A stretch of 64,000 nt of DNA from Providencia stuartii (GTDB lineage: Bacteria; Pseudomonadota; Gammaproteobacteria; Enterobacterales; Enterobacteriaceae), in contig NZ_CP119546.1 of the NCBI RefSeq assembly GCF_029277985.1, positions 620,001 through 684,000 on the forward strand. Direction: 5' to 3'. Below the pieces are notes generated by a model. It had not been told where the DNA came from. It did no database searches and saw only the letters and a list, made by a program, of their open reading frames with translations. A program made the translations under genes and the position numbers. This document shows, one piece after another, positions 1 to 64,000 of the stretch; within the stretch, counting starts at the first letter, position 1; every line of letters starts with the position of its first letter.

Positions 1-323
1 TGGGTTTAGAACGTCGTGAGACAGTTCGGTCCCTATCTGCCGTGGGCGTTGGAAGATTGAAAGGGGCTGCTCCTAGTACGAGAGGACCGGAGTGGACGCA
101 CCACTGGTGTTCGGGTTGTCATGCCAATGGCACTGCCCGGTAGCTAAGTGCGGAAGAGATAACCGCTGAAAGCATCTAAGCGGGAAACTTGCCTTGAGAT
201 GAGTCTTCCCTGACTCTTTAAGGGTCCTAAAGGAACGTTTAAGACTAAGACGTTGATAGGCTGGGTGTGTAAGCGTAGCGATACGTTGAGCTAACCAGTA
301 CTAATGAACCGTGAGGCTTAACC
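1..323 (+). rRNA. rrl: 23S ribosomal RNA, 3' end (partial)
   Basis: The window opens inside a 23S rRNA gene. The sequence matches the conserved 3' end of enterobacterial 23S rRNA, including the sarcin-ricin loop region (AGTACGAGAGGACCGG near 76-91) and the terminal block ending in GAGGCTTAACC near 313-323. The 5' part of the gene is outside the window. The exact 3' end is placed by comparison with E. coli and could be off by one or two bases. Confidence 0.97.
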
Positions 324-442
324 TGACAACACCGAAGGTGTTTTAGAGAGAACGTTGTGAAGCGCACGCAGAGTGTGAGAAATTAGCTTGTTCAAGATTG
401 CTGTTCTGGTTGGTGGAAGCCAACGGGAACAAAAACCGAATT

Positions 443-562
443 TGTCTGGCGGTAATAGCGCGGTGGTCCCACCTGACCCCATGCCGAACTCAGCAGTGAA
501 ACGCCGTAGCGCCGATGGTAGTGTGGGGTCTCCCCATGTGAGAGTAGGGAACTGCCAGACAT
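443..562 (+). rRNA. rrf: 5S ribosomal RNA
   Basis: A 120-base sequence closely follows enterobacterial 5S rRNA from TGTCTGGCGG to CTGCCAGACAT. The two ends pair as the terminal helix, and the central block with GGTGGTCCCACCTGACCCCA is intact. It lies about 120 bases after the 23S gene in the same direction, as expected for the distal part of an rrn operon. No tRNA gene follows the 5S. Confidence 0.97.
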
Positions 563-574
563 TAAATTAGTGAG

Positions 575-600
575 AAAGCCACCCGATGGGTGGCTTTTTT
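575..600 (+). terminator. Rho-independent terminator of the rRNA operon
   Basis: GCCACCC (578-584) and GGGTGGC (588-594) form a perfect 7-bp stem with a GAT loop, followed by six T residues. It sits 15 bases after the 5S gene and is the expected end of the rRNA transcript. Confidence 0.93.
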
Positions 601-1763
601 GCGTTTGGGGATGTGATACCGTTTTATCATCCTTCTGCCTTACTGTCACCACCAAACATCAACCCCATCCACGGCGCTTCCTTGCCAATCCTGCACTAGC
701 GAACCGCATATTGATAGCCAATACATTAAGTAGAGATAAAGGGATGGCTCACTATTCGACTTATTTTCATGGTTGAGACCATTTTATAGGATGACTGGTG
801 TTTATTTTTATGAATCGCAATCGGTATCGAAATAACATCATGGTTTAGATTGCTTTATCATACTGAGTACTCGATATCCATCTCATCAACTTATAGGTAA
901 ATAACTCGCTAGCTTATAAGCTCTGGCCTCAGAGGCTGTTAGGGGAGAGTCAAATAGCGGTAGAGGTCATTGACGATCTTTAGCTCATTCTTGTTAAGGA
1001 TGGTTTTTTATTATTCTGACCATAATAGAAGGAGACGAATATTTATTGAGTAAAGCATGAATCAGTCGTTTAAACTGTTTTTTTCTGCATCTTTTATTAA
1101 AATACGACAACTAATAATATCAATAAAATCAACTCATAAAGTAAAAGTCATTCAGTTTATTGATCTTATGCCATTCCTGCTTGCTATATCGGTTAGCGAT
1201 AAACGAGTCACGCATCCTTTATGAGGGCTAGTTCGCATACGAGATATAGGTGTAGAGTTGCATGAGTGATGATTGGCCGCTTACATTTTACTGCTATTGA
1301 ATTGCTATTTATCATTCGCTACAGCATCGAGTCTCACTCCTTCCTGCCATCTTTCTATCCAGTCATTCGCTCATGCTAAATATTCCTTCGTCGTTTATAG
1401 GCATTAGCTTACGAGATTGTCAGGGGAGAAGTAGAGGCTATTCAACACAACTGCTCACTAATAATGTAAAACATTCTGTATTTGAGGCGTAATGAATATT
1501 GGCTAAGCTATGGCAAAAATGGAACGGGTCAACAATGGCGTAGAACGACTTGGTATTGTGATTCGGTGGGTTGTACAAGTGAGTTGGTAAGGGCTAACGG
1601 TAATACTGATATTATGAATGAGCCGTAGTGAAAAGGCGTAAACCACAGCTTACTCATCCTAGAATGAGATGTTAATTTCATGAGAAAACAGAATGACTCA
1701 TTATGAATTGATGACTTGTCAGTTATTATTGATTGAAATGGTATATCTGACGCTAGCGATGGA
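601..1763. other. Long intergenic region without a recognisable gene
   Basis: About 1.16 kb between the rRNA terminator and the end of idi shows no coding sequence that I can support. Stops are frequent in all frames and no product is recognisable. Two loosely similar stretches (near 911-965 and 1399-1441, both containing AGGGGAGA followed by TAGAGG) hint at degenerate repeats or decayed DNA, but this is weak. It may be a remnant of a gene lost beside the rRNA operon. Confidence 0.5.
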
Positions 1764-2279
1764 TTAACTAAATTTAAGCAATGGATATTGATTGATAATC
1801 AATTTAAACCATGGAGTGAAATGCTCTGGGTTAGTTTTTATCTCTTGTTGTAAGTCAGAAGGTAAGATCCAGCGGATCGCAGAAACTTCATTTGGGTTAG
1901 GTTTAACAATGCCGTCATATTGACCAACGAATAGGTGGTCATACTCATGTTCAATTAAATCGCCAGTGACTTGGGCATGGTAAATAAAATGTCCAACCGG
2001 AGAAATATCTGTGGTAAATCCAAGTTCTTCCATTAATCGACGTTTCGCTGCTGCCAGTGTTTCTTCTTTTGGATGAGGGTGACTACAACAACTATTTGCC
2101 CACTGTCCTGCTGAATGGTATTTATGAGCGGCACGTTGCTGAATGAGTAGTTCACCTTTAGCATTGAAAATAAAAACTGAAAATGCGCGGTGTAATTTAC
2201 CCAGTTGATGCGCTAATAACTTCGGCATACTGCCTATAGGGGTATCTTGCTCATCAACAAGAATGATATTTTCTTCCAT
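1764..2279 (-). CDS. idi: Isopentenyl-diphosphate delta-isomerase, type I
   Basis: This 171-residue protein interconverts isopentenyl and dimethylallyl diphosphate in cytosolic isoprenoid synthesis. It has the Nudix-related fold of type I Idi: the Cys/His metal and active-site stretch WANSCCSHPHP (about residues 60-70), the Nudix-like helix AAKRRLMEELGF (about 77-88), and the HEYDHLFVGQ segment with the catalytic Glu (about 110-119). The length is close to the E. coli enzyme (182). It stands alone on the minus strand, with narL about 180 bases to its right on the same strand. No dedicated regulatory site is obvious. Confidence 0.93.
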   Translation of the reverse strand: MEENIILVDEQDTPIGSMPKLLAHQLGKLHRAFSVFIFNAKGELLIQQRAAHKYHSAGQWANSCCSHPHPKEETLAAAKRRLMEELGFTTDISPVGHFIYHAQVTGDLIEHEYDHLFVGQYDGIVKPNPNEVSAIRWILPSDLQQEIKTNPEHFTPWFKLIINQYPLLKFS

Positions 2280-2463
2280 TAGTTAGTCTTAGATATTGAG
2301 TAAATTGTGGGACTGATGATCATATTATAGTTTAATGCGTATGGCTTGTAGATTTGAGCCTTTTAATTGATTGATAGAATCCTAGTCGCATAGTTGTTAT
2401 ATGCGTCTAGGAATTCCTGTGAAATTAAATATGCAGTGTTTGGTTGTTGTGTGTTGATACTCA

Positions 2464-3120
2464 CTATTTTTGCTGAAGTACCCATACCGCAGCCTCAACA
2501 CGTGATTTGAGATTTAATTTTTTGAGTAAATGTTTTACGTGAACTTTGACAGTACTTTCAGCAATATCGAGTTTACGTGCGATCATTTTGTTTGAGAGGC
2601 CTTGTGAAATAAGGTCTAGTATATTCGTTTCTCGGGGGGTTAACGACAGTAGATTATTTTCAGTTTGTGGACGATTATCTCTGAGGGATTCTGCTAATAC
2701 AGATGTTAATGCAGGGCTCACTACCATTTTACCACTCGCGGCTTCTTTAAGCGCCACGATTAACTCTTCGGGTTCCATATCTTTTAGCAGGTAGCCATCT
2801 GCACCGTGTTTTAAGGCACTTACGAGGTCTTCACCATAATTAGATACAGTAAAAAGAATAATTCTACCTGATAATTCGCGTTTTCTCAGCTCATCAAGGG
2901 TTTCAAATCCATTCATGCCTGGCATATTTAAGTCGAGAAGAATAAGGTCTGGATCTTGTTCTTCAGCGATTTTTATTCCTGTGGCTCCATCACCTGCCTC
3001 ACCAACTACACATAATGAGGGTTCTAGGCTAATTAATTGTTTGACGCCATTTCTTAACATCGGGTGGTCATCAATGAGTAAAATCGTTGATTTTTCGCTT
3101 GTTGTGTTTGTATTTTCCAT
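2464..3120 (-). CDS. narL: Nitrate/nitrite response regulator NarL
   Basis: A 218-residue response regulator with an N-terminal receiver domain (acidic pocket DD near residues 17-18; phosphoacceptor Asp in LLDLNMPG near residue 62) and a C-terminal LuxR/GerE helix-turn-helix ([18 protein letters not shown] near 164-181, [14 protein letters not shown] near 188-201). It is 22 bases downstream of narX, so the two are probably cotranscribed. In the family, phosphorylated NarL binds TACYYMT heptamers to activate nar genes and repress alternative respiratory genes. Two such heptamers lie upstream of narK in this window. Position next to narX and narK makes NarL rather than NarP the natural assignment. 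Confidence 0.95.
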
Positions 3121-3142
3121 GAATTGCGTTACTCCAAAATAA

Positions 3143-4897
3143 TTAAGCTACAGGTAAAGAGAATGTGACTTTAACGATTGTTCCACCTTGTGCTCTCGGA
3201 ATTATGTCACATTTACCATTAAGGCTAAGTGCCCTCTCTCTCATAATAATTAAACCGTAATGGTTTTGTTTATCGGGTGTAGGGCCTATTCCTTCACCAT
3301 TATCTTCGATTGAAATCGTGACAATTCCCGAATCTTGTTGAAGGGTGACTTGTGCCCAGTTTGCATGAGCGTGCTTAAGAATATTACTCAGTGCTTCTCG
3401 GATTATCTGTATAATATGAATAGATTGGTGTGGTGAAATACTCTTCGCTGGCAGGTGGTAATTTAATAAAACAGGGAAGCCCATTTTTTGGCTAAATTCA
3501 TTGATGGTATTTTCTAATGATGGGAGTAGCCCAGGTTCAGTGAGCTTTAATCGGAATGTCGTTAATAATTCTCTAAGCTGGCTGTATGCGGTATTAATTT
3601 CATTTCGCATTTCACTCAGCAATTGTTGATGTTTTTCAGGTAGCGACTCTGGCTGCATTTGTAGATAGCTAATTTGCATTTTTAGACAAGAAAGTGATTG
3701 CGCTATCGAATCATGTAGTTCTCTTGCAATAGCAGAGCGTTCATCCATTATTAATAGCTGCTGCTGTTGTTCAATTTGATGTTCCATCGCTAGCATGCCT
3801 GATATTTGTTTTACGAGCATGAGAACTAAATTATTCTGTTCGTCAGAAAGCGCCTCATTTGCTTCAATTTCGGCCACGATGACACCATAGCGGTGAATAT
3901 TATCAGAGAGCTCCCATGATAACGTCTTAGGATGATAGAGGTTATCTTTTGGATTAGACAATGTATCTTCAGAGTGAGCGCTGTTTGATGAGCTGCAAAT
4001 TTCATGAAAATAGGTTTCATTGCTATCTTCATAGAGCCTTAAACTCAAATTTTTTAATATTGTGATATCTTTAAGTTCACTGAGTACTCTGCCTAGTCGA
4101 ATGTCGAGAGGTTCTGCGGAATGAAGTATTTGGTTTGATTGGTAAAGGTAAGACAGTACTTGGTTTTTATTACGTAAGTCTGCTGTTTTTTCGGTAACTC
4201 TCTGTTCAAGTTGATGATAGCTTTGTGCTAATTCATCTGACATTTGGTTTAATGTCAGCCCTAATGCATTCAATTCATCTTGTTTATTGTTATTTGGATA
4301 GCGTTGGCTAAAATCTTTTTGTCCAATCGCATTCGCCATTGTGAGTAGCTTCATCCATGGATAATAAATTTTGCGTCTCAAGTGCCAAATAGTGGCCATT
4401 AATAATAAAAAGACTAAGCCAATAAAGATCATTTGTGTCATCGCCACATAAGCGATTTTTCTTTCTGTTTTTTCATCGATATTATGAACAAGCTCATCAA
4501 GCATATTAACAAAGGCAATGACCTCATATCGAGCATCATTGGGAGTGAGCGCTTTATTTAGGGCGGGACGCAAAGTGTGTAGCCAAAAGTCATATAATTC
4601 TGAAAACTGAGTGGTTAAATCTTCAGATTTGATGACTTGTGTTAATTCTGGGCTAGATAAATCATTTTCTAGAGCGTTAAGGTATTCTTCAGAGTGATTA
4701 TTTAAGGGAATTAAAGAGAGTAAGCGGTAACTTTGCATGCGAAGCGAACCTGATTTATTAATCGCATGCGCATTGCCTTGTACACTAATAATCATACGAT
4801 TTGAAATCGTCATGCCAATAATACCCAGCACGGCAATAAGTAGCATCAGCCCAATAACTTGGTTGATGATCGAAAATCGACGATGAAATGCCGGCAT
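3143..4897 (-). CDS. narX: Nitrate/nitrite sensor histidine kinase NarX
   Basis: This inner-membrane sensor kinase of 584 residues has two transmembrane segments enclosing a periplasmic domain. It carries the nitrate-sensing P-box just after the first segment ([15 protein letters not shown], about residues 37-51), then a HAMP linker, a central coiled region, a HisKA_3 box with the phosphorylated His in [11 protein letters not shown], and an HATPase domain with DNGEGIG. The start at 4897 is preferred over the longer frame from 4912 because GGAAG lies a few bases before this ATG. It senses periplasmic nitrate and nitrite and phosphorylates NarL, encoded directly downstream. It is divergent from narK. 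Confidence 0.95.
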
Positions 4898-5090
4898 ATT
4901 CACTTCCTTCAAAATAACCTCGCAATCTACTTTTCATAATGATTATATTGTTCAGAGATTGCGTCAATTTACATATACCACTTCAGGGTTAACTCTAAAT
5001 TTCCTTTCTATAGAATAACGCAAATATCTGGATAAAAGTAATTTATATAAATCTATTTTTATCTTTAATATTGATAGAGTTAACTAAATA

Positions 5091-5106
5091 TACCTCTAAT
5101 ACCTCT
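5091..5106 (+). promoter_or_regulatory. Pair of NarL heptamers upstream of narK
   Basis: TACCTCT occurs twice (5091-5097 and 5100-5106) as a direct repeat separated by two bases. Both copies match the NarL consensus TACYYMT. They lie about 60 bases upstream of the FNR box, an arrangement typical of nitrate-activated narK-type promoters. Binding is inferred from the match. Confidence 0.7.
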
Positions 5107-5152
5107 CTAGGGGGGTGTTTATATAGTGTGCAAAATTTAACTTGAGTGTCTC

Positions 5153-5166
5153 TTGATTTAGATCAG
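5153..5166 (+). promoter_or_regulatory. FNR binding site upstream of narK
   Basis: TTGATTTAGATCAG matches the FNR consensus TTGAT-N4-ATCAA at nine of ten conserved bases. Its centre is about 67 bases before the narK start codon, which would allow a class II position (-41.5) for a transcript starting near 5201. It predicts anaerobic induction of narK and probably of narGHJI behind it. Confidence 0.85.
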
Positions 5167-5226
5167 TCTGATGGATGCTAAATGGACACAAACTGACCTC
5201 AGAAATGCGATTTATTGGGGTGAGTT

Positions 5227-6624
5227 ATGTCTCAACAAGAAAATGTTAATACACAGACAAAACAGTCAGGTGCAATTATTCAGGATTGGCATCCTGAAGA
5301 TACTCAGTTTTGGCAGAAAACAGGACAGCGAATTGCCAATCGAAATTTATGGATTTCGATTCCTTGTTTATTACTCGCTTTTTGCGTATGGATGTTATTT
5401 AGTGCAGTTGCCGTTAATCTAAATAAAGTCGGTTTTAATTTCACTACAGACCAATTATTTTTATTAACAGCGCTTCCTTCCGTTTCCGGTGCTCTTTTAC
5501 GTGTGCCTTATTCATTTGTAATACCTATTTTTGGTGGTCGTCGTTGGACTGCAATCAGTACTATTTTTCTTGTTATTCCTTGTATTTGGTTAGGATTTGC
5601 GGTTCAAAATCCGGCTACACCTTATAGCGTTTTCGTCATTATTTCACTGCTATGTGGTTTTGCTGGGGCAAATTTTGCTTCTAGCATGGCAAATATTAGC
5701 TTTTTCTTTCCTAAAGCCCGCCAAGGTGGCGCTCTTGGACTTAATGGTGGCCTCGGTAATTTAGGGGTTAGTGTCATGCAGCTAGTGGCTCCTTTTATTG
5801 TTGGGATCGGCGTGTTCTCCTTTATGGGGGGAACAGGTACACCACAGGCAGATGGCTCGGTATTATGGTTAGAAAATGCAGCATGGATCTGGGTGCCTTT
5901 TCTGCTGTTTTTCACCGTCATGGCTTGGTTTGGCATGAACGACTTAGCCGCGAACCGCGCATCGTTAAAGGCTCAGCTTCCTGTATTAAAACGTTGCCAT
6001 CTCTGGATACTCAGTTTTCTCTATCTCGCAACCTTTGGTTCTTTTATCGGTTTTTCAGCCGGTTTTGCGATGCTTTCTAAGACGCAATTCCCTGATGTCG
6101 TCATCTTACAATTTGCTTTCTTTGGCCCTTTACTTGGTGCGCTTGCTCGTCCAGCGGGGGGCATGTTGTCCGATCGTTTCGGTGGCGTAAAAGTCACTAT
6201 TATCAACTTTATTATAATGGCGATTTTTTCGGGATTGCTGTTTTTCACCTTGCCTGAACAAGGCCAAGGTGGGTCGTTTATCGCATTTTATGCTGTGTTT
6301 ATGGTGCTGTTTTTGACGGCAGGGTTGGGTAGCGGTTCGACTTTTCAAATGATCGCGGTTGTGTTTCGTAAATTAACCATTGACCGCGCATACGCGCTAG
6401 GAGCAACAGAAGAAGAGGCTCAAAAACAAGCCGTGACAGAAAGTGCTGCTGCATTAGGTTTCATTTCAGCCATTGGCGCGATTGGTGGCTTTTTTATTCC
6501 TAAGGCTTTTGGGACTTCTTTAACACTGACGGGTTCACCTGCCGGTGCGATGAAAGTTTTCTTCGTGTTTTATGTCTCCTGTGTGTTCATCACATGGTTA
6601 GTTTATGGACGTAAACACAAATAA
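5227..6624 (+). CDS. narK: Nitrate/nitrite transporter NarK
   Basis: A 465-residue major facilitator superfamily protein with about 12 transmembrane segments, close to E. coli NarK (463). It contains glycine-rich family motifs such as GLNGGLGNLGVSVMQLVAP (about residues 172-190) and GLGSGSTFQM (about 364-373). The family moves nitrate into the cytoplasm and exports nitrite, feeding NarG and removing its product. A strong ribosome site (GGGGTGAGTT) precedes the ATG. It is followed after 67 bases by narG on the same strand, and the upstream FNR box and NarL heptamers should control it. Confidence 0.95.
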   Translation: MSQQENVNTQTKQSGAIIQDWHPEDTQFWQKTGQRIANRNLWISIPCLLLAFCVWMLFSAVAVNLNKVGFNFTTDQLFLLTALPSVSGALLRVPYSFVIPIFGGRRWTAISTIFLVIPCIWLGFAVQNPATPYSVFVIISLLCGFAGANFASSMANISFFFPKARQGGALGLNGGLGNLGVSVMQLVAPFIVGIGVFSFMGGTGTPQADGSVLWLENAAWIWVPFLLFFTVMAWFGMNDLAANRASLKAQLPVLKRCHLWILSFLYLATFGSFIGFSAGFAMLSKTQFPDVVILQFAFFGPLLGALARPAGGMLSDRFGGVKVTIINFIIMAIFSGLLFFTLPEQGQGGSFIAFYAVFMVLFLTAGLGSGSTFQMIAVVFRKLTIDRAYALGATEEEAQKQAVTESAAALGFISAIGAIGGFFIPKAFGTSLTLTGSPAGAMKVFFVFYVSCVFITWLVYGRKHK

Positions 6625-6691
6625 TAACAATCAATAAAGACGATTTTAGCAATGTACGGCGCCTGCCGGCGTCTCTTTGGAGGCAATCCGA

Positions 6692-9600
6692 ATGAGCAAA
6701 TTTTTAGACCGATTTCGTTATTTTAAGCAACTTGGCGAAACATTTTCAGGTGATCATGGACAAGAGCTGAATGTTAACCGCGATTGGGAAAATGGTTACC
6801 GTAGCCGTTGGCAGCACGATAAAGTCGTGCGTTCCACGCATGGTGTTAACTGTACAGGGTCATGCAGTTGGAAGATATATGTTAAAAATGGCTTGGTAAC
6901 ATGGGAAACTCAACAGACAGATTACCCGCGTACACGACCTGATTTGCCTGATCATGAGCCAAGAGGGTGCCCTCGTGGGGCAAGTTACTCATGGTATCTG
7001 TATAGTGCTAATCGTGTGAAATACCCGATGGTGCGCAAACGTCTATTAAAGTTATGGCGTGAAGCGAAAGCGGAACATCAGGATCCAGTCGCGGCTTGGT
7101 CTTCTATTATTAATGATCCGCAAAAAGCTAAAAGCTATAAGCAAGCGCGCGGACGTGGTGGTTTTGTTCGTTCAAGCTGGCAAGAGGTGAATGAACTGAT
7201 TGCCGCCGCTAATGTAACCACGATTAAGGAGTTTGGCCCCGACCGTATTATTGGTTTTTCACCTATACCAGCGATGTCGATGGTTTCTTATGCATCAGGG
7301 GCGAGGTATTTATCGTTAATTGGTGGTGCTTGCCTGAGTTTTTATGACTGGTATTGTGATTTACCTCCAGCGTCTCCGATGACTTGGGGTGAACAGACCG
7401 ATGTTCCAGAGTCAGCAGATTGGTATAACTCCTCTTACATCATTGCATGGGGTTCTAACGTACCTCAAACACGGACACCAGACGCCCATTTCTTTGCTGA
7501 AGTGCGCTATAAGGGCACAAAAACTGTCGCCGTTACCCCAGACTATGCTGAGATCGCTAAATTATGTGACCACTGGTTGAACCCTAAACAGGGTACTGAC
7601 AGTGCAATGGCGATGGCGATGGGCCATGTCATCCTGAAAGAATTCCATGTGGACCGTCAAGCTGAATACTTCCGTGAATATGTCCGAACTTACACCGATA
7701 TGCCAATGTTAGTGATGTTGGATGAGCGTGAAGATGGGAGCTATGCTGGTGGTAGAATGTTGCGTGCAGCGGATTTAGTGGGGTCTTTAGGCGAAGAAAA
7801 AAACGCTGAGTGGAAAACGATCGCGATTGATGAAGCAACAGGAAAACTGTGCGTACCACAAGGTTCGATGGGCTTTCGTTGGGATGAAAGTCGCAAATGG
7901 AATCTTGAACCTCGTAATGCGAAGGATGGGGCTGAGTTTAAAATGCAACTGAGCCTTTCTGAGACCTATGACGAGATAGTTGAGGTTGGTTTTCCGTACT
8001 TTGGTGGCTTAGAAAGCGAATATTTTCAACATGTTGAACTGAAAGACATCCTGCTGCATAAATTGCCTGCCAAACGTATTCAACTTGCGGATGGTAAAGA
8101 AGTATTGGTCACCAGCGTTTATGATTTACTGCTTGCTAACTATGGTATTGACCGTGGCTTTGGTGATGAAAATTGTGCAGTCGATTACGATGATATGAAA
8201 GCATATTCACCTGCTTGGGCGGAGAAGGTGACAGGCGTGAGTCGCCAAAATATCATCCGTATAGCGCGTGAATTTGCAGAAACAGCCGAAAAAACCCATG
8301 GCCGTTCAATGGTGATTGTTGGAGCGGGTATCAATCACTGGTATCACATGGATATGACCTATCGAGCGATTATCAACATGTTGGTATTTTGTGGTTGTAT
8401 TGGGCAAAGCGGCGGTGGTTGGTCTCATTATGTCGGCCAAGAAAAATTACGCCCACAAACAGGTTGGTTACCTCTTGCCTTTGGTTTAGATTGGCAGCGC
8501 CCACCTCGCCATATGAATAGTACCTCATTTTTCTACAATCACTCTAGCCAATGGCGTTATGAAACGGTTAGTACCGAAGAGCTATTATCACCACTCGCGG
8601 ATAAAAAAGCGTTTAGTGGCAGCCTGATTGATTTGAATGTGCGTGCGGAGCGTATGGGATGGTTACCCTCTGCCCCACAATTAGGTATTAACCCGATCAC
8701 TATCGCGAAAAAAGCTGAACAAGAGGGATTGTCGGCGGTGGATTATACCGTGAAGCAGCTTAAAGCAGGGAACATTCGTTTTGCTGCCGAGCAGCCTGAT
8801 AATCCACAAAACTTCCCGCGTAACTTATTTATTTGGCGCTCTAATCTTTTAGGCTCTGCCGGTAAAGGGCATGAATATTTATTGAAATATTTATTAGGTA
8901 CTGAAAATGGTATTCAAGGGCTTGATTTAGGGCAGCAAGGTGGCGTGAAGCCAGAAGAAGTTGAATGGGTTGATCAAGCAGCGGAAGGGAAAGTCGACTT
9001 AGTGGTCACGCTAGATTTTAGAATGTCTAGTACCTGTTTATTCTCGGATGTCGTGTTACCAACAGCTACGTGGTATGAAAAAGATGATATGAATACCTCG
9101 GATATGCATCCTTTTATTCATCCATTATCCGCAGCAGTTGATCCCGCTTGGGAATCTAAGAGTGACTGGGAGATCTATAAAGGGATTGCTAAAGCATTCT
9201 CTGAGGTGTGTGTTGGTCATTTAGGCAAAGAAACCGATATTGTGACATTGCCTATTCAACACGATAGCGCCGCTGAAATGGGACAACCTTTTGATGTGCG
9301 TGACTGGAAAAAAGGTCAATGTGAGTTGATCCCAGGAAAAACCGCGCCGCATCTTATGATGGTCGAACGTGATTATCCATCTATTTATGCACGTTACACA
9401 TCATTAGGCCCCCTAATGGATAAACTGGGTAATGGTGGTAAAGGGATCAATTGGAATACACAAGATGAAGTCGATTTCCTGAAAAAACTGAATAAAACTC
9501 AACCAAGCGGGGCTAATCAAGGGCGGCCGAAGATCGACACGGCAATTGATGCCGCTGAAGTGATCCTAACTTTAGCACCAGAAACGAATGGTCAGGTTGC

Positions 9601-10453
9601 CGTTAAAGCATGGGATGCGTTAGGAAAAGTGACTGGACGTGACCATACTCACTTAGCCCGCTATAAAGAAGATGAAAAAATCCGTTTCCGCGATATTGTC
9701 GCACAGCCACGTAAGATCATTTCTAGTCCAACATGGTCTGGTTTGGAAGATGAGCATGTGTCTTACAATGCGTGTTATACCAACGTTCACGAAATGATCC
9801 CTTGGCGTACTTTAAGTGGCCGTCAGCAATTGTATCAAGACCATGAATGGATGAGAGCCTTTGGTGAAAGTCTTGTGGTCTATCGTCCACCGATTGATAC
9901 GCGAGCAGCTCAACCTCTAATGGGAAAAAAACCGAATGGTTTCCCAGAAAAAGCGCTGAACTTTTTAACACCGCACCAAAAATGGGGGATCCATTCAACT
10001 TATAGCGATAATTTGTTGATGTTAACGCTGGGTCGAGGTGGACCTATTGTGTGGCTAAGTGAGGAAGATGCTCGTCAATTAGGGATTAAAGACAATGATT
10101 GGGTTGAAGCTTTCAACAGTAATGGTGCGTTAACCGCTAAAGCTGTTGTCAGTCAGCGTATTCCTGATGGCATGATCATGATGTACCACGCTCAAGAGAG
10201 ACTGATCAATCTACCTGGATCAGAAATCACTGCGCAACGCGGGGGGATCCATAATTCTGTAACCCGTGTCTGCCCTAAACCGACTCATATGATTGGTGGG
10301 TATGGGCATCTGGCCTATAGCTTTAATTATTACGGTACTGTGGGTTCTAACCGTGATGAGTTCGTGGTAGTGCGCAAAATGAAGCAGGTTGACTGGCTTG
10401 ATGGTGAGCAAGATGGCTATCAGCAGACACTGAGCGGAAAGGAGAAAGCATAA
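6692..10453 (+). CDS. narG: Respiratory nitrate reductase A, alpha subunit (molybdenum catalytic subunit)
   Basis: NarG (1253 residues; E. coli 1247) is the cytoplasmic catalytic subunit that reduces nitrate to nitrite at a bis-MGD molybdenum centre. The N-terminal FS0 [4Fe-4S] ligands are visible as a His-x3-Cys-x3-Cys stretch (HGVNCTGSC, about residue 50) with a later Cys in RGCPRG. The conserved QTDVPESADWYNSS segment contains the expected Asp ligand to molybdenum. The start at 6692 is chosen because GGAGG is eight bases upstream; an in-frame ATG near 6677 lacks such a site. The narG stop overlaps the narH start by one base. Confidence 0.97.
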   Translation: MSKFLDRFRYFKQLGETFSGDHGQELNVNRDWENGYRSRWQHDKVVRSTHGVNCTGSCSWKIYVKNGLVTWETQQTDYPRTRPDLPDHEPRGCPRGASYSWYLYSANRVKYPMVRKRLLKLWREAKAEHQDPVAAWSSIINDPQKAKSYKQARGRGGFVRSSWQEVNELIAAANVTTIKEFGPDRIIGFSPIPAMSMVSYASGARYLSLIGGACLSFYDWYCDLPPASPMTWGEQTDVPESADWYNSSYIIAWGSNVPQTRTPDAHFFAEVRYKGTKTVAVTPDYAEIAKLCDHWLNPKQGTDSAMAMAMGHVILKEFHVDRQAEYFREYVRTYTDMPMLVMLDEREDGSYAGGRMLRAADLVGSLGEEKNAEWKTIAIDEATGKLCVPQGSMGFRWDESRKWNLEPRNAKDGAEFKMQLSLSETYDEIVEVGFPYFGGLESEYFQHVELKDILLHKLPAKRIQLADGKEVLVTSVYDLLLANYGIDRGFGDENCAVDYDDMKAYSPAWAEKVTGVSRQNIIRIAREFAETAEKTHGRSMVIVGAGINHWYHMDMTYRAIINMLVFCGCIGQSGGGWSHYVGQEKLRPQTGWLPLAFGLDWQRPPRHMNSTSFFYNHSSQWRYETVSTEELLSPLADKKAFSGSLIDLNVRAERMGWLPSAPQLGINPITIAKKAEQEGLSAVDYTVKQLKAGNIRFAAEQPDNPQNFPRNLFIWRSNLLGSAGKGHEYLLKYLLGTENGIQGLDLGQQGGVKPEEVEWVDQAAEGKVDLVVTLDFRMSSTCLFSDVVLPTATWYEKDDMNTSDMHPFIHPLSAAVDPAWESKSDWEIYKGIAKAFSEVCVGHLGKETDIVTLPIQHDSAAEMGQPFDVRDWKKGQCELIPGKTAPHLMMVERDYPSIYARYTSLGPLMDKLGNGGKGINWNTQDEVDFLKKLNKTQPSGANQGRPKIDTAIDAAEVILTLAPETNGQVAVKAWDALGKVTGRDHTHLARYKEDEKIRFRDIVAQPRKIISSPTWSGLEDEHVSYNACYTNVHEMIPWRTLSGRQQLYQDHEWMRAFGESLVVYRPPIDTRAAQPLMGKKPNGFPEKALNFLTPHQKWGIHSTYSDNLLMLTLGRGGPIVWLSEEDARQLGIKDNDWVEAFNSNGALTAKAVVSQRIPDGMIMMYHAQERLINLPGSEITAQRGGIHNSVTRVCPKPTHMIGGYGHLAYSFNYYGTVGSNRDEFVVVRKMKQVDWLDGEQDGYQQTLSGKEKA

Positions 10454-11994
10454 TGAAAATTCGTTCTCAAGTCGGCATGGTATTGAATCTCGACAAATGT
10501 ATTGGCTGCCATACTTGTTCAGTGACCTGTAAAAATGTGTGGACTAGCCGTGAAGGTGTTGAATATGCTTGGTTTAATAACGTTGAAACTAAGCCAGGTA
10601 TCGGTTACCCCCATAATTGGGAAGATCAGGATAAATGGAAAGGGGGCTGGATCCGTAATATCAAAGGCAAATTAATTCCTCGAATGGGGAATCGAGTCGG
10701 GGTGCTCTCTAAGATTTTTGCAAACCCAGATGTACCTGCTCTTGATGATTATTATGAGCCGTTCGATTATGACTATAGCCATCTAAAAAATGCCAAAGAG
10801 GGTCAACATATCCCCACGGCTCGTCCGCGCTCATTAATTACTGGGCAGCGTATGAGCAATGTGAATATGGGGCCAAACTGGGAAGATGATCTTGGTGGTG
10901 AGTTTAGTCAACGTGCGCATGACAAGAACTTCGACAATATACAAAAAGAGATGTACGGGCAATTTGAAAATACCTTCATGATGTATTTGCCTCGTTTATG
11001 TGAACACTGTTTGAATCCAGCCTGTGTTGCAACCTGCCCGAGTGGGGCTATTTATAAACGCTCAGAAGACGGCATTGTTTTGATCGACCAAGACAAATGT
11101 CGTGGCTGGCGGATGTGTTTAACGGGCTGTCCATATAAGAAAATCTATTTCAACTGGAAGAGTGGTAAGTCAGAAAAATGTATTTTCTGTTATCCACGTA
11201 TCGAATCAGGTATGCCAACAGTGTGTTCTGAAACTTGCGTTGGACGTATCCGCTATTTAGGCGTGCTGCTTTATGATGCGGATAAAATTGAAGCTGCGGC
11301 AAGTACAGAAAAAGAAACGGATTTGTATCAAAGTCAACGGGATATTTTCCTTAATCCACATGATCCGATGGTGATTGAAGAAGCGCAAAAGCAAGGGATC
11401 CCTTTGAGTGTGATCGATGCCGCTCAGAAATCTCCCGTGTATAAAATGGCTATGGAATGGAAACTTGCTTTGCCATTACATCCTGAGTACCGAACTTTAC
11501 CAATGGTATGGTATGTGCCGCCTTTATCACCCATTCAATCCGTTGCAGATGCCGGTATGTTAGCGAGCAATGGCGTATTGCCAGATGTTGAAAGCTTACG
11601 TATCCCAGTTCAGTACCTTGCCAATTTGTTAACGGCGGGGGATGTTGAGCCTGTTTTATTGGCGCTTAAACGTATGTTGGCGATGCGACATTACAAACGA
11701 GCCGAAACGGTCGAAAATCAGTGTGATACCAGTGCGTTAGAACAAGTTGGATTAACGGAAGCACAGGCACAAGAAATGTATCGTTATTTGGCGATAGCGA
11801 ACTATGAAGATCGCTTTGTGATCCCATCGAGTCACCGTGAGTTAGCACGTGAAGCGTTCCCTGAAGCAAAAGCATGCGGCTTTAGCTTCGGTGACGGTTG
11901 TCATGGTAGTGATAATAAAGTGAATTTGTTCAACAGCCGCCGAATTGATGCGATAGATGTGACACCAAAAACACCGCAGGAGAAGACACTATGA
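10453..11994 (+). CDS. narH: Respiratory nitrate reductase A, beta subunit (iron-sulfur)
   Basis: NarH (513 residues) carries electrons from NarI haems to NarG. Four ferredoxin-like cysteine groups are visible: CIGCHTCSVTCKN near residues 16-28, CEHCLNPACVATCP near 183-196, CRGWRMCLTGCP near 216-227 and CIFCYPR with downstream Cys residues near 243-263. The Trp in CRGWRMC replaces a cysteine, the hallmark of the [3Fe-4S] cluster of this family. Translation is coupled: one base of overlap with narG, and an ATGA overlap with narJ. Confidence 0.97.
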   Translation: MKIRSQVGMVLNLDKCIGCHTCSVTCKNVWTSREGVEYAWFNNVETKPGIGYPHNWEDQDKWKGGWIRNIKGKLIPRMGNRVGVLSKIFANPDVPALDDYYEPFDYDYSHLKNAKEGQHIPTARPRSLITGQRMSNVNMGPNWEDDLGGEFSQRAHDKNFDNIQKEMYGQFENTFMMYLPRLCEHCLNPACVATCPSGAIYKRSEDGIVLIDQDKCRGWRMCLTGCPYKKIYFNWKSGKSEKCIFCYPRIESGMPTVCSETCVGRIRYLGVLLYDADKIEAAASTEKETDLYQSQRDIFLNPHDPMVIEEAQKQGIPLSVIDAAQKSPVYKMAMEWKLALPLHPEYRTLPMVWYVPPLSPIQSVADAGMLASNGVLPDVESLRIPVQYLANLLTAGDVEPVLLALKRMLAMRHYKRAETVENQCDTSALEQVGLTEAQAQEMYRYLAIANYEDRFVIPSSHRELAREAFPEAKACGFSFGDGCHGSDNKVNLFNSRRIDAIDVTPKTPQEKTL

Positions 11995-12713
11995 TCTCAT
12001 TAAAAGTGATTTCTCGATTACTTGATTATCCAACTGAGGTGTTATGGCAACATCGTGACGAACTGATTGAAGCGTTAGAACAGGCAAATGAATTACCGTT
12101 TACGCAGGCTATACAATTGATGATGTTTGTTCGTGAATATCTCAATGAAGATCTTTTAGATATGCAAGCACAGTACTGTGAATTGTTTGATAGGGGGCGA
12201 GCCACATCCTTACTGTTGTTTGAACATGTGCATGGCGAGTCACGTGATAGAGGCCAAGCCATGGTTGACTTGATGGCGCAGTATCAGCAACAAGGTCTAG
12301 CGCTAAATAGTCGTGAGTTGCCTGACTACTTACCCATTTATTTAGAATACCTGACGATCTTAGTACCAGAGCAAACACGTGAAGGTTTGCAAGATATAGC
12401 CCCGATTCTGGCGTTATTAGGGGAAAGATTGAAACAGCGACAAAGCCGATTTGGTCTGTTGTTTGACTTATTGCTCTCCCTTTCGGATAGCACGATAGAG
12501 ACGAGTCAATTACATGGTCAAGTAGCAGCGGAAGCACGTGATGATACACCTGAGGCACTCGATGCTGTTTGGGAAGAGGAGCAAGTGACATTCTTTGCTA
12601 ATGAAAAAAGCTGTAATAGTGAAGTGACGGCTCATCAGCAACGTTTTGCGAATGCAGTGGTTCCTCAATATTTGAATCTTGATGCAGGCCATAATGCGGG
12701 AGTTCAAAAATGA
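11991..12713 (+). CDS. narJ: Nitrate reductase molybdenum cofactor assembly chaperone
   Basis: NarJ (240 residues; E. coli 236) is a soluble TorD/DmsD-family chaperone that binds the NarG N-terminus and oversees cofactor insertion and membrane docking. It is not part of the mature enzyme. Recognisable segments are [12 protein letters not shown] at residues 8-19 and [21 protein letters not shown] at about 74-94. It overlaps narH by four bases (ATGA) and narI by four bases, so all four nar subunits are translationally coupled. Confidence 0.95.
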
Positions 12714-13387
12714 ATTTTATCAATCAATTCTTCTTCGATATTTATCCCTATATCGCCGGTACTGTGTTTATTGTTGGTAGTTGGTTACGTTATGACTATG
12801 GACAATATAGTTGGCGAGCGGGTTCTAGCCAGATGCTCGACAAGAAGAATATGCGTTTAGCATCGAATCTGTTTCATATAGGGATTATTGGTGTGTTTGT
12901 GGGGCACTTTTTCGGTATGTTAACGCCCCATTGGATGTATGAATCCTTCTTACCAATGCATATTAAACAGTTAATGGCAATGGTGGGTGGTGGGATATGT
13001 GGCGTCATGGTACTCGTGGGCGGAGCGATGCTCTTGAAGCGTCGCTTAACTAACCCTCGTGTCAGAGCGACATCGTCTTTTGGCGACATTATGATCTTAA
13101 CTTTATTGGTTGTACAAGTTTGTTTGGGTCTGTTAACCATTCCATTCTCTGCTCAACATATGGACGGGAGTGAAATGTTGAAGCTAGTTGGCTGGGCACA
13201 ATCCGTGGTGACTTTCCATTGGGGCGCTTCACAATACCTTGACGGTGTTGGAATTGTCTTTAAATTACACCTTGTTTTAGGGATGACACTGTTCTTATTG
13301 TTCCCATTCTGCCGATTGGTTCATATTTGGAGCGCGCCGATAGAATATATTTCGCGTCGTTACCAAATAGTAAGAAATCGCCATTAA
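12710..13387 (+). CDS. narI: Respiratory nitrate reductase A, gamma subunit (cytochrome b)
   Basis: NarI (225 residues, same length as E. coli) is the membrane anchor that takes electrons from quinol on two b haems and passes them to NarH. Five transmembrane helices are apparent, with histidines in the helices that can serve as haem ligands (for example [14 protein letters not shown] near residues 57-70 and [22 protein letters not shown] near 184-205). It ends the narGHJI operon and is followed by a strong terminator. Confidence 0.95.
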
Positions 13388-13460
13388 AAATAGGCAGATA
13401 GATAACTGAAAGCCCCCTTTCATGTTCTTGTGTAGGCAACAAATATTGCTAATATAGCGA

Positions 13461-13489
13461 CCCTATATCAAAGATATAGGGTTTTTTTT
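13461..13489. terminator. Terminator between narI and yedI
   Basis: CCCTATATC (13461-13469) and GATATAGGG (13473-13481) form a perfect 9-bp stem with an AAA loop, followed by eight T residues. It ends the narGHJI transcript. yedI converges from the right, but the minus strand lacks a comparable T-run. Confidence 0.92.
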
Positions 13490-13493
13490 ACTT

Positions 13494-14420
13494 TTAAGCG
13501 GTTAAACGATTTTTAGCTTGTTTAATTAACGTGATGAGTAAGACGAGGACAATACCCACGAGCAAGCCGAAAATAAGGTTTGCAACAGGCGGCGTGATGA
13601 ACTGCATGATTGAACCTATGGTTGGAGTGAGTGAGGCTGCTAAGGCTAACTCTTCAATCCAATTATAGATAATGCTAATACCATGAGTCAGAATTCCACC
13701 GCCAACCATAAACATCGCTGCGGTACCTACAATGGATAAGGTCTTCATCAAATAAGGCGTCGCATAAATCAAGCCTTTACCTAGCTGACTTAATAATTTT
13801 GCTCTTTTTTTCTGCAAGTAGAATCCGAGGTCATCAAGTTTTACGATACCCGCAACTAGCCCATACACGCCTACCGTCATAACAATCGCAATGATGGATA
13901 GAACAATAACTTGATTCATAAATGTTGTGGCGGAAACAATACCCAGTGTGATGGCTATAATCTCAGCAGACAGTACGAAGTCAGTGCGTACCGCACCTTT
14001 GATTTTACTCTTTTCAAATGCGGCAAGCTCTTCGGGTGACATTGTGGCTTGTTGTTCTCTTTTTTCGCTTCTGTCTTGGTTTGAATGCAGATACTTATGC
14101 ATCAGTTTCTCTGCGCCTTCAAAGCACAGATAAGCCCCACCTATCATAAGGAGTGGTGTGACTGCCCAAGGAATAAATGCACTAATCAGTAAGGCAAGCG
14201 GAACTAATATCAATTTATTGATAAATGAACCTTTAGCCACGGCCCATACAACAGGGATTTCTCGTTCGGCTCGTACCCCCGTCACTTGTTGGGCATTTAA
14301 CGCGAGATCGTCACCTAACACGCCAGAGGTTTTTTTCGCGGCCATTTTTGTCATGACGGAGACATCATCTAATACAGCTGCAATGTCATCGAGTAAAGCA
14401 AGTAAGCTACTTCCTGCCAC
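13494..14420 (-). CDS. yedI: DUF808 family inner membrane protein YedI
   Basis: A 308-residue multi-pass membrane protein that matches E. coli YedI (305) along its length, starting with AGSSLLALLDDIA and including the conserved KKTSGVLGDDLALNAQQVTG (about residues 29-48). Its molecular function is unknown. The start is GTG at 14418-14420 with AAGGA about seven bases upstream on the minus strand, and the N-terminus then aligns exactly with YedI. It converges on narI and is not in an operon. Confidence 0.9.
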   Translation of the reverse strand: MAGSSLLALLDDIAAVLDDVSVMTKMAAKKTSGVLGDDLALNAQQVTGVRAEREIPVVWAVAKGSFINKLILVPLALLISAFIPWAVTPLLMIGGAYLCFEGAEKLMHKYLHSNQDRSEKREQQATMSPEELAAFEKSKIKGAVRTDFVLSAEIIAITLGIVSATTFMNQVIVLSIIAIVMTVGVYGLVAGIVKLDDLGFYLQKKRAKLLSQLGKGLIYATPYLMKTLSIVGTAAMFMVGGGILTHGISIIYNWIEELALAASLTPTIGSIMQFITPPVANLIFGLLVGIVLVLLITLIKQAKNRLTA

Positions 14421-14730
14421 AGAGTGATCCTTAATTATCCAATTTAAGATGCATTTAATGTTAATTAGGCTGATATTGCGATAATTAGTTCATCTTTGGA
14501 TAGGTAAATAAATCTGATTTGGAGAAAATTCATGAAAATGGTCAAACGGAATGTCGTGTCTTTTTAATTATGAATTTTTTATGACAATGGAACCTACTGA
14601 TCAATTTTCTCTCTAATCATCTAACTTATCTGGTTTAGATTGATGTCGGATATTGTACTTTTAGTCAAATAATGACGGAAAGTGACCCATAGAGGCACTT
14701 TCGAATGGAATGGTTTAATAAGGTTATTAC
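14421..14730. other. Intergenic region between yedI and the glycosyltransferase
   Basis: About 310 AT-rich bases between two divergent genes, so promoters for both are expected. GAAAGTG (14680-14686) and CACTTTC (14697-14703) can pair as a small hairpin shortly before the glycosyltransferase start. Nothing else is recognisable. Confidence 0.5.
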
Positions 14731-15714
14731 ATGTCTTCTCAGCCGGTTTTGAGTATTGTTGTTGCCGTTTATAATGGTGAAAAATTTCTTCCTCATTTTT
14801 TTGATAGCTTGCTCGCGCAAAACTTAAGTCATTGGGAGCTGATCGTTGTTAATGATGGCTCCACAGATAACAGTGAAGAGGTGATACGCCAGTATCAAGC
14901 TAAATTCGCCTGCTTTAAATTACTCACACAAGAGAACCAAGGCGTTTCGGTGGCTCGTAATACAGGGATGGCTCAAGCTGTAGGGCAATACATCACTTTT
15001 CCTGACATTGATGATGAAATTAGCCCGAATATGTACGGTCGCCTGTTGGAAATCGCGCTCGCCGGCGATTTGGATGTAGCCACCTGTAATGGCACTTATA
15101 TTTATACCAATGGAGACGCACCAAAGGCCATTTTCCCGCCTAATAAGGTTCCTTCTACTGGCATAATTAGTGGCCCAGAATGGCTAGAAATAGGCCTAAG
15201 TTCACGCAAGTTTTTGCATGTTACATGGTTAAATCTCTATCGTTTAGATTTAATCCGTCAACACAATTTCACGTTTGAACCTAAGCTACATCATCAGGAT
15301 ATTCCTTGGACGACGGAACTCTTGCTGGTGGCGAAGCGCGTTCAATTTATCAACGAACAGTATTATGAGTATTTAATTCATAACCAATCAGTTTCCCATT
15401 CCCTGACAGGGGATGAACGCTCTGTTCGCAAAATTAATACTTACTTGAAAATCATTGATATGTTACTCGACATATACAAGCGCTACCCAGAACAAGTCAA
15501 ACAAGCCCCTTCCTGCTTGTGGCAAGTCGGTAAAGAAGGCCTCGGCATCACTCAAGCATTACTTTCCATTCAGTCACCTGAAATCCAACGTGATATGACA
15601 CGGATGTTCTTTGAAAAAGGTTATTGGAACGTGATTTGGTCTCATGCAACGACGGTAAAATTAAAATGGCGGTTGATTCGTCGCTACAGCAAACTAAAAG
15701 CCATCGCTAAATAA
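14731..15714 (+). CDS. Family 2 glycosyltransferase
   Basis: A 327-residue GT-A fold glycosyltransferase. The N-terminus has the nucleotide-sugar binding signature LSIVVAVYNGEKFL (residues 7-20), then VVNDGSTDNS (about 39-48) and a DXD-like metal motif DIDDE (about 92-96). No signal peptide and no clear transmembrane segment are seen, so it is probably cytosolic or peripheral. Proteins of this type build lipopolysaccharide core, O-antigen or capsule, but the gene stands alone, with no neighbouring polysaccharide genes to name a substrate. AAGG lies seven bases before the ATG. Confidence 0.85.
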   Translation: MSSQPVLSIVVAVYNGEKFLPHFFDSLLAQNLSHWELIVVNDGSTDNSEEVIRQYQAKFACFKLLTQENQGVSVARNTGMAQAVGQYITFPDIDDEISPNMYGRLLEIALAGDLDVATCNGTYIYTNGDAPKAIFPPNKVPSTGIISGPEWLEIGLSSRKFLHVTWLNLYRLDLIRQHNFTFEPKLHHQDIPWTTELLLVAKRVQFINEQYYEYLIHNQSVSHSLTGDERSVRKINTYLKIIDMLLDIYKRYPEQVKQAPSCLWQVGKEGLGITQALLSIQSPEIQRDMTRMFFEKGYWNVIWSHATTVKLKWRLIRRYSKLKAIAK

Positions 15715-15721
15715 TTATTTA

Positions 15722-15750
15722 AAGGGGGATAGCGATATAAACTCCCCCTT
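15722..15750. terminator. Hairpin between convergent glycosyltransferase and nucleoside hydrolase genes
   Basis: AAGGGGGA (15722-15729) and TCCCCCTT (15743-15750) are perfect inverted repeats with a 13-base loop. Neither side has a long T-run, so this is a plausible but not ideal bidirectional terminator. Confidence 0.55.
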
Positions 15751-15764
15751 GTCGATGCACTAAC

Positions 15765-16712
15765 TTACTGATGAGACAAACGTTTTAGGGATTCAAAGAA
15801 TAATTTCCATAAGCCATCATTATCTAATTGTGTCGCGACTTGTGTATGGCAATCACTGGGCAGTGGGTGTCGAAAATCAGTGACTGTCATGCCGGTGGTT
15901 AATGTGCCTTGTAGTTCAATATTCACAGGGGCTTTTTGCGTTTTAATTAATGTGGGATCAATAACATATGCAACAGCGCAGAGATCATGTACTGGCGCGT
16001 GCTGATTGGTACCACTGCGTTGACGATATCCGGCAGTGTAGAAGTTCAGCGAGTCCACGACAAACTGGCTGATTGGCGTATTGAGTGCGGCAATATCAGC
16101 CATGGTTTTATCCGTTGGTCTTGCTTGATGTGTTAAATCCAAACCAACCATAGTGAGGGGCCAGTGCTCATTAAACACAATGTGAGCAGCCTCAGGATCG
16201 ATAGCGATATTAAATTCAGCAACCGCAGAACGGTTACCCGTATGATACCCACCTCCCATCAAAACAACTTCTTTGACGAGTTCAACGATTTCAGGCGCCT
16301 TTCTCACAGCAAGTGCAATGTTCGTTAGGCCACCAATAGGCACTAGAGTGATCGTTTTCGGTGGATGAGCTTTTAATGTTTCAATGATCAGATCCACGGC
16401 ATGACGTTGATCAAGAGGAAGCGTCGATTCAGGAAGATGCGTGCCATCCAATCCACTTGTGCCGTGAACTTCGGGAGCATTTTGGATCTTGCGTACTAAT
16501 GGGCGATGGCAGCCGGCAGCAATAGGAATGTGTTTAGCCCCCGCGAATTCTGTTATTGCTAAGGCGTTACGAGTGACTTTTTCTAACGTTTGATTACCCA
16601 CGACAGTAGTGATAGCCAGTATATCGATATCAGGGTGTCCTAGGGCCAATAGGATTGCCATTGCATCATCATGGCCAGGATCACAATCTAAAATGATTTT
16701 CTTTTGTGTCAT
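15765..16712 (-). CDS. Inosine-uridine preferring nucleoside hydrolase (RihA/RihB type)
   Basis: A 315-residue cytosolic nucleoside N-ribohydrolase. The N-terminal DCDPGHDDAMA (residues 9-19) supplies the calcium-binding aspartates of the family. VVLMGGGY, the EFNIAIDPEAA segment and the late His in HAPVHDLCA complete the active site. The enzyme releases the base and ribose from ribonucleosides. The sequence resembles E. coli RihB slightly more than RihA at the N-terminus, but pyrimidine preference cannot be settled by eye, so no symbol is given. AGGAG lies upstream of the ATG. It is a single-gene unit, divergent from the LuxR-type regulator. Confidence 0.88.
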   Translation of the reverse strand: MTQKKIILDCDPGHDDAMAILLALGHPDIDILAITTVVGNQTLEKVTRNALAITEFAGAKHIPIAAGCHRPLVRKIQNAPEVHGTSGLDGTHLPESTLPLDQRHAVDLIIETLKAHPPKTITLVPIGGLTNIALAVRKAPEIVELVKEVVLMGGGYHTGNRSAVAEFNIAIDPEAAHIVFNEHWPLTMVGLDLTHQARPTDKTMADIAALNTPISQFVVDSLNFYTAGYRQRSGTNQHAPVHDLCAVAYVIDPTLIKTQKAPVNIELQGTLTTGMTVTDFRHPLPSDCHTQVATQLDNDGLWKLFFESLKRLSHQ

Positions 16713-17051
16713 TTTCTCTCCTAAAGTCGGTAAGTCTACAGTGAATGGCGGATAAAATAATAAATCATAGTCTCAATAGCAGTAATTCAATAGGTTAGTC
16801 GTTTTAATTAAATGATTAACATAAAAAATTTAGGCGGGAAATTTTGTTGATACACCTAGAAATTATAGGGATAGAGATAAATAGTTGGTAACAAATTATT
16901 AATACTTTTGGACGATAGTGTGATTTAATTAACATATTAATAACAATAGAATTGAGTTGCTAGGGATAATATGGTTTTTATAGGCTTTGAGTTATGATTT
17001 TATCGCTTAGAGCTAATAGCTTATTAATAAGTTAATAACTTTGGAGGCAGA
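16713..17051. other. Intergenic region upstream of the nucleoside hydrolase and luxR-type gene
   Basis: About 340 very AT-rich bases between two divergent genes. It should hold both promoters, but no operator or RNA gene is recognisable. Confidence 0.5.
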
Positions 17052-17822
17052 ATGGAAAACTATCTGGATAAACTACCTGATGTGATTGATTCTGTTGCAA
17101 CCAACCAGTTTTATCCCAATTTATTATCTTGGCTATCATCATTTATCGCCTTTGATAATGCGATTGTTTATTCCTTTGAAAAAAATGCCCCACCGCGTTT
17201 CCTTTCAAAAGTGGAAAAACGTAATAGTGATAGCGTAAACCGTATCTACCAGCGCGGCGCTTATCTTATGGATCCCTTCTATCAGGAGTTACAGAAAGGG
17301 GGCGGTTCACAAGTTTTAACATTACGGGAATTGGCTCCGAAAGGTTTCTATCATACAGATTATTATCTCAATTTTTACCGCAAAACGGGCTGGTGTGATG
17401 AAGCTGGGTTATTGCTAGAAATTACCCCAGATAGGCAGCTAGGTATCTTTTTTGGCAATGAAGATGAACCGTTTTTATCTGAAAAATCGACCCAAGCCCC
17501 CCTAAAAGAAGCTTTTGAAATCATTCGTAGTATGGCGAAACTGCATAAAGAAGTTTCACCGAATGATGTTTCTCATCATTATCGTTTAGCGGATATGCAG
17601 ACTCATTTTGGTTTAACGCCAAGAGAGTGTGAAGTCGTTGAGTTGATCCTTGAAGGTAAAGGCTCCCCGCAAATTGCTGAATCGCTATTTATTAGCTTAG
17701 GTACGGTAAAAAACCATCGCAAAAACATTTATCAAAAGTTAGACATTCGTTCACAGGCTGAATTATTTAACTTGTTAATGAGCCATCATCATTATTCCTC
17801 TTATCGTCATCGTTTATGTTAA
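17052..17822 (+). CDS. LuxR family transcriptional regulator
   Basis: A 256-residue regulator with an N-terminal alpha/beta sensory domain resembling the autoinducer-binding fold (about residues 20-160, including the segment DPFYQEL) and a C-terminal GerE helix-turn-helix starting at LTPRECEVVELILEGKGSPQIA (about 186-207). No LuxI-type synthase is nearby, so it is a LuxR solo whose ligand is more likely a small metabolite. GGAGG precedes the ATG. It lies 235 bases upstream of the flavoprotein-cupin-dehydrogenase operon on the same strand and probably controls it. A similar regulator pairs with a permease at 32534-33603. Confidence 0.8.
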   Translation: MENYLDKLPDVIDSVATNQFYPNLLSWLSSFIAFDNAIVYSFEKNAPPRFLSKVEKRNSDSVNRIYQRGAYLMDPFYQELQKGGGSQVLTLRELAPKGFYHTDYYLNFYRKTGWCDEAGLLLEITPDRQLGIFFGNEDEPFLSEKSTQAPLKEAFEIIRSMAKLHKEVSPNDVSHHYRLADMQTHFGLTPRECEVVELILEGKGSPQIAESLFISLGTVKNHRKNIYQKLDIRSQAELFNLLMSHHHYSSYRHRLC

Positions 17823-18057
17823 AAACTAGGCTCTAAATAGCACTAGATAATTTAAATTATTAATATCAAAACTAAACTTAATCAATTGATTTAAAAATAT
17901 AAATATTGAATTTTTATTTTGTTGTTTATATCTAAATATTCTACCTGTGTCACAAATGTTAAATTGATGTTTCAAATGTCCCTAAAGGGCTATGTAAATG
18001 TTAATTCAAGGTTAAGATAATCAAGGTTATCGAAAGATACTAAACAGGGTATCCATT
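17823..18057. promoter_or_regulatory. Promoter region of the amine oxidase operon with a CCCTAAAGGG dyad
   Basis: This spacer between the regulator and the FAD oxidoreductase contains the perfect dyad CCCTAAAGGG (17980-17989). A related core, CCTTTAGG, sits inside the 20-bp dyad upstream of the permease that is divergent from the second LuxR-type regulator. It is a candidate operator, by position and symmetry only. Confidence 0.4.
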
Positions 18058-19362
18058 ATGAATAACCAAGTAGAATCATTGACTTATTATGCTGCTACCA
18101 AAAAGTATGATCTCCGTTTTCCAACATTAAAAGAAGATCTTGATGTGGATGTCGTGATCATTGGTGGTGGGTTTTCCGGTATCCATACAGCGCTTGAGTT
18201 ATGTGAAAAGGGCATTACTAATATTGCCATTTTAGAAGGGCGCTATTTGGGGTATGGCGGAACTGGGCGCAACGGCGGTCAAGTGATGGCAGGTATTGGC
18301 CATGATATTGATGCGATCAAAAAATATGTAGGGAAAGAAGGCTTAGAGACCATTTTTAAATTGAGCAATATGGGTGCAGGGATCATGCGCGACCGTATCG
18401 CTAAATATAATATTGATGCCGATTTTTGCAGTGGTTATGCCTATTTAGGTAGTAACAAACGCCAAGAAAAAACCCTACGTAGCTGGTTAAAAGATTTTAA
18501 AGCCGTTGATCCAGAGGAAGAAATTGAATTTTATGCAGGATCAGATCTGAAACAGATCATCGGTTCCGATGCCTACACTTGCGGTATAAAGCACATGGGC
18601 GGTGGTCATGTTCACTCGTTGAATCTGCTGTTAGGTGAAGCGAAGGCGGTTAGTGAAGTCTACGGTGCAAAAATTTTCGAAAACAGCCAAGTTCTTAATG
18701 TCGAATATGGGAACACCGTGACTGTGCGTACGGCAATGGGGACGGTGCGAGCTCAAAAAATGTTGTGGGCTTGTGACTCATTCCTTAACGGCCTTGAACC
18801 TACGATTTATCCAAAAACCATTAATACCTATGCTTATCAATTAATGACAGAAGAACTACCTGAAGAGTTAATTGAACGAATAAGTCCTATTCGTGGTGCT
18901 TATAGCGATATTCGTCCTGTCATTGATTACTATCGTGTGACCAAAGAAAACAGATTATTGTTTGGCAGTTCAACCCATTTCCTTGAGTACATTCCTTCTG
19001 ATTTAAAAGCTTGGAATCGCAATTTGATGCTGAAAATTTTTCCATACTTGAAAGATGTCAAAATCGAATTGGCATGGGGTGGACCGATGGCATGTAGTGC
19101 TAACCTATTTCCACAAATAGGCTCATTGCCACAGCATAAAAACGTGTTTTATGCGCAAGGTTACTCAGGTTTTGGTGTAACACCGAGCCAGATCGTTTGT
19201 AAAGTGCTTGCTGAAGGCATGGTTGAAGGGTCAAGTCGTTATGACTTAATGAGTTCCATTCCTCATGCCAATATTATTGGTAAAGATAAACTTCGTAATG
19301 TCATTGTGTCATTGGCGAAAATTGCTCACCAAACTTCGGGTTACTGGCAAGGGCGCCGCTAA
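18058..19362 (+). CDS. FAD-dependent amine oxidoreductase (PuuB-like, DAO family)
   Basis: A 434-residue flavoprotein of the D-amino acid oxidase superfamily. A dinucleotide-binding motif VDVVIIGGGFSGIHTALEL lies at about residues 27-45, and GYGGTGRNGGQVMAG, typical of the PuuB/OrdL group, follows at about 65-79. A C-terminal flavin contact region contains YAQGYSGFGV. PuuB itself oxidises gamma-glutamylputrescine; these relatives oxidise amines or amino acids to aldehydes with release of ammonia. The gene is followed by a cupin and an aldehyde dehydrogenase that would take the aldehyde product. The true substrate is unknown, because no glutamylpolyamine ligase (PuuA) or hydrolase (PuuD) is nearby. 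Confidence 0.8.
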   Translation: MNNQVESLTYYAATKKYDLRFPTLKEDLDVDVVIIGGGFSGIHTALELCEKGITNIAILEGRYLGYGGTGRNGGQVMAGIGHDIDAIKKYVGKEGLETIFKLSNMGAGIMRDRIAKYNIDADFCSGYAYLGSNKRQEKTLRSWLKDFKAVDPEEEIEFYAGSDLKQIIGSDAYTCGIKHMGGGHVHSLNLLLGEAKAVSEVYGAKIFENSQVLNVEYGNTVTVRTAMGTVRAQKMLWACDSFLNGLEPTIYPKTINTYAYQLMTEELPEELIERISPIRGAYSDIRPVIDYYRVTKENRLLFGSSTHFLEYIPSDLKAWNRNLMLKIFPYLKDVKIELAWGGPMACSANLFPQIGSLPQHKNVFYAQGYSGFGVTPSQIVCKVLAEGMVEGSSRYDLMSSIPHANIIGKDKLRNVIVSLAKIAHQTSGYWQGRR

Positions 19363-19409
19363 TCTAAGTATTTCTGTATCATCTTGTTAATTTATAAAAA
19401 GGTAACGTC

Positions 19410-19778
19410 ATGATTAGTCCATTATTACTAAATAAGCCACTACCAGAATTACTCAATATTGGCAGTGTTACGAACTTAGGCTCTGTCGTTGTTGAAGGTG
19501 ACCCGCAAGCAAGCGTTGCGATGATTCATGGTGAACCAACAGATAATTTAACTTGCGGTATTTTCGCCTGTACCAAAGGTAAATTTAAAATGGTTTACCC
19601 ATTTGATGAAATGGCTACCGTATACGAAGGTTCGGTTAAACTGACCGATGTAAAAACCGGAACAACTGTTGAATACCATAAAGGTGACTCTTGGTTTGCT
19701 GCTAAAGGCACTGAAGTCCTGTGGGAGATCACCGCTGAACGTTTTGTTAAGCATTACCTTGCTTGTGTAAATGCATAA
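19410..19778 (+). CDS. Small cupin-domain protein (EutQ-like)
   Basis: A 122-residue single-domain cupin, with the two glycine-containing cupin segments around GIFACTKGKFKMVYPFDEMATVYEG (second half of this run at residues 60-73) and YHKGDSWFAAKGTEVLWEI (about 90-108). The set resembles the DUF861/EutQ group, for which no general reaction can be stated. It lies between an amine oxidase-like flavoprotein and an aldehyde dehydrogenase and is probably cotranscribed (gaps of 47 and 26 bases). It may act as an accessory enzyme or sensor for an amine-derived intermediate. Confidence 0.75.
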   Translation: MISPLLLNKPLPELLNIGSVTNLGSVVVEGDPQASVAMIHGEPTDNLTCGIFACTKGKFKMVYPFDEMATVYEGSVKLTDVKTGTTVEYHKGDSWFAAKGTEVLWEITAERFVKHYLACVNA

Positions 19779-19804
19779 TTAACTTTTAAAGTGGAGTGAT
19801 AACG

Positions 19805-21298
19805 ATGAATAATTTAGCCCTATTACCGGAAGTAAGTGCGTTTTTACAACGCCAACATGGACATTTTATTAACGGCCAGCCAGTTTCCGGTGAGGAGGAT
19901 GCCTTCTTTGACGTCGTTAACCCCGCCACAGAGCAAGTTATCGCTAAAGTGAAAGAAGGCACTAAGGCTGAAGTTGATAGTGCAATGGAAGCCGCTTATG
20001 CTGCTTTCCGCGGTGCTTGGGCGCAAACCACACCAATGGAAAGAGGTAATTGCCTAAATCGCTTAGCTGACTTGCTCGAAAAAAATCTTGAAGAGCTGGC
20101 TCAGCTTGAAAGTTTATGTTCAGGAAAAACCATTCAACTATCTCGTTTCCTTGAAATTGGCTCTTCTGCACAGTTTTTACGCTATTTCGCGGGTTGGGCA
20201 ACCAAAATCAGCGGTGAAACACTGAATGTTTCTTTGCCGTCATTTAAAGGTGAACAATACCGAGCTTTCACGCAACGTGAGCCTGTTGGTGTGGTTGCAG
20301 GGATTATTCCATGGAACTTCTCTATTATGATTTCCATTTGGAAGCTGGCGGCGGCGCTGACTTGTGGCTGTACTATTGTGTTAAAGCCAAGTGAATTTAC
20401 GCCATTAACGATGCTGAGAGTGGCTGAATTAGCCAAAGAAGCAGGCATTCCTGACGGTGTGATTAATATTATTAACGGTGGGGGACGTGAAGTTGGCCCA
20501 GCGTTGATTAGCCATCATTTATGTTCAAAAGTGACCTTTACTGGCTCTGTACCAACAGGCCTCGCTGTTGGTCGAGCTGCAATGGAAGGGAAGCTCACTC
20601 GTGTTACCTTAGAATTGGGTGGAAAAAATGGTGCAGCATTCCTCGCGGATTTGCCAGTTAACAAAATTGTTGATGGGATTATTGAAGCGGGATATTTAAA
20701 CCAAGGACAAATTTGCGCGGCAGCTGAACGTTTTTATATTCCATCATCACTGATAGAAGAAGTGCTTGCTGAGTTAAAACAGCGTTTATCAACATTCAAA
20801 ATTGGCTCTCCTTTAGATGAAACAACGGAAATGGGGCCTCTAGCTAATAAAGCGCATTATGAAAAGATTTTAGGCCTATTTGAAAAAGCTCGCCAAGAAG
20901 GTAATGAAATTATTTATGGTGGTCAGCCTATTGCTGGTACTGGTTACTTTGTACCACCAACGATTATTCGTGCAAATAGCCCTAATGATGCATTAATGAA
21001 AGAGGAAACATTTGGTCCAATTGGCACTTTCTTAAGCTATGACGATGAAGAAGAGCTAATTGAACAAATGAATAGTACACCATTTGGTTTAGCGGCAAGT
21101 CTGTGGACCAATGATCTCAGTAAGGCCATGCGAATGATTTCTCGTATCGAAGCCGGGACTGTTTGGGTCAATATGCATACGTTCCTTGATCCCGCAGTGC
21201 CCTTTGGCGGAGTCAAATCATCCGGCATTGGTCGCGAGTTTGGTAGTGCATTCATTGAATACTACACTGAATTGAAGTCAGTTATGGTACGTTATTGA
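19805..21298 (+). CDS. Aldehyde dehydrogenase (NAD(P)-dependent)
   Basis: A 497-residue member of the aldehyde dehydrogenase superfamily. Landmarks are the cofactor segment IIPWNFS (about residues 163-169), TFTGSVPTG, the general base Glu in LELGGKNG (about 269-276) and the catalytic Cys in NQGQICAAAERF (about 302-313). The enzyme should oxidise the aldehyde made by the upstream flavoprotein to an acid, by analogy with PuuC after PuuB. The ATG at 19805 is chosen because GGAG lies eight bases upstream. A strong terminator follows at 21419. Confidence 0.87.
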   Translation: MNNLALLPEVSAFLQRQHGHFINGQPVSGEEDAFFDVVNPATEQVIAKVKEGTKAEVDSAMEAAYAAFRGAWAQTTPMERGNCLNRLADLLEKNLEELAQLESLCSGKTIQLSRFLEIGSSAQFLRYFAGWATKISGETLNVSLPSFKGEQYRAFTQREPVGVVAGIIPWNFSIMISIWKLAAALTCGCTIVLKPSEFTPLTMLRVAELAKEAGIPDGVINIINGGGREVGPALISHHLCSKVTFTGSVPTGLAVGRAAMEGKLTRVTLELGGKNGAAFLADLPVNKIVDGIIEAGYLNQGQICAAAERFYIPSSLIEEVLAELKQRLSTFKIGSPLDETTEMGPLANKAHYEKILGLFEKARQEGNEIIYGGQPIAGTGYFVPPTIIRANSPNDALMKEETFGPIGTFLSYDDEEELIEQMNSTPFGLAASLWTNDLSKAMRMISRIEAGTVWVNMHTFLDPAVPFGGVKSSGIGREFGSAFIEYYTELKSVMVRY

Positions 21299-21418
21299 TT
21301 GTTAATGCTTTTATACTCAACACGTTTCTAATTAGGTAGGGGCAAAGGCTACATTGGGGTCATAAGTAGCGATTAGAATCGTGATTTAGAGTATTTTTAT
21401 GTCGATTTTAGAGTGGTT

Positions 21419-21444
21419 AACCCAGCTTAGGCTGGGTTTTTTTT
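21419..21444 (+). terminator. Terminator of the amine oxidase operon
   Basis: AACCCAGC (21419-21426) and GCTGGGTT (21431-21438) pair perfectly around a TTAG loop and run into six further T residues. It lies about 120 bases after the aldehyde dehydrogenase. Confidence 0.93.
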
Positions 21445-22571
21445 ATCTCCCAAAAGTCAGGCGTAGATTTTCTAACATTAGCCTTAAAGGGAAGTTGAGA
21501 CTCGGCTGGAGAAAACTATCAGTGGAGGTCGCTCATGAAAACCAGTGCTCCCTTAGCTTTTGTTATCTTTTCCTCTTGGTAACGTCGGTATCACAATCTC
21601 GCCAAGAGCGCCTGAACAACGTACATAACCCAGTGTTAGGTAGGGTACAGAATGCCCTTTAGATAGGTTAGAACGTTTTCTGATATTGATTGTGGGCCGA
21701 TGCAAGATACCGTTTATCCATTCATTATTTTTAGTCTAAAGATAGATATCAAATCACCGTAAACTCATTTCAGTTTAAGTGCCACGTAAAAAAGCCACCT
21801 AGCAAGAGTGTGTTATCCGTGTGCAGGTAACCGATTTGAAGGTTATTTGTAACGGAATTCACTATTCACTCTCAAATGACCAACTCTCGATATGATTTTG
21901 CGTTGGTTTTTAGGGAACATTTTAAAATTAACACGAAAAGGGAGTTTACCTTTATTTACAAAAAGCCAATATGTGAGATACAAGATGTTTTAGTAGATAA
22001 TGCTTTGGTGGTAGGGGTAAATAATCATAAAGACAATTAAAATGTTTATTTTTTAATTTTAAATATTATAAAAAACAATGGAACTCATTTTCGTTGTTTT
22101 TGCTTTTAATTATTTTATTTACGATAATGTTATTAAATTTGTTTTTATCTAAAAAATTATTTTGGCTAAAAACATGGAAAAGGAGTATGCGTATTTTTTA
22201 ATGTTTTCATATGTAACAATTTATTTTAATAATGGCAGGTAAATATACGGATATTAATTTAATGGGATTATTAAAACATAAAGTAATCATTTAAAGTGTA
22301 TTATCCGAAAAGTCTTTTTAATCATTTGCTTAGTTGTAAAAATCCAGTAGTTGTATTTATATTATTATTTAATTCACCGATCAAATGACGTCACTTGATA
22401 GATTTTGCCTATCGTAAGTGGTTTATTCGATCGAAATAAACTTCTTTAATCGAATATAGATAAGAGTTAGATTACATGCAAATAAAGAGTATTTAATTAT
22501 CTAATGATTTATTTCTATTTAAGTTTTCATTTTTTTATTTTGATAAATACTTTCACTAGAGAGATTGTTTT
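21445..22571. other. AT-rich intergenic region before the fimbrial operon
   Basis: About 1.1 kb without a gene I can identify. The right half is extremely AT-rich and is the likely promoter and silencing region (for example H-NS) for the fimbrial locus. No invertase gene of the mrpI type is present, although P. mirabilis mrp has one next to its operon. A 15-codon reading frame at 21535 has a strong ribosome site and is listed separately. Confidence 0.5.
21535..21582 (+). CDS. Possible 15-residue micropeptide (MKTSAPLAFVIFSSW)
   Basis: A very short reading frame begins with ATG at 21535, preceded by GGAGG with a six-base spacer, an unusually good ribosome site for this AT-rich region. The peptide is hydrophobic (APLAFVIF). 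CTCTTGG at its end (21573-21579) can pair with CCAAGAG (21602-21608). It could be a leader peptide, a tiny membrane peptide, or chance. I do not recognise it, and it lies just beyond the terminator of the preceding operon. Confidence 0.2.
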   Translation: MKTSAPLAFVIFSSW

Positions 22572-22859
22572 ATGGTTTCACAAGAAAAAGAACATTTTGG
22601 TGTGATTAACTCTGAAATTGGTGAGTTTATAAGAATGATTAGAATAAAAAAAGGGTTAACAGGTGCAGAGCTTGGTAAATTAATAGGTGTAAGTCAACAG
22701 CAAATATCACGGTATGAAAGAGGTTATAATACACTCTCATTATCAGATTTTACATTTATACTATCAGTGATGAATGTGTCATTGTTAGACTTTATTTCAT
22801 ATTCGTCATTCTTTAAGTCTGATGATTGTCATATAACGCCAAAAGATTATATGCTATGA
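22572..22859 (+). CDS. MrpJ-like HTH regulator of fimbriae and motility
   Basis: A 95-residue protein made almost wholly of an HTH_3 (XRE/Cro) domain. Residues 41-49 read SQQQISRYE, the signature recognition-helix motif of the MrpJ paralogues of Proteus and relatives. In that family, the proteins encoded with fimbrial operons repress flagellar genes and modulate fimbrial promoters, switching cells between adherence and swarming. Here the gene comes before the major pilin by 265 bases instead of at the operon's distal end as in mrp. The functional role is inferred from the family. Confidence 0.8.
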   Translation: MVSQEKEHFGVINSEIGEFIRMIRIKKGLTGAELGKLIGVSQQQISRYERGYNTLSLSDFTFILSVMNVSLLDFISYSSFFKSDDCHITPKDYML

Positions 22860-22997
22860 AGTCATAGCCTATTTCTGTTTAAAGAATCTTTATAGCATAG
22901 GTGAAAGTTAAATTAAATTTAGCTGTATTGTCTTTCTAATATACCAAATTAACCTTTTAGCTTTATAGCTAATGGGGATGGACTTCGCTAATTTTTA

Positions 22998-23037
22998 TGT
23001 ATTAGAAAGTGTTTTATTTAAAACGCTTTCTAATACA
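22998..23037. repeat. 40-bp near-perfect palindrome in the fimbrial leader
   Basis: TGTATTAGAAAG...CTTTCTAATACA spans 40 bases. The two 19-base arms match at all but one position (T versus C at the thirteenth). It lies between the mrpJ-like gene and the major pilin gene. There is no T-run immediately after it, so it is not a standard terminator. It could be a transcript-processing or attenuation hairpin, or a protein binding site. Confidence 0.85.
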
Positions 23038-23052
23038 GATATGTTTATCTGT
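23035..23052 (+). repeat. Second hairpin in the fimbrial leader
   Basis: ACAGATA (23035-23041) and TATCTGT (23046-23052) are perfect inverted repeats with a four-base loop, abutting the 40-bp palindrome. The two structures share bases and could be mutually exclusive in RNA. They lie about 75-125 bases before the major pilin start. Confidence 0.65.
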
Positions 23053-23124
23053 GTTGAGTAATTAAATAGTCTTAATTTTATTATTCAATTTATAATTAAA
23101 CTTAAAACATTGATAGGAAATAGT

Positions 23125-23667
23125 ATGAAATTAAATAAAGCTATGGCTGTATTAGCAGCGGCTATGTTAACCACATCTTTCGCTTCACTTGCAGATGTTA
23201 ACTCAGGAACCGTGACTTTTAAAGGTGAAGTTCGTGATACTCCTTGTAACCTAGATGCGGGCCAAGGCGGTACAGCAACGGTTGTTGATTTTGGCCAACT
23301 ATCTCTAAGCCAATTAAATGCGGGCGATTCAAAATACAAAAATTTTGAATTGAACCTGAAAAATTGTTCTTTGACTTCTATTGACGATACAGATCCACAA
23401 AACCCAATCACAGTTACTAAGACTGCAACTATCACTTTTGATGGTGTTAGCAAAATTGCAGGTCAAAATCTTTTAGCAACATCAGGTAGCGCAGCAAACG
23501 TTGCAGTTGGTATCAAAGATATTACTTTTGGAACTCCTGCGGCACTGAACCTACGTGATGGTGATAATACATTGACTTATTCTGCTTTCGTTAAGAAGGC
23601 GGGTGCTAATGCTGTAACAGCAGGTGATTTCTCAACGATCTCTACTTTCGAAATCGCATACCAGTAA
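23125..23667 (+). CDS. Major fimbrial subunit (MrpA-like type 1 pilin)
   Basis: A 180-residue pilin with a cleavable signal peptide (KAMAVLAAAMLTTSFASLA, cut about residue 24) and a mature chain starting DVNSGTVTFKGEV, the donor-strand extension. The two cysteines that form the pilin disulphide lie in DTPCNLDAG and LKNCSL, and the chain ends in a beta strand with penultimate Tyr (FEIAYQ). It is exported and polymerised by the chaperone-usher pathway. The start at 23125 is chosen for AGGAAA just upstream. It is the first structural gene and probably the most expressed. Confidence 0.9.
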   Translation: MKLNKAMAVLAAAMLTTSFASLADVNSGTVTFKGEVRDTPCNLDAGQGGTATVVDFGQLSLSQLNAGDSKYKNFELNLKNCSLTSIDDTDPQNPITVTKTATITFDGVSKIAGQNLLATSGSAANVAVGIKDITFGTPAALNLRDGDNTLTYSAFVKKAGANAVTAGDFSTISTFEIAYQ

Positions 23668-23725
23668 GTTATACAGGCTCCTTCACTATTAGGCGAAGGA
23701 GCCTATAATTTGAAAAATTAATACT

Positions 23726-24268
23726 ATGAAAAGCTTGCTGATTATTACCCTGTTATTCTCACCTATTTTCAGTATGCCAGTCTTAGCTGCAATGAATTGG
23801 GGACAGGCAACAGTAAAAGGAGAGATACTCGCTTCTGGTTGCTCAATTCAATTGACGAGTAAAGACCAAATTATTGATTTTGGTGCCTATGCCTTAAGCA
23901 AGTTAGAAGAAAATAAGATAAAGAAACCATTTAAAATAATTTTAAAGAATTGCCAATTATCAAACTCTTACTTTAATGATGAAAAATCACCTGTACGAAT
24001 AAAGTTTACGGGTCCAGCAACAAATAATTTTAATGGCTTTAAATTTAATGATGCCGATGGTTTAGCTATTTATATATTAAGTGGAAGCGATGTTGTTAAA
24101 CCTAATCAATACTACCCAATTTATAACTTAAAAAGAATATCCGGGAAAACAAAATCGATTAATGAACAGCAACTAGACTTTTTATCTGAGGTTATTGTTG
24201 TTGATAAGCTAAAGCCTCAATTAGGAGAATTCTCAAGTATCATTACATTTGATATCGATTACTATTAA
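23726..24268 (+). CDS. Minor fimbrial subunit (MrpB-like)
   Basis: A 180-residue exported pilin-family protein with a signal peptide ending at VLAAMN and an N-terminal donor strand, WGQATVKGEILASGCSI. A cysteine pair (SGCSI and LKNCQL) and a C-terminal strand ending FDIDYY complete the pilin pattern. Its place between the major pilin and the usher equals mrpB or papH in related operons, where such subunits end or anchor the rod. That role is inferred from position. The ribosome site is weak. Confidence 0.82.
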   Translation: MKSLLIITLLFSPIFSMPVLAAMNWGQATVKGEILASGCSIQLTSKDQIIDFGAYALSKLEENKIKKPFKIILKNCQLSNSYFNDEKSPVRIKFTGPATNNFNGFKFNDADGLAIYILSGSDVVKPNQYYPIYNLKRISGKTKSINEQQLDFLSEVIVVDKLKPQLGEFSSIITFDIDYY

Positions 24269-24282
24269 TCTAATGAGTATTT

Positions 24283-26757
24283 ATGATGTTATCAACAAAA
24301 GAAAAAATAACGATATTCATGGTATCGATGCTTTGTTTGACTAAAGTGTCTTACTCTGTAGAATTTAATACCGATATACTTGATAGCGAAGATAAAGCGA
24401 ACATTGACGTCTCAAGATTTAAAAATCCTAATTTTATTCTACCGGGAACTTATTTCTTTAACATCATTATAAATAGTACTCAATTGACGCAGTCTACAGT
24501 TCCTATTCAAATTATTGGTGATAGTACAGATGCCTCGGTCAGTGATGTGTGCATTGATAAGTCATACATTAATAGCTTAGGTATTAAAGAAAAGTATATT
24601 GACCAATTAACCTATTGGAATGATGGGGCGTGCATTGATTTTTCGGCATTAAAAGGGGTCAGTGTCGTCCCTAATTTATCCGAAGGCACTGTGACGCTGA
24701 ATATCCCACAATTATATCTCGAATATATGGATAATAACTGGTTACCCAAATCATTGTGGGATGAGGGTATCAGCGGGTTGTTATTAGATTATAATGCAAA
24801 CTATCAATATAGTGATCGGGATAGCTTAAAGAATCAGATTGCTTCCATTAGTGGATATCTTGGCGCCAATATGGGTGCATGGCGCCTACGTAGTGAATAC
24901 TATGGTAATTATCAAAAACAAAATTCCAATGGTAAAACATCGACAATACGTAATTTTTTATTTAATGCCATTTATTTATATAGAAACATAAAAGCCCTAG
25001 ATTCAAAATTAGTGATTGGTGAGAGTACAACCCCCTCACAAATTCTAGAGCCAATTAAATTTACAGGATTATCCTTATTCACTAATGATTCTATGTTACC
25101 ACCAAGGTTACGTGGATATGCACCAGAGATAACAGGTATAGCTAAAACGAATGCGCGAGTGGTCATTACACAACTCGGACGTGTCTTGTACGATGGAAAT
25201 GTACCCGCTGGACCATTTAAGATTCAATCATTAAACAGTGGAACGCGTGGTGAGCTTAACGTAAAAATTATTGAGCAGGATGGTACTGAGCAACAATTTA
25301 CAGTAAGTAGTTCGAATGTACCGTATTTAACGCGTCCGGGCACCACGCGATATAACGTATCTGCGGGGCAACCGACAAAAGTGGATCATTCGGTATATCG
25401 TGGTGTGTTCTTTTTTAGAGCAGAGGCTTCTCACGGTTTAAATAATAATTGGTCGTTAAACGGTGCAACAGATATTAGCCAAGGCTATCAACAGGTTTCA
25501 TTAGGGGTTGGTCGCTTTATGAATCGGTTTGGTGCACTTTCGGTGAACATTACGCGTTCGTTCGCACAATTAGACCATGATAGTCCTTCAGGTAATTCAT
25601 ACAGTGTTAATTACTCGAAAACATTCGATGACTACGATATGGACTTAACTTTTGCAGGGTATCGATTTACGGATAGAAAATACTATACATTATCCCAATA
25701 TTTAGACTTAAGAGATGATAGGGTTGTTGATAGCGAAAAAGAACGTTATCAAATAACGCTGTCTAAGCGCTTAGGTGAGTTTAATATAAATTTAAATTAT
25801 CAATTGCAACAATATTGGGATAGAGGTCAAACTCATCAATATGGTCTTAATATAGGTAAAAGTATCAATCTTCCTTACTTAAAACTACAGGGAGGAAGTA
25901 TTACATTGTCAGCAAATAGAAGCTATTATCAAAATAAATATGATGACCAAATTAGCTTAATGCTTTCTGTACCATTTGGTAAGCAGTTTTATACTTTTGA
26001 TACAATGAAATATAACGATACTTATAATTCGCGTGTTTCAGTGTCTAATTTAACAGATGATAATGACTACTATAATATAAGTGCATCGACAAGCTACGGT
26101 AAAGATGCCAAAAAACAAAGTACACTTGCTGGAATGTATGATTTACCGACACGCTATGGATCTATCAATAGTAATATGTCTATCTCGGATAAAGGGGATA
26201 GTAGTTTAGGATTAGGGCTCAATGGTGGGGTGACATTGACGCAACATGGTGTAGCTTTACACAGTTCATCATATTCTTCTGCCTCAAGGCTAATGATAGA
26301 CACAAATAATATTGCGGATGTTCCTTTAAATAATGGTACAACCGTGACGAATGGATTAGGTATTGGCGTTATTCCTAACATGACTAACTATTATAAAAAT
26401 AGTTACAATGTGGATATGAGTAAATTACCCGATAATATTGAATCATCAAATACAATTTATGATATTGCATTAACGGAAGGCGCTATTGGATATAGAAAAA
26501 TAAGTGCAGATAAAGGGTTTAAATTATTTGCAACGATTAAAATGTCTGATAACTCAGGGTCACCACCATTTGGTTCTCAGGTATTAAATGAAAAAGGGCG
26601 AGAGGTCGGAATTGTAAGTGATAATGGATTAGTTTGGTTAACAGCTGTTCAATCAGAAGAAAAGTTAAATATCAACTGGTCTAATCAAACACAATGTAGT
26701 ACGACCTTACCAACCTTAGATAATGTAAATCAAATTATTTTAATTTGTGAGAAATAG
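24283..26757 (+). CDS. Outer membrane fimbrial usher (MrpC/FimD family)
   Basis: An 824-residue usher. After a signal peptide (KITIFMVSMLCLTKVSYS) comes the usher N-terminal domain starting VEFNTDILD, the 24-stranded translocation pore with the family signature GLSLFTNDSMLPPRLRGYAPEI (first 20 residues at about 264-283), a plug domain, and C-terminal domains ending with a Cys pair (QTQCST and LICEK). It recruits chaperone-subunit complexes and secretes the growing fimbria. A 14-base gap separates it from the minor pilin gene, and nine bases from the chaperone gene. Confidence 0.93.
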   Translation: MMLSTKEKITIFMVSMLCLTKVSYSVEFNTDILDSEDKANIDVSRFKNPNFILPGTYFFNIIINSTQLTQSTVPIQIIGDSTDASVSDVCIDKSYINSLGIKEKYIDQLTYWNDGACIDFSALKGVSVVPNLSEGTVTLNIPQLYLEYMDNNWLPKSLWDEGISGLLLDYNANYQYSDRDSLKNQIASISGYLGANMGAWRLRSEYYGNYQKQNSNGKTSTIRNFLFNAIYLYRNIKALDSKLVIGESTTPSQILEPIKFTGLSLFTNDSMLPPRLRGYAPEITGIAKTNARVVITQLGRVLYDGNVPAGPFKIQSLNSGTRGELNVKIIEQDGTEQQFTVSSSNVPYLTRPGTTRYNVSAGQPTKVDHSVYRGVFFFRAEASHGLNNNWSLNGATDISQGYQQVSLGVGRFMNRFGALSVNITRSFAQLDHDSPSGNSYSVNYSKTFDDYDMDLTFAGYRFTDRKYYTLSQYLDLRDDRVVDSEKERYQITLSKRLGEFNINLNYQLQQYWDRGQTHQYGLNIGKSINLPYLKLQGGSITLSANRSYYQNKYDDQISLMLSVPFGKQFYTFDTMKYNDTYNSRVSVSNLTDDNDYYNISASTSYGKDAKKQSTLAGMYDLPTRYGSINSNMSISDKGDSSLGLGLNGGVTLTQHGVALHSSSYSSASRLMIDTNNIADVPLNNGTTVTNGLGIGVIPNMTNYYKNSYNVDMSKLPDNIESSNTIYDIALTEGAIGYRKISADKGFKLFATIKMSDNSGSPPFGSQVLNEKGREVGIVSDNGLVWLTAVQSEEKLNINWSNQTQCSTTLPTLDNVNQIILICEK

Positions 26758-26766
26758 AGAATTTTT

Positions 26767-27474
26767 ATGAAATATAAATTATTGTTAATTCCACTATTAT
26801 TTATAGCACATAACAGCATGGCCGCGGTTTCTCTTGATAGAACAAGAGCGATTGTAGAAGGGAGTTCTAATCCAGTTGTTATTAATATTGAGAATCAAAG
26901 TGATACTCTACCCTATTTAGCTCAGGCTTGGATTGATGATAAAAATGGTAATAAATTAACAACAGGGCCGTTAATTGCAACACCATTGGTTCAACGTTTG
27001 GAACCAAACGTCAAAAGTATGATTCGAATCTCGACGACGGATGTATCTAAGTTACCGAAAGATAGAGAGTCTGTTTATTACTTTAATTTAAGAGAGATCC
27101 CTCCTAAAAGTGATAAACCGAATGTGATGCAGGTCGCATTACAGTCAAGAATTAAATTATTCTATCGCCCAGAGGCAATTTTAGATAAGGCAAAAACCAA
27201 TTGGGCTTTAGATTTAGAGTTACAATCTGTCAGTAATGGTTATGTGGTTAAAAATACATCACCTTTTTATTTGACCGTGATAGGCTTAGCCGGTGATAAA
27301 AATAAGTCAGAAAATGGCGCCTTTGATTCGTTTATGATCGAACCTTTTGGTTCTTATCAAGTCAAGACTGCTCATTTTCAAAAGCCTTATCTTACTTATA
27401 TTAACGACTATGGCGGAAGACCAACAGTTTCATTTAACTGTAATGCATCTGTCTGTAAAGCTGATAAACAATAA
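26767..27474 (+). CDS. Periplasmic fimbrial chaperone (MrpD/PapD family)
   Basis: A 235-residue PapD-like chaperone with a signal peptide (LLLIPLLFIAHNSMAA) and two immunoglobulin-like domains. Seen features are the N-terminal VSLDRTRAIVEG strand with Arg, the PYLAQAWIDD segment, the conserved YYFNLREIPPKS (about residues 96-107) and the domain-two motif SPFYLTVIGL. It holds fimbrial subunits in the periplasm by donor-strand complementation and delivers them to the usher encoded just upstream. Confidence 0.92.
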   Translation: MKYKLLLIPLLFIAHNSMAAVSLDRTRAIVEGSSNPVVINIENQSDTLPYLAQAWIDDKNGNKLTTGPLIATPLVQRLEPNVKSMIRISTTDVSKLPKDRESVYYFNLREIPPKSDKPNVMQVALQSRIKLFYRPEAILDKAKTNWALDLELQSVSNGYVVKNTSPFYLTVIGLAGDKNKSENGAFDSFMIEPFGSYQVKTAHFQKPYLTYINDYGGRPTVSFNCNASVCKADKQ

Positions 27475-27502
27475 ATTTCAGAGCTAACAAAGTGAGAGTG
27501 CA

Positions 27503-27901
27503 ATGAAGTATTTTTATTTAGTGTTTTACACTTTATTTATTTCATTTAGTAGCATGGCCACTCAGTATGAGGAAAATAATTATTTTCCTTCGAATGATGT
27601 GACATCTGCAATGAAGATGAATGAATTAAGTGGAAAACTGAATTTTAAAATAAGTTTAATGTACTCTCCGTGTGTCATTTTAGCTAATGAATATGTTGGA
27701 AGTTTCTTTTTTATTGAGTTAGATAAATGTTTGTTTAATGATAATAATATAAAAATTCCATTACAGGCAAAAGCGAAAGTGCTTGAAGGTAATCAGCAAG
27801 TGATGGCACCTCAGACGCTATTCTCGGGGAAAAATAATGTTTATCTACAGACTAAAAACATTAAGGGTAGAGCAGTGATTATGGAGCTAGACTATGATTA
27901 A
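27503..27901 (+). CDS. Small exported fimbrial operon protein (MrpE-like position)
   Basis: A 132-residue protein with a probable signal peptide (FYLVFYTLFISFSSMA) and no clear pilin domain. It has two cysteines (SPCVIL and DKCLFN), which could form a disulphide, and a beta-rich C-terminus ending MELDYD. Its position after the chaperone and before three further subunits corresponds to mrpE in Proteus mirabilis. The similarity is by position and size only. The stop overlaps the next start by eight bases, so the genes are coupled. Confidence 0.6.
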   Translation: MKYFYLVFYTLFISFSSMATQYEENNYFPSNDVTSAMKMNELSGKLNFKISLMYSPCVILANEYVGSFFFIELDKCLFNDNNIKIPLQAKAKVLEGNQQVMAPQTLFSGKNNVYLQTKNIKGRAVIMELDYD

Positions 27902-28394
27902 AAAAATACTGGTCATATTACTTAGCTTGATGGTATCTCCCACTTTTGCCAGTGAATTGGTTATTAATTTTAATGGTAATTTAGTTGATAAGAAATGTGA
28001 AATTAAACAATCAGAGATAATAGTTCAATTTATACCTTATTCATTAGGCTATATTGAAGTCGGTGGCAATATCTCGGATAAAAAATCATTTTCAATTGAA
28101 TTTCAAAATTGTACACCGACACTGATGAATAAGATTATAAAAATTTCATTAGATTCTACTAATGTCTATAGGCGAAATGGTGTTGATTATTTGAAAACGC
28201 AAGGTGGAACTGGTCTCATTGTCGGTCTAGAAAGCATGAGTGGAGAGCCTATATCATTTAATCAACCTTTAGAAGTACAGGTGACTAATGATAGTAAAGC
28301 AGAATTAGTTTTAAATGCTTTTTTAACTAAAGGTGATTTCGCTAAACCTGGCACTATTCATGGCACAGCAAGTGTTATGGTTAATTATAATTAA
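27894..28394 (+). CDS. Minor fimbrial subunit (MrpF-like)
   Basis: A 166-residue pilin-family protein. A signal peptide (ILVILLSLMVSPTFAS) precedes SELVINFNGNLVDKKCEI, whose Cys pairs with FQNCTP further on, and the protein ends in a beta strand (GTASVMVNYN). Such adaptor subunits connect the rod to the tip. It overlaps the preceding gene by eight bases and corresponds in order to mrpF. Confidence 0.8.
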   Translation: MIKKILVILLSLMVSPTFASELVINFNGNLVDKKCEIKQSEIIVQFIPYSLGYIEVGGNISDKKSFSIEFQNCTPTLMNKIIKISLDSTNVYRRNGVDYLKTQGGTGLIVGLESMSGEPISFNQPLEVQVTNDSKAELVLNAFLTKGDFAKPGTIHGTASVMVNYN

Positions 28395-28408
28395 TAAGAG
28401 GAAATAAT

Positions 28409-28942
28409 ATGATAAAGACAAGACGGTTACTCTTATTATTATTGTTTCTATCCAATTGGAGTCTTGCCGCTGATTTTAATAGCGGTCGTGCCGATGTCAG
28501 AATAAATATTAGTGCCACGATTGTTGCTCCGGTCTGTACCGTTTTAGGCAATAATAATCAATCACCCTTGTTTGTGAACTTTGATAACGTTGATTTTTCT
28601 GACGTAGAGAGTGGAACTGCTTATCAAGATATTCAACTTAAATATAGCTGCGCGGGTAGTTCAGTACCCGCTAATAAAGTGATGAACATATATTTATATC
28701 CGACAAAATATGGCACTTATACACAGGTAGGTAATAATGTCTTACGCACATCAAAGGAGGGATTAGGTATTTCGTTGACAAAAGAAAATACTAATCTTGA
28801 TTTAAATAAATGGATCCCTTTTGGAAGTCATGAGCTAGAAGGCTCATTTATTCTTCGTGCATCGTTAATTACACCTGATAAATCACTATTAACTGAAGGT
28901 AGCTTTGACAGTACGGTGGCTATTTTGATGAGTTATTTATAA
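28409..28942 (+). CDS. Minor fimbrial subunit (MrpG-like)
   Basis: A 177-residue pilin-family protein. It has a signal peptide (RLLLLLLFLSNWSLAA), an N-terminal strand with RADVRINISATIVAPVCTV, a second Cys in LKYSCAG, and a C-terminal strand ending VAILMSYL. A good ribosome site (GAGGAAATAAT) precedes it. It lies directly before the tip adhesin gene, as mrpG precedes mrpH, which suggests an adaptor role near the tip. Confidence 0.8.
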   Translation: MIKTRRLLLLLLFLSNWSLAADFNSGRADVRINISATIVAPVCTVLGNNNQSPLFVNFDNVDFSDVESGTAYQDIQLKYSCAGSSVPANKVMNIYLYPTKYGTYTQVGNNVLRTSKEGLGISLTKENTNLDLNKWIPFGSHELEGSFILRASLITPDKSLLTEGSFDSTVAILMSYL

Positions 28943-28958
28943 ATCTGAATTAGGTCTT

Positions 28959-29984
28959 ATGATGAAAAAAATTTTTTCTTTACTACCGGTCGTATTATTT
29001 GCTTTTTCAAATATTAGCTCCGCTGGAGACCCTGATGATTGGACTGTCATGGGATATAACGGCACTCAGTTTACCGCAAATACAACTTGGACGGGGGCTA
29101 ATTTTAATGGTGTAAACTTAACGTTGAATGCCATTTTAAGTAGCTCTGGCGGAAGAATGACAGAATATGCTTGGGGGACTCGTGCCTGTGCTCCTTATGG
29201 TGGTTCTCCTAATTCAATTAACGTGCAGTATGTTATCGTACCCAATACCGTCAGGTATGTGGATCCTGTAACGCGGGAGGCATTTGATTTTAGAATTGTT
29301 TTACCTCAATCGTTGGGATCAATTTCGGGATATCCTAATACTCAATACGCCAAAATAGGTCAAAGTGCAGGTAATGTCGGGCGTGCAGTGTGCAATTCAG
29401 TACCTTATACGCCGATGGCTTTTAGTGGGCAAACGGCAGTAACGTTAATTAGTAATACAAATTTACCGATTAGAAATACACCGCATATTATTCAAGTGGA
29501 TACAACTTTGTTTGGGGTAAGGAATCCGGAGGTACCTAGTAAATGGTTAAGTTCCGTTGCACTAATCCAGCCTAAAAACTCAGCAAGGTTAAACTTTTAT
29601 GTCACAGTGGTGAATACTTGTCGAGTTGATAAAACGCAATTAGATTTTAATTTTGGTACATTACCTCAGTCATTAGCAGAAGGTAAAAATCTGACTAAAG
29701 CAATAACGGTGAGTTGTACTCATCCCGGTAATATTAAAGTGACTTACCGACCATCAAAACCCATTGATAGTGCTAATCCAACTCGTACTAGTTTAGATTT
29801 AGGTAATACGTCATCGGGTTGGTATGGTGAGTTATCCGTGGATAATAAAAAACAGTTGATTACCACTCTACAAGGCATTACAAATAAAACATTAGATATT
29901 GGTATGACATTAGGAAAAAATAGGGCTAATGCATCGGTAGGTAATATGAGTGGTGGTGGTGTATTAATCTTTGAGTATATTTAA
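28959..29984 (+). CDS. Two-domain fimbrial tip adhesin (MrpH-like position)
   Basis: A 341-residue exported protein with a signal peptide (IFSLLPVVLFAFSNISSAG). The N-terminal part (about residues 23-210) resembles no pilin and should be the receptor-binding domain, with cysteines in RACAPYG and RAVCNSV. The C-terminal part (about 211-341) is a pilin domain with a Cys pair (VNTCRVD and TVSCTHP) and ends GVLIFEYI. This layout is that of tip adhesins such as FimH and MrpH, though it is longer than MrpH of P. mirabilis (about 275). The ligand is unknown. Two adjacent ATG codons are possible starts. Confidence 0.82.
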   Translation: MMKKIFSLLPVVLFAFSNISSAGDPDDWTVMGYNGTQFTANTTWTGANFNGVNLTLNAILSSSGGRMTEYAWGTRACAPYGGSPNSINVQYVIVPNTVRYVDPVTREAFDFRIVLPQSLGSISGYPNTQYAKIGQSAGNVGRAVCNSVPYTPMAFSGQTAVTLISNTNLPIRNTPHIIQVDTTLFGVRNPEVPSKWLSSVALIQPKNSARLNFYVTVVNTCRVDKTQLDFNFGTLPQSLAEGKNLTKAITVSCTHPGNIKVTYRPSKPIDSANPTRTSLDLGNTSSGWYGELSVDNKKQLITTLQGITNKTLDIGMTLGKNRANASVGNMSGGGVLIFEYI

Positions 29985-30002
29985 TTTGAATTGTGTTTGA
30001 CG

Positions 30003-30039
30003 ATGGTGAAAATCAAAGGATTGATTCTCACCATTTTTT
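30003..30039 (+). terminator. Terminator of the fimbrial operon
   Basis: ATGGTGAAAATCAA (30003-30016) pairs with TTGATTCTCACCAT (30021-30034) at 13 of 14 positions around an AGGA loop and is followed by a T-run. It lies 18 bases after the adhesin stop. Confidence 0.92.
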
Positions 30040-30583
30040 ATTGATATTAACATGTATAACGAGTCAGTATAAACGATATTTAATATATGCTTTTTTTATG
30101 ATTCTCTTCATCTTTTGAGTTCACTCTCACCATTTTTAATTCTCAAAATCATAAACGCTAATAATAATGAAATTAATCGTTTGATTTCCTATATCAGCCT
30201 CGTAATTAATTAAATATTGATTGATTCTGTCTGTTCGATGAGTTCGTGAGTATGCGCCATGACTGAGTTGATAGAAAAACACAACTTATTTTATACGTAT
30301 TTTGTTTGTTGAAATATTTTAGTTGTCCTCTTATGATGAACTATAATTTAAATAAAAGGATAAAGTTATTGAATGTGAAAATAAAATAAATCCGTATTTT
30401 CTCACTTGAATAGTGAGTTGAGAAACCGTGTTTCACGTCATCTATAAACGTTTAATAAAATGATTAAAGGTATAAGATGACCTCTGTTTTAAATATTCGA
30501 TTGTTTTATTTTTGGGGATGTCGTTACTTATGATTAATGAATGAGTGAAGCCTTATTGGCGAAATGTTAGAGAGCGAGGGTAT
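30040..30583. other. Intergenic region between fimbrial operon and metF-like gene
   Basis: About 540 AT-rich bases with no coding sequence or RNA gene that I can recognise. It probably holds the promoter of the metF-like gene. Confidence 0.5.
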
Positions 30584-31381
30584 ATGGAAACAGCCTTGAG
30601 CTTTGAAATCAGTGCTATGCCTAAAATAGATAATACATTAGAACGTTTGCTAAAAAATACTGAAGCGTTAACGCCCCTATTCTATACAGTGAATACTGAG
30701 ATAGGTAAAACTGAATGGCGAGATACCTATAACACGTGTTGTCAATTAAAGAACCTTACTCATGTAAATGTTGTTCCTCATGTTGCGATTAATAATAAAG
30801 ATGAATGTGAGTTATGTTTTATTATTGAAGAGTATTTAAAGAATGATATAACAGAATTGTTTGTCATTCGGGGTGATAGACACCGTTTTGATGAGAAACT
30901 CCCATTTAATTATGGCATAGAGCTTATTGATTTTATTCGGGGGCGATACCCTGAAGTAATGATAAAATCCAGTGTTTATCCTGATTATCACAAAGAAAGT
31001 ATCACGCCTGAAAGGGAGATTGATTGGCTAAGAAAAAAATTGCAATTAGGCGTTACAGAGCTTATTAGTCAATTATGTTTGAATAAAAATGCATTTTCTT
31101 ATATGAAAATGCAATTGGGGAATGATAGCCCTATTACGATATCAATGATGCCTATACTTAACTTTAGTTTTATCGAGTCGTTTTTGAAAAATAATGCGAT
31201 CGATTATCCATTATGGATAAAGAAACACATAAGACCGAGTAATATTAATAACCATAGGGAATTTGGTATTCAGCTTACTCAATTTCTAATCGAAGAGTAT
31301 ATAAAAGAGAACAAGCGATTGCATTTTTTTACATTAAATAATGCAGAGATAGTCAAAAAGCTATTTGATAAATTGAGATGA
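30584..31381 (+). CDS. Diverged methylenetetrahydrofolate reductase-like protein (MetF family)
   Basis: A 265-residue protein that follows the MetF TIM-barrel pattern from end to end. It has SFEISAM near the start (the Glu matches the catalytic Glu of MetF), LFVIRGDRHRF with the FAD-contacting Asp, SVYPDYHKES, a TELISQLCL segment keeping the Gln of ITQFFFD, ITISMMPILNFSF, and a C-terminus LHFFTLNNAEIV close to the family's LHFYTLN. MetF reduces 5,10-methylene- to 5-methyl-tetrahydrofolate with FAD and NADH. Overall identity to normal MetF looks low, so it is a paralogue with possibly changed substrate. The ATG at 30584 follows GAGGG; a GTG at 30545 would add 13 residues. Confidence 0.72.
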   Translation: METALSFEISAMPKIDNTLERLLKNTEALTPLFYTVNTEIGKTEWRDTYNTCCQLKNLTHVNVVPHVAINNKDECELCFIIEEYLKNDITELFVIRGDRHRFDEKLPFNYGIELIDFIRGRYPEVMIKSSVYPDYHKESITPEREIDWLRKKLQLGVTELISQLCLNKNAFSYMKMQLGNDSPITISMMPILNFSFIESFLKNNAIDYPLWIKKHIRPSNINNHREFGIQLTQFLIEEYIKENKRLHFFTLNNAEIVKKLFDKLR

Positions 31382-31521
31382 GTTATCTGAATATCACTGA
31401 CAGAGTGAACTACTTTTTCCAGCGAAATTAATATTGGTTTTATCCCGACAACCATAGGGGATGATAATCAGTTTTAATTTTATCCTTGTTAGGCTAATTC
31501 AGTATCAATGAGGGCATGATA

Positions 31522-32292
31522 ATGTTAAAAGTCGATTACAATGCGTACCGTTCAATAAAAGGTTTTAATCGTAGAGTAAGGTTTTTAGTCATGCATTATA
31601 CTGCTTTGAATTTTCAAGGTTCAGTTAATGCATTATCAGGAAATGCCGCTGTAAGTGCTCATTATTTAGTTCCCGACCCAACAGATAAAATGTATACAAA
31701 TGCTGGATTTAAGGAGATGAGGGTCTTTAATTTAGTTGATGAAAATGAAAGAGCTTGGCACGCAGGCGTGAGTACATGGGCCGGTAGAACTAACTTGAAC
31801 GATACTTCGATAGGTATTGAAATTGTCAATGAAGCTCAAGATAACAACGGGAATTTCCTTTTTCCGCCTTATAATGAAGTGCAGATTGAAGCAATCAAAC
31901 AATTAGCATGCAATATTATCGAACGTTACCCTGATATTACTCCTACCAATATTGTCGGACATGCGGATATTGCACCTGATGGGCGTAAAAGTGATCCCGG
32001 TGCAGCGTTTCCTTGGAAACAACTTTATAATGCTGGAATTGGGGCTTGGTATGATGAGGCAACTAAATCTTGTTATATGCAGAAATATAACGGGGGATTA
32101 CCAGCAAAAGCAGAAATTTTAGAGAAGCTAAAACGCTATGGGTATGACGTTTCAAAAGCGAATACAGATAATGGCTATAAAATGCTAATTCGCGCTTTTC
32201 AGCTTCACTTTAGACCAGAAAACTATGATGGTATTGCTGATGTTGAGACGGTTGCGATCCTTTATGCGCTAGTTGAAAAGTACTTCCCTTAA
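31522..32292 (+). CDS. N-acetylmuramoyl-L-alanine amidase (AmiD-like) without signal peptide
   Basis: A 256-residue amidase_2 (PGRP-fold) protein. The zinc ligands are visible as His in VMHYTA (about residue 27), His in VGHADIAPDGRKSDPG and the Asp of DPG, with NLNDTSIGIEIVN in the active-site region. A C-terminal peptidoglycan-binding-like domain covers about residues 190-256 (ILEKLKRYGYD, IRAFQLHFRP). E. coli AmiD is an outer-membrane lipoprotein, but this protein has no signal sequence or lipobox. The start at 31522 gives a seven-base gap to GAGGG; an ATG at 31516 is too close. It could act in cytosolic muropeptide recycling or leave by lysis or another route. Confidence 0.82.
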   Translation: MLKVDYNAYRSIKGFNRRVRFLVMHYTALNFQGSVNALSGNAAVSAHYLVPDPTDKMYTNAGFKEMRVFNLVDENERAWHAGVSTWAGRTNLNDTSIGIEIVNEAQDNNGNFLFPPYNEVQIEAIKQLACNIIERYPDITPTNIVGHADIAPDGRKSDPGAAFPWKQLYNAGIGAWYDEATKSCYMQKYNGGLPAKAEILEKLKRYGYDVSKANTDNGYKMLIRAFQLHFRPENYDGIADVETVAILYALVEKYFP

Positions 32293-32533
32293 TGTCATGG
32301 CGTTAGTTGAATAACAGGACTTTGCCTAATACTTCATTGAGTATGATTGTGAACGTATTTATTTAAGAATGAAATGCATTGGTGTTCAAGCCTATTTGCA
32401 GAGTAACGTAATTGGGGCGTTGCCAATGCATTTACTCCCATGTTGTATTATTAAATAAACAAATAATTGTGATGGTCAATGAATCAAATATATTGATTTT
32501 TCCATGAATTCATTAAGGGCTGTGTCTAAGCAC

Positions 32534-33205
32534 TTACAGCATCTTTTCTTGGCGAATAATAAAACCGGATGAAACGAGTTCTGTACGGTTACTAACATTG
32601 GCTTTAGTGAAAATATTGCGTAAATGCGTTTTGACAGTAGATAGCGATACGCCAAGTTGTATGGCAATGCGCTTGTTACTTGCTCCTTCTCGTACTAAGT
32701 GAATGATTTCTTGTTCTTTCGGCGTATAAGAAACTAGCGAGTCAGGTAAAATATCAAATGTCATTAATTCAGCGACAGGTAGGATGGCGTTGAGTCGCAT
32801 CACTTCTTGTTGTTGAAATGGCGTATCGCGTAAGACAGAAATGCCTGCAATAATTTTGTTTTTACGGCGAATAAATATTTCTGCCATGTCAGTGATGTTG
32901 TTGGGCTTCATGAAATCATTATAGAATTCTTGGCTTTGTTGTTTCATGTCCGGCGCCATTCTAACTAAACGCAGATCATCACCACGGAATTTATCAGGGT
33001 GTAACGGATCTAATTGATAAAAATGTTTCAAATAATCTTGATGCATACGAGAGCTGATCCCATAGAGCACATGGTTATCAGGTTGCCAAAGATCGTCCAC
33101 CAAATAATAAACGGATGCTGAAACAGGAATAATATGAGCAATTGTGTTCAAGCAACAGTTAATCAATGTTCGCTGGTGGTAGCACAAAGAGGGTGTCTTC
33201 ATCAT
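32534..33205 (-). CDS. LuxR family transcriptional regulator divergent from an APC permease
   Basis: A 223-residue regulator with an N-terminal alpha/beta sensory domain of LuxR-solo type (segment LDPLHPDKF about residue 75) and a C-terminal GerE helix-turn-helix (YTPKEQEIIHLVREGASNKRIA, then STVKTHLRNIFTKANV). No autoinducer synthase gene is near. The start at 33205 is chosen because GGAAGGGA lies directly before it; longer in-frame starts lack such a site. It is divergent from the permease at 33604 and likely controls it in response to a transported compound. Confidence 0.8.
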   Translation of the reverse strand: MMKTPSLCYHQRTLINCCLNTIAHIIPVSASVYYLVDDLWQPDNHVLYGISSRMHQDYLKHFYQLDPLHPDKFRGDDLRLVRMAPDMKQQSQEFYNDFMKPNNITDMAEIFIRRKNKIIAGISVLRDTPFQQQEVMRLNAILPVAELMTFDILPDSLVSYTPKEQEIIHLVREGASNKRIAIQLGVSLSTVKTHLRNIFTKANVSNRTELVSSGFIIRQEKML

Positions 33206-33603
33206 ATTCCCTTCCATAGTTGGTCCAATTATTATCATGCAATTAATTTTCGTTAACATAAAATAAACATGTTAATAACGTGAGCTTGATTACAATATTT
33301 GAACTTCATCGGTCATAAGCCAGTTCAACCAATTCGCCAATCAGTATATTTCGTTGATTGTTTATTAATATATTAATGAACACTCAGGTTGCTATTTATT
33401 GATATTTATTGGTTTATTCATTTTTGATGTCATTTACTCGGTACTTTTCGTATGTCTCCTCGAAATTATCCCTCCCTATGGGTATCGTCCTTTAGGACGA
33501 TAGCGGCATGTTTATGCTTATTTCTATAGTTGCAATACAGTCACTCTATTTTTACAAAAAATTCACAATCTTGACTGCGTACTGAGAAAGAGAGGGAAGC
33601 AAA
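33206..33603. promoter_or_regulatory. Divergent promoter region with a 20-bp dyad operator candidate
   Basis: About 400 bases between the divergent regulator and permease genes. At 33483-33502 lies TATCGTCCTTTAGGACGATA, a perfect 9-bp inverted repeat around TT, 20 bp in total, the size of a lux-box-like site. It lies about 100 bases before the permease start and is the best candidate for the binding site of the LuxR-type regulator. Confidence 0.55.
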
Positions 33604-35097
33604 ATGAATATGTCCTCAAAATTAACGTCACACATTGAAAAGGGGAAGGTGGGATTTCCAACCACTCTCGCTAGCTCTGTGGGCGTGATTATGGCAAGCC
33701 CTGTCATCTTAACGGTGACAAGCGGTTTCGGAATTGGTGGTGATACTTTTGCGCTAGCCGTGTTGCTGAGTTTTATCATGATGCAAGCCCAGTTGACGAC
33801 ATTTTCTGAAGCCGCGGCTATTTTGCCAACATCAGGTTCTGTTTACGATTATATTTCATGTGGTATGGGGCGTTTCTGGGCAATCACGGGGGCGTTATCG
33901 GCCTACTTGATTGTGCATGTCTTTGCAGGAACGGCTGAAACAATCTTGTCAGGGATCATGGCATTGGTGAATTTTGAGAGTCTCAATACCGTGATGGAAA
34001 GTAGTAATACATCTTGGATGGTTGGTGTCGGTTTAGTGATTACTTTTGGTTTGTTGAATGCATTTGGCATTGAAGCCTTTAGTAAAGTAGAAGTTGTTCT
34101 GACTTTTGCGATGTGGAGTACGTTGGTCATCTTTAGTATCAGCGGATTAATGATGCCTTTCCATGCTTCTGTTGAAGGGTGGTTTGGACTCGGTTTAAAT
34201 GTTGCGGACCCGACATTAGTATTGAGCTTTGTTGGTATGGCAATGTTCATGTTTGTGGGTTGTGAGTTGGTGACACCAATGGCACCTGAAATTAAGAATT
34301 CAGCCAAAGTGATCCCTCGTGCTATGGCAACTGGATTATGTGGTGTCGCTTTCTGTATGTTCTTATTTGGTGCGGCCATGACTAATCAAGTTGAAAACGT
34401 TATTGTGGACCCTGCGAATAATATTAGTTTGTTAGAAACCCCAATGGCGATCCCTGCCTTTGCTGGTCAAGTCTTTGGTGATATTGGTAAATATTGGATT
34501 GGTATTGCGTTATTGTTAGCGGGTGGAGCAACGATTAATACCCTGATGGCGGCAGTGCCTCGTATTCTTTATGGTATGGCTCTTGATGGTGCATTACCGC
34601 GTATTTTTGCTTATCTGCACCCTCGTTTTAAGACACCGGTTTTTGGGATTTTGGTTGCGGTAATGATCCCTTGTTTACATACATTCGCAATTCAAGGTGA
34701 TTTAGATAGGATCATTCCGCTCGTGCTAGCAGCCGTCTGTTCATGGGGAACCGCCTATTTATTAGTTACGATTTCGGTTATTTCACTGCGCATTCGTCGC
34801 CCTGATTTGCACCGTGCTTATCGTTCGCCGTTTTTCCCAATTCCACAAATTATTTCTAGTGTCGGGATTATTTTAGCGATCGTCTATATTACGCCACCAG
34901 GTATGAACAAGTCAGATGTGTATATTCCCTTTATTATTATGTTAGGGCTAACCGCAAGCTATGCTTTAATTTGGACCGTGTTTGTGCAAAAAGTGAATCC
35001 GTTTAAACCGGTTTCAGTTGAGCAGGTGTTATCCAGTACATTTACCGAAGAAGAGTTGAAGGGGGTGAAAGTTGAACCATTACGCAACCTCGCCTAA
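33604..35097 (+). CDS. APC superfamily amino acid or amine permease
   Basis: A 497-residue integral membrane protein with about 12 transmembrane segments. The first helix contains GVIMASPVILTVTSGFGIGG (about residues 27-46), the unwound glycine-rich segment of APC transporters. FMFVGCELVTPMAPEIKNSAKVIPRA (first 20 residues about 217-236) is the conserved helix 6 and loop signature, ending in the charged motif before VIPRAM. Substrates of the family are amino acids and amines. The adjacent regulator and the small protein that overlaps its 3' end should be functionally linked. GGAAG precedes the ATG. Confidence 0.85.
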   Translation: MNMSSKLTSHIEKGKVGFPTTLASSVGVIMASPVILTVTSGFGIGGDTFALAVLLSFIMMQAQLTTFSEAAAILPTSGSVYDYISCGMGRFWAITGALSAYLIVHVFAGTAETILSGIMALVNFESLNTVMESSNTSWMVGVGLVITFGLLNAFGIEAFSKVEVVLTFAMWSTLVIFSISGLMMPFHASVEGWFGLGLNVADPTLVLSFVGMAMFMFVGCELVTPMAPEIKNSAKVIPRAMATGLCGVAFCMFLFGAAMTNQVENVIVDPANNISLLETPMAIPAFAGQVFGDIGKYWIGIALLLAGGATINTLMAAVPRILYGMALDGALPRIFAYLHPRFKTPVFGILVAVMIPCLHTFAIQGDLDRIIPLVLAAVCSWGTAYLLVTISVISLRIRRPDLHRAYRSPFFPIPQIISSVGIILAIVYITPPGMNKSDVYIPFIIMLGLTASYALIWTVFVQKVNPFKPVSVEQVLSSTFTEEELKGVKVEPLRNLA

Positions 35098-35677
35098 ATG
35101 CTCTATTTGGCAACGTTTAAGTAAAAAACGTCTACCCGCTGGCTATCAACAAGGCTTAACACTGAATAGACTAGAGCGTGATATTTTACCGTATCAATGT
35201 GAATGGGGAGCTCCGGGGGAGCTCCTGATACATCCACACGGTGAACTGACTGTTCAAGTGACAGAACGCGTTAAAACGTTATTTATGGCTTTTATTGTAT
35301 TTAGCCGCTTTTCTGTGACTGGGCATTGTGGTGAGGCTATCAATGCACAGATTTCGGTGAAAACCACGGGGAGTTTACGCCGTAAACATATTCACTTTGT
35401 CTCTAAAGATGAAGAAGGACAAAAACTCATTAGTTTATTGCAACAGTATCCGATCATTTCGCAAACGTTAGCCGAGCTCGATTTTAATGATTGTCATTTG
35501 CATATTCGTAATGGTGTTTGGTCTTGTGAGATAGAACCTTTTACCGCTTCAGAGCTGGTGTGCCGAATTCCTGCAACACGCCGCTATTTACGTTTAACGC
35601 CGGAACAAAGGCATCGTTTATTGAGTGTGTTGCAATTGTTCCACCAATTTATGGAAAAACATTATCTCAATCATTGA
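35072..35677 (+). CDS. Uncharacterised protein coupled to the APC permease (possibly DUF3156)
   Basis: A 201-residue soluble protein without signal peptide or membrane helix. Its N-terminal region (RLPAGYQQGLTLNRLERDI, residues 20-38) and overall size resemble the DUF3156 family, which I recall next to APC permeases elsewhere; this is tentative. The start is TTG at 35072 with GGGGG upstream, overlapping the permease by 26 bases, so translation is likely coupled. No catalytic motif stands out. It may be a modulator or an enzyme acting on the imported compound. Confidence 0.6.
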   Translation: MNHYATSPKCSIWQRLSKKRLPAGYQQGLTLNRLERDILPYQCEWGAPGELLIHPHGELTVQVTERVKTLFMAFIVFSRFSVTGHCGEAINAQISVKTTGSLRRKHIHFVSKDEEGQKLISLLQQYPIISQTLAELDFNDCHLHIRNGVWSCEIEPFTASELVCRIPATRRYLRLTPEQRHRLLSVLQLFHQFMEKHYLNH

Positions 35678-35689
35678 GTTTGAAATATT

Positions 35690-35718
35690 AATTTGATAGT
35701 AATGTTCGCTATTAAATT
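35690..35718. promoter_or_regulatory. Imperfect dyad upstream of the esterase gene
   Basis: AATTTGATAG (35690-35699) and CTATTAAATT (35709-35718) are inverted repeats with one mismatch and a nine-base spacer, 20 bases before the esterase start. It does not match the Fur consensus well, so the regulator is unknown. Confidence 0.35.
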
Positions 35719-35738
35719 AGCTCTCAATGGAAGTTGAT

Positions 35739-37316
35739 GTGAAATCGTTACCTTTAATTGGTTGTATTTTATTTTCGTCATCTGCGATGGCGGCGGTATC
35801 GGAGTGTATTCGTTTAGATGAATTATCTTCTTCTATTCAGGGTATTCATGATAGTGAAGGTCATAGCTGTTTATTCGTTGAAATTTCTGATAAACAGTAT
35901 ATCCGCCAAGAGGGGGATGGGATCTCAGATATCGTACTTACTGACAGTACTAAAACACCAATCCGTGTACTGCTGCAAAAAATGCCACACGCAGAGCCTC
36001 ACTCCGTCTCTTATATTGTCCCTGCTCAGGGGCAATATTATCTCAATTTACAGGGCGCCCCTGCTCAGCCATGGAATCTTAAATTCAACTTATCGAATTA
36101 CCAGCCTTTGGCGATTGAGGCAGAAAATAAAATTGATAGCCCTAAGTTACAGGCATTGATTGATAAACACCTGAAGGAGAAAACGACAGATGCTTTTTGG
36201 CGAGAGGTGAAAGAACAGGGAACCCCGCTCGTTGAGGAGTATAAGAAAGGGCAGCAGAAAGTCACTTTTTTATGGCGTGGAGCAAAAGCGAATGCTTATA
36301 TTTTAGGTGCCCCTTCAGGTAACCATGAGACCATGGCTCATATACCGAATACGGATATTTGGTACCGCACTTTTATCGTGCCGAATGATACGTTATCGCA
36401 ATATAAAATTGCGCCAGATGTGCCAAAAGTGACAGAAGGTGGGTTTGCGCAGCGCAAGGCAATTCTAGCAACAGCACAAGCGGATCCTTTCAACGCACAG
36501 GCGATCCCATCACTGCTAAATGATCGCTATAATCGTTTCTCATTATTGTCACTATCACCCGAAAAACGTCAATGTCACTTTGCTCAGATAGAAGGTCATC
36601 AACTTAATGGTCAATTGACATCATTTAGCTTCCACAGCAATGTGCTGAATAATGATCGACAAATTTATGTGTATCGCCCTAAGGCGGCCATGAAGCAACC
36701 TGCCGTATTCGTTTTGTTAGATGGGCAAATCTATCTACAAACATACAAAATGGCTGAATTTTTTGATAAGTGGATGTCAGAAGGAGCCATACCACCGATG
36801 TATGTGGTATTTGTCGATAGCATTAGCTCTGAGCGCAGAAATGTGGAGCTACCACCAAACGCTGAGTTCCCTGCTATGCTTGCTAAAGAGCTTATGCCTG
36901 TTTTAGCAACCAAAGGTATTCAAGCGCCTGCAAAATCCACCATTATTGCGGGGTCGAGTTATGGTGGTTTGGGGGCGACTTGGAATGCCCTGTCACATCC
37001 TGAATTATTCGGGAATGTCCTCAGTATGTCCGGTTCTTATTGGTGGGCACCTAAAGGCAAAGATCCTGAATGGCTAATCCGCGAAATCGAACAAATGTCG
37101 AAAAAACCGTTACGTTTTTATCTTGAGGCAGGGTTATTCGAACAGCGTGGTAGTTGGGGTGGGATAATCCAAAATCATTATCGATTATTGGATGTGTTAA
37201 AGCATAAAGGGTATCAAGTGGAGGCCGAAGAGCTTCCGAGTGGCCATGATTATGTTTCTTGGTGTGAAACCTTATATCAAGGGACTCGTTATTTGATGGC
37301 TGAACCACCGAAATAA
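35739..37316 (+). CDS. Periplasmic enterochelin esterase-like hydrolase (Fes/IroE family)
   Basis: A 525-residue exported alpha/beta hydrolase of the esterase D/Fes family. A signal peptide (SLPLIGCILFSSSAMA) leads to a beta-rich N-terminal region, a Fes-type N domain (FLWRGAKANAYI, DIWYRTFIVPND) and a catalytic domain with nucleophile Ser in IIAGSSYGGLGA and catalytic His in SGHDYVSWCE. Fes hydrolyses ferric enterobactin in the cytoplasm; a periplasmic member would act like IroE or PfeE. No siderophore genes are nearby, so the substrate is uncertain. The GTG at 35739 follows GGAAG by five bases; an ATG at 35727 has no ribosome site. Confidence 0.75.
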   Translation: MKSLPLIGCILFSSSAMAAVSECIRLDELSSSIQGIHDSEGHSCLFVEISDKQYIRQEGDGISDIVLTDSTKTPIRVLLQKMPHAEPHSVSYIVPAQGQYYLNLQGAPAQPWNLKFNLSNYQPLAIEAENKIDSPKLQALIDKHLKEKTTDAFWREVKEQGTPLVEEYKKGQQKVTFLWRGAKANAYILGAPSGNHETMAHIPNTDIWYRTFIVPNDTLSQYKIAPDVPKVTEGGFAQRKAILATAQADPFNAQAIPSLLNDRYNRFSLLSLSPEKRQCHFAQIEGHQLNGQLTSFSFHSNVLNNDRQIYVYRPKAAMKQPAVFVLLDGQIYLQTYKMAEFFDKWMSEGAIPPMYVVFVDSISSERRNVELPPNAEFPAMLAKELMPVLATKGIQAPAKSTIIAGSSYGGLGATWNALSHPELFGNVLSMSGSYWWAPKGKDPEWLIREIEQMSKKPLRFYLEAGLFEQRGSWGGIIQNHYRLLDVLKHKGYQVEAEELPSGHDYVSWCETLYQGTRYLMAEPPK

Positions 37317-37345
37317 TAATGTCATCTATTAGTGATAGAAAATGC

Positions 37346-37377
37346 AAAAAGCAGTCTTTATTGGACTGCTTTTTTTG
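37346..37377 (+). terminator. Terminator after the esterase gene
   Basis: AAAAAGCAGTC (37346-37356) pairs with GACTGCTTTTT (37364-37374) and runs on in T residues. It lies about 30 bases after the esterase stop and separates it from phoA. Confidence 0.9.
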
Positions 37378-37412
37378 CATATTATGGCAATCGTCTTCTT
37401 TTCGACACAAAA

Positions 37413-37430
37413 GCGTCATTCAACTGTCAT
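37413..37430 (+). promoter_or_regulatory. Pho box upstream of phoA
   Basis: GCGTCAT (37413-37419) and CTGTCAT (37424-37430) are separated by four bases (TCAA), the 7-4-7 layout of a PhoB site (consensus CTGTCAT-N4-CTGTCAT). It lies about 75 bases before the phoA start and predicts induction under phosphate limitation through PhoBR. Confidence 0.82.
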
Positions 37431-37505
37431 CTAGCAGGATTAGCATGCCAGTCATTATTTGAAGCAATTACATATTTAACTTCTTTTATTGGCAAGGAAA
37501 TGATT

Positions 37506-38945
37506 ATGATGAATCATTGCATGAAATCGATTCTAGCTGTAGCAGTAAGTTCAATAGTTTTTGGTAGTATTATTCCCGCCTCCGCATCCACGTCTAAAGA
37601 TGATGCTGCTTTACAACACCGAGCTGCACAAGGTGATGTTACCCAATTTGGTGGTGCTCGTCGTTTAACCCAAGAACAAACAGATATTATGAAATCTGCG
37701 CTTCATAACGAGCAAGCGAAAAACGTGATTCTGTTTATTGGTGATGGTATGGGAGACTCTGAAATTACCGTCGCACGTAACTATGCAGAAGGCGCAGGTG
37801 GTTTCTTTAAAGGCATTGATGCATTGCCTATCACGGGTCAATATACTCACTATGCATTAAGTAAAAAAACACAAAAACCTGACTATGTTACCGACTCATC
37901 TGCTTCTGCAACGGCATGGTCTACTGGTGTAAAAACCTATAATGGCGCCTTAGGTGTCGATGTATTCGGTAAAGACCATGAAACCTTACTTGAGATTGCT
38001 AAACGTAATGGTAAAGCGACTGGTAATGTTACGACTTCTGAGTTGCAAGACGCGACACCTGCTGCACAATTTTCTCATGTGACAGGTCGTAAATGTTATG
38101 GACCTGAAGAAACGTCTGAAAAATGTGCAACCAATGCCTTAGAGAATGGTGGTCGTGGTTCAATCACTGAGCAACTACTGGTTACCCGCGCGGATGTCAC
38201 GTTAGGGGGTGGTGCGAAGAGCTTTAAACAAGTTGCAAAAGCGGGTGATTACCAAGGTAAAACCTTAGAAGAGCAAGCAAAGGAACGTGGCTTTAATATT
38301 GTTCGTGATGCGAAATCCTTAGATGCAGTCACTGTTGCTAACCAAGACAAACCTGTTTTAGGCCTATTCCATGACGGTAATATGGCTGTTGCTTGGGAAG
38401 GCCCTAAAGCGACATATCATGGCAATATTGATAACCCGCCGCTTGAGTGTAAACCGAATTCTAAGTTAGATCCAAATGCGCCAACGTTGGCTCAAATGAC
38501 TAAAAAAGCGATCGAGTTATTAGAAGTTAACCCTAATGGTTTCTTCTTACAGGTTGAGAGTGCTTCCATCGATAAAAAGAATCATAGCGCGAATCCATGT
38601 GGTCAAATTGGTGAAACAGTGGCGTTGGATGAGGCCGTACAGGTTGGTTTAGAGTTTGCGAAAAAACATGGGGACACACTAATTATTGTGACAGCTGACC
38701 ATGCTCACTCTAGCCAAATTGTTCCTCAAGGCGTTAAAGCACCTGGCTTGACTCAAGCTCTGATTACAAAAGATGGTTCCGTCATGGTCGTTAACTACGG
38801 TAACTCTGAAACGGAGTCGCAGGAGCATACTGGCACTCAATTACGCGTTGCAGCATATGGCCCACATGCTGCTAACGTCATGGGATTGACTGACCAAACC
38901 GATTTGTTCTTTACCATGCGTGATGCCATGGGATTGAAACAATAA
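37506..38945 (+). CDS. phoA: Periplasmic alkaline phosphatase
   Basis: A 479-residue secreted alkaline phosphatase (E. coli 471). After a signal peptide ([20 protein letters not shown]) come the metal-binding [10 protein letters not shown], the phosphorylated Ser in [15 protein letters not shown], and the zinc-binding segments [25 protein letters not shown] and QEHTGTQ. It frees phosphate from periplasmic esters and fits with the Pho box upstream and the phosphate transporter gene downstream. The ATG at 37506 is seven bases after AAGGA; an earlier in-frame region lies across the Pho box and cannot be coding. Confidence 0.95.
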
Positions 38946-38961
38946 ACCAACCCTGTAAGCT

Positions 38962-38997
38962 AAACCCTCTATGATAGGAAGTTGTAGAGGGTTTTTT
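38962..38997 (+). terminator. Terminator of phoA
   Basis: AAACCCTCTA (38962-38971) pairs with TAGAGGGTTT (38985-38994) followed by T residues, about 20 bases after the phoA stop. Confidence 0.88.
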
Positions 38998-39354
38998 ATT
39001 TATTGTCTTATCTTCTTTCCCTCGATTTACGCTCTCTTACATTAACTGTTTTGCGTTAATTCATCGATTCAGGTATAAAAAATTATTAGGTGTTTGAGTT
39101 CGTTTGAGCTGATTATGAGAGATTAAACGGCTCTATCACCAATACAACGACTGAGTAATTTGTTGTTAACTTTTTGAAAAACAATAAAAACAAGGTATGA
39201 TTGTACGATTTCATTTAATAAGATAATGTTTTTAGTTATCTAATTAGCTCATCCATCAAGAGTGAGGAAGGCTATTTTCTTCCGCTAAAAAACACTCATA
39301 TAGTTTTTATCACCATTGTCTTAACTATAACAAATATCACGTCATAGGGTTTCA
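38998..39354. other. Intergenic region upstream of the phosphate transporter gene
   Basis: About 360 AT-rich bases that should carry the promoter of the yjbB-like gene. No second Pho box or other operator is evident. Confidence 0.5.
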
Positions 39355-41007
39355 ATGCTGGCACTTTTACATCTTTTATCATCTGTCGCATTGCTGGTTT
39401 GGGGGACTCATATTGTCCGTACCGGTATTATGCGGGTTTTTGGTGCTGATCTACGCCGAATTTTAGGGAAAAGCGTCAATCGAAGAACAAGCGCCTTTCT
39501 TTCTGGTGTAGGGGTCACCGCATTAGTTCAAAGCAGTAATGCAACAGCATTACTTGTGATCTCTTTTGTTTCTCAGGGGCTAATTTCATTAACGCCTGCA
39601 ATGGTTATTATGCTTGGTGCCGATGTCGGGACGGCGTTAATGGCGAGGGTGTTAACTTTTGATCTCTCTTGGTTATCGCCTCTGTTAATTCTGGTCGGGG
39701 TATCAACCTTTTTGAGCCAGAAGAAAAATAGGGCGGGTCAAATTGGGCGCGTTGGTATTGGGTTAGGCTTAATTTTACTTGCACTACAGTTAATTGTGGC
39801 ATCGGCAGAGCCGATTACTCATGCTGACGCAGTGAAAGCTATCTTTACCTCGTTGAGTGGCGATGTGGTTTTAGCGCTGCTGGTGGGCGCGCTATTTGCT
39901 ATGGTGAGCTACTCCAGTTTAGCGGCTGTACTATTAACAGCCACGTTGAGTGCGACAGGCTTAGTACCACTCTACATTAGTTTAAGTATTGTCATTGGCT
40001 CCAATATAGGTAGTGGTTTACTCGCGATGATGAGTAGCCGCGGACAAAATGAGATCTCGCGGCAAGTTGTCCTTGGGAGCTTACTATTCAAATTAATTGG
40101 TTGTGCCGTCGTGCTACCTTGGGTTAAACCCATTGCACAATGGATTAGCCACTACGGCTTTAATGAAGCCGAAATCGTGATCTATTTTCACGTCTTTTAT
40201 AACTTAGCTCGCTGTTTAGTCATGCTACCCTTTGTGGGTCCAATGGCGAGGCTATGTAATAAATTAATCCCTATTGTTCCGTCAATGGCGCAAGAAATAG
40301 CGCCTCGTTATTTAGATAAAAGCGCATTAGAAACCCCCTCACTTGCTATCGCCAATGCTGTACGAGAAACATTGCGTATGGGAGATGTGCTGGGTGTGAT
40401 GTTACAGCGCTTTACCGATGTCTTGAATGGCAATAAGGAGCAAAAAAGGGAAATCAGCCGCTTGGAAGAAGAAGTGGATATGCTACATAGCAGCATTAAA
40501 CTGTATCTCGCACAATTACAACAAAGTGAATTGAGTGAAGAAGATTCAAGGCGTTGGGCTGAAATTATTGATACCGCTTTCAATTTACAGCAATCTTCGA
40601 CTATCATCCATCGCATGACATCGGAGCTAGTCAAAAAGTCCATTGATAATCGTCGCTCATTTTCTCATGAAGGCTATAAAGAATTGAATTCATTACTTGA
40701 GCGATTGCAAGCTAACTTAAATTTAGGGATGTCTGTTTTTGTTTCAGCCGATATTGATAATGCAAAACGTTTACGACGGGCAAAACATCGTTTCCGTCTT
40801 ATTAACCAGCGTTTTGCTTACGCACATGTGGAAAGGTTGCATGAACAAAATATGCAAAGCTTAGATACTAGCAACTTACATGTGAGCCTACTTGGAGATA
40901 TGAAACGGTTGAATTCATTATTTTGTGCTGTCGCCTACCATGCTTTAGAAGGTGTAGCAGAGAGTCGTAAAGAACAATTGAGTTTAGAAAATGAGAAAAA
41001 TACGTGA
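39355..41007 (+). CDS. yjbB: Na+/phosphate cotransporter family protein (YjbB-like)
   Basis: A 550-residue protein with an N-terminal Na/Pi cotransporter domain (about residues 1-310) and a C-terminal PhoU-like helical domain (about 340-545), the architecture of E. coli YjbB (543). The duplicated transporter signature is visible as GVTALVQSSNATALLVISFV (residues 53-72) and, in the second half, VSYSSLAAVLLTATLSATGL. The E. coli protein exports phosphate when cytosolic phosphate is high. The 3' end overlaps the next gene by 17 bases. A location beside phoA suits a phosphate role. Confidence 0.87.
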   Translation: MLALLHLLSSVALLVWGTHIVRTGIMRVFGADLRRILGKSVNRRTSAFLSGVGVTALVQSSNATALLVISFVSQGLISLTPAMVIMLGADVGTALMARVLTFDLSWLSPLLILVGVSTFLSQKKNRAGQIGRVGIGLGLILLALQLIVASAEPITHADAVKAIFTSLSGDVVLALLVGALFAMVSYSSLAAVLLTATLSATGLVPLYISLSIVIGSNIGSGLLAMMSSRGQNEISRQVVLGSLLFKLIGCAVVLPWVKPIAQWISHYGFNEAEIVIYFHVFYNLARCLVMLPFVGPMARLCNKLIPIVPSMAQEIAPRYLDKSALETPSLAIANAVRETLRMGDVLGVMLQRFTDVLNGNKEQKREISRLEEEVDMLHSSIKLYLAQLQQSELSEEDSRRWAEIIDTAFNLQQSSTIIHRMTSELVKKSIDNRRSFSHEGYKELNSLLERLQANLNLGMSVFVSADIDNAKRLRRAKHRFRLINQRFAYAHVERLHEQNMQSLDTSNLHVSLLGDMKRLNSLFCAVAYHALEGVAESRKEQLSLENEKNT

Positions 41008-41524
41008 GTTACAACGTGATGAAATTCCATCCGTTTGGTCAATTGATAGAACAGAATTAATCGAAAATCTCTATCTTCATCAAGATGGAAAGTTGGTGCT
41101 ATCGGCACAACGTTTTGATATGAAAGGTTGGCCTGAAGGTGAGCCTGAAGCTTATACGCCACATTTACTCGAAAGTTATGATATTGGCGCAGTGTTTATT
41201 GGTGTATATGACCAAGATGAGCTAATCGCAGCGGCAAGCCTAGATAACGTCTGGCGTGGCGAAGAACATAATTTACTTCAGTTATCATTTTTGCACGTTA
41301 GCCATCGCTATCGAGGTGAAGGCTTAGGTGGAATGTTATTTAATCAATGTTGTGAGCTAGCGAAAGAGAAGGGAGCCGCTGGGTTGTATGTATCAGCAAC
41401 ACCTTCTGAAAATACAGTGCATTTTTACCAATATATGGGATGTAAGCTACTTGAACGGCCTGATCCTGAATTATTTGCGTTAGAACCTGAAGATATACAT
41501 TTTGTGTATCTATTTGATGAATAA
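40991..41524 (+). CDS. GNAT family N-acetyltransferase
   Basis: A 177-residue acetyltransferase of the Gcn5-related family. The acetyl-CoA binding motif is visible in YRGEGLGGMLFNQCCELAKE (about residues 104-123), followed by GLYVSATPSENTVHFYQYMGC, the usual beta-bulge and helix of motif B. The N-terminal part (RELQRDEIPSVWSIDRTELI) is typical of substrate-side helices, but no specific substrate can be named. It overlaps the yjbB-like gene by 17 bases and is probably cotranscribed with it. Confidence 0.83.
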   Translation: MRKIRELQRDEIPSVWSIDRTELIENLYLHQDGKLVLSAQRFDMKGWPEGEPEAYTPHLLESYDIGAVFIGVYDQDELIAAASLDNVWRGEEHNLLQLSFLHVSHRYRGEGLGGMLFNQCCELAKEKGAAGLYVSATPSENTVHFYQYMGCKLLERPDPELFALEPEDIHFVYLFDE

Positions 41525-41600
41525 GTTATTTTAAGTTTCGATTAAACGTGTATCACTTCCTCAACAAAACGGTTGTTTTTTGTTAAAAACAAGATATGAT

Positions 41601-41615
41601 TGATAATCATTATCA
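41601..41615. promoter_or_regulatory. Fur-box-like palindrome
   Basis: TGATAATCATTATCA is a perfect 7-1-7 inverted repeat, matching the core of the Fur consensus (GATAATGATAATCATTATC) over its right 13 bases. It lies 20 bases before the start of a small membrane protein gene and predicts iron repression of that gene. Confidence 0.75.
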
Positions 41616-41635
41616 TTTGTATTGTTGAGGTAGCT

Positions 41636-41896
41636 ATGCCAATAAATGTAACAAAAAGCGCTTATTTACGCCGCTCTGCCGCAGGGTTATGGGGTGTTTT
41701 TGCGGTTATTTTGTTGAGCGTGATTTATCTACTCAGCAATATGGGGCTAAATAGCCTGAAAATTATCACTATCGTCACCATGCTGGCGACCGCGGCAATG
41801 TTGTTTAATCGAGGCTCGCGGCACTTATTAATTGTTCCTGCTGTTATTGCACTGTTATGTAGTTTGATTGCTTTGGTATTACAACATAATACTTAG
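41636..41896 (+). CDS. Small membrane protein downstream of a Fur-box-like site
   Basis: An 86-residue protein with three predicted transmembrane segments (GLWGVFAVILLSVIYLLS, LKIITIVTMLATAAMLF and LLIVPAVIALLCSLIALVL) and a basic N-terminus (KSAYLRRS). The ATG at 41636 follows GAGG by five bases. I recognise no family. The perfect Fur-box-like palindrome just upstream suggests expression under iron limitation. It stands alone between the GNAT gene and the tRNA genes. Confidence 0.65.
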   Translation: MPINVTKSAYLRRSAAGLWGVFAVILLSVIYLLSNMGLNSLKIITIVTMLATAAMLFNRGSRHLLIVPAVIALLCSLIALVLQHNT

Positions 41897-41992
41897 TGAT
41901 GGCGGATAAAAGAGGTGATGACAAAAGCGTTTGTTATTGCACGCAGATGAGTTAGATGGGCAATTTTGAGTCTTGGTGAACGATATTAACAG

Positions 41993-42078
41993 TGGTGCGA
42001 AAGGGGGGACTTGAACCCCCACGCCCGAAGGGCACTAACACCTGAAGCTAGCGCGTCTACCAATTCCGCCACCCTCGC
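41993..42078 (-). tRNA. leuT-type: tRNA-Leu (anticodon CAG), distal copy
   Basis: Read on the minus strand, the 86-base gene begins GCGAGGGTGGCGGAATTGG, has the anticodon loop CTTCAGG, a long variable arm (GTGCCCTTCGGGCGT), the T-arm with GGTTCAAGTCC, and an encoded CCA end. It closely resembles E. coli leuQPV tRNA. It is the second of two tandem copies on the minus strand. The exact gene name cannot be assigned. Confidence 0.95.
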
Positions 42079-42143
42079 AGGTACTGTCAATTCTCAGCTA
42101 TTGTTGTTAAGTCTAATGTGGACCTTAAAACAGAGAGTCTATC

Positions 42144-42229
42144 TGGTGCGAAAGGGGGGACTTGAACCCCCACGTCCGAAGGACACTAACACCTGAAGCT
42201 AGCGCGTCTACCAATTCCGCCACCCTCGC
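42144..42229 (-). tRNA. leuT-type: tRNA-Leu (anticodon CAG), proximal copy
   Basis: An 86-base gene almost identical to the neighbouring copy, with the same anticodon loop CTTCAGG and encoded CCA. The visible difference is in the variable arm (GTCC/GGAC pair in place of GCCC/GGGC). It lies 65 bases upstream of the other copy in the direction of transcription, so both are probably processed from one transcript. Confidence 0.95.
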
Positions 42230-42332
42230 AATATCAGACACTATCTTGTCGCAATAGCACGCAGCGGATTTTAGGCTAATTTTGCCATTCGTCAATAATT
42301 TTTTATTGCACTTTTATTTTTTTGATGTAAAA

Positions 42333-42358
42333 ACGGCCAACAATTATTGATTGGCCGT
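42333..42358 (-). terminator. Terminator of rsmC
   Basis: ACGGCCAA (42333-42340) and TTGGCCGT (42351-42358) form a perfect stem. On the minus strand it is followed by TTTTT. It lies about 24 bases after the rsmC stop. Confidence 0.88.
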
Positions 42359-42381
42359 AATGTAAAAAAAGCTTAATGTAA

Positions 42382-43395
42382 TTAACGTTTAATCGCTTGG
42401 TAAACTTTAAATTTTCCTGTTTTTGCCAAAACCTCATGGCTACCAAAAGCCTTATCTAACATATCTGGATAAGGTAAAAAGGCATTAGCAACAATACGGA
42501 AACGCCCCCCTTTCTTTAGGTATTTTGGCGCTTGGTAAATGATATTTTCAGCCGCGCTATAGTTGGTATTTAAGCCATCATGGAATGGTGGATTGGAGAT
42601 TATCCAATCAAATTTATCATGAATATCAGAGTAAGCGTCACTTGCAATCACTTTCCCCTTCAGTTGATTCGCTTGCAGTGTTGCAATAGAAGAACGAATA
42701 GCCGCGGCGCTAACATCACTTAGGGTCAGTGTAACATCTGGGTTGTGAGTACCCACTACAGCAGCTAATACGCCATTACCACAAGCGAGATCGAGAAGGT
42801 TACCGGTAATCGGTTCATTAAGTGTCGAAAGGAGTAAGTCACTACCAATATCTAATTCATTATGGCTGAATACACCAGGTAAAGCGTGAATTTGTACTTC
42901 TTCGACTTCATAGCGACGCCACCAACGTGCAATGTCAAAGTGTGTTGGGTGCTCTAATTCACCATAATAAAGTCCACAGCGTCTTGCCGAGTCAATTTTT
43001 TGTAATGTTGCAATACCTTCCATAATAGATTCGGCACTTTTTACGCCACTACGATTTTCCCCGACGATAAAAATCTGACTGCCCACTGCGAGGTGAGTAC
43101 ATAAATCATCGAGTTGAAAACAGGCTTCTTGTTTGTTTTTAGGCCAAAAGTAAATTAAGGTATTACAAGGTTGGATAAAATCCGCATCGGCAATAGCAGA
43201 AAATTGTGCATTTTCACCCATTAAGCGACTTAGGTTTTGCCAGTGATGATATTGGTTAGTGAGAACTCGTACACTCGCGGCTTCTAAGGTTGCAGCAAAT
43301 TCATCTTGAATATCACCGGCTAAAATCACGTGTCGATCAGTAAAATGTTCAAGGTGGCGTTGGATAACTTCGCTAGCCGGTGTCAGTAGTGACAT
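42382..43395 (-). CDS. rsmC: 16S rRNA (guanine-1207-N2)-methyltransferase
   Basis: A 337-residue protein (E. coli RsmC 343) with an N-terminal degenerate methyltransferase-like domain (about 1-160) and a C-terminal catalytic domain. The S-adenosylmethionine site LLDLACGNGVLAAVVG is at about 201-216 and the catalytic motif ISNPPFHDGL at about 266-275. It methylates G1207 of 16S rRNA in the small subunit. It is divergent from holD, as in E. coli, which fixes this as the rsmC-holD-rimI region. Confidence 0.95.
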   Translation of the reverse strand: MSLLTPASEVIQRHLEHFTDRHVILAGDIQDEFAATLEAASVRVLTNQYHHWQNLSRLMGENAQFSAIADADFIQPCNTLIYFWPKNKQEACFQLDDLCTHLAVGSQIFIVGENRSGVKSAESIMEGIATLQKIDSARRCGLYYGELEHPTHFDIARWWRRYEVEEVQIHALPGVFSHNELDIGSDLLLSTLNEPITGNLLDLACGNGVLAAVVGTHNPDVTLTLSDVSAAAIRSSIATLQANQLKGKVIASDAYSDIHDKFDWIISNPPFHDGLNTNYSAAENIIYQAPKYLKKGGRFRIVANAFLPYPDMLDKAFGSHEVLAKTGKFKVYQAIKR

Positions 43396-43590
43396 ACTTT
43401 TTATCTCCTAAATACTCTTCATACGTCGAGCCGTCGCGTTGTTGACGCCTAGCTGCAATGCAAATGGTATATAAACTGAATTATTTTGCGCACACTTTAT
43501 CAGAAAATGGGGAAATAGCATTGCTATGTTGGCGCTATTAATCCGCTTTGATAAGATGTGATTGTTAATATAGCGACTGGAATAAAATTA

Positions 43591-44001
43591 ATGGCACGAC
43601 GTGACAAGCTTTTAAATCAAATGGGTATCACTCAATGGGTAGTGAGAAACCCTGCTGTATTACGCGGTGAACGTGGTGTAAGAATTCCAGATTCGACTAA
43701 GCTTATTATTATTACTGATGAGAACCTCGATTTAAACAGCCTACTGTTAAAAGATATTTTTTTAGCGATGAAAGTGTATCCAACAGATGTGGTTTGTATT
43801 AATTCGGAGCAATTGGCGATGCTTCCAACACCAATAACAATAAATTGTTGGGTATTAGGCAGCCAATCTCATCCAGAAGGGTTAAAAACAACCTTTATTT
43901 CTCCTGTATTAGATGAGCTGGCAACCAGCAATAGCGCTAAACGGGCACTATGGGAGCAGATTTACCAGTATGACGAAAATTTCAGCACTAAAGCAGTCTG
44001 A
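43591..44001 (+). CDS. holD: DNA polymerase III psi subunit
   Basis: A 136-residue protein (E. coli HolD 137). The N-terminal segment ARRDKLLNQMGITQWVVRNPAVLRGE (first 20 residues 2-21) carries the conserved helix that binds chi and the clamp loader, and LPTPITINCWVLG matches the central strand. Psi links the clamp loader to chi and single-stranded DNA binding protein. The ATG at 43591 gives the family N-terminus MARRD; an ATT at 43558 in frame is not needed. It overlaps rimI by 32 bases. Confidence 0.92.
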   Translation: MARRDKLLNQMGITQWVVRNPAVLRGERGVRIPDSTKLIIITDENLDLNSLLLKDIFLAMKVYPTDVVCINSEQLAMLPTPITINCWVLGSQSHPEGLKTTFISPVLDELATSNSAKRALWEQIYQYDENFSTKAV

Positions 44002-44422
44002 TCTTGCTACTGCGTTCTTAATTGAGAAGTTAAGTCATGATTTTCCTTGGACTGAACGTGTTTTTTATGGCAACCAAGGTGAAAAATATCATAACATAAA
44101 AATTTCCGTTAATAATCAGGTTGTTGGTTTTGCAATAACACAGTGTATCCTAGATGAGGCAACACTGTTTAATATTGCTATTCATCCTGATTATCAAGGG
44201 AAAGGTTATGGACGTCTTTTGATGGAACAACTGATCACCGATTTAGTTGATAAAGGTATTTTGACATTATGGCTTGAAGTTCGAGAGTCCAATGCAGCTG
44301 CATTGCGCCTATATGATAAATTAGGCTTTCATCAAGTTACGGTGCGTAAAGATTATTATCCTGCAAAACAAGGACGCGAAGACGCATTAATTTTGGCTTT
44401 AACTCTGTTTAATGACGAATAA
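43970..44422 (+). CDS. rimI: Ribosomal protein S18-alanine N-acetyltransferase
   Basis: A 150-residue GNAT enzyme (E. coli RimI 148) that acetylates the N-terminal Ala of ribosomal protein S18. Seen are the LSHDFPWTERVFYGNQGEKY segment at residues 20-39, the acetyl-CoA loop IHPDYQGKGYGRLLMEQLI (about 77-95) and LWLEVRESNAAALRLYDKLG (about 106-125). The ATG at 43970 gives the expected N-terminus. It overlaps holD by 32 bases in a different frame, as in other enterobacteria. Confidence 0.94.
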   Translation: MTKISALKQSDLATAFLIEKLSHDFPWTERVFYGNQGEKYHNIKISVNNQVVGFAITQCILDEATLFNIAIHPDYQGKGYGRLLMEQLITDLVDKGILTLWLEVRESNAAALRLYDKLGFHQVTVRKDYYPAKQGREDALILALTLFNDE

Positions 44423-44451
44423 TTTAGAAGAAAGCTGACTTATTCAATAAA

Positions 44452-44476
44452 ACCACGGCCTAATGGAGGTCGTGGT
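44452..44476. terminator. Bidirectional terminator between rimI and the 2OG oxygenase
   Basis: ACCACGGCC (44452-44460) and GGTCGTGGT (44468-44476) pair with one mismatch. On the minus strand TTTTATT follows, so it probably ends the oxygenase transcript and may also end rimI. Confidence 0.65.
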
Positions 44477-44491
44477 AAACAATCACTAATA

Positions 44492-45544
44492 TTAGCTTTT
44501 CACAATCAGTGGGTCTTGGCTCACCATATTGTATTCAGTTCCTTTTCTGTAGCCAAAAATTCTTACTAATGTCCTGCGGTTATCTTTAACGATATCTCTA
44601 GAGTGTAGGCTTATTTTATTATTGATAACAATCATTCTGGATGGCTGTAGATCGACAGCATCAAACGCGAGCTTTTCGGTAATATGATTAAATTTAATGT
44701 AGGTATCTTTAATAAATGCTGAGGCGGTTGGGTTAACGGAAAAACGCTCCGGATTAAAGTTCATATTCAATTTTCCATCCTTGTTGAGTTCGAGTATGGG
44801 AACCTGTTTACCACCTAAGCTCTTGCCTTCACCGGCTGTTTTTGCTGGACGGAAATCAAAGCTATTAGTCGTTAATGCAATAATTTCTTCTAATGACAGC
44901 AGGGTGAGAGCGCGCTCAATAGAGATCACTTTTGTCGTTTCATATAAAGGATTCCATCGAGCGGTGAGTACAAGAGTCGATGGGGATGGAGAGTGCCCAT
45001 CAACAACTTTGATTGCAGAATAATAAGGGTCTTCTGTATGAGGTACAATCGCCTTACCAGAATGTGAACTGGTATCAGGATCTTCATTCTGTAATTTTTC
45101 GGTACCGCCACCATAAAAATTAGCGACGATTCTAATAATATTTCCGACGTTCTCTTTGTCATACGCAAAGGTTGTTTCATTAAGGAGCGCTAAAATAATC
45201 TGTTGTTGTGAGGCTAATTTTAAAATTTCGATATCGGTTTCTAATTCTTGAAGCGTTGGAAATGCCAATTTATCTGGAATAGTTATTGGGCTTCCATCCA
45301 TGTTAGTATGAATTAATCCCTCGAAAACTAAGTAAGGAATTTTTTCATCAATATAATCATTAATTAATTTTTTATCTTGCCCACTGAATAATGGTAATAA
45401 TTGAACCGCAACTTCTTCCGCTGCGCCTTGGCTGCCTTTTGCTTGGGGACCGCCATTTAGCGCGAGTTGGCAGGATTTATCATGTAAGAAATTGGCTATT
45501 TCTGTTTTGAGAACGATGCGATTAAGGCGATTGTTTTCTGGCAT
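44492..45544 (-). CDS. Fe(II)/2-oxoglutarate-dependent oxygenase (clavaminate synthase-like)
   Basis: A 350-residue protein with the metal triad of 2-oxoglutarate oxygenases: HTE at residues 169-171 (VPHTEDPYYS) and a distal His at about 314 (ISLHSRDI), followed 14 residues later by Arg 328, which would bind 2-oxoglutarate. The His-X-Glu form and overall plan fit the clavaminate synthase-like group that includes free amino acid hydroxylases such as AsnO and VioC. The substrate is unknown. It lies between rimI and the carnitine genes on the same strand as the BCCT transporter, but a terminator separates them. It is not evidently a CsiD or TauD orthologue. Confidence 0.72.
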   Translation of the reverse strand: MPENNRLNRIVLKTEIANFLHDKSCQLALNGGPQAKGSQGAAEEVAVQLLPLFSGQDKKLINDYIDEKIPYLVFEGLIHTNMDGSPITIPDKLAFPTLQELETDIEILKLASQQQIILALLNETTFAYDKENVGNIIRIVANFYGGGTEKLQNEDPDTSSHSGKAIVPHTEDPYYSAIKVVDGHSPSPSTLVLTARWNPLYETTKVISIERALTLLSLEEIIALTTNSFDFRPAKTAGEGKSLGGKQVPILELNKDGKLNMNFNPERFSVNPTASAFIKDTYIKFNHITEKLAFDAVDLQPSRMIVINNKISLHSRDIVKDNRRTLVRIFGYRKGTEYNMVSQDPLIVKS

Positions 45545-45682
45545 GATCTTATTATTCCTATAATTAATTTTAATAAGTCAATAGAGATCTTATTGATAAC
45601 GAAGACTATCCAAATCATTAATTAGGAAATAATAAAAAAATAATGATTTTTTGCGAGCGCTTAATGTATTAGTGATTAATAA

Positions 45683-45718
45683 TAAAAAAAAACCACAACA
45701 TTAACATTGTGGTTTTTT
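45683..45718 (-). terminator. Terminator of the BCCT transporter gene
   Basis: ACCACAA (45692-45698) and TTGTGGT (45707-45713) form a stem. On the minus strand a run of nine T (complement of the A-run at 45684-45692) follows. A T-run after it on the plus strand also allows plus-strand use. Confidence 0.88.
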
Positions 45719-45736
45719 GTTCTCTGATGAGAAATA

Positions 45737-47305
45737 TTATTCTGATAACTTTTCAGGGGGCGGTAAAATAGGTTGATTGAGTATGATTTTATTCTTTTTA
45801 CGGTATTTTTTTTCTGCTTTTGCTATTTTGATTTCCTCATTAAGCCCTTTGTAAGTTGAATAGCACATGATGAGCATTAATATTGAAAGTGGAATGGCTG
45901 TAGCCACTAATGCCGATTGTAAGCCGGATAGACCACCTGTAATGATCAGCACAATCGCGATAGCTGCAATAATCACTCCCCAAATTGTTTTGGTGATATG
46001 AGTTGGGTTTGGGTTTCCATTTTCACTCACCATACCCAGAACAAAAACCGCTGAGTTTGCTGAAGTAATAAAAAACACCATGACTAAAACCATTGCCAGT
46101 ATGCACAGGAAAGTACTCGCAGGAAAGTAATCTAAAAACTTGAAGAAGGCCGAAGTCACATCCGTTTTTACTGCCTCTGCTAACGCTTTTTGCCCCATAT
46201 TTTGGATCAAATGGATTGCTGATCCTCCCATAACGGCAAACCAAGCAAATGAGCCAAGGACCGGAATGAATACCGCACCAATCATAAATTCTTTAATTGT
46301 GCGGCCTTTAGAAATACGCGCAACGAAGCTACCCACTAATGGTGCCCATGCAATCCACCAACCAAAGTAAAACAGAGTCCAGTTAGCGATCCACGTACCA
46401 TCATTATAAGGTTCTGTGCGAAATGACATACTGACGAAATTTTGTGCGTAGTCACCAATACCTTGGAACAGTACTTTTAAGATGGTTTGTGTTGGGCCGG
46501 CAAATAAAATAAATCCCATCAATGCGAAAGCTAACAACATATTCAGGTTCGATAGGTGTTTGATGGCACCTTGTAAACCTGAAATTGTTGACGTGATATA
46601 AATAACGGTGACCACTGCAATGATCGCGATCTGTATCCAGATACTGACAGGCATTCCCCACAAGTAATTCATTCCGCTGTTAACTTGCAGTGTGCCAAAG
46701 CCTAGTGAGGTTGCAATCCCAATCACGATCGACAACACAACAATGACATCGACCCATTTACCGATAGACCCTTTGACTTTGTCGCCGATAAGCGGATAGA
46801 AAACAGAGCTAAGAGATGAAGGTAGTTTTTTCCTAAATTGAAAAAAAGCTAATGACACACCGACTAATGCATAGCACGCCCAAGCAGAAACTCCCCAGTG
46901 TAGATAGACATATTGCATGGCGGTTTTCGCCGCTTGTTCAGTATAGCCTGTTCCAATAGGTGGATTTATATAGTAGGAAACGGGTTCTGCCACTCCCCAA
47001 AATACGAGACTGATACCTATTGAAGCACTGAATAGCATGCCTATCCATGTTGCCGTACGGTATTCAGGGCGGTCATTATCATCACCGAGACGAATATGAC
47101 CAAACTTTGAAAAACCAAGGTACATACAAAAGCTAAAAAAGATAAAGACGGCTCCGAGTATAAACCAACCTAAGTTGTTATAGATAAAACCCAGAGAGGA
47201 ATTTGAAAATGCTTCGAGTTTGTCAGGTATAAACGCGCCTATGCTGATTAATAGCAGGCTAAAGGCGAGCGATACGTAAAATACAGATTTCTTATTATTC
47301 ATCAT
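45737..47305 (-). CDS. BCCT family betaine/carnitine/choline transporter
   Basis: A 522-residue transporter with about 12 transmembrane helices. The family signature is seen as WTLFYFGWWIAWAPLVGSFV with the tryptophan-rich substrate box (about residues 312-331), and GVSAWACYALVGVSLAFFQF follows the HWG motif of helix 3. BCCT proteins import trimethylammonium compounds. E. coli has the equivalent gene yeaV beside yeaWX and dmlA, so carnitine is the likely substrate here. The start at 47305 follows GGAG by seven bases. It is divergent from the carnitine oxygenase gene, with 288 bases between. Confidence 0.87.
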   Translation of the reverse strand: MMNNKKSVFYVSLAFSLLLISIGAFIPDKLEAFSNSSLGFIYNNLGWFILGAVFIFFSFCMYLGFSKFGHIRLGDDNDRPEYRTATWIGMLFSASIGISLVFWGVAEPVSYYINPPIGTGYTEQAAKTAMQYVYLHWGVSAWACYALVGVSLAFFQFRKKLPSSLSSVFYPLIGDKVKGSIGKWVDVIVVLSIVIGIATSLGFGTLQVNSGMNYLWGMPVSIWIQIAIIAVVTVIYITSTISGLQGAIKHLSNLNMLLAFALMGFILFAGPTQTILKVLFQGIGDYAQNFVSMSFRTEPYNDGTWIANWTLFYFGWWIAWAPLVGSFVARISKGRTIKEFMIGAVFIPVLGSFAWFAVMGGSAIHLIQNMGQKALAEAVKTDVTSAFFKFLDYFPASTFLCILAMVLVMVFFITSANSAVFVLGMVSENGNPNPTHITKTIWGVIIAAIAIVLIITGGLSGLQSALVATAIPLSILMLIMCYSTYKGLNEEIKIAKAEKKYRKKNKIILNQPILPPPEKLSE

Positions 47306-47593
47306 ACCTTTTCTCCAGTTGCTCACTTCTTTTTATGTCTTTTAATGAGAGTTGGTTGCAGGGAATGCTACTGTCGGTTTACAGAGAATATCCATGAAAA
47401 CATTGTGAGGTCAACAATTAATTAACCTAACGTTAACAATATATTTGAGAGTGATTTTATTATCTTGTTGATTTTAAATGGTTAATAAAATTATTCGAGG
47501 AGAGGTGTAATATTTTGTTTGATCATTATTGAGATCTGGATTAACATCCTCAAAAAATAATGTTAACTATAAGTTTACATAAGTGAGGTAGTT

Positions 47594-48721
47594 ATGAGCA
47601 ATGCAAAAAAAGTCATTTCGATTAATGATCACCTTGATATTGATAATGCATGGACTATCCCTGCACGTTATTACACTTCCGATGACGTATTTGAATTCGA
47701 AAAAGAAAATATCTTTGCTAACTCTTGGGTGTGTGTCGCTCATTGTAGTGAAGTCAAAGAGAAAAATGCCTACATCACTCGTCAGTTGATTGGCGAAAGT
47801 CTTGTTATTGTTCGTGGGCGTGATGATGTTTTGCGTGGCTTCTATAATGTATGCCCACACCGCGGTCACCAATTGATCAGTGGTGAAAGCGGTAAAATGA
47901 AGAATGTGATCACTTGCCCTTATCACGCTTGGGCATTCAAATTAGATGGCCAGTTGGCTCATGCAACAAACTGCGAGAATGTTAATAATTTTGATGCAGA
48001 TGCAATGACATTAAGTAGCTTCCATGTTGTTGAGCATGCAGGTTTTATTTATATCAACTTGACTGAAGGTGAACCTCAACCCATCGAGGAGCAATTACCT
48101 GGGTTAGCGGAGAAAATGGAAGAAGCCTGTTCAGTGATCCGTGATCTCAAGTTAGCTGCTCGTTTTGTCAGTCATACACCTGCTAACTGGAAAACGATTG
48201 TTGATAACTATATTGAGTGTTATCACTGCCCTACGAACCATGTGAGTTTCGCCAGTTCTGTTGACGTCAATGTGTACGAACACCAATTGAATGAGAACTG
48301 GACTGTACAAATTGGTAAAGCTAAGCCTTCTGAGTCTTCTTATCAGTTCGATGAATCGGTCGTTAATCCGCGTTTCTTCGGGTTTTGGATTTGGCCAAGC
48401 ACCATGTTCAATATGCCTCCAGGTGGCGATTTCATGACCGTTATTTATGAATTCCCAGCCAATGCGGGTGAAACCTTACAACATTATGATATTTATTTCT
48501 TAAATGAAGAGCTGACGGAATATCAGAAAAATTTAATTGAATGGTATCGCACCGTTTTCCGTCCGGAAGATTTGCGTTTAGTTGAAAGCGTACAAAAAGG
48601 ATTACGTTCTCGTGGTTATCGCGGACAAGGCCGGATCATGGCAGATAGGCAGCGTAGTGGCATCAGTGAACACGGCGTCGCGCACTTCCATAAGTTAATT
48701 GCGACTGCGCATACTGAGTAA
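47594..48721 (+). CDS. cntA: Carnitine monooxygenase oxygenase subunit (CntA/YeaW)
   Basis: A 375-residue Rieske-type oxygenase. The [2Fe-2S] ligands are C87, H89, C108 and H111 (CPHRGH and CPYHAW). The mononuclear iron ligands are H211 and H216 in DNYIECYHCPTNH. The bridging position has Glu 208 instead of the Asp usual in Rieske oxygenases, a known mark of CntA/YeaW. With CntB it cleaves L-carnitine to trimethylamine and malic semialdehyde using O2 and NAD(P)H. It heads the operon cntA, aldehyde dehydrogenase, cntB. The gene name rests on these residues and context. Confidence 0.9.
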   Translation: MSNAKKVISINDHLDIDNAWTIPARYYTSDDVFEFEKENIFANSWVCVAHCSEVKEKNAYITRQLIGESLVIVRGRDDVLRGFYNVCPHRGHQLISGESGKMKNVITCPYHAWAFKLDGQLAHATNCENVNNFDADAMTLSSFHVVEHAGFIYINLTEGEPQPIEEQLPGLAEKMEEACSVIRDLKLAARFVSHTPANWKTIVDNYIECYHCPTNHVSFASSVDVNVYEHQLNENWTVQIGKAKPSESSYQFDESVVNPRFFGFWIWPSTMFNMPPGGDFMTVIYEFPANAGETLQHYDIYFLNEELTEYQKNLIEWYRTVFRPEDLRLVESVQKGLRSRGYRGQGRIMADRQRSGISEHGVAHFHKLIATAHTE

Positions 48722-48746
48722 AGCAGGCCGATCAGGGGAATAATAC

Positions 48747-50195
48747 ATGAATAGGTTAAGTAATCCCGCTTTGTTCCGTCAGTCCTGCTATATCAATGGT
48801 CAGTGGGTAGATAGCGCTAAAACGCTAACGGTCACAAACCCTGTAGATCAGTCTGTGCTGGGAACTATTCCCAGCCTTTCGGTTGAACAGGTCAATGATG
48901 CGATCATTCAAGCCCATGAAGGGATGCTCAGTTGGAGTAAACTGACAGCAAAACAGCGTTCTATTATTCTACATCGTTGGTTTACTTTAATAGAAGCTAA
49001 CGTTGATGATTTAGGTTTGCTGATGACTTTAGAGCAGGGTAAACCTTTCAATGAGGCGAAAGGTGAAATTCGCTATGCGGCTTCATTTATAGAATGGTTT
49101 GCCGAGGAGGGGAAACGAGTTTATGGCGAGACGATCCCACAAACGGTCACGAGCAATCGAATTTTAACTATCAAGCAGCCTATTGGTGTGTGTAGTGCTA
49201 TCACTCCGTGGAACTTTCCTGCGGCGATGATCACGCGTAAAGCTGCGCCTGCACTGGCTGCGGGGTGTAGCATGCTTATCAAGCCTGCTAGCGAAACGCC
49301 GTTTACGGCATTAGCCCTCGCTGAATTAGCAGCACAAGCGGGGATCCCTGCTGGTGTTTTTAATGTTGTTACAGGGGAGTCTCGTGTTTTAGGCGAATTA
49401 CTCACACGGCACCCGTTAATCAGTAAATTCTCTTTTACCGGTTCAACACAGGTTGGGCGCCAGCTGTATGAGCAGTGTGCATCAACCATTAAAAAGACGT
49501 CCTTAGAATTGGGTGGGAATGCGCCGTTTATTGTGTTTGATGATGCTGATATCGATAAAGCTGTCAGTAGCGCAATACAGGCTAAGTTCCGTAATGGTGG
49601 GCAAACATGTGTTTGTGTGAATCGTTTCTATATCCATGATGCGATTTACGAACAGTTTCTCACAAAGTTTGTCGCTAAAGTGAGCCAGTTACGTGTTGGT
49701 AATGGCCTAGATGAAGGCACTGATATCGGGCCTATGATTACATCTCGTGCTATTGAAGGCATGCATGCATTAGTCGACGACGCTATCGCAAAAGGCGCAC
49801 GGAAACTGACATTAGGTAATGAAATTGCCGAACAAGGTCATTTTATTAACCCGAAAGTATTGGTGGATGTTGATGATTCTATGGATATTGTGCATGAGGA
49901 AATCTTTGGTCCTATTGCTGCCATGATCCGTTTTCATGATGAAGATGAAGTTATTCGTCGAGCGAATGCGACGATCTATGGCTTGGCTGCTTATTTCTTT
50001 TCAAAAGATATTGGTCGTGTCTATCGTGTCGCTGAAAAGCTACAAAGTGGCATGGTTGGGATTAACACTGGCATGATCTCGAATGAGGTTGCACCGTTTG
50101 GTGGTGTTAAGCAGTCAGGTTTAGGCAAGGAGGGTTCTCGCTATGGTATTGAGGATTATCTCACCGTGAAATATTTGTGTATTGATATTGCTTAG
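48747..50195 (+). CDS. Aldehyde dehydrogenase, probable malic semialdehyde dehydrogenase
   Basis: A 482-residue aldehyde dehydrogenase of the GabD-like group. Landmarks are AITPWNFPAAMITRK (residues about 145-159), FTGSTQVGRQL, the general base Glu in SLELGGNAPFIVFDD (about 251-265) and catalytic Cys in NGGQTCVCVNRF (about 284-295). Between cntA and cntB it should oxidise malic semialdehyde, the carbon product of carnitine cleavage, to malate. A succinate semialdehyde specificity cannot be excluded from sequence alone. Gaps to its neighbours are 25 and 29 bases. Confidence 0.85.
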   Translation: MNRLSNPALFRQSCYINGQWVDSAKTLTVTNPVDQSVLGTIPSLSVEQVNDAIIQAHEGMLSWSKLTAKQRSIILHRWFTLIEANVDDLGLLMTLEQGKPFNEAKGEIRYAASFIEWFAEEGKRVYGETIPQTVTSNRILTIKQPIGVCSAITPWNFPAAMITRKAAPALAAGCSMLIKPASETPFTALALAELAAQAGIPAGVFNVVTGESRVLGELLTRHPLISKFSFTGSTQVGRQLYEQCASTIKKTSLELGGNAPFIVFDDADIDKAVSSAIQAKFRNGGQTCVCVNRFYIHDAIYEQFLTKFVAKVSQLRVGNGLDEGTDIGPMITSRAIEGMHALVDDAIAKGARKLTLGNEIAEQGHFINPKVLVDVDDSMDIVHEEIFGPIAAMIRFHDEDEVIRRANATIYGLAAYFFSKDIGRVYRVAEKLQSGMVGINTGMISNEVAPFGGVKQSGLGKEGSRYGIEDYLTVKYLCIDIA

Positions 50196-50224
50196 CCAGT
50201 AATTAAGTGAAAGAGGGAATTGTG

Positions 50225-51178
50225 ATGAGCCAGCAAAAAATTGCCGTGACGGTTAGCCGCATAGAGCAGCTCACCCCAACCATTAAGCTGTTCGAATTTG
50301 CGGCAAAAGATAGCGTGTTCGAACCTTTTAGTGCGGGAAGCCATATCACAGTACATATGAATGAAGAAAAGGGGCTAAAGCGTGCTTATTCATTAATCAG
50401 TGATCCTAATAACCCGCATCACTACTGTATCTCAGTATTGCGTGATGAGAACTCGAAAGGGGGCTCGGCGTATATGCACGAGCAACTGTTTGAGGGGGAT
50501 TCACTATATTTATCGCCCGCTGAAAATTATTTCTCACTGGTCGGTGACAGTTCCTGTAAACATATCTTAATTGCTGGTGGAATTGGTATTACCCCATTTT
50601 TATCCTATTTATATGAATTAGAAAAAATGGGACTGGATTTTGAATTGCATTACTGTTTTCGCGATCAAAAGACGGCGGCGTTTGTGGAACTGCTTCAACA
50701 ACGCATTGGAGAACGTCTTTATCTTTATGATAACAGTCAGGGCAAGCGTTTATCAGTAGAACAGTTGGTACAAGCACAGCCTGAGAATAGCCATATTTAT
50801 GTTTGTGGGCCTGAAACCTTGATTAATGCGGTCATTGAACACGGTTATGCGCATTTAGGTGAATCTAAAGTACATTTCGAAAACTTTGGTGAAGTCGCTA
50901 GTGAAGGTGATGCATTTGAAGTTTATTTTCAACGTTCTGGTTTTAGCTTGATGATTAACGAAGGGACGTCAATCTTACAGGCAATCGAGGCAGATAAACG
51001 CATTCAGGTAGAGTGTATGTGCCGTAATGGTGTATGTGGGACTTGCGAAACGGCTATTTTAGAAGGGGAAGCGGATCATCGGGACCATTATCTTGACGAT
51101 GATGAACGCGCACAGCAAAAGACCATGATGTTATGCGTTTCTCGCGCTAAAACTAAACGGCTAGTGTTAGATTTATAA
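50225..51178 (+). CDS. cntB: Carnitine monooxygenase reductase subunit (CntB/YeaX)
   Basis: A 317-residue class IA-type reductase. The N-terminal flavin domain has RAYSLISDP (about residues 53-61), the NAD(P) domain has HILIAGGIGITPFLSYL (about 111-127) and VCGPETLI, and the C-terminal plant-type [2Fe-2S] domain has VECMCRNGVCGTCETAI and a last Cys in MLCVSRAK. It passes electrons from NAD(P)H to CntA. The ATG at 50225 is taken, with GAGGG about seven bases upstream; a GTG at 50207 is the alternative. A terminator follows. Confidence 0.9.
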   Translation: MSQQKIAVTVSRIEQLTPTIKLFEFAAKDSVFEPFSAGSHITVHMNEEKGLKRAYSLISDPNNPHHYCISVLRDENSKGGSAYMHEQLFEGDSLYLSPAENYFSLVGDSSCKHILIAGGIGITPFLSYLYELEKMGLDFELHYCFRDQKTAAFVELLQQRIGERLYLYDNSQGKRLSVEQLVQAQPENSHIYVCGPETLINAVIEHGYAHLGESKVHFENFGEVASEGDAFEVYFQRSGFSLMINEGTSILQAIEADKRIQVECMCRNGVCGTCETAILEGEADHRDHYLDDDERAQQKTMMLCVSRAKTKRLVLDL

Positions 51179-51195
51179 GCTTTTTATCGACTAGG

Positions 51196-51218
51196 CAGCC
51201 CCAACATGGGGCTGTTTT
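51196..51218. terminator. Terminator between cntB and the convergent regulator gene
   Basis: CAGCCCC (51196-51202) and GGGGCTG (51208-51214) pair perfectly around AACAT, followed by four T residues. It likely ends the cnt operon and may also serve the regulator coming from the right. Confidence 0.85.
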
Positions 51219-51221
51219 CTA

Positions 51222-52151
51222 TTATTTGAGCTGGAACATCAGAAAAGGTTGTTGTTCATTATCCAGATGATAAGCGGCGCTGATATATTTTCCTTGAAAA
51301 TGAATATGATCACTGCCTTTATGATAGATGCCTTCTAGCCATGATTTGTGATTGATGGCTAATTGATAGAGTAAGCGTTGTAGCTCTAAATAATCGATAT
51401 CCGTATTCTGACTTTCAAGATTACTGGCTAATATTTCACCTGCTTTATCCGTAAAGACGACCAGATGGTCAAAGTGGGCCAATAGCACATCAAAATAGCA
51501 TTTGATTTTACGTAATCTGAGTTCAGTATTTTTACGTTCGGTATTATCAAGACTAATACCAACTAATTTAGTGACTTTACCATTGGGGCCTTTCACACCC
51601 GTTGCGCGCGATGTGATCCAGCGATATTGATCATCCCATGCAATTTTAAAATCCATCTCATGAGCACCGCCCTCGCGAATAATTTTTGAGTAACCACTCA
51701 CGAGTTTATCTTTTGATTCTTGGTTCATTAGTGCCCAAAAGTCATCATTGGTGGTGATTTTGATGCCATAAACATCTTCAACATTATCAGAATAATTGAG
51801 TTCGCCCGTCAGTAAGTCCCACTCCCAAGTGACAATTTCGGTGGATTCTTGAAGATGTACTTCATTGATATTACGTGCAATTGTAGGATGGCTTGCTGCC
51901 GGTGCGTGGTTGACATAACCATACTTGAGCCATATTTTATCGACATTCAGCAACTGAGCTAATTTTTCAAGGTTGTTCTCATCAATCATACCGCCTTTTG
52001 TCCATTTATTGACGGCTGTCCGAGAAACACCTAGTGTTTCAGCGGCTTTTAACTGGCTCATTTTTTGTTGTTTCAATAAGGCCAGCAAACGTTGTCCAAA
52101 TGTTTGCGTGTCTGTCATCGGCTCATGTCCACCTTTTATTGATTCATTCAT
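51222..52151 (-). CDS. HTH and PAS domain transcriptional regulator
   Basis: A 309-residue regulator with an N-terminal XRE-like helix-turn-helix (MSQLKAAETLGVSRTAVNKW, residues 32-51) and a PAS fold (about 104-215, including NVEDVYGI and the C-terminal VGISLDNTERKNTE), then a second PAS-like region (about 220-309). The combination suggests a soluble sensor whose PAS domain binds a ligand. It follows the LysR gene with an eight-base overlap, so the two regulators are cotranscribed. It probably governs the carnitine genes, but no direct evidence exists. A shorter start at about 52118 (MTDTQTF) is possible. Confidence 0.75.
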   Translation of the reverse strand: MNESIKGGHEPMTDTQTFGQRLLALLKQQKMSQLKAAETLGVSRTAVNKWTKGGMIDENNLEKLAQLLNVDKIWLKYGYVNHAPAASHPTIARNINEVHLQESTEIVTWEWDLLTGELNYSDNVEDVYGIKITTNDDFWALMNQESKDKLVSGYSKIIREGGAHEMDFKIAWDDQYRWITSRATGVKGPNGKVTKLVGISLDNTERKNTELRLRKIKCYFDVLLAHFDHLVVFTDKAGEILASNLESQNTDIDYLELQRLLYQLAINHKSWLEGIYHKGSDHIHFQGKYISAAYHLDNEQQPFLMFQLK

Positions 52152-53067
52152 CCTGAAATTGACTCGGTAAATGCTTTGATAAATATTGTTCTAAATTTTC
52201 AATAAAAACCCGTAAATTGGCGTTATTTCGCACTGTTCGTGAATAAACCGCGTACACGTCGGCAGGCTGACTCCATTGAGGCAGTACACGGATTAATTGT
52301 TCATTTTGGAGCTCTGGTAAGACACTCCATAGAGAGCGTAATAAGATGCCTTCACCACCAATACACCACTGTTTTGCAACGTCACCATTATTCACCATCA
52401 GCTTACTATTCGGCGTTACTGTCATACTTTCTGTTTGATGTTGTAGTTTCCACTGAGAAGGTGCCTGATTGCGTTCTTTAATCGTAATACAAAAATGTTG
52501 TTTTTCTAATTCTTGAGGGTGATTTGGGCAACGATATTTTTTTAAATAAGAGGGGGCAGCACAAAGAATACGTGTGTTTTTCGCAATACGTTTCGCGATG
52601 AAATGTTCAGGAATGATGCCGCCAATACAGATATCCAAGTCAATGTTTTCACTAATTATATCAATAGAACGATCAGTTAATGTCAGATCGATACCCAATA
52701 AGGGATAGTGAGCGCGTAATGACAAAATAAACGGGTTTAGGTAGGCGCTACCAAATCCAGTGCTACAACTTACTCTTAATTCACCGCGGATCTCTTCTCG
52801 ACAAGCTTTTAGTTCATTGTGCATGTCATTGAGTTCTTGTAGGAGTATTTCTCCACTTTTCAGGACAATGCGTCCTTCATGGGTTAAATTGATTGAGCGA
52901 GCCGCACGGAGAAATAAAGGGTGCCCTAGATTTTCTTCGAGTAATTTGATGCGTTTAGAGACATAAGCGGGTGAAACAAGCAGTTGTTCTGCGGCCCGTG
53001 AAAAACTCATCAACCGAGCGACGGTCACAAAAACTTTAATGTCTTCCAATGCAGGTAGCTTGTTCAT
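52144..53067 (-). CDS. LysR family transcriptional regulator (DmlR-like)
   Basis: A 307-residue LysR regulator with an N-terminal winged helix (ALEDIKVFVTVARLMSFSRA, residues 6-25, and SPAYVSKRIKLLEENLGHPLF) and a C-terminal periplasmic-binding-like effector domain (ELRVSCSTGFGSAYLNPF onward). It is divergent from the D-malate dehydrogenase gene with 107 bases between, the same layout as dmlR and dmlA in E. coli, so D-malate or a related acid is the likely effector. The ATG at 53067 gives a typical LysR N-terminus; a TTG at 53082 is the alternative. Confidence 0.85.
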   Translation of the reverse strand: MNKLPALEDIKVFVTVARLMSFSRAAEQLLVSPAYVSKRIKLLEENLGHPLFLRAARSINLTHEGRIVLKSGEILLQELNDMHNELKACREEIRGELRVSCSTGFGSAYLNPFILSLRAHYPLLGIDLTLTDRSIDIISENIDLDICIGGIIPEHFIAKRIAKNTRILCAAPSYLKKYRCPNHPQELEKQHFCITIKERNQAPSQWKLQHQTESMTVTPNSKLMVNNGDVAKQWCIGGEGILLRSLWSVLPELQNEQLIRVLPQWSQPADVYAVYSRTVRNNANLRVFIENLEQYLSKHLPSQFQDE

Positions 53068-53174
53068 AGTTTGTAAACCCAAAGATTACACTTCGACGCT
53101 ATACTTTATCACAGCAACTCATAAACTGGTGATCTTACTCGCTGATAAAATCACTGTTGTGGGAGATTCGTGCC

Positions 53175-54242
53175 ATGTCACAATTTAATATTGCGGTCAT
53201 TCCTGGGGATGGAATTGGAACTGAAGTTATTCCTGAAGGATTAAAAGTATTAGAAGCGGCTGCCAGTAAGCATCAAATCTCATTTAACTTTACCCATTTC
53301 GACTGGTCTTGTGAAACCTATCATCGCACAGGGCGTATGATGCCTGAAGATGGTTTAGAGCAATTAAAAAAATTTGATGCTATTTTTCTAGGGGCTGTAG
53401 GCTTTCCGGGGGTGCCTGACCATATTTCACTTTGGGGATTGTTATTGCCTATTCGCCGCGCATTTAACCAGTACGTTAATTTACGCCCCGTACGCCTATT
53501 TGAAGGAATTCAGTCGCCTTTAGCGGGTAAAAAACCGGGTGATATCGATTTTTATGTGGTACGTGAAAACGTGGAAGGCGAATACTCCGCTATTGGGGGA
53601 ATTCAATATGAAGGCACGGAAGATGAAGTCGTATCCCAGCAAAGTATTTTTACCCGTAAAGGCACTGACCGGATATTAAAATATGCCTTTGAACTGGCAC
53701 AATCACGGGAGAAAAAGCATTTAAGCTCAGCGACTAAGTCAAACGGTTTGTTTCACTCCATGCCGTATTGGGATAGTCGTTTCGCTGCGATGTCAAAACA
53801 CTATCCTGACGTTAAAGTCGATCAGTTTCATATTGATATTTTTGCCGCGAATTTGGTGAGGATGCCTGAATTTTACGATGTGGTGGTTGGTTCCAACTTG
53901 TTTGGGGATATTTTGTCTGACTTAGGACCTGCTTGCACTGGCACAATTGCTATTGCACCTTCGGCGAATATTAACCCTGAAAAACTGTTCCCATCAATGT
54001 TTGAACCTGTTCATGGCTCAGCGCCGGATATTGCGGGTAAAAATATTGCTAATCCTATCGGGACGATTTGGGCCGCGGCGATGATGATGCAACATTTGGA
54101 CTGCCCACACATGCACGATACCATCATGCATGCAGTGGAAACAGTGATAAAAGAGCGTCGCCATTTAACTCGAGATATGGGCGGTAGCGCGAGTACGCAA
54201 CAACTCGGGCAAGCCATCGCTGAAATGATTTTAGCGAATTAG
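53175..54242 (+). CDS. dmlA: D-malate dehydrogenase (decarboxylating), tartrate dehydrogenase family
   Basis: A 355-residue member of the isocitrate/isopropylmalate dehydrogenase superfamily (E. coli DmlA 361). NAD binding and catalysis are seen in IAVIPGDGIGTEVIPEG (residues 6-22), LRPVRLFEGIQSPL, VVRENVEGEYS, the metal-binding Asp in VVGSNLFGDILSDLGPA, and FEPVHGSAPDIAGK. It converts D-malate to pyruvate and CO2. In this context it would finish carnitine breakdown, since cleavage of R-configured L-carnitine leads to the R (D) form of malate. The ATG at 53175 follows GGGAGA. Confidence 0.88.
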   Translation: MSQFNIAVIPGDGIGTEVIPEGLKVLEAAASKHQISFNFTHFDWSCETYHRTGRMMPEDGLEQLKKFDAIFLGAVGFPGVPDHISLWGLLLPIRRAFNQYVNLRPVRLFEGIQSPLAGKKPGDIDFYVVRENVEGEYSAIGGIQYEGTEDEVVSQQSIFTRKGTDRILKYAFELAQSREKKHLSSATKSNGLFHSMPYWDSRFAAMSKHYPDVKVDQFHIDIFAANLVRMPEFYDVVVGSNLFGDILSDLGPACTGTIAIAPSANINPEKLFPSMFEPVHGSAPDIAGKNIANPIGTIWAAAMMMQHLDCPHMHDTIMHAVETVIKERRHLTRDMGGSASTQQLGQAIAEMILAN

Positions 54243-54480
54243 CCTTATCCTTATAATGTGGCTGAGCGTTATCGCACTATCTTGTTTACACCTGTTCACG
54301 TCAGCCTAGGGATTTGCCAACCTAGGTTGATGATGTCAGGCTTTGATTGTTTATAACCCCAAGATCTGAGAAAATAGCCGCCAATTTCGATTAACAAGAC
54401 GGATTTGCTGAGCTAAGAGCCACCTATTGCCTCTCCTAATGCATGTACAAATCTGTATTCAGACAAAAAAGAACGGTTAA

Positions 54481-54573
54481 ATGGCAGATCAGAATTTTCT
54501 ACATGAAGTCAACGCGCGCAGGACATTTGCAATTATTTCCCACCCTGATGCCGCCCAGCCTTTCAACGCTTAA
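54481..54573 (+). pseudogene. prfC: prfC 5' fragment truncated by ICE insertion
   Basis: A reading frame begins ATGGCAGATCAG and translates as MADQNFLHEVNARRTFAIIS then HPDA (residues 21-24), which is the N-terminus of peptide chain release factor 3. In intact PrfC the next residues are the P-loop GKTT, but here the frame reads AQPFNA and stops at 54571. The native gene is therefore cut after codon 24 by foreign DNA. Synteny agrees, since rsmC-holD-rimI lies upstream as in E. coli. SXT-type elements restore prfC at the other junction with an element-supplied 5' end, which should lie outside this window. Confidence 0.92.
54526..54552. mobile_element. attL: Left ICE attachment junction (attL) in prfC
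   Basis: The prfC-matching sequence GCAATTATTTCCCACCCTGA continues to GATGCC at about 54552, after which the coding frame leaves the PrfC family. SXT/R391 elements recombine within a short common core at this same place in prfC, so the core lies within this interval. The exact boundaries need the attR or an empty site for comparison. Confidence 0.8.
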
Positions 54574-54666
54574 AATCACCTTTCATTGCACACCACAATC
54601 ACATCTCTACGTACTGAATTTAAAGGCTTTTTGTCTTTTTCTCGTTTATTTGCTTTTCAATGATGT

Positions 54667-55125
54667 TCAAACGTAACCTCGGAAAGTGTGTACAAACTTG
54701 AGTACAAATTCCGTTTTAGAGGCCTTTGGCGAAAATTCCATGACACAAACCTGTCTGTAGGCCTTGTGGTTACTGGGTTTGACGTAAAAAGTACTACCGT
54801 TAAAAAGAGTCTCTTTTTTGGTAAATGTTTTCTTCTGTACCAAATTACAAAATTTAATGAGGGAGTTTATTGTTGGTGTAATTTTTGCTTTAGTGTTTGT
54901 TTTTGAAGATGCTTGAAGCGAACCAATACGGTTATTTCTAATTGAGATATCAGACTTACCTTCAAATTTAGTTGCTGTGTACACCATCATTTTGCACTTG
55001 TTTTTCGACTTGTGTGTACAAAATTTCCTGTAACTGTGTACAAACTTCCTCTTTGTTGCACTTATCTTCTGGCGATTTGACGCGAGTTCTTCTGTAGCCC
55101 TTGCTGTATAAGGGCTGAGCGACAA
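54667..55125 (-). CDS. Doubtful 152-residue reading frame near attL
   Basis: A long open frame on the minus strand reads MSLSPYTARATEELASNRQK at its start, is rich in Lys and Ser, and shows no domain, signal or membrane segment that I recognise. The repeated GTGTACAAA motifs lie inside it and translate as repeated KFVH. It has no strong ribosome site. It may be a family-specific small protein or just an open frame over an integrase-binding region; I favour the second. Confidence 0.22.
   Translation of the reverse strand: MSLSPYTARATEELASNRQKISATKRKFVHSYRKFCTHKSKNKCKMMVYTATKFEGKSDISIRNNRIGSLQASSKTNTKAKITPTINSLIKFCNLVQKKTFTKKETLFNGSTFYVKPSNHKAYRQVCVMEFSPKASKTEFVLKFVHTFRGYV
54688..55047. repeat. 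GTGTACAAA repeats near attL (candidate integrase arm sites)
   Basis: GTGTACAAACTT occurs at 54688-54699 and again at 55036-55047. Related copies are GAGTACAAATT (54700-54710), GTGTACACC (54977-54985) and GTGTACAAAATTT (55014-55026). All are in the same orientation, in two clusters about 350 bases apart. Tyrosine integrases of ICEs bind short repeated arm-type sites flanking the core, so this is a plausible set; the function is inferred. Confidence 0.5.
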
Positions 55126-55273
55126 AAGTACTTAGGGAGTTTGATGCGTCAGTTCGCGATTATCAGGGAGAGTATCGCTCTTTTGTCGATGACAAAAATC
55201 TCCTTCTACTTATATGTAATTATGTATCAGGTCATGGCTTTTGATATGTAATGGCTAATCAAATTTGTGTTAT

Positions 55274-55305
55274 TTGAGTTGCTGTGATATGTTTTTGTAT
55301 ATAAT
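55274..55305 (+). promoter_or_regulatory. Candidate promoter of hipBA
   Basis: A perfect -10 hexamer TATAAT lies at 55300-55305. Possible -35 elements are TTGAGT (55274-55279, long spacer) or TTGCTG (55279-55284, short spacer). The hipB start codon is 33 bases further on. Confidence 0.45.
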
Positions 55306-55337
55306 TATTCTTAAGTGATGCATTAAGGCGTATCGAA

Positions 55338-55658
55338 ATGAGCTATGTAACAGAGCAGATACTAGAAAGTCTTCGAGAAGCTCGGGTACGAAAGGGGTTT
55401 AGCCAGAGAGAGTTAAGTGCTCGTTCGGGTGTGCCTCAAAGCCATATTTCGAAAATCGAGTCTGGCAGTGTTGATTTAAGAATATCCAGTTTGATTGCAC
55501 TTGCCCGTGTACTAGACCTAGAGCTATTGGTTGCACCTAAAAAGTCTGTACCTGCCATCAAGTCGATCATTCGAAGTGGCCAAGGTATTAACGGCATCAG
55601 CGATGAGGGTGAGCCAATGTCGCCCGCGTATCAGTTAGAGGAAGACGACGATGACTAA
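55338..55658 (+). CDS. hipB: HipB-type antitoxin (XRE family)
   Basis: A 106-residue protein with an HTH_3 DNA-binding domain (ARVRKGFSQRELSARSGVPQ, residues 15-34, then SHISKIESGSVDLRISSL) and an acidic C-terminal tail. It should repress its own operon and neutralise the kinase toxin encoded directly downstream. The eight-base overlap with hipA indicates coupled translation. It lies between attL and xis and thus belongs to the mobile element. Confidence 0.85.
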   Translation: MSYVTEQILESLREARVRKGFSQRELSARSGVPQSHISKIESGSVDLRISSLIALARVLDLELLVAPKKSVPAIKSIIRSGQGINGISDEGEPMSPAYQLEEDDDD

Positions 55659-56865
55659 CCATGTCTCTACGCTCAACGTGTTGCTCTATGGTGAACCGAT
55701 CGCAACGATTACCAACGTGGGTAATGACAGAACACTTTTTGCCTTTATGGATTCGTACATTAATGACGAATCGCGGCCTGTGTTAGGGCTTGGCTTTAAA
55801 GATTCGCTCGGTGGCCTGCTGACTAGCTTCAAACCTACCCAAACTAAGTTAACCCCGTTTTTCTCCAACCTTTTACCAGAAGAAACCATGCGTAATTACC
55901 TGGCTGAGCGTGCTGGTGTGAACCCAGCACGGGAGTTTTTTCTATTGTGGGTGCTAGGGCAGGATTTAGCTGGCGCGATCACGGTTGAACCGGCGGATGG
56001 TGAAGCGCTGCCACCTAATGTGCATCAAGGCATTGACGATGAAACGAAAATTGAAGCGCCGATGCGCTTCTCATTGGCGGGTGTGCAGTTGAAGTTTTCA
56101 GCCGTGCAACAGGCTAACGGCGGCTTGACCATTCCAGCAACTGGTAAAGGTGGCTCTTGGATTGTGAAGTTGCCGTCATCTCGATTTGACGCTGTGCCAG
56201 AAAATGAATATTCGATGATGGAACTGGCTCGCATGTTGGGGATGGATGTGCCAGAAACGCAGCTACTCCCGATTAACCAGATTGCTAATATTCCAGCAGG
56301 CATTGGCAAATATGGTGACAGTGCGTTTGTGATCAAGCGCTTTGATCGTGTTGATGGCCAAGCGATACACATTGAGGATTTTGCGCAAGTGTTTGGCGTC
56401 TATCCTCAAGATAAATACAAAAAAGCCAGTATGCGCAATATTGCTCAGGTTATCGGCATTGAAGGTAAAGACGAAGACATTGCAGAATTTACTCGCCGAT
56501 TGGTGTTCAACACGCTAATTGGCAATGCCGATATGCATTTGAAGAATTGGTCTGTGATTTACAAAGATAAGCGCACTGCGTCTATTGCACCTGCTTATGA
56601 CTTTGTTTCAACCATTCCTTATATCCCCGATGATAGTGCATCGCTGAAGGTGAGCCGTAGCAAGAAATTCAGCGATTTCACGCTGGATGAGATATCACAC
56701 TTAGCGGCTAAAGCCATGTTGCCAGAAAAATTGGTGTTAGATACAGCCAAACAAACCGTAGCAGGCTTCCATGAGGTATGGGCGAAAGAAAAAGCGCATT
56801 TACCCCTTACTAAGTCAGTCATTGAAGCCATTGAAATGCACTTACGAAGCATACCGCTACGCTGA
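55651..56865 (+). CDS. hipA: HipA-type serine/threonine kinase toxin
   Basis: A 404-residue HipA-family kinase. After the couple_hipA N domain (about residues 1-105) the kinase core shows TGKGGSWIVKLPSSRF (ATP loop and Lys, about 168-183), ENEYSMMELARMLGM, the catalytic segment NTLIGNADMHLKNWSVIY with the HipA N-x-D pattern, and the metal-binding Asp in IAPAYDFV. In E. coli, HipA phosphorylates glutamyl-tRNA synthetase and stops growth. With hipB it forms a type II toxin-antitoxin pair that could stabilise the ICE. The actual target here is unknown. Confidence 0.88.
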   Translation: MTNHVSTLNVLLYGEPIATITNVGNDRTLFAFMDSYINDESRPVLGLGFKDSLGGLLTSFKPTQTKLTPFFSNLLPEETMRNYLAERAGVNPAREFFLLWVLGQDLAGAITVEPADGEALPPNVHQGIDDETKIEAPMRFSLAGVQLKFSAVQQANGGLTIPATGKGGSWIVKLPSSRFDAVPENEYSMMELARMLGMDVPETQLLPINQIANIPAGIGKYGDSAFVIKRFDRVDGQAIHIEDFAQVFGVYPQDKYKKASMRNIAQVIGIEGKDEDIAEFTRRLVFNTLIGNADMHLKNWSVIYKDKRTASIAPAYDFVSTIPYIPDDSASLKVSRSKKFSDFTLDEISHLAAKAMLPEKLVLDTAKQTVAGFHEVWAKEKAHLPLTKSVIEAIEMHLRSIPLR

Positions 56866-56919
56866 ATACCTAGTAGCTAGAGCGTGCATATCGATAAAGA
56901 TGGTTTAACTTAATGCGAT

Positions 56920-56942
56920 TTTACGGCGCTTTTCGCCGTAAA
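56920..56942 (+). terminator. Hairpin after hipA
   Basis: TTTACGGCG (56920-56928) and CGCCGTAAA (56934-56942) form a perfect 9-bp stem with a five-base loop, 55 bases after hipA. No T-run follows, so it may be a weak or factor-dependent terminator or a binding site. Confidence 0.5.
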
Positions 56943-57081
56943 CTGGAAATTTGGTAAACTGCACAATGATACCGGTGTCATGATAAGGCTGATCTTCTGA
57001 ACAAATCATGCATCTTTCTGACCATCAACTAGTGATGAATCAGGCGATGATAGCTTAACATTGATTTTCAGGAGAATGCAG

Positions 57082-57276
57082 ATGACAGCAGTAGCGCACC
57101 AAGTAACCCCTTTTCTAACGTCTTACGAAGTTATGGCTCGTTACCACATTAGCTATACGACTCTCTGGCGAAGAATAAAAGATGGCAGCTTGCCGCAACC
57201 TCGCATCAACCGAAATACACGAAACAAGCTGTGGCACATTGAAGACTTGGAGGAGTATGAGAAGAAAGAGGACTGA
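57082..57276 (+). CDS. xis: Excisionase (Xis, AlpA-like)
   Basis: A 64-residue MerR/AlpA-type winged-helix protein. The recognition region reads YEVMARYHISYTTLWRRIKD (residues 15-34) and is followed by GSLPQPRI and a short wing with LWHIEDLEEYE. Such recombination directionality factors bend attachment-site DNA and favour excision with Int. AGGAG lies seven bases before the ATG at 57082; an ATG at 57076 and a TTG at 57061 are less likely starts. It converges on int, with 16 bases between the two stops. Confidence 0.85.
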   Translation: MTAVAHQVTPFLTSYEVMARYHISYTTLWRRIKDGSLPQPRINRNTRNKLWHIEDLEEYEKKED

Positions 57277-57292
57277 GCCTCTTTCTTTTATT

Positions 57293-58534
57293 TTACTGTC
57301 CGAAACGCCAGTTGAATGGAAAGCCTGTCGGCTCGATGATGGTTTCTAGCTGTTGATACCAAACGTCGTAAGCATGACGCATTTCATCCAGGTACTGATA
57401 TTGGTTGTAGATAGCATCCAACCCTTTTTTGCTGTGGCCAATCATCAACTCGGCAACTTCTTGCGTGGTGATGGCTGACATTCGCGTTCGCATCGTTCTG
57501 CGAAGATCATGCATAGACCAATGTTCCATCTCAACACCAAGCGATCTGCGAGCCCAGATTTTCACATTATTAGGAATAGTGGTATCAAAGCCATTTGTGG
57601 CAAGCTCTTCTTGTCCGTTCGCGGGAAACAAGTAGGTTGATTTGCTCATCTGCATCGCCAGTTCAATCAGCTCAATAGCTGGCTTAATCAATGGCCGCAT
57701 GATCGGCGCTCCAATTTTCTCACCTTGTTTGCGGATCTCTATGGGCACTGTCCACATTGCAGATTGCAAGTCAAAGTGATGCTTTTCAGCTTGAATGAGT
57801 TCTCCCTTACGGCCTCCCAATAACAGAAGCAATTTTATGTAGATGCGATTCTTCTCAGTGATTTTTGACTCATGCAAATAGCGCCAAAGTATCCTGATCT
57901 CGTTGTCATTTAGCACCCGAGTTCGTTTGCCTTTCTTACCGCCAACCTTCTTTGCTGTGATCCCAGCAGCAGCGTTAATTTCCAAGATTTGTTCATCAAT
58001 CAGCCAGTCATAGAATTTATGCAGTACAGACACTAGGCGCTCTGTGTTTGACGGAGACGACTCTGAAACCTCACGAAGACAGTTTCTTAAGGACAATTCA
58101 TTGATGTCAGTTAATGGGTACTTGCCAAGTCTGGGCAGCAAATATATTTCACTGCTACGTTTTTGGAAGTGCCACGTTTTCTCCTTTAATCCTTGCTTAC
58201 CGGCAGAGTCTATCCAGTCTCGAAAAATCGATTCGAAGCTTTGGTTGGCAGAATACTTAGCCCGTTCCTGCTGAAGGTAGAGCTTAGGGTTTCGGCCTTG
58301 ATCAAGTACAGCCCTTAACCTATCCAGCTCATTCCTAGCTTCAGCAAGCTTCATAAGTGGGTAAGTACCTATGTCTACCCGCTGTTGCTTGCCATCGAAA
58401 CGATAACGAAACTGAAAAACAATTTTGCCCTTGGGCGATACCCGAGCACTTAGCCCATCTCGGTCGGCTTTTACTACGGTTTCTTTTGCTTCTTTATTTA
58501 ACCTGGCATCGAGCCAGCTAACTGATAACGCCAT
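57293..58534 (-). CDS. int: ICE tyrosine recombinase (integrase)
   Basis: A 413-residue integrase with an N-terminal DUF4102-type arm-binding domain (about residues 1-90), a core-binding domain (about 95-185) and the catalytic domain. Active-site residues are visible as R242 (GGRKGEL), H342 and R345 (MHDLRRT), H367 (IGHSKK) and the nucleophile Y376 (DAIYNQ). It catalyses site-specific recombination between attP and prfC. It ends the srpM-srpR-int gene string, one base after srpR, so it can be cotranscribed with the partition genes. Confidence 0.95.
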   Translation of the reverse strand: MALSVSWLDARLNKEAKETVVKADRDGLSARVSPKGKIVFQFRYRFDGKQQRVDIGTYPLMKLAEARNELDRLRAVLDQGRNPKLYLQQERAKYSANQSFESIFRDWIDSAGKQGLKEKTWHFQKRSSEIYLLPRLGKYPLTDINELSLRNCLREVSESSPSNTERLVSVLHKFYDWLIDEQILEINAAAGITAKKVGGKKGKRTRVLNDNEIRILWRYLHESKITEKNRIYIKLLLLLGGRKGELIQAEKHHFDLQSAMWTVPIEIRKQGEKIGAPIMRPLIKPAIELIELAMQMSKSTYLFPANGQEELATNGFDTTIPNNVKIWARRSLGVEMEHWSMHDLRRTMRTRMSAITTQEVAELMIGHSKKGLDAIYNQYQYLDEMRHAYDVWYQQLETIIEPTGFPFNWRFGQ

Positions 58535-58535
58535 G

Positions 58536-58805
58536 TTATAAGCCCAGCCCTAGTTTTGATTTTAATGATTGTTTACGTGATTCTGCTTTGGGTTCTGGCG
58601 CTGTACTGACAGAAGTAATTTCACCATCTGGTGCATGGCCATCCACCGGTGCAGATGTCGTTGATATATTGGGTTGGCTCATGTGAATTAACCCAAAGGT
58701 GGCCAGCATCCGCAGACGCTCAGCGCGTTCCCGTGGCGGCGTCTTTTCCAATTCTTTGAGTAGTTCAGGGTGGCTCCCTGGGGGAATGTTGACGACAACT
58801 CTCAT
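58536..58805 (-). CDS. srpR: SrpR-like partition protein
   Basis: An 89-residue protein between srpM and int. The N-terminal half (VVVNIPPGSHPELLKELEKT, residues 3-22) looks like a ribbon-helix-helix type DNA-binding segment, followed by a helix rich in Arg and Glu and a low-complexity tail (STAPEPKAESRKQSLKSK). In SXT/R391 elements the gene in this place encodes the adaptor that joins the SrpM filament to srpC. Gaps are two bases to srpM and one to int. Confidence 0.78.
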   Translation of the reverse strand: MRVVVNIPPGSHPELLKELEKTPPRERAERLRMLATFGLIHMSQPNISTTSAPVDGHAPDGEITSVSTAPEPKAESRKQSLKSKLGLGL

Positions 58806-58807
58806 AA

Positions 58808-59782
58808 TCAGGCCCCATAAAACCAGAAGCCTCGGACGTTCGCCAAAACAGACTGTTCCGGCACGATGATTTTGCTTCGTGAAAAAATCTCCTTGGCCGC
58901 TTCCTTATAAGCCAAGGCTCCACCTCCGGCGATCAATACCAAGTCCGCATTGATGCTTTCGTCGCGCATAGATTGGCGCATGGCTGTAAGAGCAACAGGC
59001 GCTACCTTTTTCATGGCAGCATTCAGATAAGGTGAAATATCGACTTTTTCTCCAAATAGCAGGACCTGCAAGTCGCCTGTTCTCATGGCTTTTTCAAGTC
59101 GATCCATACCTACTTTGGCACCGTGATCTTCTGAAATCAGCTTATCAATGGTTTCCAGTAGCACGGACATTGCCTGAAGGCTGGTTCCTGAAGAGCTGTA
59201 GCGAATTTCTCCGGCCTCAAGAGCAACCCAATCAACAGAAAAGAAGCCGGGGTCTATGACGACGACGCGACCTTCTTCAATCAAGCCCAAATCACCACCT
59301 GTTTGAACCAGATCCATATAGGCACCGGCAGGCTGCGGCAGCACTTTGACGTCATGAACGGTGATGCTGCGCTTTGGCGTCACTTGATGGACACCTTTTA
59401 AACGCTGTACAAGGTCAGACTTACGTTGTGGTTCATGAAACTGGGAAACCGGTAATCCAGTGACAACCAAATCGATGGACTCAGTTTCAGCCATTAACAA
59501 GGCGGCATGAAAAAGCGCCTTATAGGTTTTTGTGGTGGGATATTCTGGGTGAAGTTCCCGTTCCCAACCTTGAAGGCGTCCAGCAGGCACACCAGCGGCC
59601 CAACGCTCATTATCGACAGAGACATACAAACAAGTTTCATCATCGCCTCCACCGATACGCTCCGGCATACGATCCGCTGGACCGGCACCCGCAGGTAGAA
59701 TAATGGTTTTCGGTTCACTACCTGATTGGCCAATTGCCAGCTTCAGGTTTGAGTAACCGATATCTACGCCTAGTACAAACAT
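58808..59782 (-). CDS. srpM: SrpM, ParM-like actin ATPase for ICE partition
   Basis: A 324-residue actin-like ATPase. Phosphate loops are seen as VLGVDIGYSNLKLAIG at the N-terminus and VVIDPGFFSVDWVALE in the middle, and the adenosine motif as VLIAGGGALAYK near residue 290. ParM-type proteins polymerise and push plasmid copies apart. In this ICE family, srpM helps keep the circular replicating form. The ATG at 59782 has AGGAG six bases upstream; a longer frame from 59803 lacks this. Confidence 0.88.
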   Translation of the reverse strand: MFVLGVDIGYSNLKLAIGQSGSEPKTIILPAGAGPADRMPERIGGGDDETCLYVSVDNERWAAGVPAGRLQGWERELHPEYPTTKTYKALFHAALLMAETESIDLVVTGLPVSQFHEPQRKSDLVQRLKGVHQVTPKRSITVHDVKVLPQPAGAYMDLVQTGGDLGLIEEGRVVVIDPGFFSVDWVALEAGEIRYSSSGTSLQAMSVLLETIDKLISEDHGAKVGMDRLEKAMRTGDLQVLLFGEKVDISPYLNAAMKKVAPVALTAMRQSMRDESINADLVLIAGGGALAYKEAAKEIFSRSKIIVPEQSVLANVRGFWFYGA

Positions 59783-59803
59783 ACTTATCTCCTGTGCACT
59801 CAA

Positions 59804-59910
59804 AGTGCTCTAACGGTTTTCAATCAACCGCGCTGTTCACGCTTGGGCATTTCCAAGTGCTCTGGCGGTTCACTCAAATGTCATTATCAGGATTCGGTGC
59901 ACTGGCGGTG
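59804..59910 (+). repeat. srpC: Three iterons upstream of srpM (candidate srpC centromere)
   Basis: AGTGCTCTAACGGTT (59804-59818), AGTGCTCTGGCGGTT (59856-59870) and GGTGCACTGGCGGTG (59896-59910) share the core GTGCWCTRRCGGT. They are direct repeats 52 and 40 bases apart, starting 21 bases from the srpM start. Position and form suit a ParR-type centromere and autoregulatory site. Confidence 0.65.
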
Positions 59911-60009
59911 GGCAGAAAGGTGACAAATCCTTTCATCTATCTGCCTATTGCATTTTCGCAAAAGTATGAGAATAGGCTCTGTTTGGCGGTGGATGACTGA
60001 GCCAAAAAA

Positions 60010-60240
60010 ATCGAGACGCCAAACGTCGTTTGCATTCTGGCCTGAACTCGCCAAACGGTTTGTATCTTCATGGCGATACGTCTTTTCAGGCATTTATATG
60101 TGAAATCGGGCTGTATCCCTTGTCAGGTATGGGATTGCGCGAGTTGATTTATATCGAGACGCCAAACAGTGATTGTTACGGCAGTTTTACGTTTGGCGTT
60201 TCGATCCAAAAGCCAAACGGATAGTAGTTTTGGCTTTTGG
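60010..60240. other. oriT: Origin of transfer region with inverted repeats (candidate oriT)
   Basis: The region upstream of mobI contains ATCGAGACGCCAAAC twice (60010-60024 and 60153-60167). The second copy pairs with GTTTGGCGTTTCGAT (60191-60205) at 14 of 15 positions. CAAACGTCGTTTG (60020-60032) and CAAACGGTTTG (60052-60062) are perfect palindromes, and CCAAAAGCCAAA (60206-60217) pairs exactly with TTTGGCTTTTGG (60229-60240). In SXT elements oriT lies directly upstream of mobI, so the nick site should be within or near these structures. Confidence 0.75.
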
Positions 60241-60246
60241 GGTTAA

Positions 60247-60690
60247 TTGGATGGGGAAATTGGTTTGGTAGAAATCGTCAATGAACAATGGAAATCAGAA
60301 GTATCAAATTTATTGCAGCAAGAAACGGACAGGCTAAAAGCGCTGGCAAGAGCTGAAGTTGATGACTTTTGGGTTACCCATTACAAGGTTCGTGAGAATG
60401 AGCCCTTTAAAGACTGGGGGCTGCTTGGTGTCCGTATCAGAGACTTTAAGTATGGCTTTGGCATAGAGTGGTACATCAACAGCTTTCACGGTCAACGAGG
60501 TAAGCGCGTAGTCTTTAGTAAAGGACTGCGTATCTCAAAGACGAAGCTGAGATACTCATTTTTGGACTGCCAAGGTTTGGCCAAAGAATGGGAGTTAGCG
60601 CTGGCTATGGAGAAAGAGGAATTTTTCAGTGATATTCGACGCCAGGTTGATAAGCTCAACATGCTGCGTCGCAGAGTGAATGCCTACTGA
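60247..60690 (+). CDS. mobI: MobI-like auxiliary mobilisation protein
   Basis: A 147-residue soluble protein rich in charged residues (EVSNLLQQETDRLKALARAE at residues 19-38; DIRRQVDKLNMLRRRVN near the C-terminus), with coiled-coil character at both ends. I see no enzyme motif. In the SXT/R391 family the gene at this location, next to oriT and rumB, encodes MobI, which is needed for transfer together with the relaxase TraI encoded elsewhere. The start is a TTG at 60247 with only a weak GGGGT upstream, so the N-terminus is uncertain. It converges with rumB, ten bases apart. Confidence 0.75.
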   Translation: MDGEIGLVEIVNEQWKSEVSNLLQQETDRLKALARAEVDDFWVTHYKVRENEPFKDWGLLGVRIRDFKYGFGIEWYINSFHGQRGKRVVFSKGLRISKTKLRYSFLDCQGLAKEWELALAMEKEEFFSDIRRQVDKLNMLRRRVNAY

Positions 60691-60700
60691 GTTAACTGCG

Positions 60701-61969
60701 CTACTTAACTCGCGGTAATTGGTCCCAGCGTGTTGTATAAGCGGGAGATAAATGCTCTCGCTTCATCGACCAATCTTTCTTCGTACCTTGTCCAGCAAAG
60801 AAAACCTTTCCGGCACCGCTTTGGTTAATGGTGTCCAATACAGACATTAACTGCTGGCTATTAGAGCGGGTCGATACGTCATCGAATAGTCCTGGTTGAA
60901 ACATACCAGGATCGTAAAAGTCAGACAGCATGACGCCCGCTTTGGCATAACGAAAACCATCCTTCCAAATCCGCTTGAGTAAGTGATTGGCCAGCTCGAT
61001 AAAGTCCCGCGTATCGCAACTGGGGATCAGCAACTCACCCGATGCAGAGTTGCTGTACTGCGGCTCGTTGTCCTTAAAGGGGCTGGTACGTATAAACACG
61101 GTCATCACTTTGGCTTGCTGCTGTTCTTTGCGAAGCTTCTCCGTGGCGCGGGTTGCGTATTCGCATATGGCTTCACGTAAGAATTCAAAGTGCGTCACTT
61201 TTACGCCAAATGAACGGCTACAGACAATTTGTTTCTTAGTTGGCGGGATCTCTTCAAGTTCAATGCACGACTCACCATTGAGCTCTCTGACGGTTCTCTC
61301 TAAAACCACCGAAAACTGGTCTCTGATGGCTCTAGGTGAGGCATTGGCTAGGTCTAAGGCTGTAGTGATACCCAACGCATTTAATCGCTTAGAAAGCCGC
61401 CTACCAACGCCCCAAACATCATCAACCGGGACTAATGCGAGCAATCGACGTTGCCGATCTGGATTGGTCAGGTCTACAACCCCTTGAGTAGCGGGATATT
61501 TCTTAGCGGCATGGTTAGCCAGCTTGGCGAGTGTTTTAGTCGGTGCAATGCCTACACAGACGCTGATCCCAATCCAGTGACCTATGCGCTCTCGCACTTG
61601 TTGTCCGAACTCGACAAGAGATATGGCAGACTCAATACCGGTTAAGTCCAAAAACGCTTCGTCAATCGAGTAAACCTCTACTCGTGGTGCCATCTCTTCC
61701 AAAGTGCGCATCACTCGACTGCTCAAATCTGCGTACAGCGCATAGTTGGACGAGAATGCCAAAATACCATGGCGCTGCATTTCAGCTTTGATCTGAAAGA
61801 CGGGTACGCCCATTTTAATACCGAGTGACTTAGCTTCACGTGACCGTGCAACCACGCAGCCGTCGTTATTGGACAGCACCACAACCGGTGTATCTTTTAA
61901 ATCAGGACGAAACAGCTTCTCACAACTGGCGTAAAAGTTGTTGCAGTCCACCAAGGCAAATACAGGCAT
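60701..61969 (-). CDS. rumB: Error-prone DNA polymerase V subunit RumB (UmuC family), intact
   Basis: A 422-residue Y-family polymerase (UmuC 422). Catalytic carboxylates lie in FALVDCNNFYASCEKLF (residues 3-19) and YSIDEAFLDLTG (about 99-110), with LANHAAKKYP and the helix-hairpin-helix region VDDVWGVGRRLSKRLNALGI between. It forms translesion polymerase with processed RumA. The ATG at 61969 gives the UmuC-like N-terminus and lies seven bases after the rumA stop. In SXT this gene is split by an antibiotic-resistance insertion; here it is whole. Confidence 0.93.
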   Translation of the reverse strand: MPVFALVDCNNFYASCEKLFRPDLKDTPVVVLSNNDGCVVARSREAKSLGIKMGVPVFQIKAEMQRHGILAFSSNYALYADLSSRVMRTLEEMAPRVEVYSIDEAFLDLTGIESAISLVEFGQQVRERIGHWIGISVCVGIAPTKTLAKLANHAAKKYPATQGVVDLTNPDRQRRLLALVPVDDVWGVGRRLSKRLNALGITTALDLANASPRAIRDQFSVVLERTVRELNGESCIELEEIPPTKKQIVCSRSFGVKVTHFEFLREAICEYATRATEKLRKEQQQAKVMTVFIRTSPFKDNEPQYSNSASGELLIPSCDTRDFIELANHLLKRIWKDGFRYAKAGVMLSDFYDPGMFQPGLFDDVSTRSNSQQLMSVLDTINQSGAGKVFFAGQGTKKDWSMKREHLSPAYTTRWDQLPRVK

Positions 61970-61976
61970 GGGATCG

Positions 61977-62426
61977 TCACGACTTACGGCGCATGTTTCG
62001 CACCACATTGGTGACCACACCAAATATCTCTAACTCTGTCCCTTCAGGAATATGAATGGGCTCATACGCCTGGTTTCTTGGGATCAGCTTTACGCACGGC
62101 CTTAGTTGAAGTTCCTTTACCGTGAGTTCACCATGGATTCCCGCGATGACAATGTCACCGTGTTCTGCTTGGACAGAGCGATCAACCACCAAAATATCAT
62201 CTGGGTGAATCCCAGCATCAATCATTGAATCACCTTCAACACGCACAAAGAATGTTGCAGCTGGTCGCTTGATGCACAGCTCGTTGAGGTCGAGCGTTTG
62301 CTCAACATAATCCTGCGCTGGTGAGGGAAAACCAGCAGAAACACGTTCCATGAACAATGGAATACGAAGGCGCTTGGCTTTGATGAAGGCAAGTACGCCG
62401 CTACGGCCTATCAGCGAGACACTCAT
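61977..62426 (-). CDS. rumA: RumA, UmuD-like self-cleaving mutagenesis protein
   Basis: A 149-residue UmuD/LexA-family peptidase S24 protein. The cleavage site appears as Ala31-Gly32 in VSAGFPSP, the nucleophile is Ser67 in EGDSMIDAG and the general base is Lys104 in LTVKELQL, spaced as in UmuD. RecA-promoted self-cleavage produces RumA', the partner of RumB in polymerase V. GAGG lies six bases before the ATG, and a LexA box lies 27 bases upstream. It is the first gene of rumAB. Confidence 0.94.
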   Translation of the reverse strand: MSVSLIGRSGVLAFIKAKRLRIPLFMERVSAGFPSPAQDYVEQTLDLNELCIKRPAATFFVRVEGDSMIDAGIHPDDILVVDRSVQAEHGDIVIAGIHGELTVKELQLRPCVKLIPRNQAYEPIHIPEGTELEIFGVVTNVVRNMRRKS

Positions 62427-62452
62427 GACGAACCTCGAAAAAATAGAATTAA

Positions 62453-62472
62453 TACTGTTTGTTTATACAGTA
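62453..62472 (-). promoter_or_regulatory. LexA (SOS) box upstream of rumAB
   Basis: TACTGTTTGTTTATACAGTA contains CTG-N10-CAG with the flanking TA pairs, very close to the consensus TACTGTATATATATACAGTA. It lies 27 bases before the rumA start and predicts induction of rumAB by DNA damage. Confidence 0.93.
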
Positions 62473-62602
62473 TCTAATGCTATGCTGATTTCTACAAGTA
62501 AAATTGTAGGTAAAACTGGTGTTGTTCGAGTAAGACGCTGTGTTGTCGGTGATTTATTTTTTGTGTTGAAAAACTAGATGTGGGGATAGCTCGCCCTCGT
62601 CA

Positions 62603-62934
62603 AAGCCTGCAAGGCTTGGACAATACTGCTTCTGCCTACTGCTCTTGTTTCTGTTACTGATCCTGTTACTGCTACTGGTTAACGCATGGGTCAAGTAACC
62701 GTCAGACAAGGCTTGTTGAACCCTTTGCAAAGGGTTTAAAAACAGTTAGTAAAATTCTGCTTCGTATTGAATTTACTGGCTTAAAGCGAAGTCAGGAGCA
62801 TCTTTAAAATGCTCAGTCGAACTCAGTTCAAGCCTTTTTCAACCGTTTGAAAAGGGGTTGGCTAAGCCATACGTAAAGGGTATCGGTAAGGGTTACCTAA
62901 ACGGTTTGGCTAAGGCTTTCTGAAAGGCTTAGCC
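62603..62934. repeat. Cluster of hairpins between rumA and the exonuclease gene
   Basis: Within about 330 noncoding bases there are at least five stem-loops: AAGCC/GGCTT at 62603-62617; the perfect palindrome AACCCTTTGCAAAGGGTT at 62719-62736; GAGCAT/ATGCTC at 62796-62814; CCTTTTTCAA/TTTGAAAAGG at 62833-62855 (imperfect); and a 13-bp stem with one mismatch at 62908-62934 (GGCTAAGGCTTTC/GAAAGGCTTAGCC). No T-runs follow. Apart from the rumAB promoter, nothing else is recognised between 62427 and 63065. Confidence 0.7.
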
Positions 62935-63065
62935 AAAGCCTTCATACATGGGTTCACCCAGTAGAAAGATTAAAAAAACGCTGAGGTATCCAAGGTGCAT
63001 TTTGTACAACCTGTGGCACAGTGAAATAACCCAAAGCGAACAACAGAATTGAAGAGGAACCATCA

Positions 63066-63974
63066 ATGACAAGAGCCCCTGCGCCATTTCCGCTAGAGCG
63101 CCTCGCGGATATCCCAGAAAGACCAGAAGATTTTAGATTGCTGGAACGCATTCCTTTAACGCGTGAGCCGCAGTCCTGGCCACTTGAACTTTCTCCTATG
63201 GTCGGTGATGAACAGCCGATGGTGCTGCTCGATACAGAGACAACCGGACTGTCTGCCGATGACGAGTCCATTATTGAGCTTGGTATGGTTAAGGTGCTTT
63301 ACAGCCCCTCTGCTCAGCGGATTGTGTCGATTGTTGATGTGATCAGCCTGTATGAAGATCCCGGCAAGCCAATCCCCGAGCTGATTACCGAATTAACCGG
63401 TATCACTGATGAGATGGTGCAAGGCCAGCGCATTGATGATGCTCTGGTAGCGAGTTGGTTATCCGATGATCCGCTGGTGGTTGCACACAATGCGCAGTTT
63501 GATCGTCCTTTCTTTGAAAAGCGGTTTGCCGCATTAGGCCATCTATCTTGGGCCTGTTCAGCTAGCGGCATAGATTGGAAAGCACTGGGCTTTGAAAGTC
63601 GGAAACTTGAGTACCTGCTGCTTCGCTTAGGTTGGTTCTATGAAGGACACCGAGCTGCAACCGATTGTTTGGCGATGGCCTGGTTGTTTCAATTGTTGCC
63701 CGAGTCCGTTGCAAACTTGTTGTCTGAAGCAGACAGGCGAACTGTGTTAGTTCGTGCGTTTGGTGCGCCGTTTGACGTAAAGGACTATTTAAAAGAGCGT
63801 GGTTACCGCTGGCATGACGGTGTTAAAGGTGCCAACAAACATTGGTGGCGCGAAATCAGCGAAGACGAGTTGCCGCAGGAACAAACTTACCTGGATGATT
63901 TGTATCATCGTGGCTCAGAACATGCCCACTATGACTACAAAGATGCCCGCAATCGATTTAAAGCTTTGTCATAG
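63066..63974 (+). CDS. DnaQ-like 3'-5' exonuclease
   Basis: A 302-residue protein with a DEDDh exonuclease domain like the polymerase III epsilon subunit. Exo I reads VLLDTETTGL (D56, E58), Exo II VVAHNAQFDRPFF (about residues 139-151) and Exo III HRAATDC (about 198-204). A C-terminal extension (about 230-302, GAPFDVKDYLKERGYRWHDG onward) is tryptophan-rich and not part of the exonuclease fold. Genes of this type are common in SXT/R391 backbones; the role may be in element replication or repair. GAGGA is upstream of the ATG. Confidence 0.85.
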   Translation: MTRAPAPFPLERLADIPERPEDFRLLERIPLTREPQSWPLELSPMVGDEQPMVLLDTETTGLSADDESIIELGMVKVLYSPSAQRIVSIVDVISLYEDPGKPIPELITELTGITDEMVQGQRIDDALVASWLSDDPLVVAHNAQFDRPFFEKRFAALGHLSWACSASGIDWKALGFESRKLEYLLLRLGWFYEGHRAATDCLAMAWLFQLLPESVANLLSEADRRTVLVRAFGAPFDVKDYLKERGYRWHDGVKGANKHWWREISEDELPQEQTYLDDLYHRGSEHAHYDYKDARNRFKALS

Positions 63975-64000
63975 CCCCTTGCATATTTGAAAACCTCTGG

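Follow-up and report, generated by a model that had tools for sequence, protein, structure and literature searches.

The window analysed here is a 64,000-nucleotide stretch of a Providencia stuartii contig (NZ_CP119546.1), in which the start of the host gene for release factor 3 (RF3, PrfC) is interrupted by an ICE of the SXT/R391 family. Host genes lie to the left of the interruption and the left part of the ICE lies to its right, and the following features were recognized:

42382..43395, minus strand, rsmC of the host (NCBIfam NF007023, 537 bits, cut-off 295)
43558..44001, plus strand, holD of the host (NCBIfam DNA polymerase III psi models, best 140.9 bits, below the curated cut-off of 162)
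43973..44422, plus strand, rimI of the host (NCBIfam NF007025, 223.8 bits, cut-off 173)
54347..54375, plus strand, conserved promoter-like block TTGTTT-N17-GAAAAT, putative promoter role by conservation
54481..54573, plus strand, truncated prfC, a 30-codon ORF made of the host start and an ICE-encoded tail and stop
54532..54548, plus strand, attL copy of the 17-bp att core, positioned by comparison, with length and form as in PMC6541609
54538..54545, plus strand, host/ICE exchange tract from comparison of attL, attR and empty site
54546..64000, no strand, left part of the ICE, continuing beyond the window (matches to ICE DNA at 54516-54794, 56975-61760 and 61733-64000)
55338..55658, plus strand, HipB-like antitoxin gene, cargo (Pfam HTH_3; weak NCBIfam couple_hipB match below cut-off)
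55651..56865, plus strand, HipA-like toxin gene, cargo (Pfam HipA_C, 172.6 bits, and Couple_hipA)
57082..57276, plus strand, xis, putative recombination directionality factor by position and identity, the name following passages of PMC4344509 and PMC4542580
57293..58534, minus strand, int, SXT-type tyrosine recombinase (Pfam PF13356, PF00589)
58808..59803, minus strand, ParM/StbA-like gene (Pfam ALP_N; ParM/StbA annotated at the equivalent position in E. coli XH1815)
60247..60690, plus strand, mobI (Pfam MobI, 82 bits)
60701..62023, minus strand, umuC-like (rumB) gene, uninterrupted (NCBIfam NF002955, 666 bits)
61977..62426, minus strand, umuD-like (rumA) gene (NCBIfam NF007621, 166.7 bits)

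The ORF at 54481-54573 is translated as MADQNFLHEVNARRTFAIISHPDAAQPFNA*, and the intact 529-codon prfC of G001, the nearest relative among the genomes compared, begins MADQNFLHEVNARRTFAIISHPDAGKTT. The sequence-only reading had counted 24 intact prfC codons, which is correct for the protein (24/24 residues identical to G001 PrfC) but not for the DNA, codons 22-24 being those of the ICE. Three bases within these codons differ between the window and G001 (54540 C/T, 54549 T/C, 54552 C/A), and the first differing codon is codon 25 (54553). Since both base 54552 and codon 25 depart from G001, the earlier placement of the frame's departure from the family at about 54552 was right, as was the loss of the P-loop, GKTT being absent after residue 24 in comparison with G001 PrfC. 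A tblastn search of PrfC against the whole window placed residues 1-26 at 54481-54558 (E 1.9e-10); its two remaining hits were non-significant (E 2.2 and 10). With this as the sole significant match, no intact prfC follows the junction immediately to the right within the window.

The window and G001 are 99.7% identical from 40770 to 54551 (13.8 kb compared, 40770 being the start of the fetched G001 stretch and not a break in the alignment), and the alignment then ends. G001 contains no match to the window integrase at E 1e-20. Considering the near-identity that stops at the junction, the intact prfC and the lack of an integrase match, G001 represents the empty site, and the comparison with an empty prfC of a related strain that had been proposed as a check is thereby provided. 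A chance match was rejected because the identity to G001 stops at the core. The locus thus shows an insertion in the 5' end of prfC with a 17-bp core and an empty counterpart in G001. The host genes rsmC, holD and rimI were also named correctly as lying upstream, with NCBIfam support that is below cut-off for holD, yet they do not adjoin the junction, for rimI ends 10 kb before prfC. The interval holds an unassigned ORF, a BCCT transporter, a Rieske-type oxygenase, an aldehyde dehydrogenase, a reductase, two regulators and a tartrate-dehydrogenase-like gene, and this whole gene cluster belongs to the stretch common to the window and G001. The host cluster at 45737-54242, with its transporter, oxygenase, dehydrogenases (the last of tartrate/malate type), reductase and regulators, presumably resembles a carnitine or betaine breakdown set. 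Elsewhere, a tRNA scan found two tRNA-Leu genes at 41993-42229, distant from the junction; an Rfam search of 52000-64000 gave no match; and ORF translations point to an apparent fimbrial cluster (subunits, usher, chaperone) at 23110-29984.

To the right of the junction, the order xis, int, ParM-like gene, mobI and rumBA is that of the left-end core of type I SXT/R391 elements. Int is 94.6-100% identical to its counterparts in 54 loci (at least 97% for 51/54), among which the named SXT-type loci include that of M. profundimaris D104 (L044). The ORF at 57082-57276 gave only a sub-threshold HTH_17 match in Pfam and is 95-100% identical to the xis-position ORF beside int in the SXT-type loci that have one. 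The earlier identification of xis and int downstream is thus borne out, int by its tyrosine recombinase domains and xis by this identity. SetR gave no significant match in the window (E 2.2), and tra and setCDR are expected beyond 64000. The hipAB cargo occupies the stretch between the ICE matches at 54516-54794 and 56975-61760. HipA recurs at 93% identity or more in 11 of the 54 loci, and the HipBA-like cargo slot between attL and xis is vacant in many relatives (attL-xis distance 458-603 bp).

Two of the closest known systems, both type I elements at prfC and both compared directly, are R997 and the XH1815 element of E. coli. They share target, core, int and xis with the window (95.8% DNA identity over 56975-61760), but lack hipAB, with an attL-xis distance of 603 bp against about 2.5 kb in the window. 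The ICE of P. rettgeri PROV023 (L028, L063), from the same genus as the window host, has the same kind of junctions and, unlike the window, a left slot without hipAB (attL-xis 460 bp). ICEMprChn1 (M. profundimaris, L044) carries a HipA 98.3% identical to that of the window, whereas host and prfC differ. According to portions of PMC2791158 and PMC5122569, a hipAB-like pair lies between attL and xis in R391, ICEVchMex1 and ICEMprChn1, as in the window; for R391 and ICEVchMex1 the likeness is to the published description.

The left junction was compared across the 54 Int-bearing loci. An ICE left end was found in 45 and was readable through in 44; nine loci had none, and L011 was too short. Of the readable left ends, 42/44 lie in prfC, which, together with the Int identities, agrees with the earlier assignment of the window to the left junction of an SXT/R391 element at its usual target. 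In all 42 other prfC left junctions codons 23-24 read GATGCC, and the same tail frame runs to a stop that the ICE supplies in frame at codon 31. T stands at 54546 in 41/42, L049 having G instead. Sequence upstream of the 54546 region varies with the host. Family-wide, then, ICE DNA starts at or before 54546, and codons 22-24 are therefore already ICE-derived.

The two left ends outside the prfC reading, L023 and L051, show that the prfC target is not invariable. In L023 (Colwellia chukchiensis, 6350-7129, minus strand), the ICE has its left end inside an acyl-CoA-dehydrogenase-like ORF (...DAIIVHPDAAQPFNA*), and the prfC start of the same genome (L099) is without an ICE right end; L023 is a secondary insertion site with an RF3-like motif. 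In L051 (Agaribacterium haliotis), a transposase-like ORF, IS5-like by eye, adjoins the ICE left end near 20674, and the right junction at prfC of that genome (L101) is normal, so that L051 looks like an IS insertion at attL.

The right junction was examined in 38 prfC loci paired with left ends, namely 36 from 38 genomes searched (two gave no PrfC match, and locus L034 was not included) plus E. coli XH1815 and P. mirabilis H110. The ICE right end stands upstream of prfC in 36 of these 38 loci. Reading through the core was possible in 37 (L107 was unreadable), and an ICE-encoded N-terminus of the MANQDF type starts prfC in 35/37, L105 being a divergent copy. The non-ICE starts are those of L088, from a metagenome-derived Methylophaga, and L099, the Colwellia with its ICE elsewhere. 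In every ICE-bearing readable pair except L097 codon 19 is ATC, the left flank in the L097 genome being itself ICE-like; the third base of codon 22 is variable. In E. coli, the left end, and the right end with its prfC feature, occur in the same 7/5426 genomes, and the right ends of two of these, XH1815 and cq9, each lead into a 1590-base prfC. Within the genus of the window host, two places matching the 5' end of prfC were found in 4/24 genomes: G194, G199 and G201 have left ends with the tail and stop and right ends with SetR followed by the rebuilt prfC, and the fourth (G206) was assigned to PROV023 by coordinate match. In PROV023 about 105.9 kb separate the two prfC start codons. The element-encoded PrfC N-terminus that had been predicted thus holds in relatives, including PROV023 and three more same-genus genomes.

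Left ends are constant from about 54546 and right ends through codon 19, which places the exchange in about 54538-54545. The claim that the exact site of insertion is visible is upheld as to the junction but not as to its position, since the exchange lies there and not at 54552. A narrower estimate comes from E. coli, where C600 and XH1815 supply an empty site plus left and right ends; C600 served as the empty reference for XH1815 because we take EC600 to be derived from C600. In this comparison the exchange is confined to five bases equivalent to 54541-54545. PMC8386438 describes XH1815 as the descendant of a laboratory transconjugant. Exceptions at the tract edges are L076, whose right side has a non-ICE codon 18, and L040 and L053, with CAT at codon 21 on both sides.

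Base 54540, the third base of codon 20, behaves differently. It was scored in 33 pairs, the 38 minus L018, L023, L051 and L052 (not clean) and L036 (right side unreadable), and was identical on both sides in 26/33, which is inconsistent with a simple single exchange. A reciprocal heteroduplex model fits XH1815, with the host base on the left and another base, taken as that of the ICE, on the right, and it was rejected because it fails across the set, where 26/33 pairs have the same base. In G194, G199 and G201 the equivalent base on both sides is absent from close empty relatives. The window has C at 54540, against T in G001 and in the four genomes that match next best (G185, G193, G205, G197); this C may be the base of the ICE or a host variant.

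These results are best explained by an SXT/R391 ICE at prfC that cut off the host start on the left and rebuilt RF3 at a distant right junction, to which we assign a probability of about 0.97. Recombination between attP and attB, catalysed by Int, would have taken place within the conserved RF3 motif I-I-S-H-P-D. On the left, as the window shows, some 20 host codons keep the native upstream region in front of them, and the ICE end contributes the short tail and stop of the 30-codon ORF. At the right junction, as in relatives, the remaining prfC would be preceded in frame by 19 ICE codons (MANQDFLNEINKRRTFAII), with a leader and an upstream region from the ICE ahead of them. Because this start would be joined in frame to the rest of the gene, RF3 would still be made, with 5/19 N-terminal residues differing from those of G001, again as shown in relatives. 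Excision of SXT/R391 elements by Int and Xis, which restores attB and attP, is established. PMC7251087, with reference to Hochhut and Waldor 1999, gives a 17-bp site in the prfC 5' end as the insertion target of type I elements and states that prfC is restored to function by integration and encodes a hybrid PrfC. Other papers print att cores of the same form as that of the window (PMC6541609), describe an imperfect 14-bp repeat (PMC5890775) and treat Int, Xis and their control by SetCD (PMC4344509, PMC4542580).

The right junction of the window element lies outside the window, which leaves room for a stranded remnant whose right end was lost after insertion, with a host lacking RF3 and an element unable to excise. 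We consider this quite improbable, since the left part looks whole, with no interruption in the ORFs of int, xis, the ParM-like gene, mobI and the umuDC-like genes, and same-genus carriers possess the right junction. Marginally less probable still is that the element belongs to another ICE family, or to a tandem array, and has only its left end in common with SXT/R391. Tandem arrays have been published (PMC5122569), and the left flanks of L052 and L055 (S. decolorationis and I. loihiensis SN11) resemble the ICE right end. However, the gene content (int, xis, mobI, umuDC-like genes) is that of an SXT/R391 element throughout, and the flank left of the window junction is native G001-type chromosome, which makes this junction the outer left end. 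For L052 and L055 themselves, tandem insertion and native similarity stand as two alternatives. An assembly chimera of a Providencia contig with ICE DNA is hardly credible: nothing was found in its favour, and host and ICE DNA meet at the very att core that serves 42 other prfC junctions, same-genus genomes included. The SXT/R391 insertion at prfC stands as real but ordinary, a clean example of a known integration.

The right end that rebuilds prfC resembles a chromosomal prfC start. The pattern TTGTTT-N17-GAAAAT occurs in 20/43 native prfC upstream regions against a mean of 0.37 and a maximum of 2 in shuffles, the loci being non-independent. With a conserved spacer (AAGATC...), the block recurs upstream of prfC in several genera and also within the ICE right end. 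A consensus scan of 54200-55400 found neither promoter nor terminator, fewer than in shuffles, and it is thus by conservation that a promoter role is proposed.

Among ICE-free genomes, G151 matches the ICE right end most closely, its prfC 5' end being 86% identical over 312 bp from the setR stop to codon 19, with 91.7% over the last 213 bp and 19/19 residues. The ICE-free G138 follows with 83.6% over 225 bp, an Idiomarina left flank with 80.6% over 201 bp and the window's own prfC 5' end with 72% over 196 bp. An 18-kb stretch around the G151 prfC contained no further match to the ICE end pieces tested, SetR had no match in the 3.2-kb G151 locus, an integrase search of G151 returned a single distant match (27%) away from prfC, and G138 gave no integrase match. 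A wider search for a native source matched 13/369 genomes of the class, the best being G001 at 72% and the rest extending over 33-91 bases. From these similarities, the right end may be a prfC 5' module, comprising promoter region, leader and the first 19 codons, that was captured from the chromosome of a host resembling members of the GTDB family to which Idiomarina belongs, a proposal that we regard as an even bet. G151 could instead hold an old ICE remnant, because only 3/8 genomes of its genus match, two of them weakly, and the match, strongest in its middle part, falls off markedly towards either edge.

At this locus the integration of an SXT/R391 element into a Providencia-like host is resolved cleanly to the base, and natural junction pairs narrow the exchange to 5-8 bp of the RF3 motif; in relatives RF3 persists as a hybrid. 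Should the right end be a captured prfC promoter and leader, a host translation factor would be under control sequences that travel with the element, and if the whole module was captured, every transfer would also swap the recipient's RF3 expression control and N-terminus.
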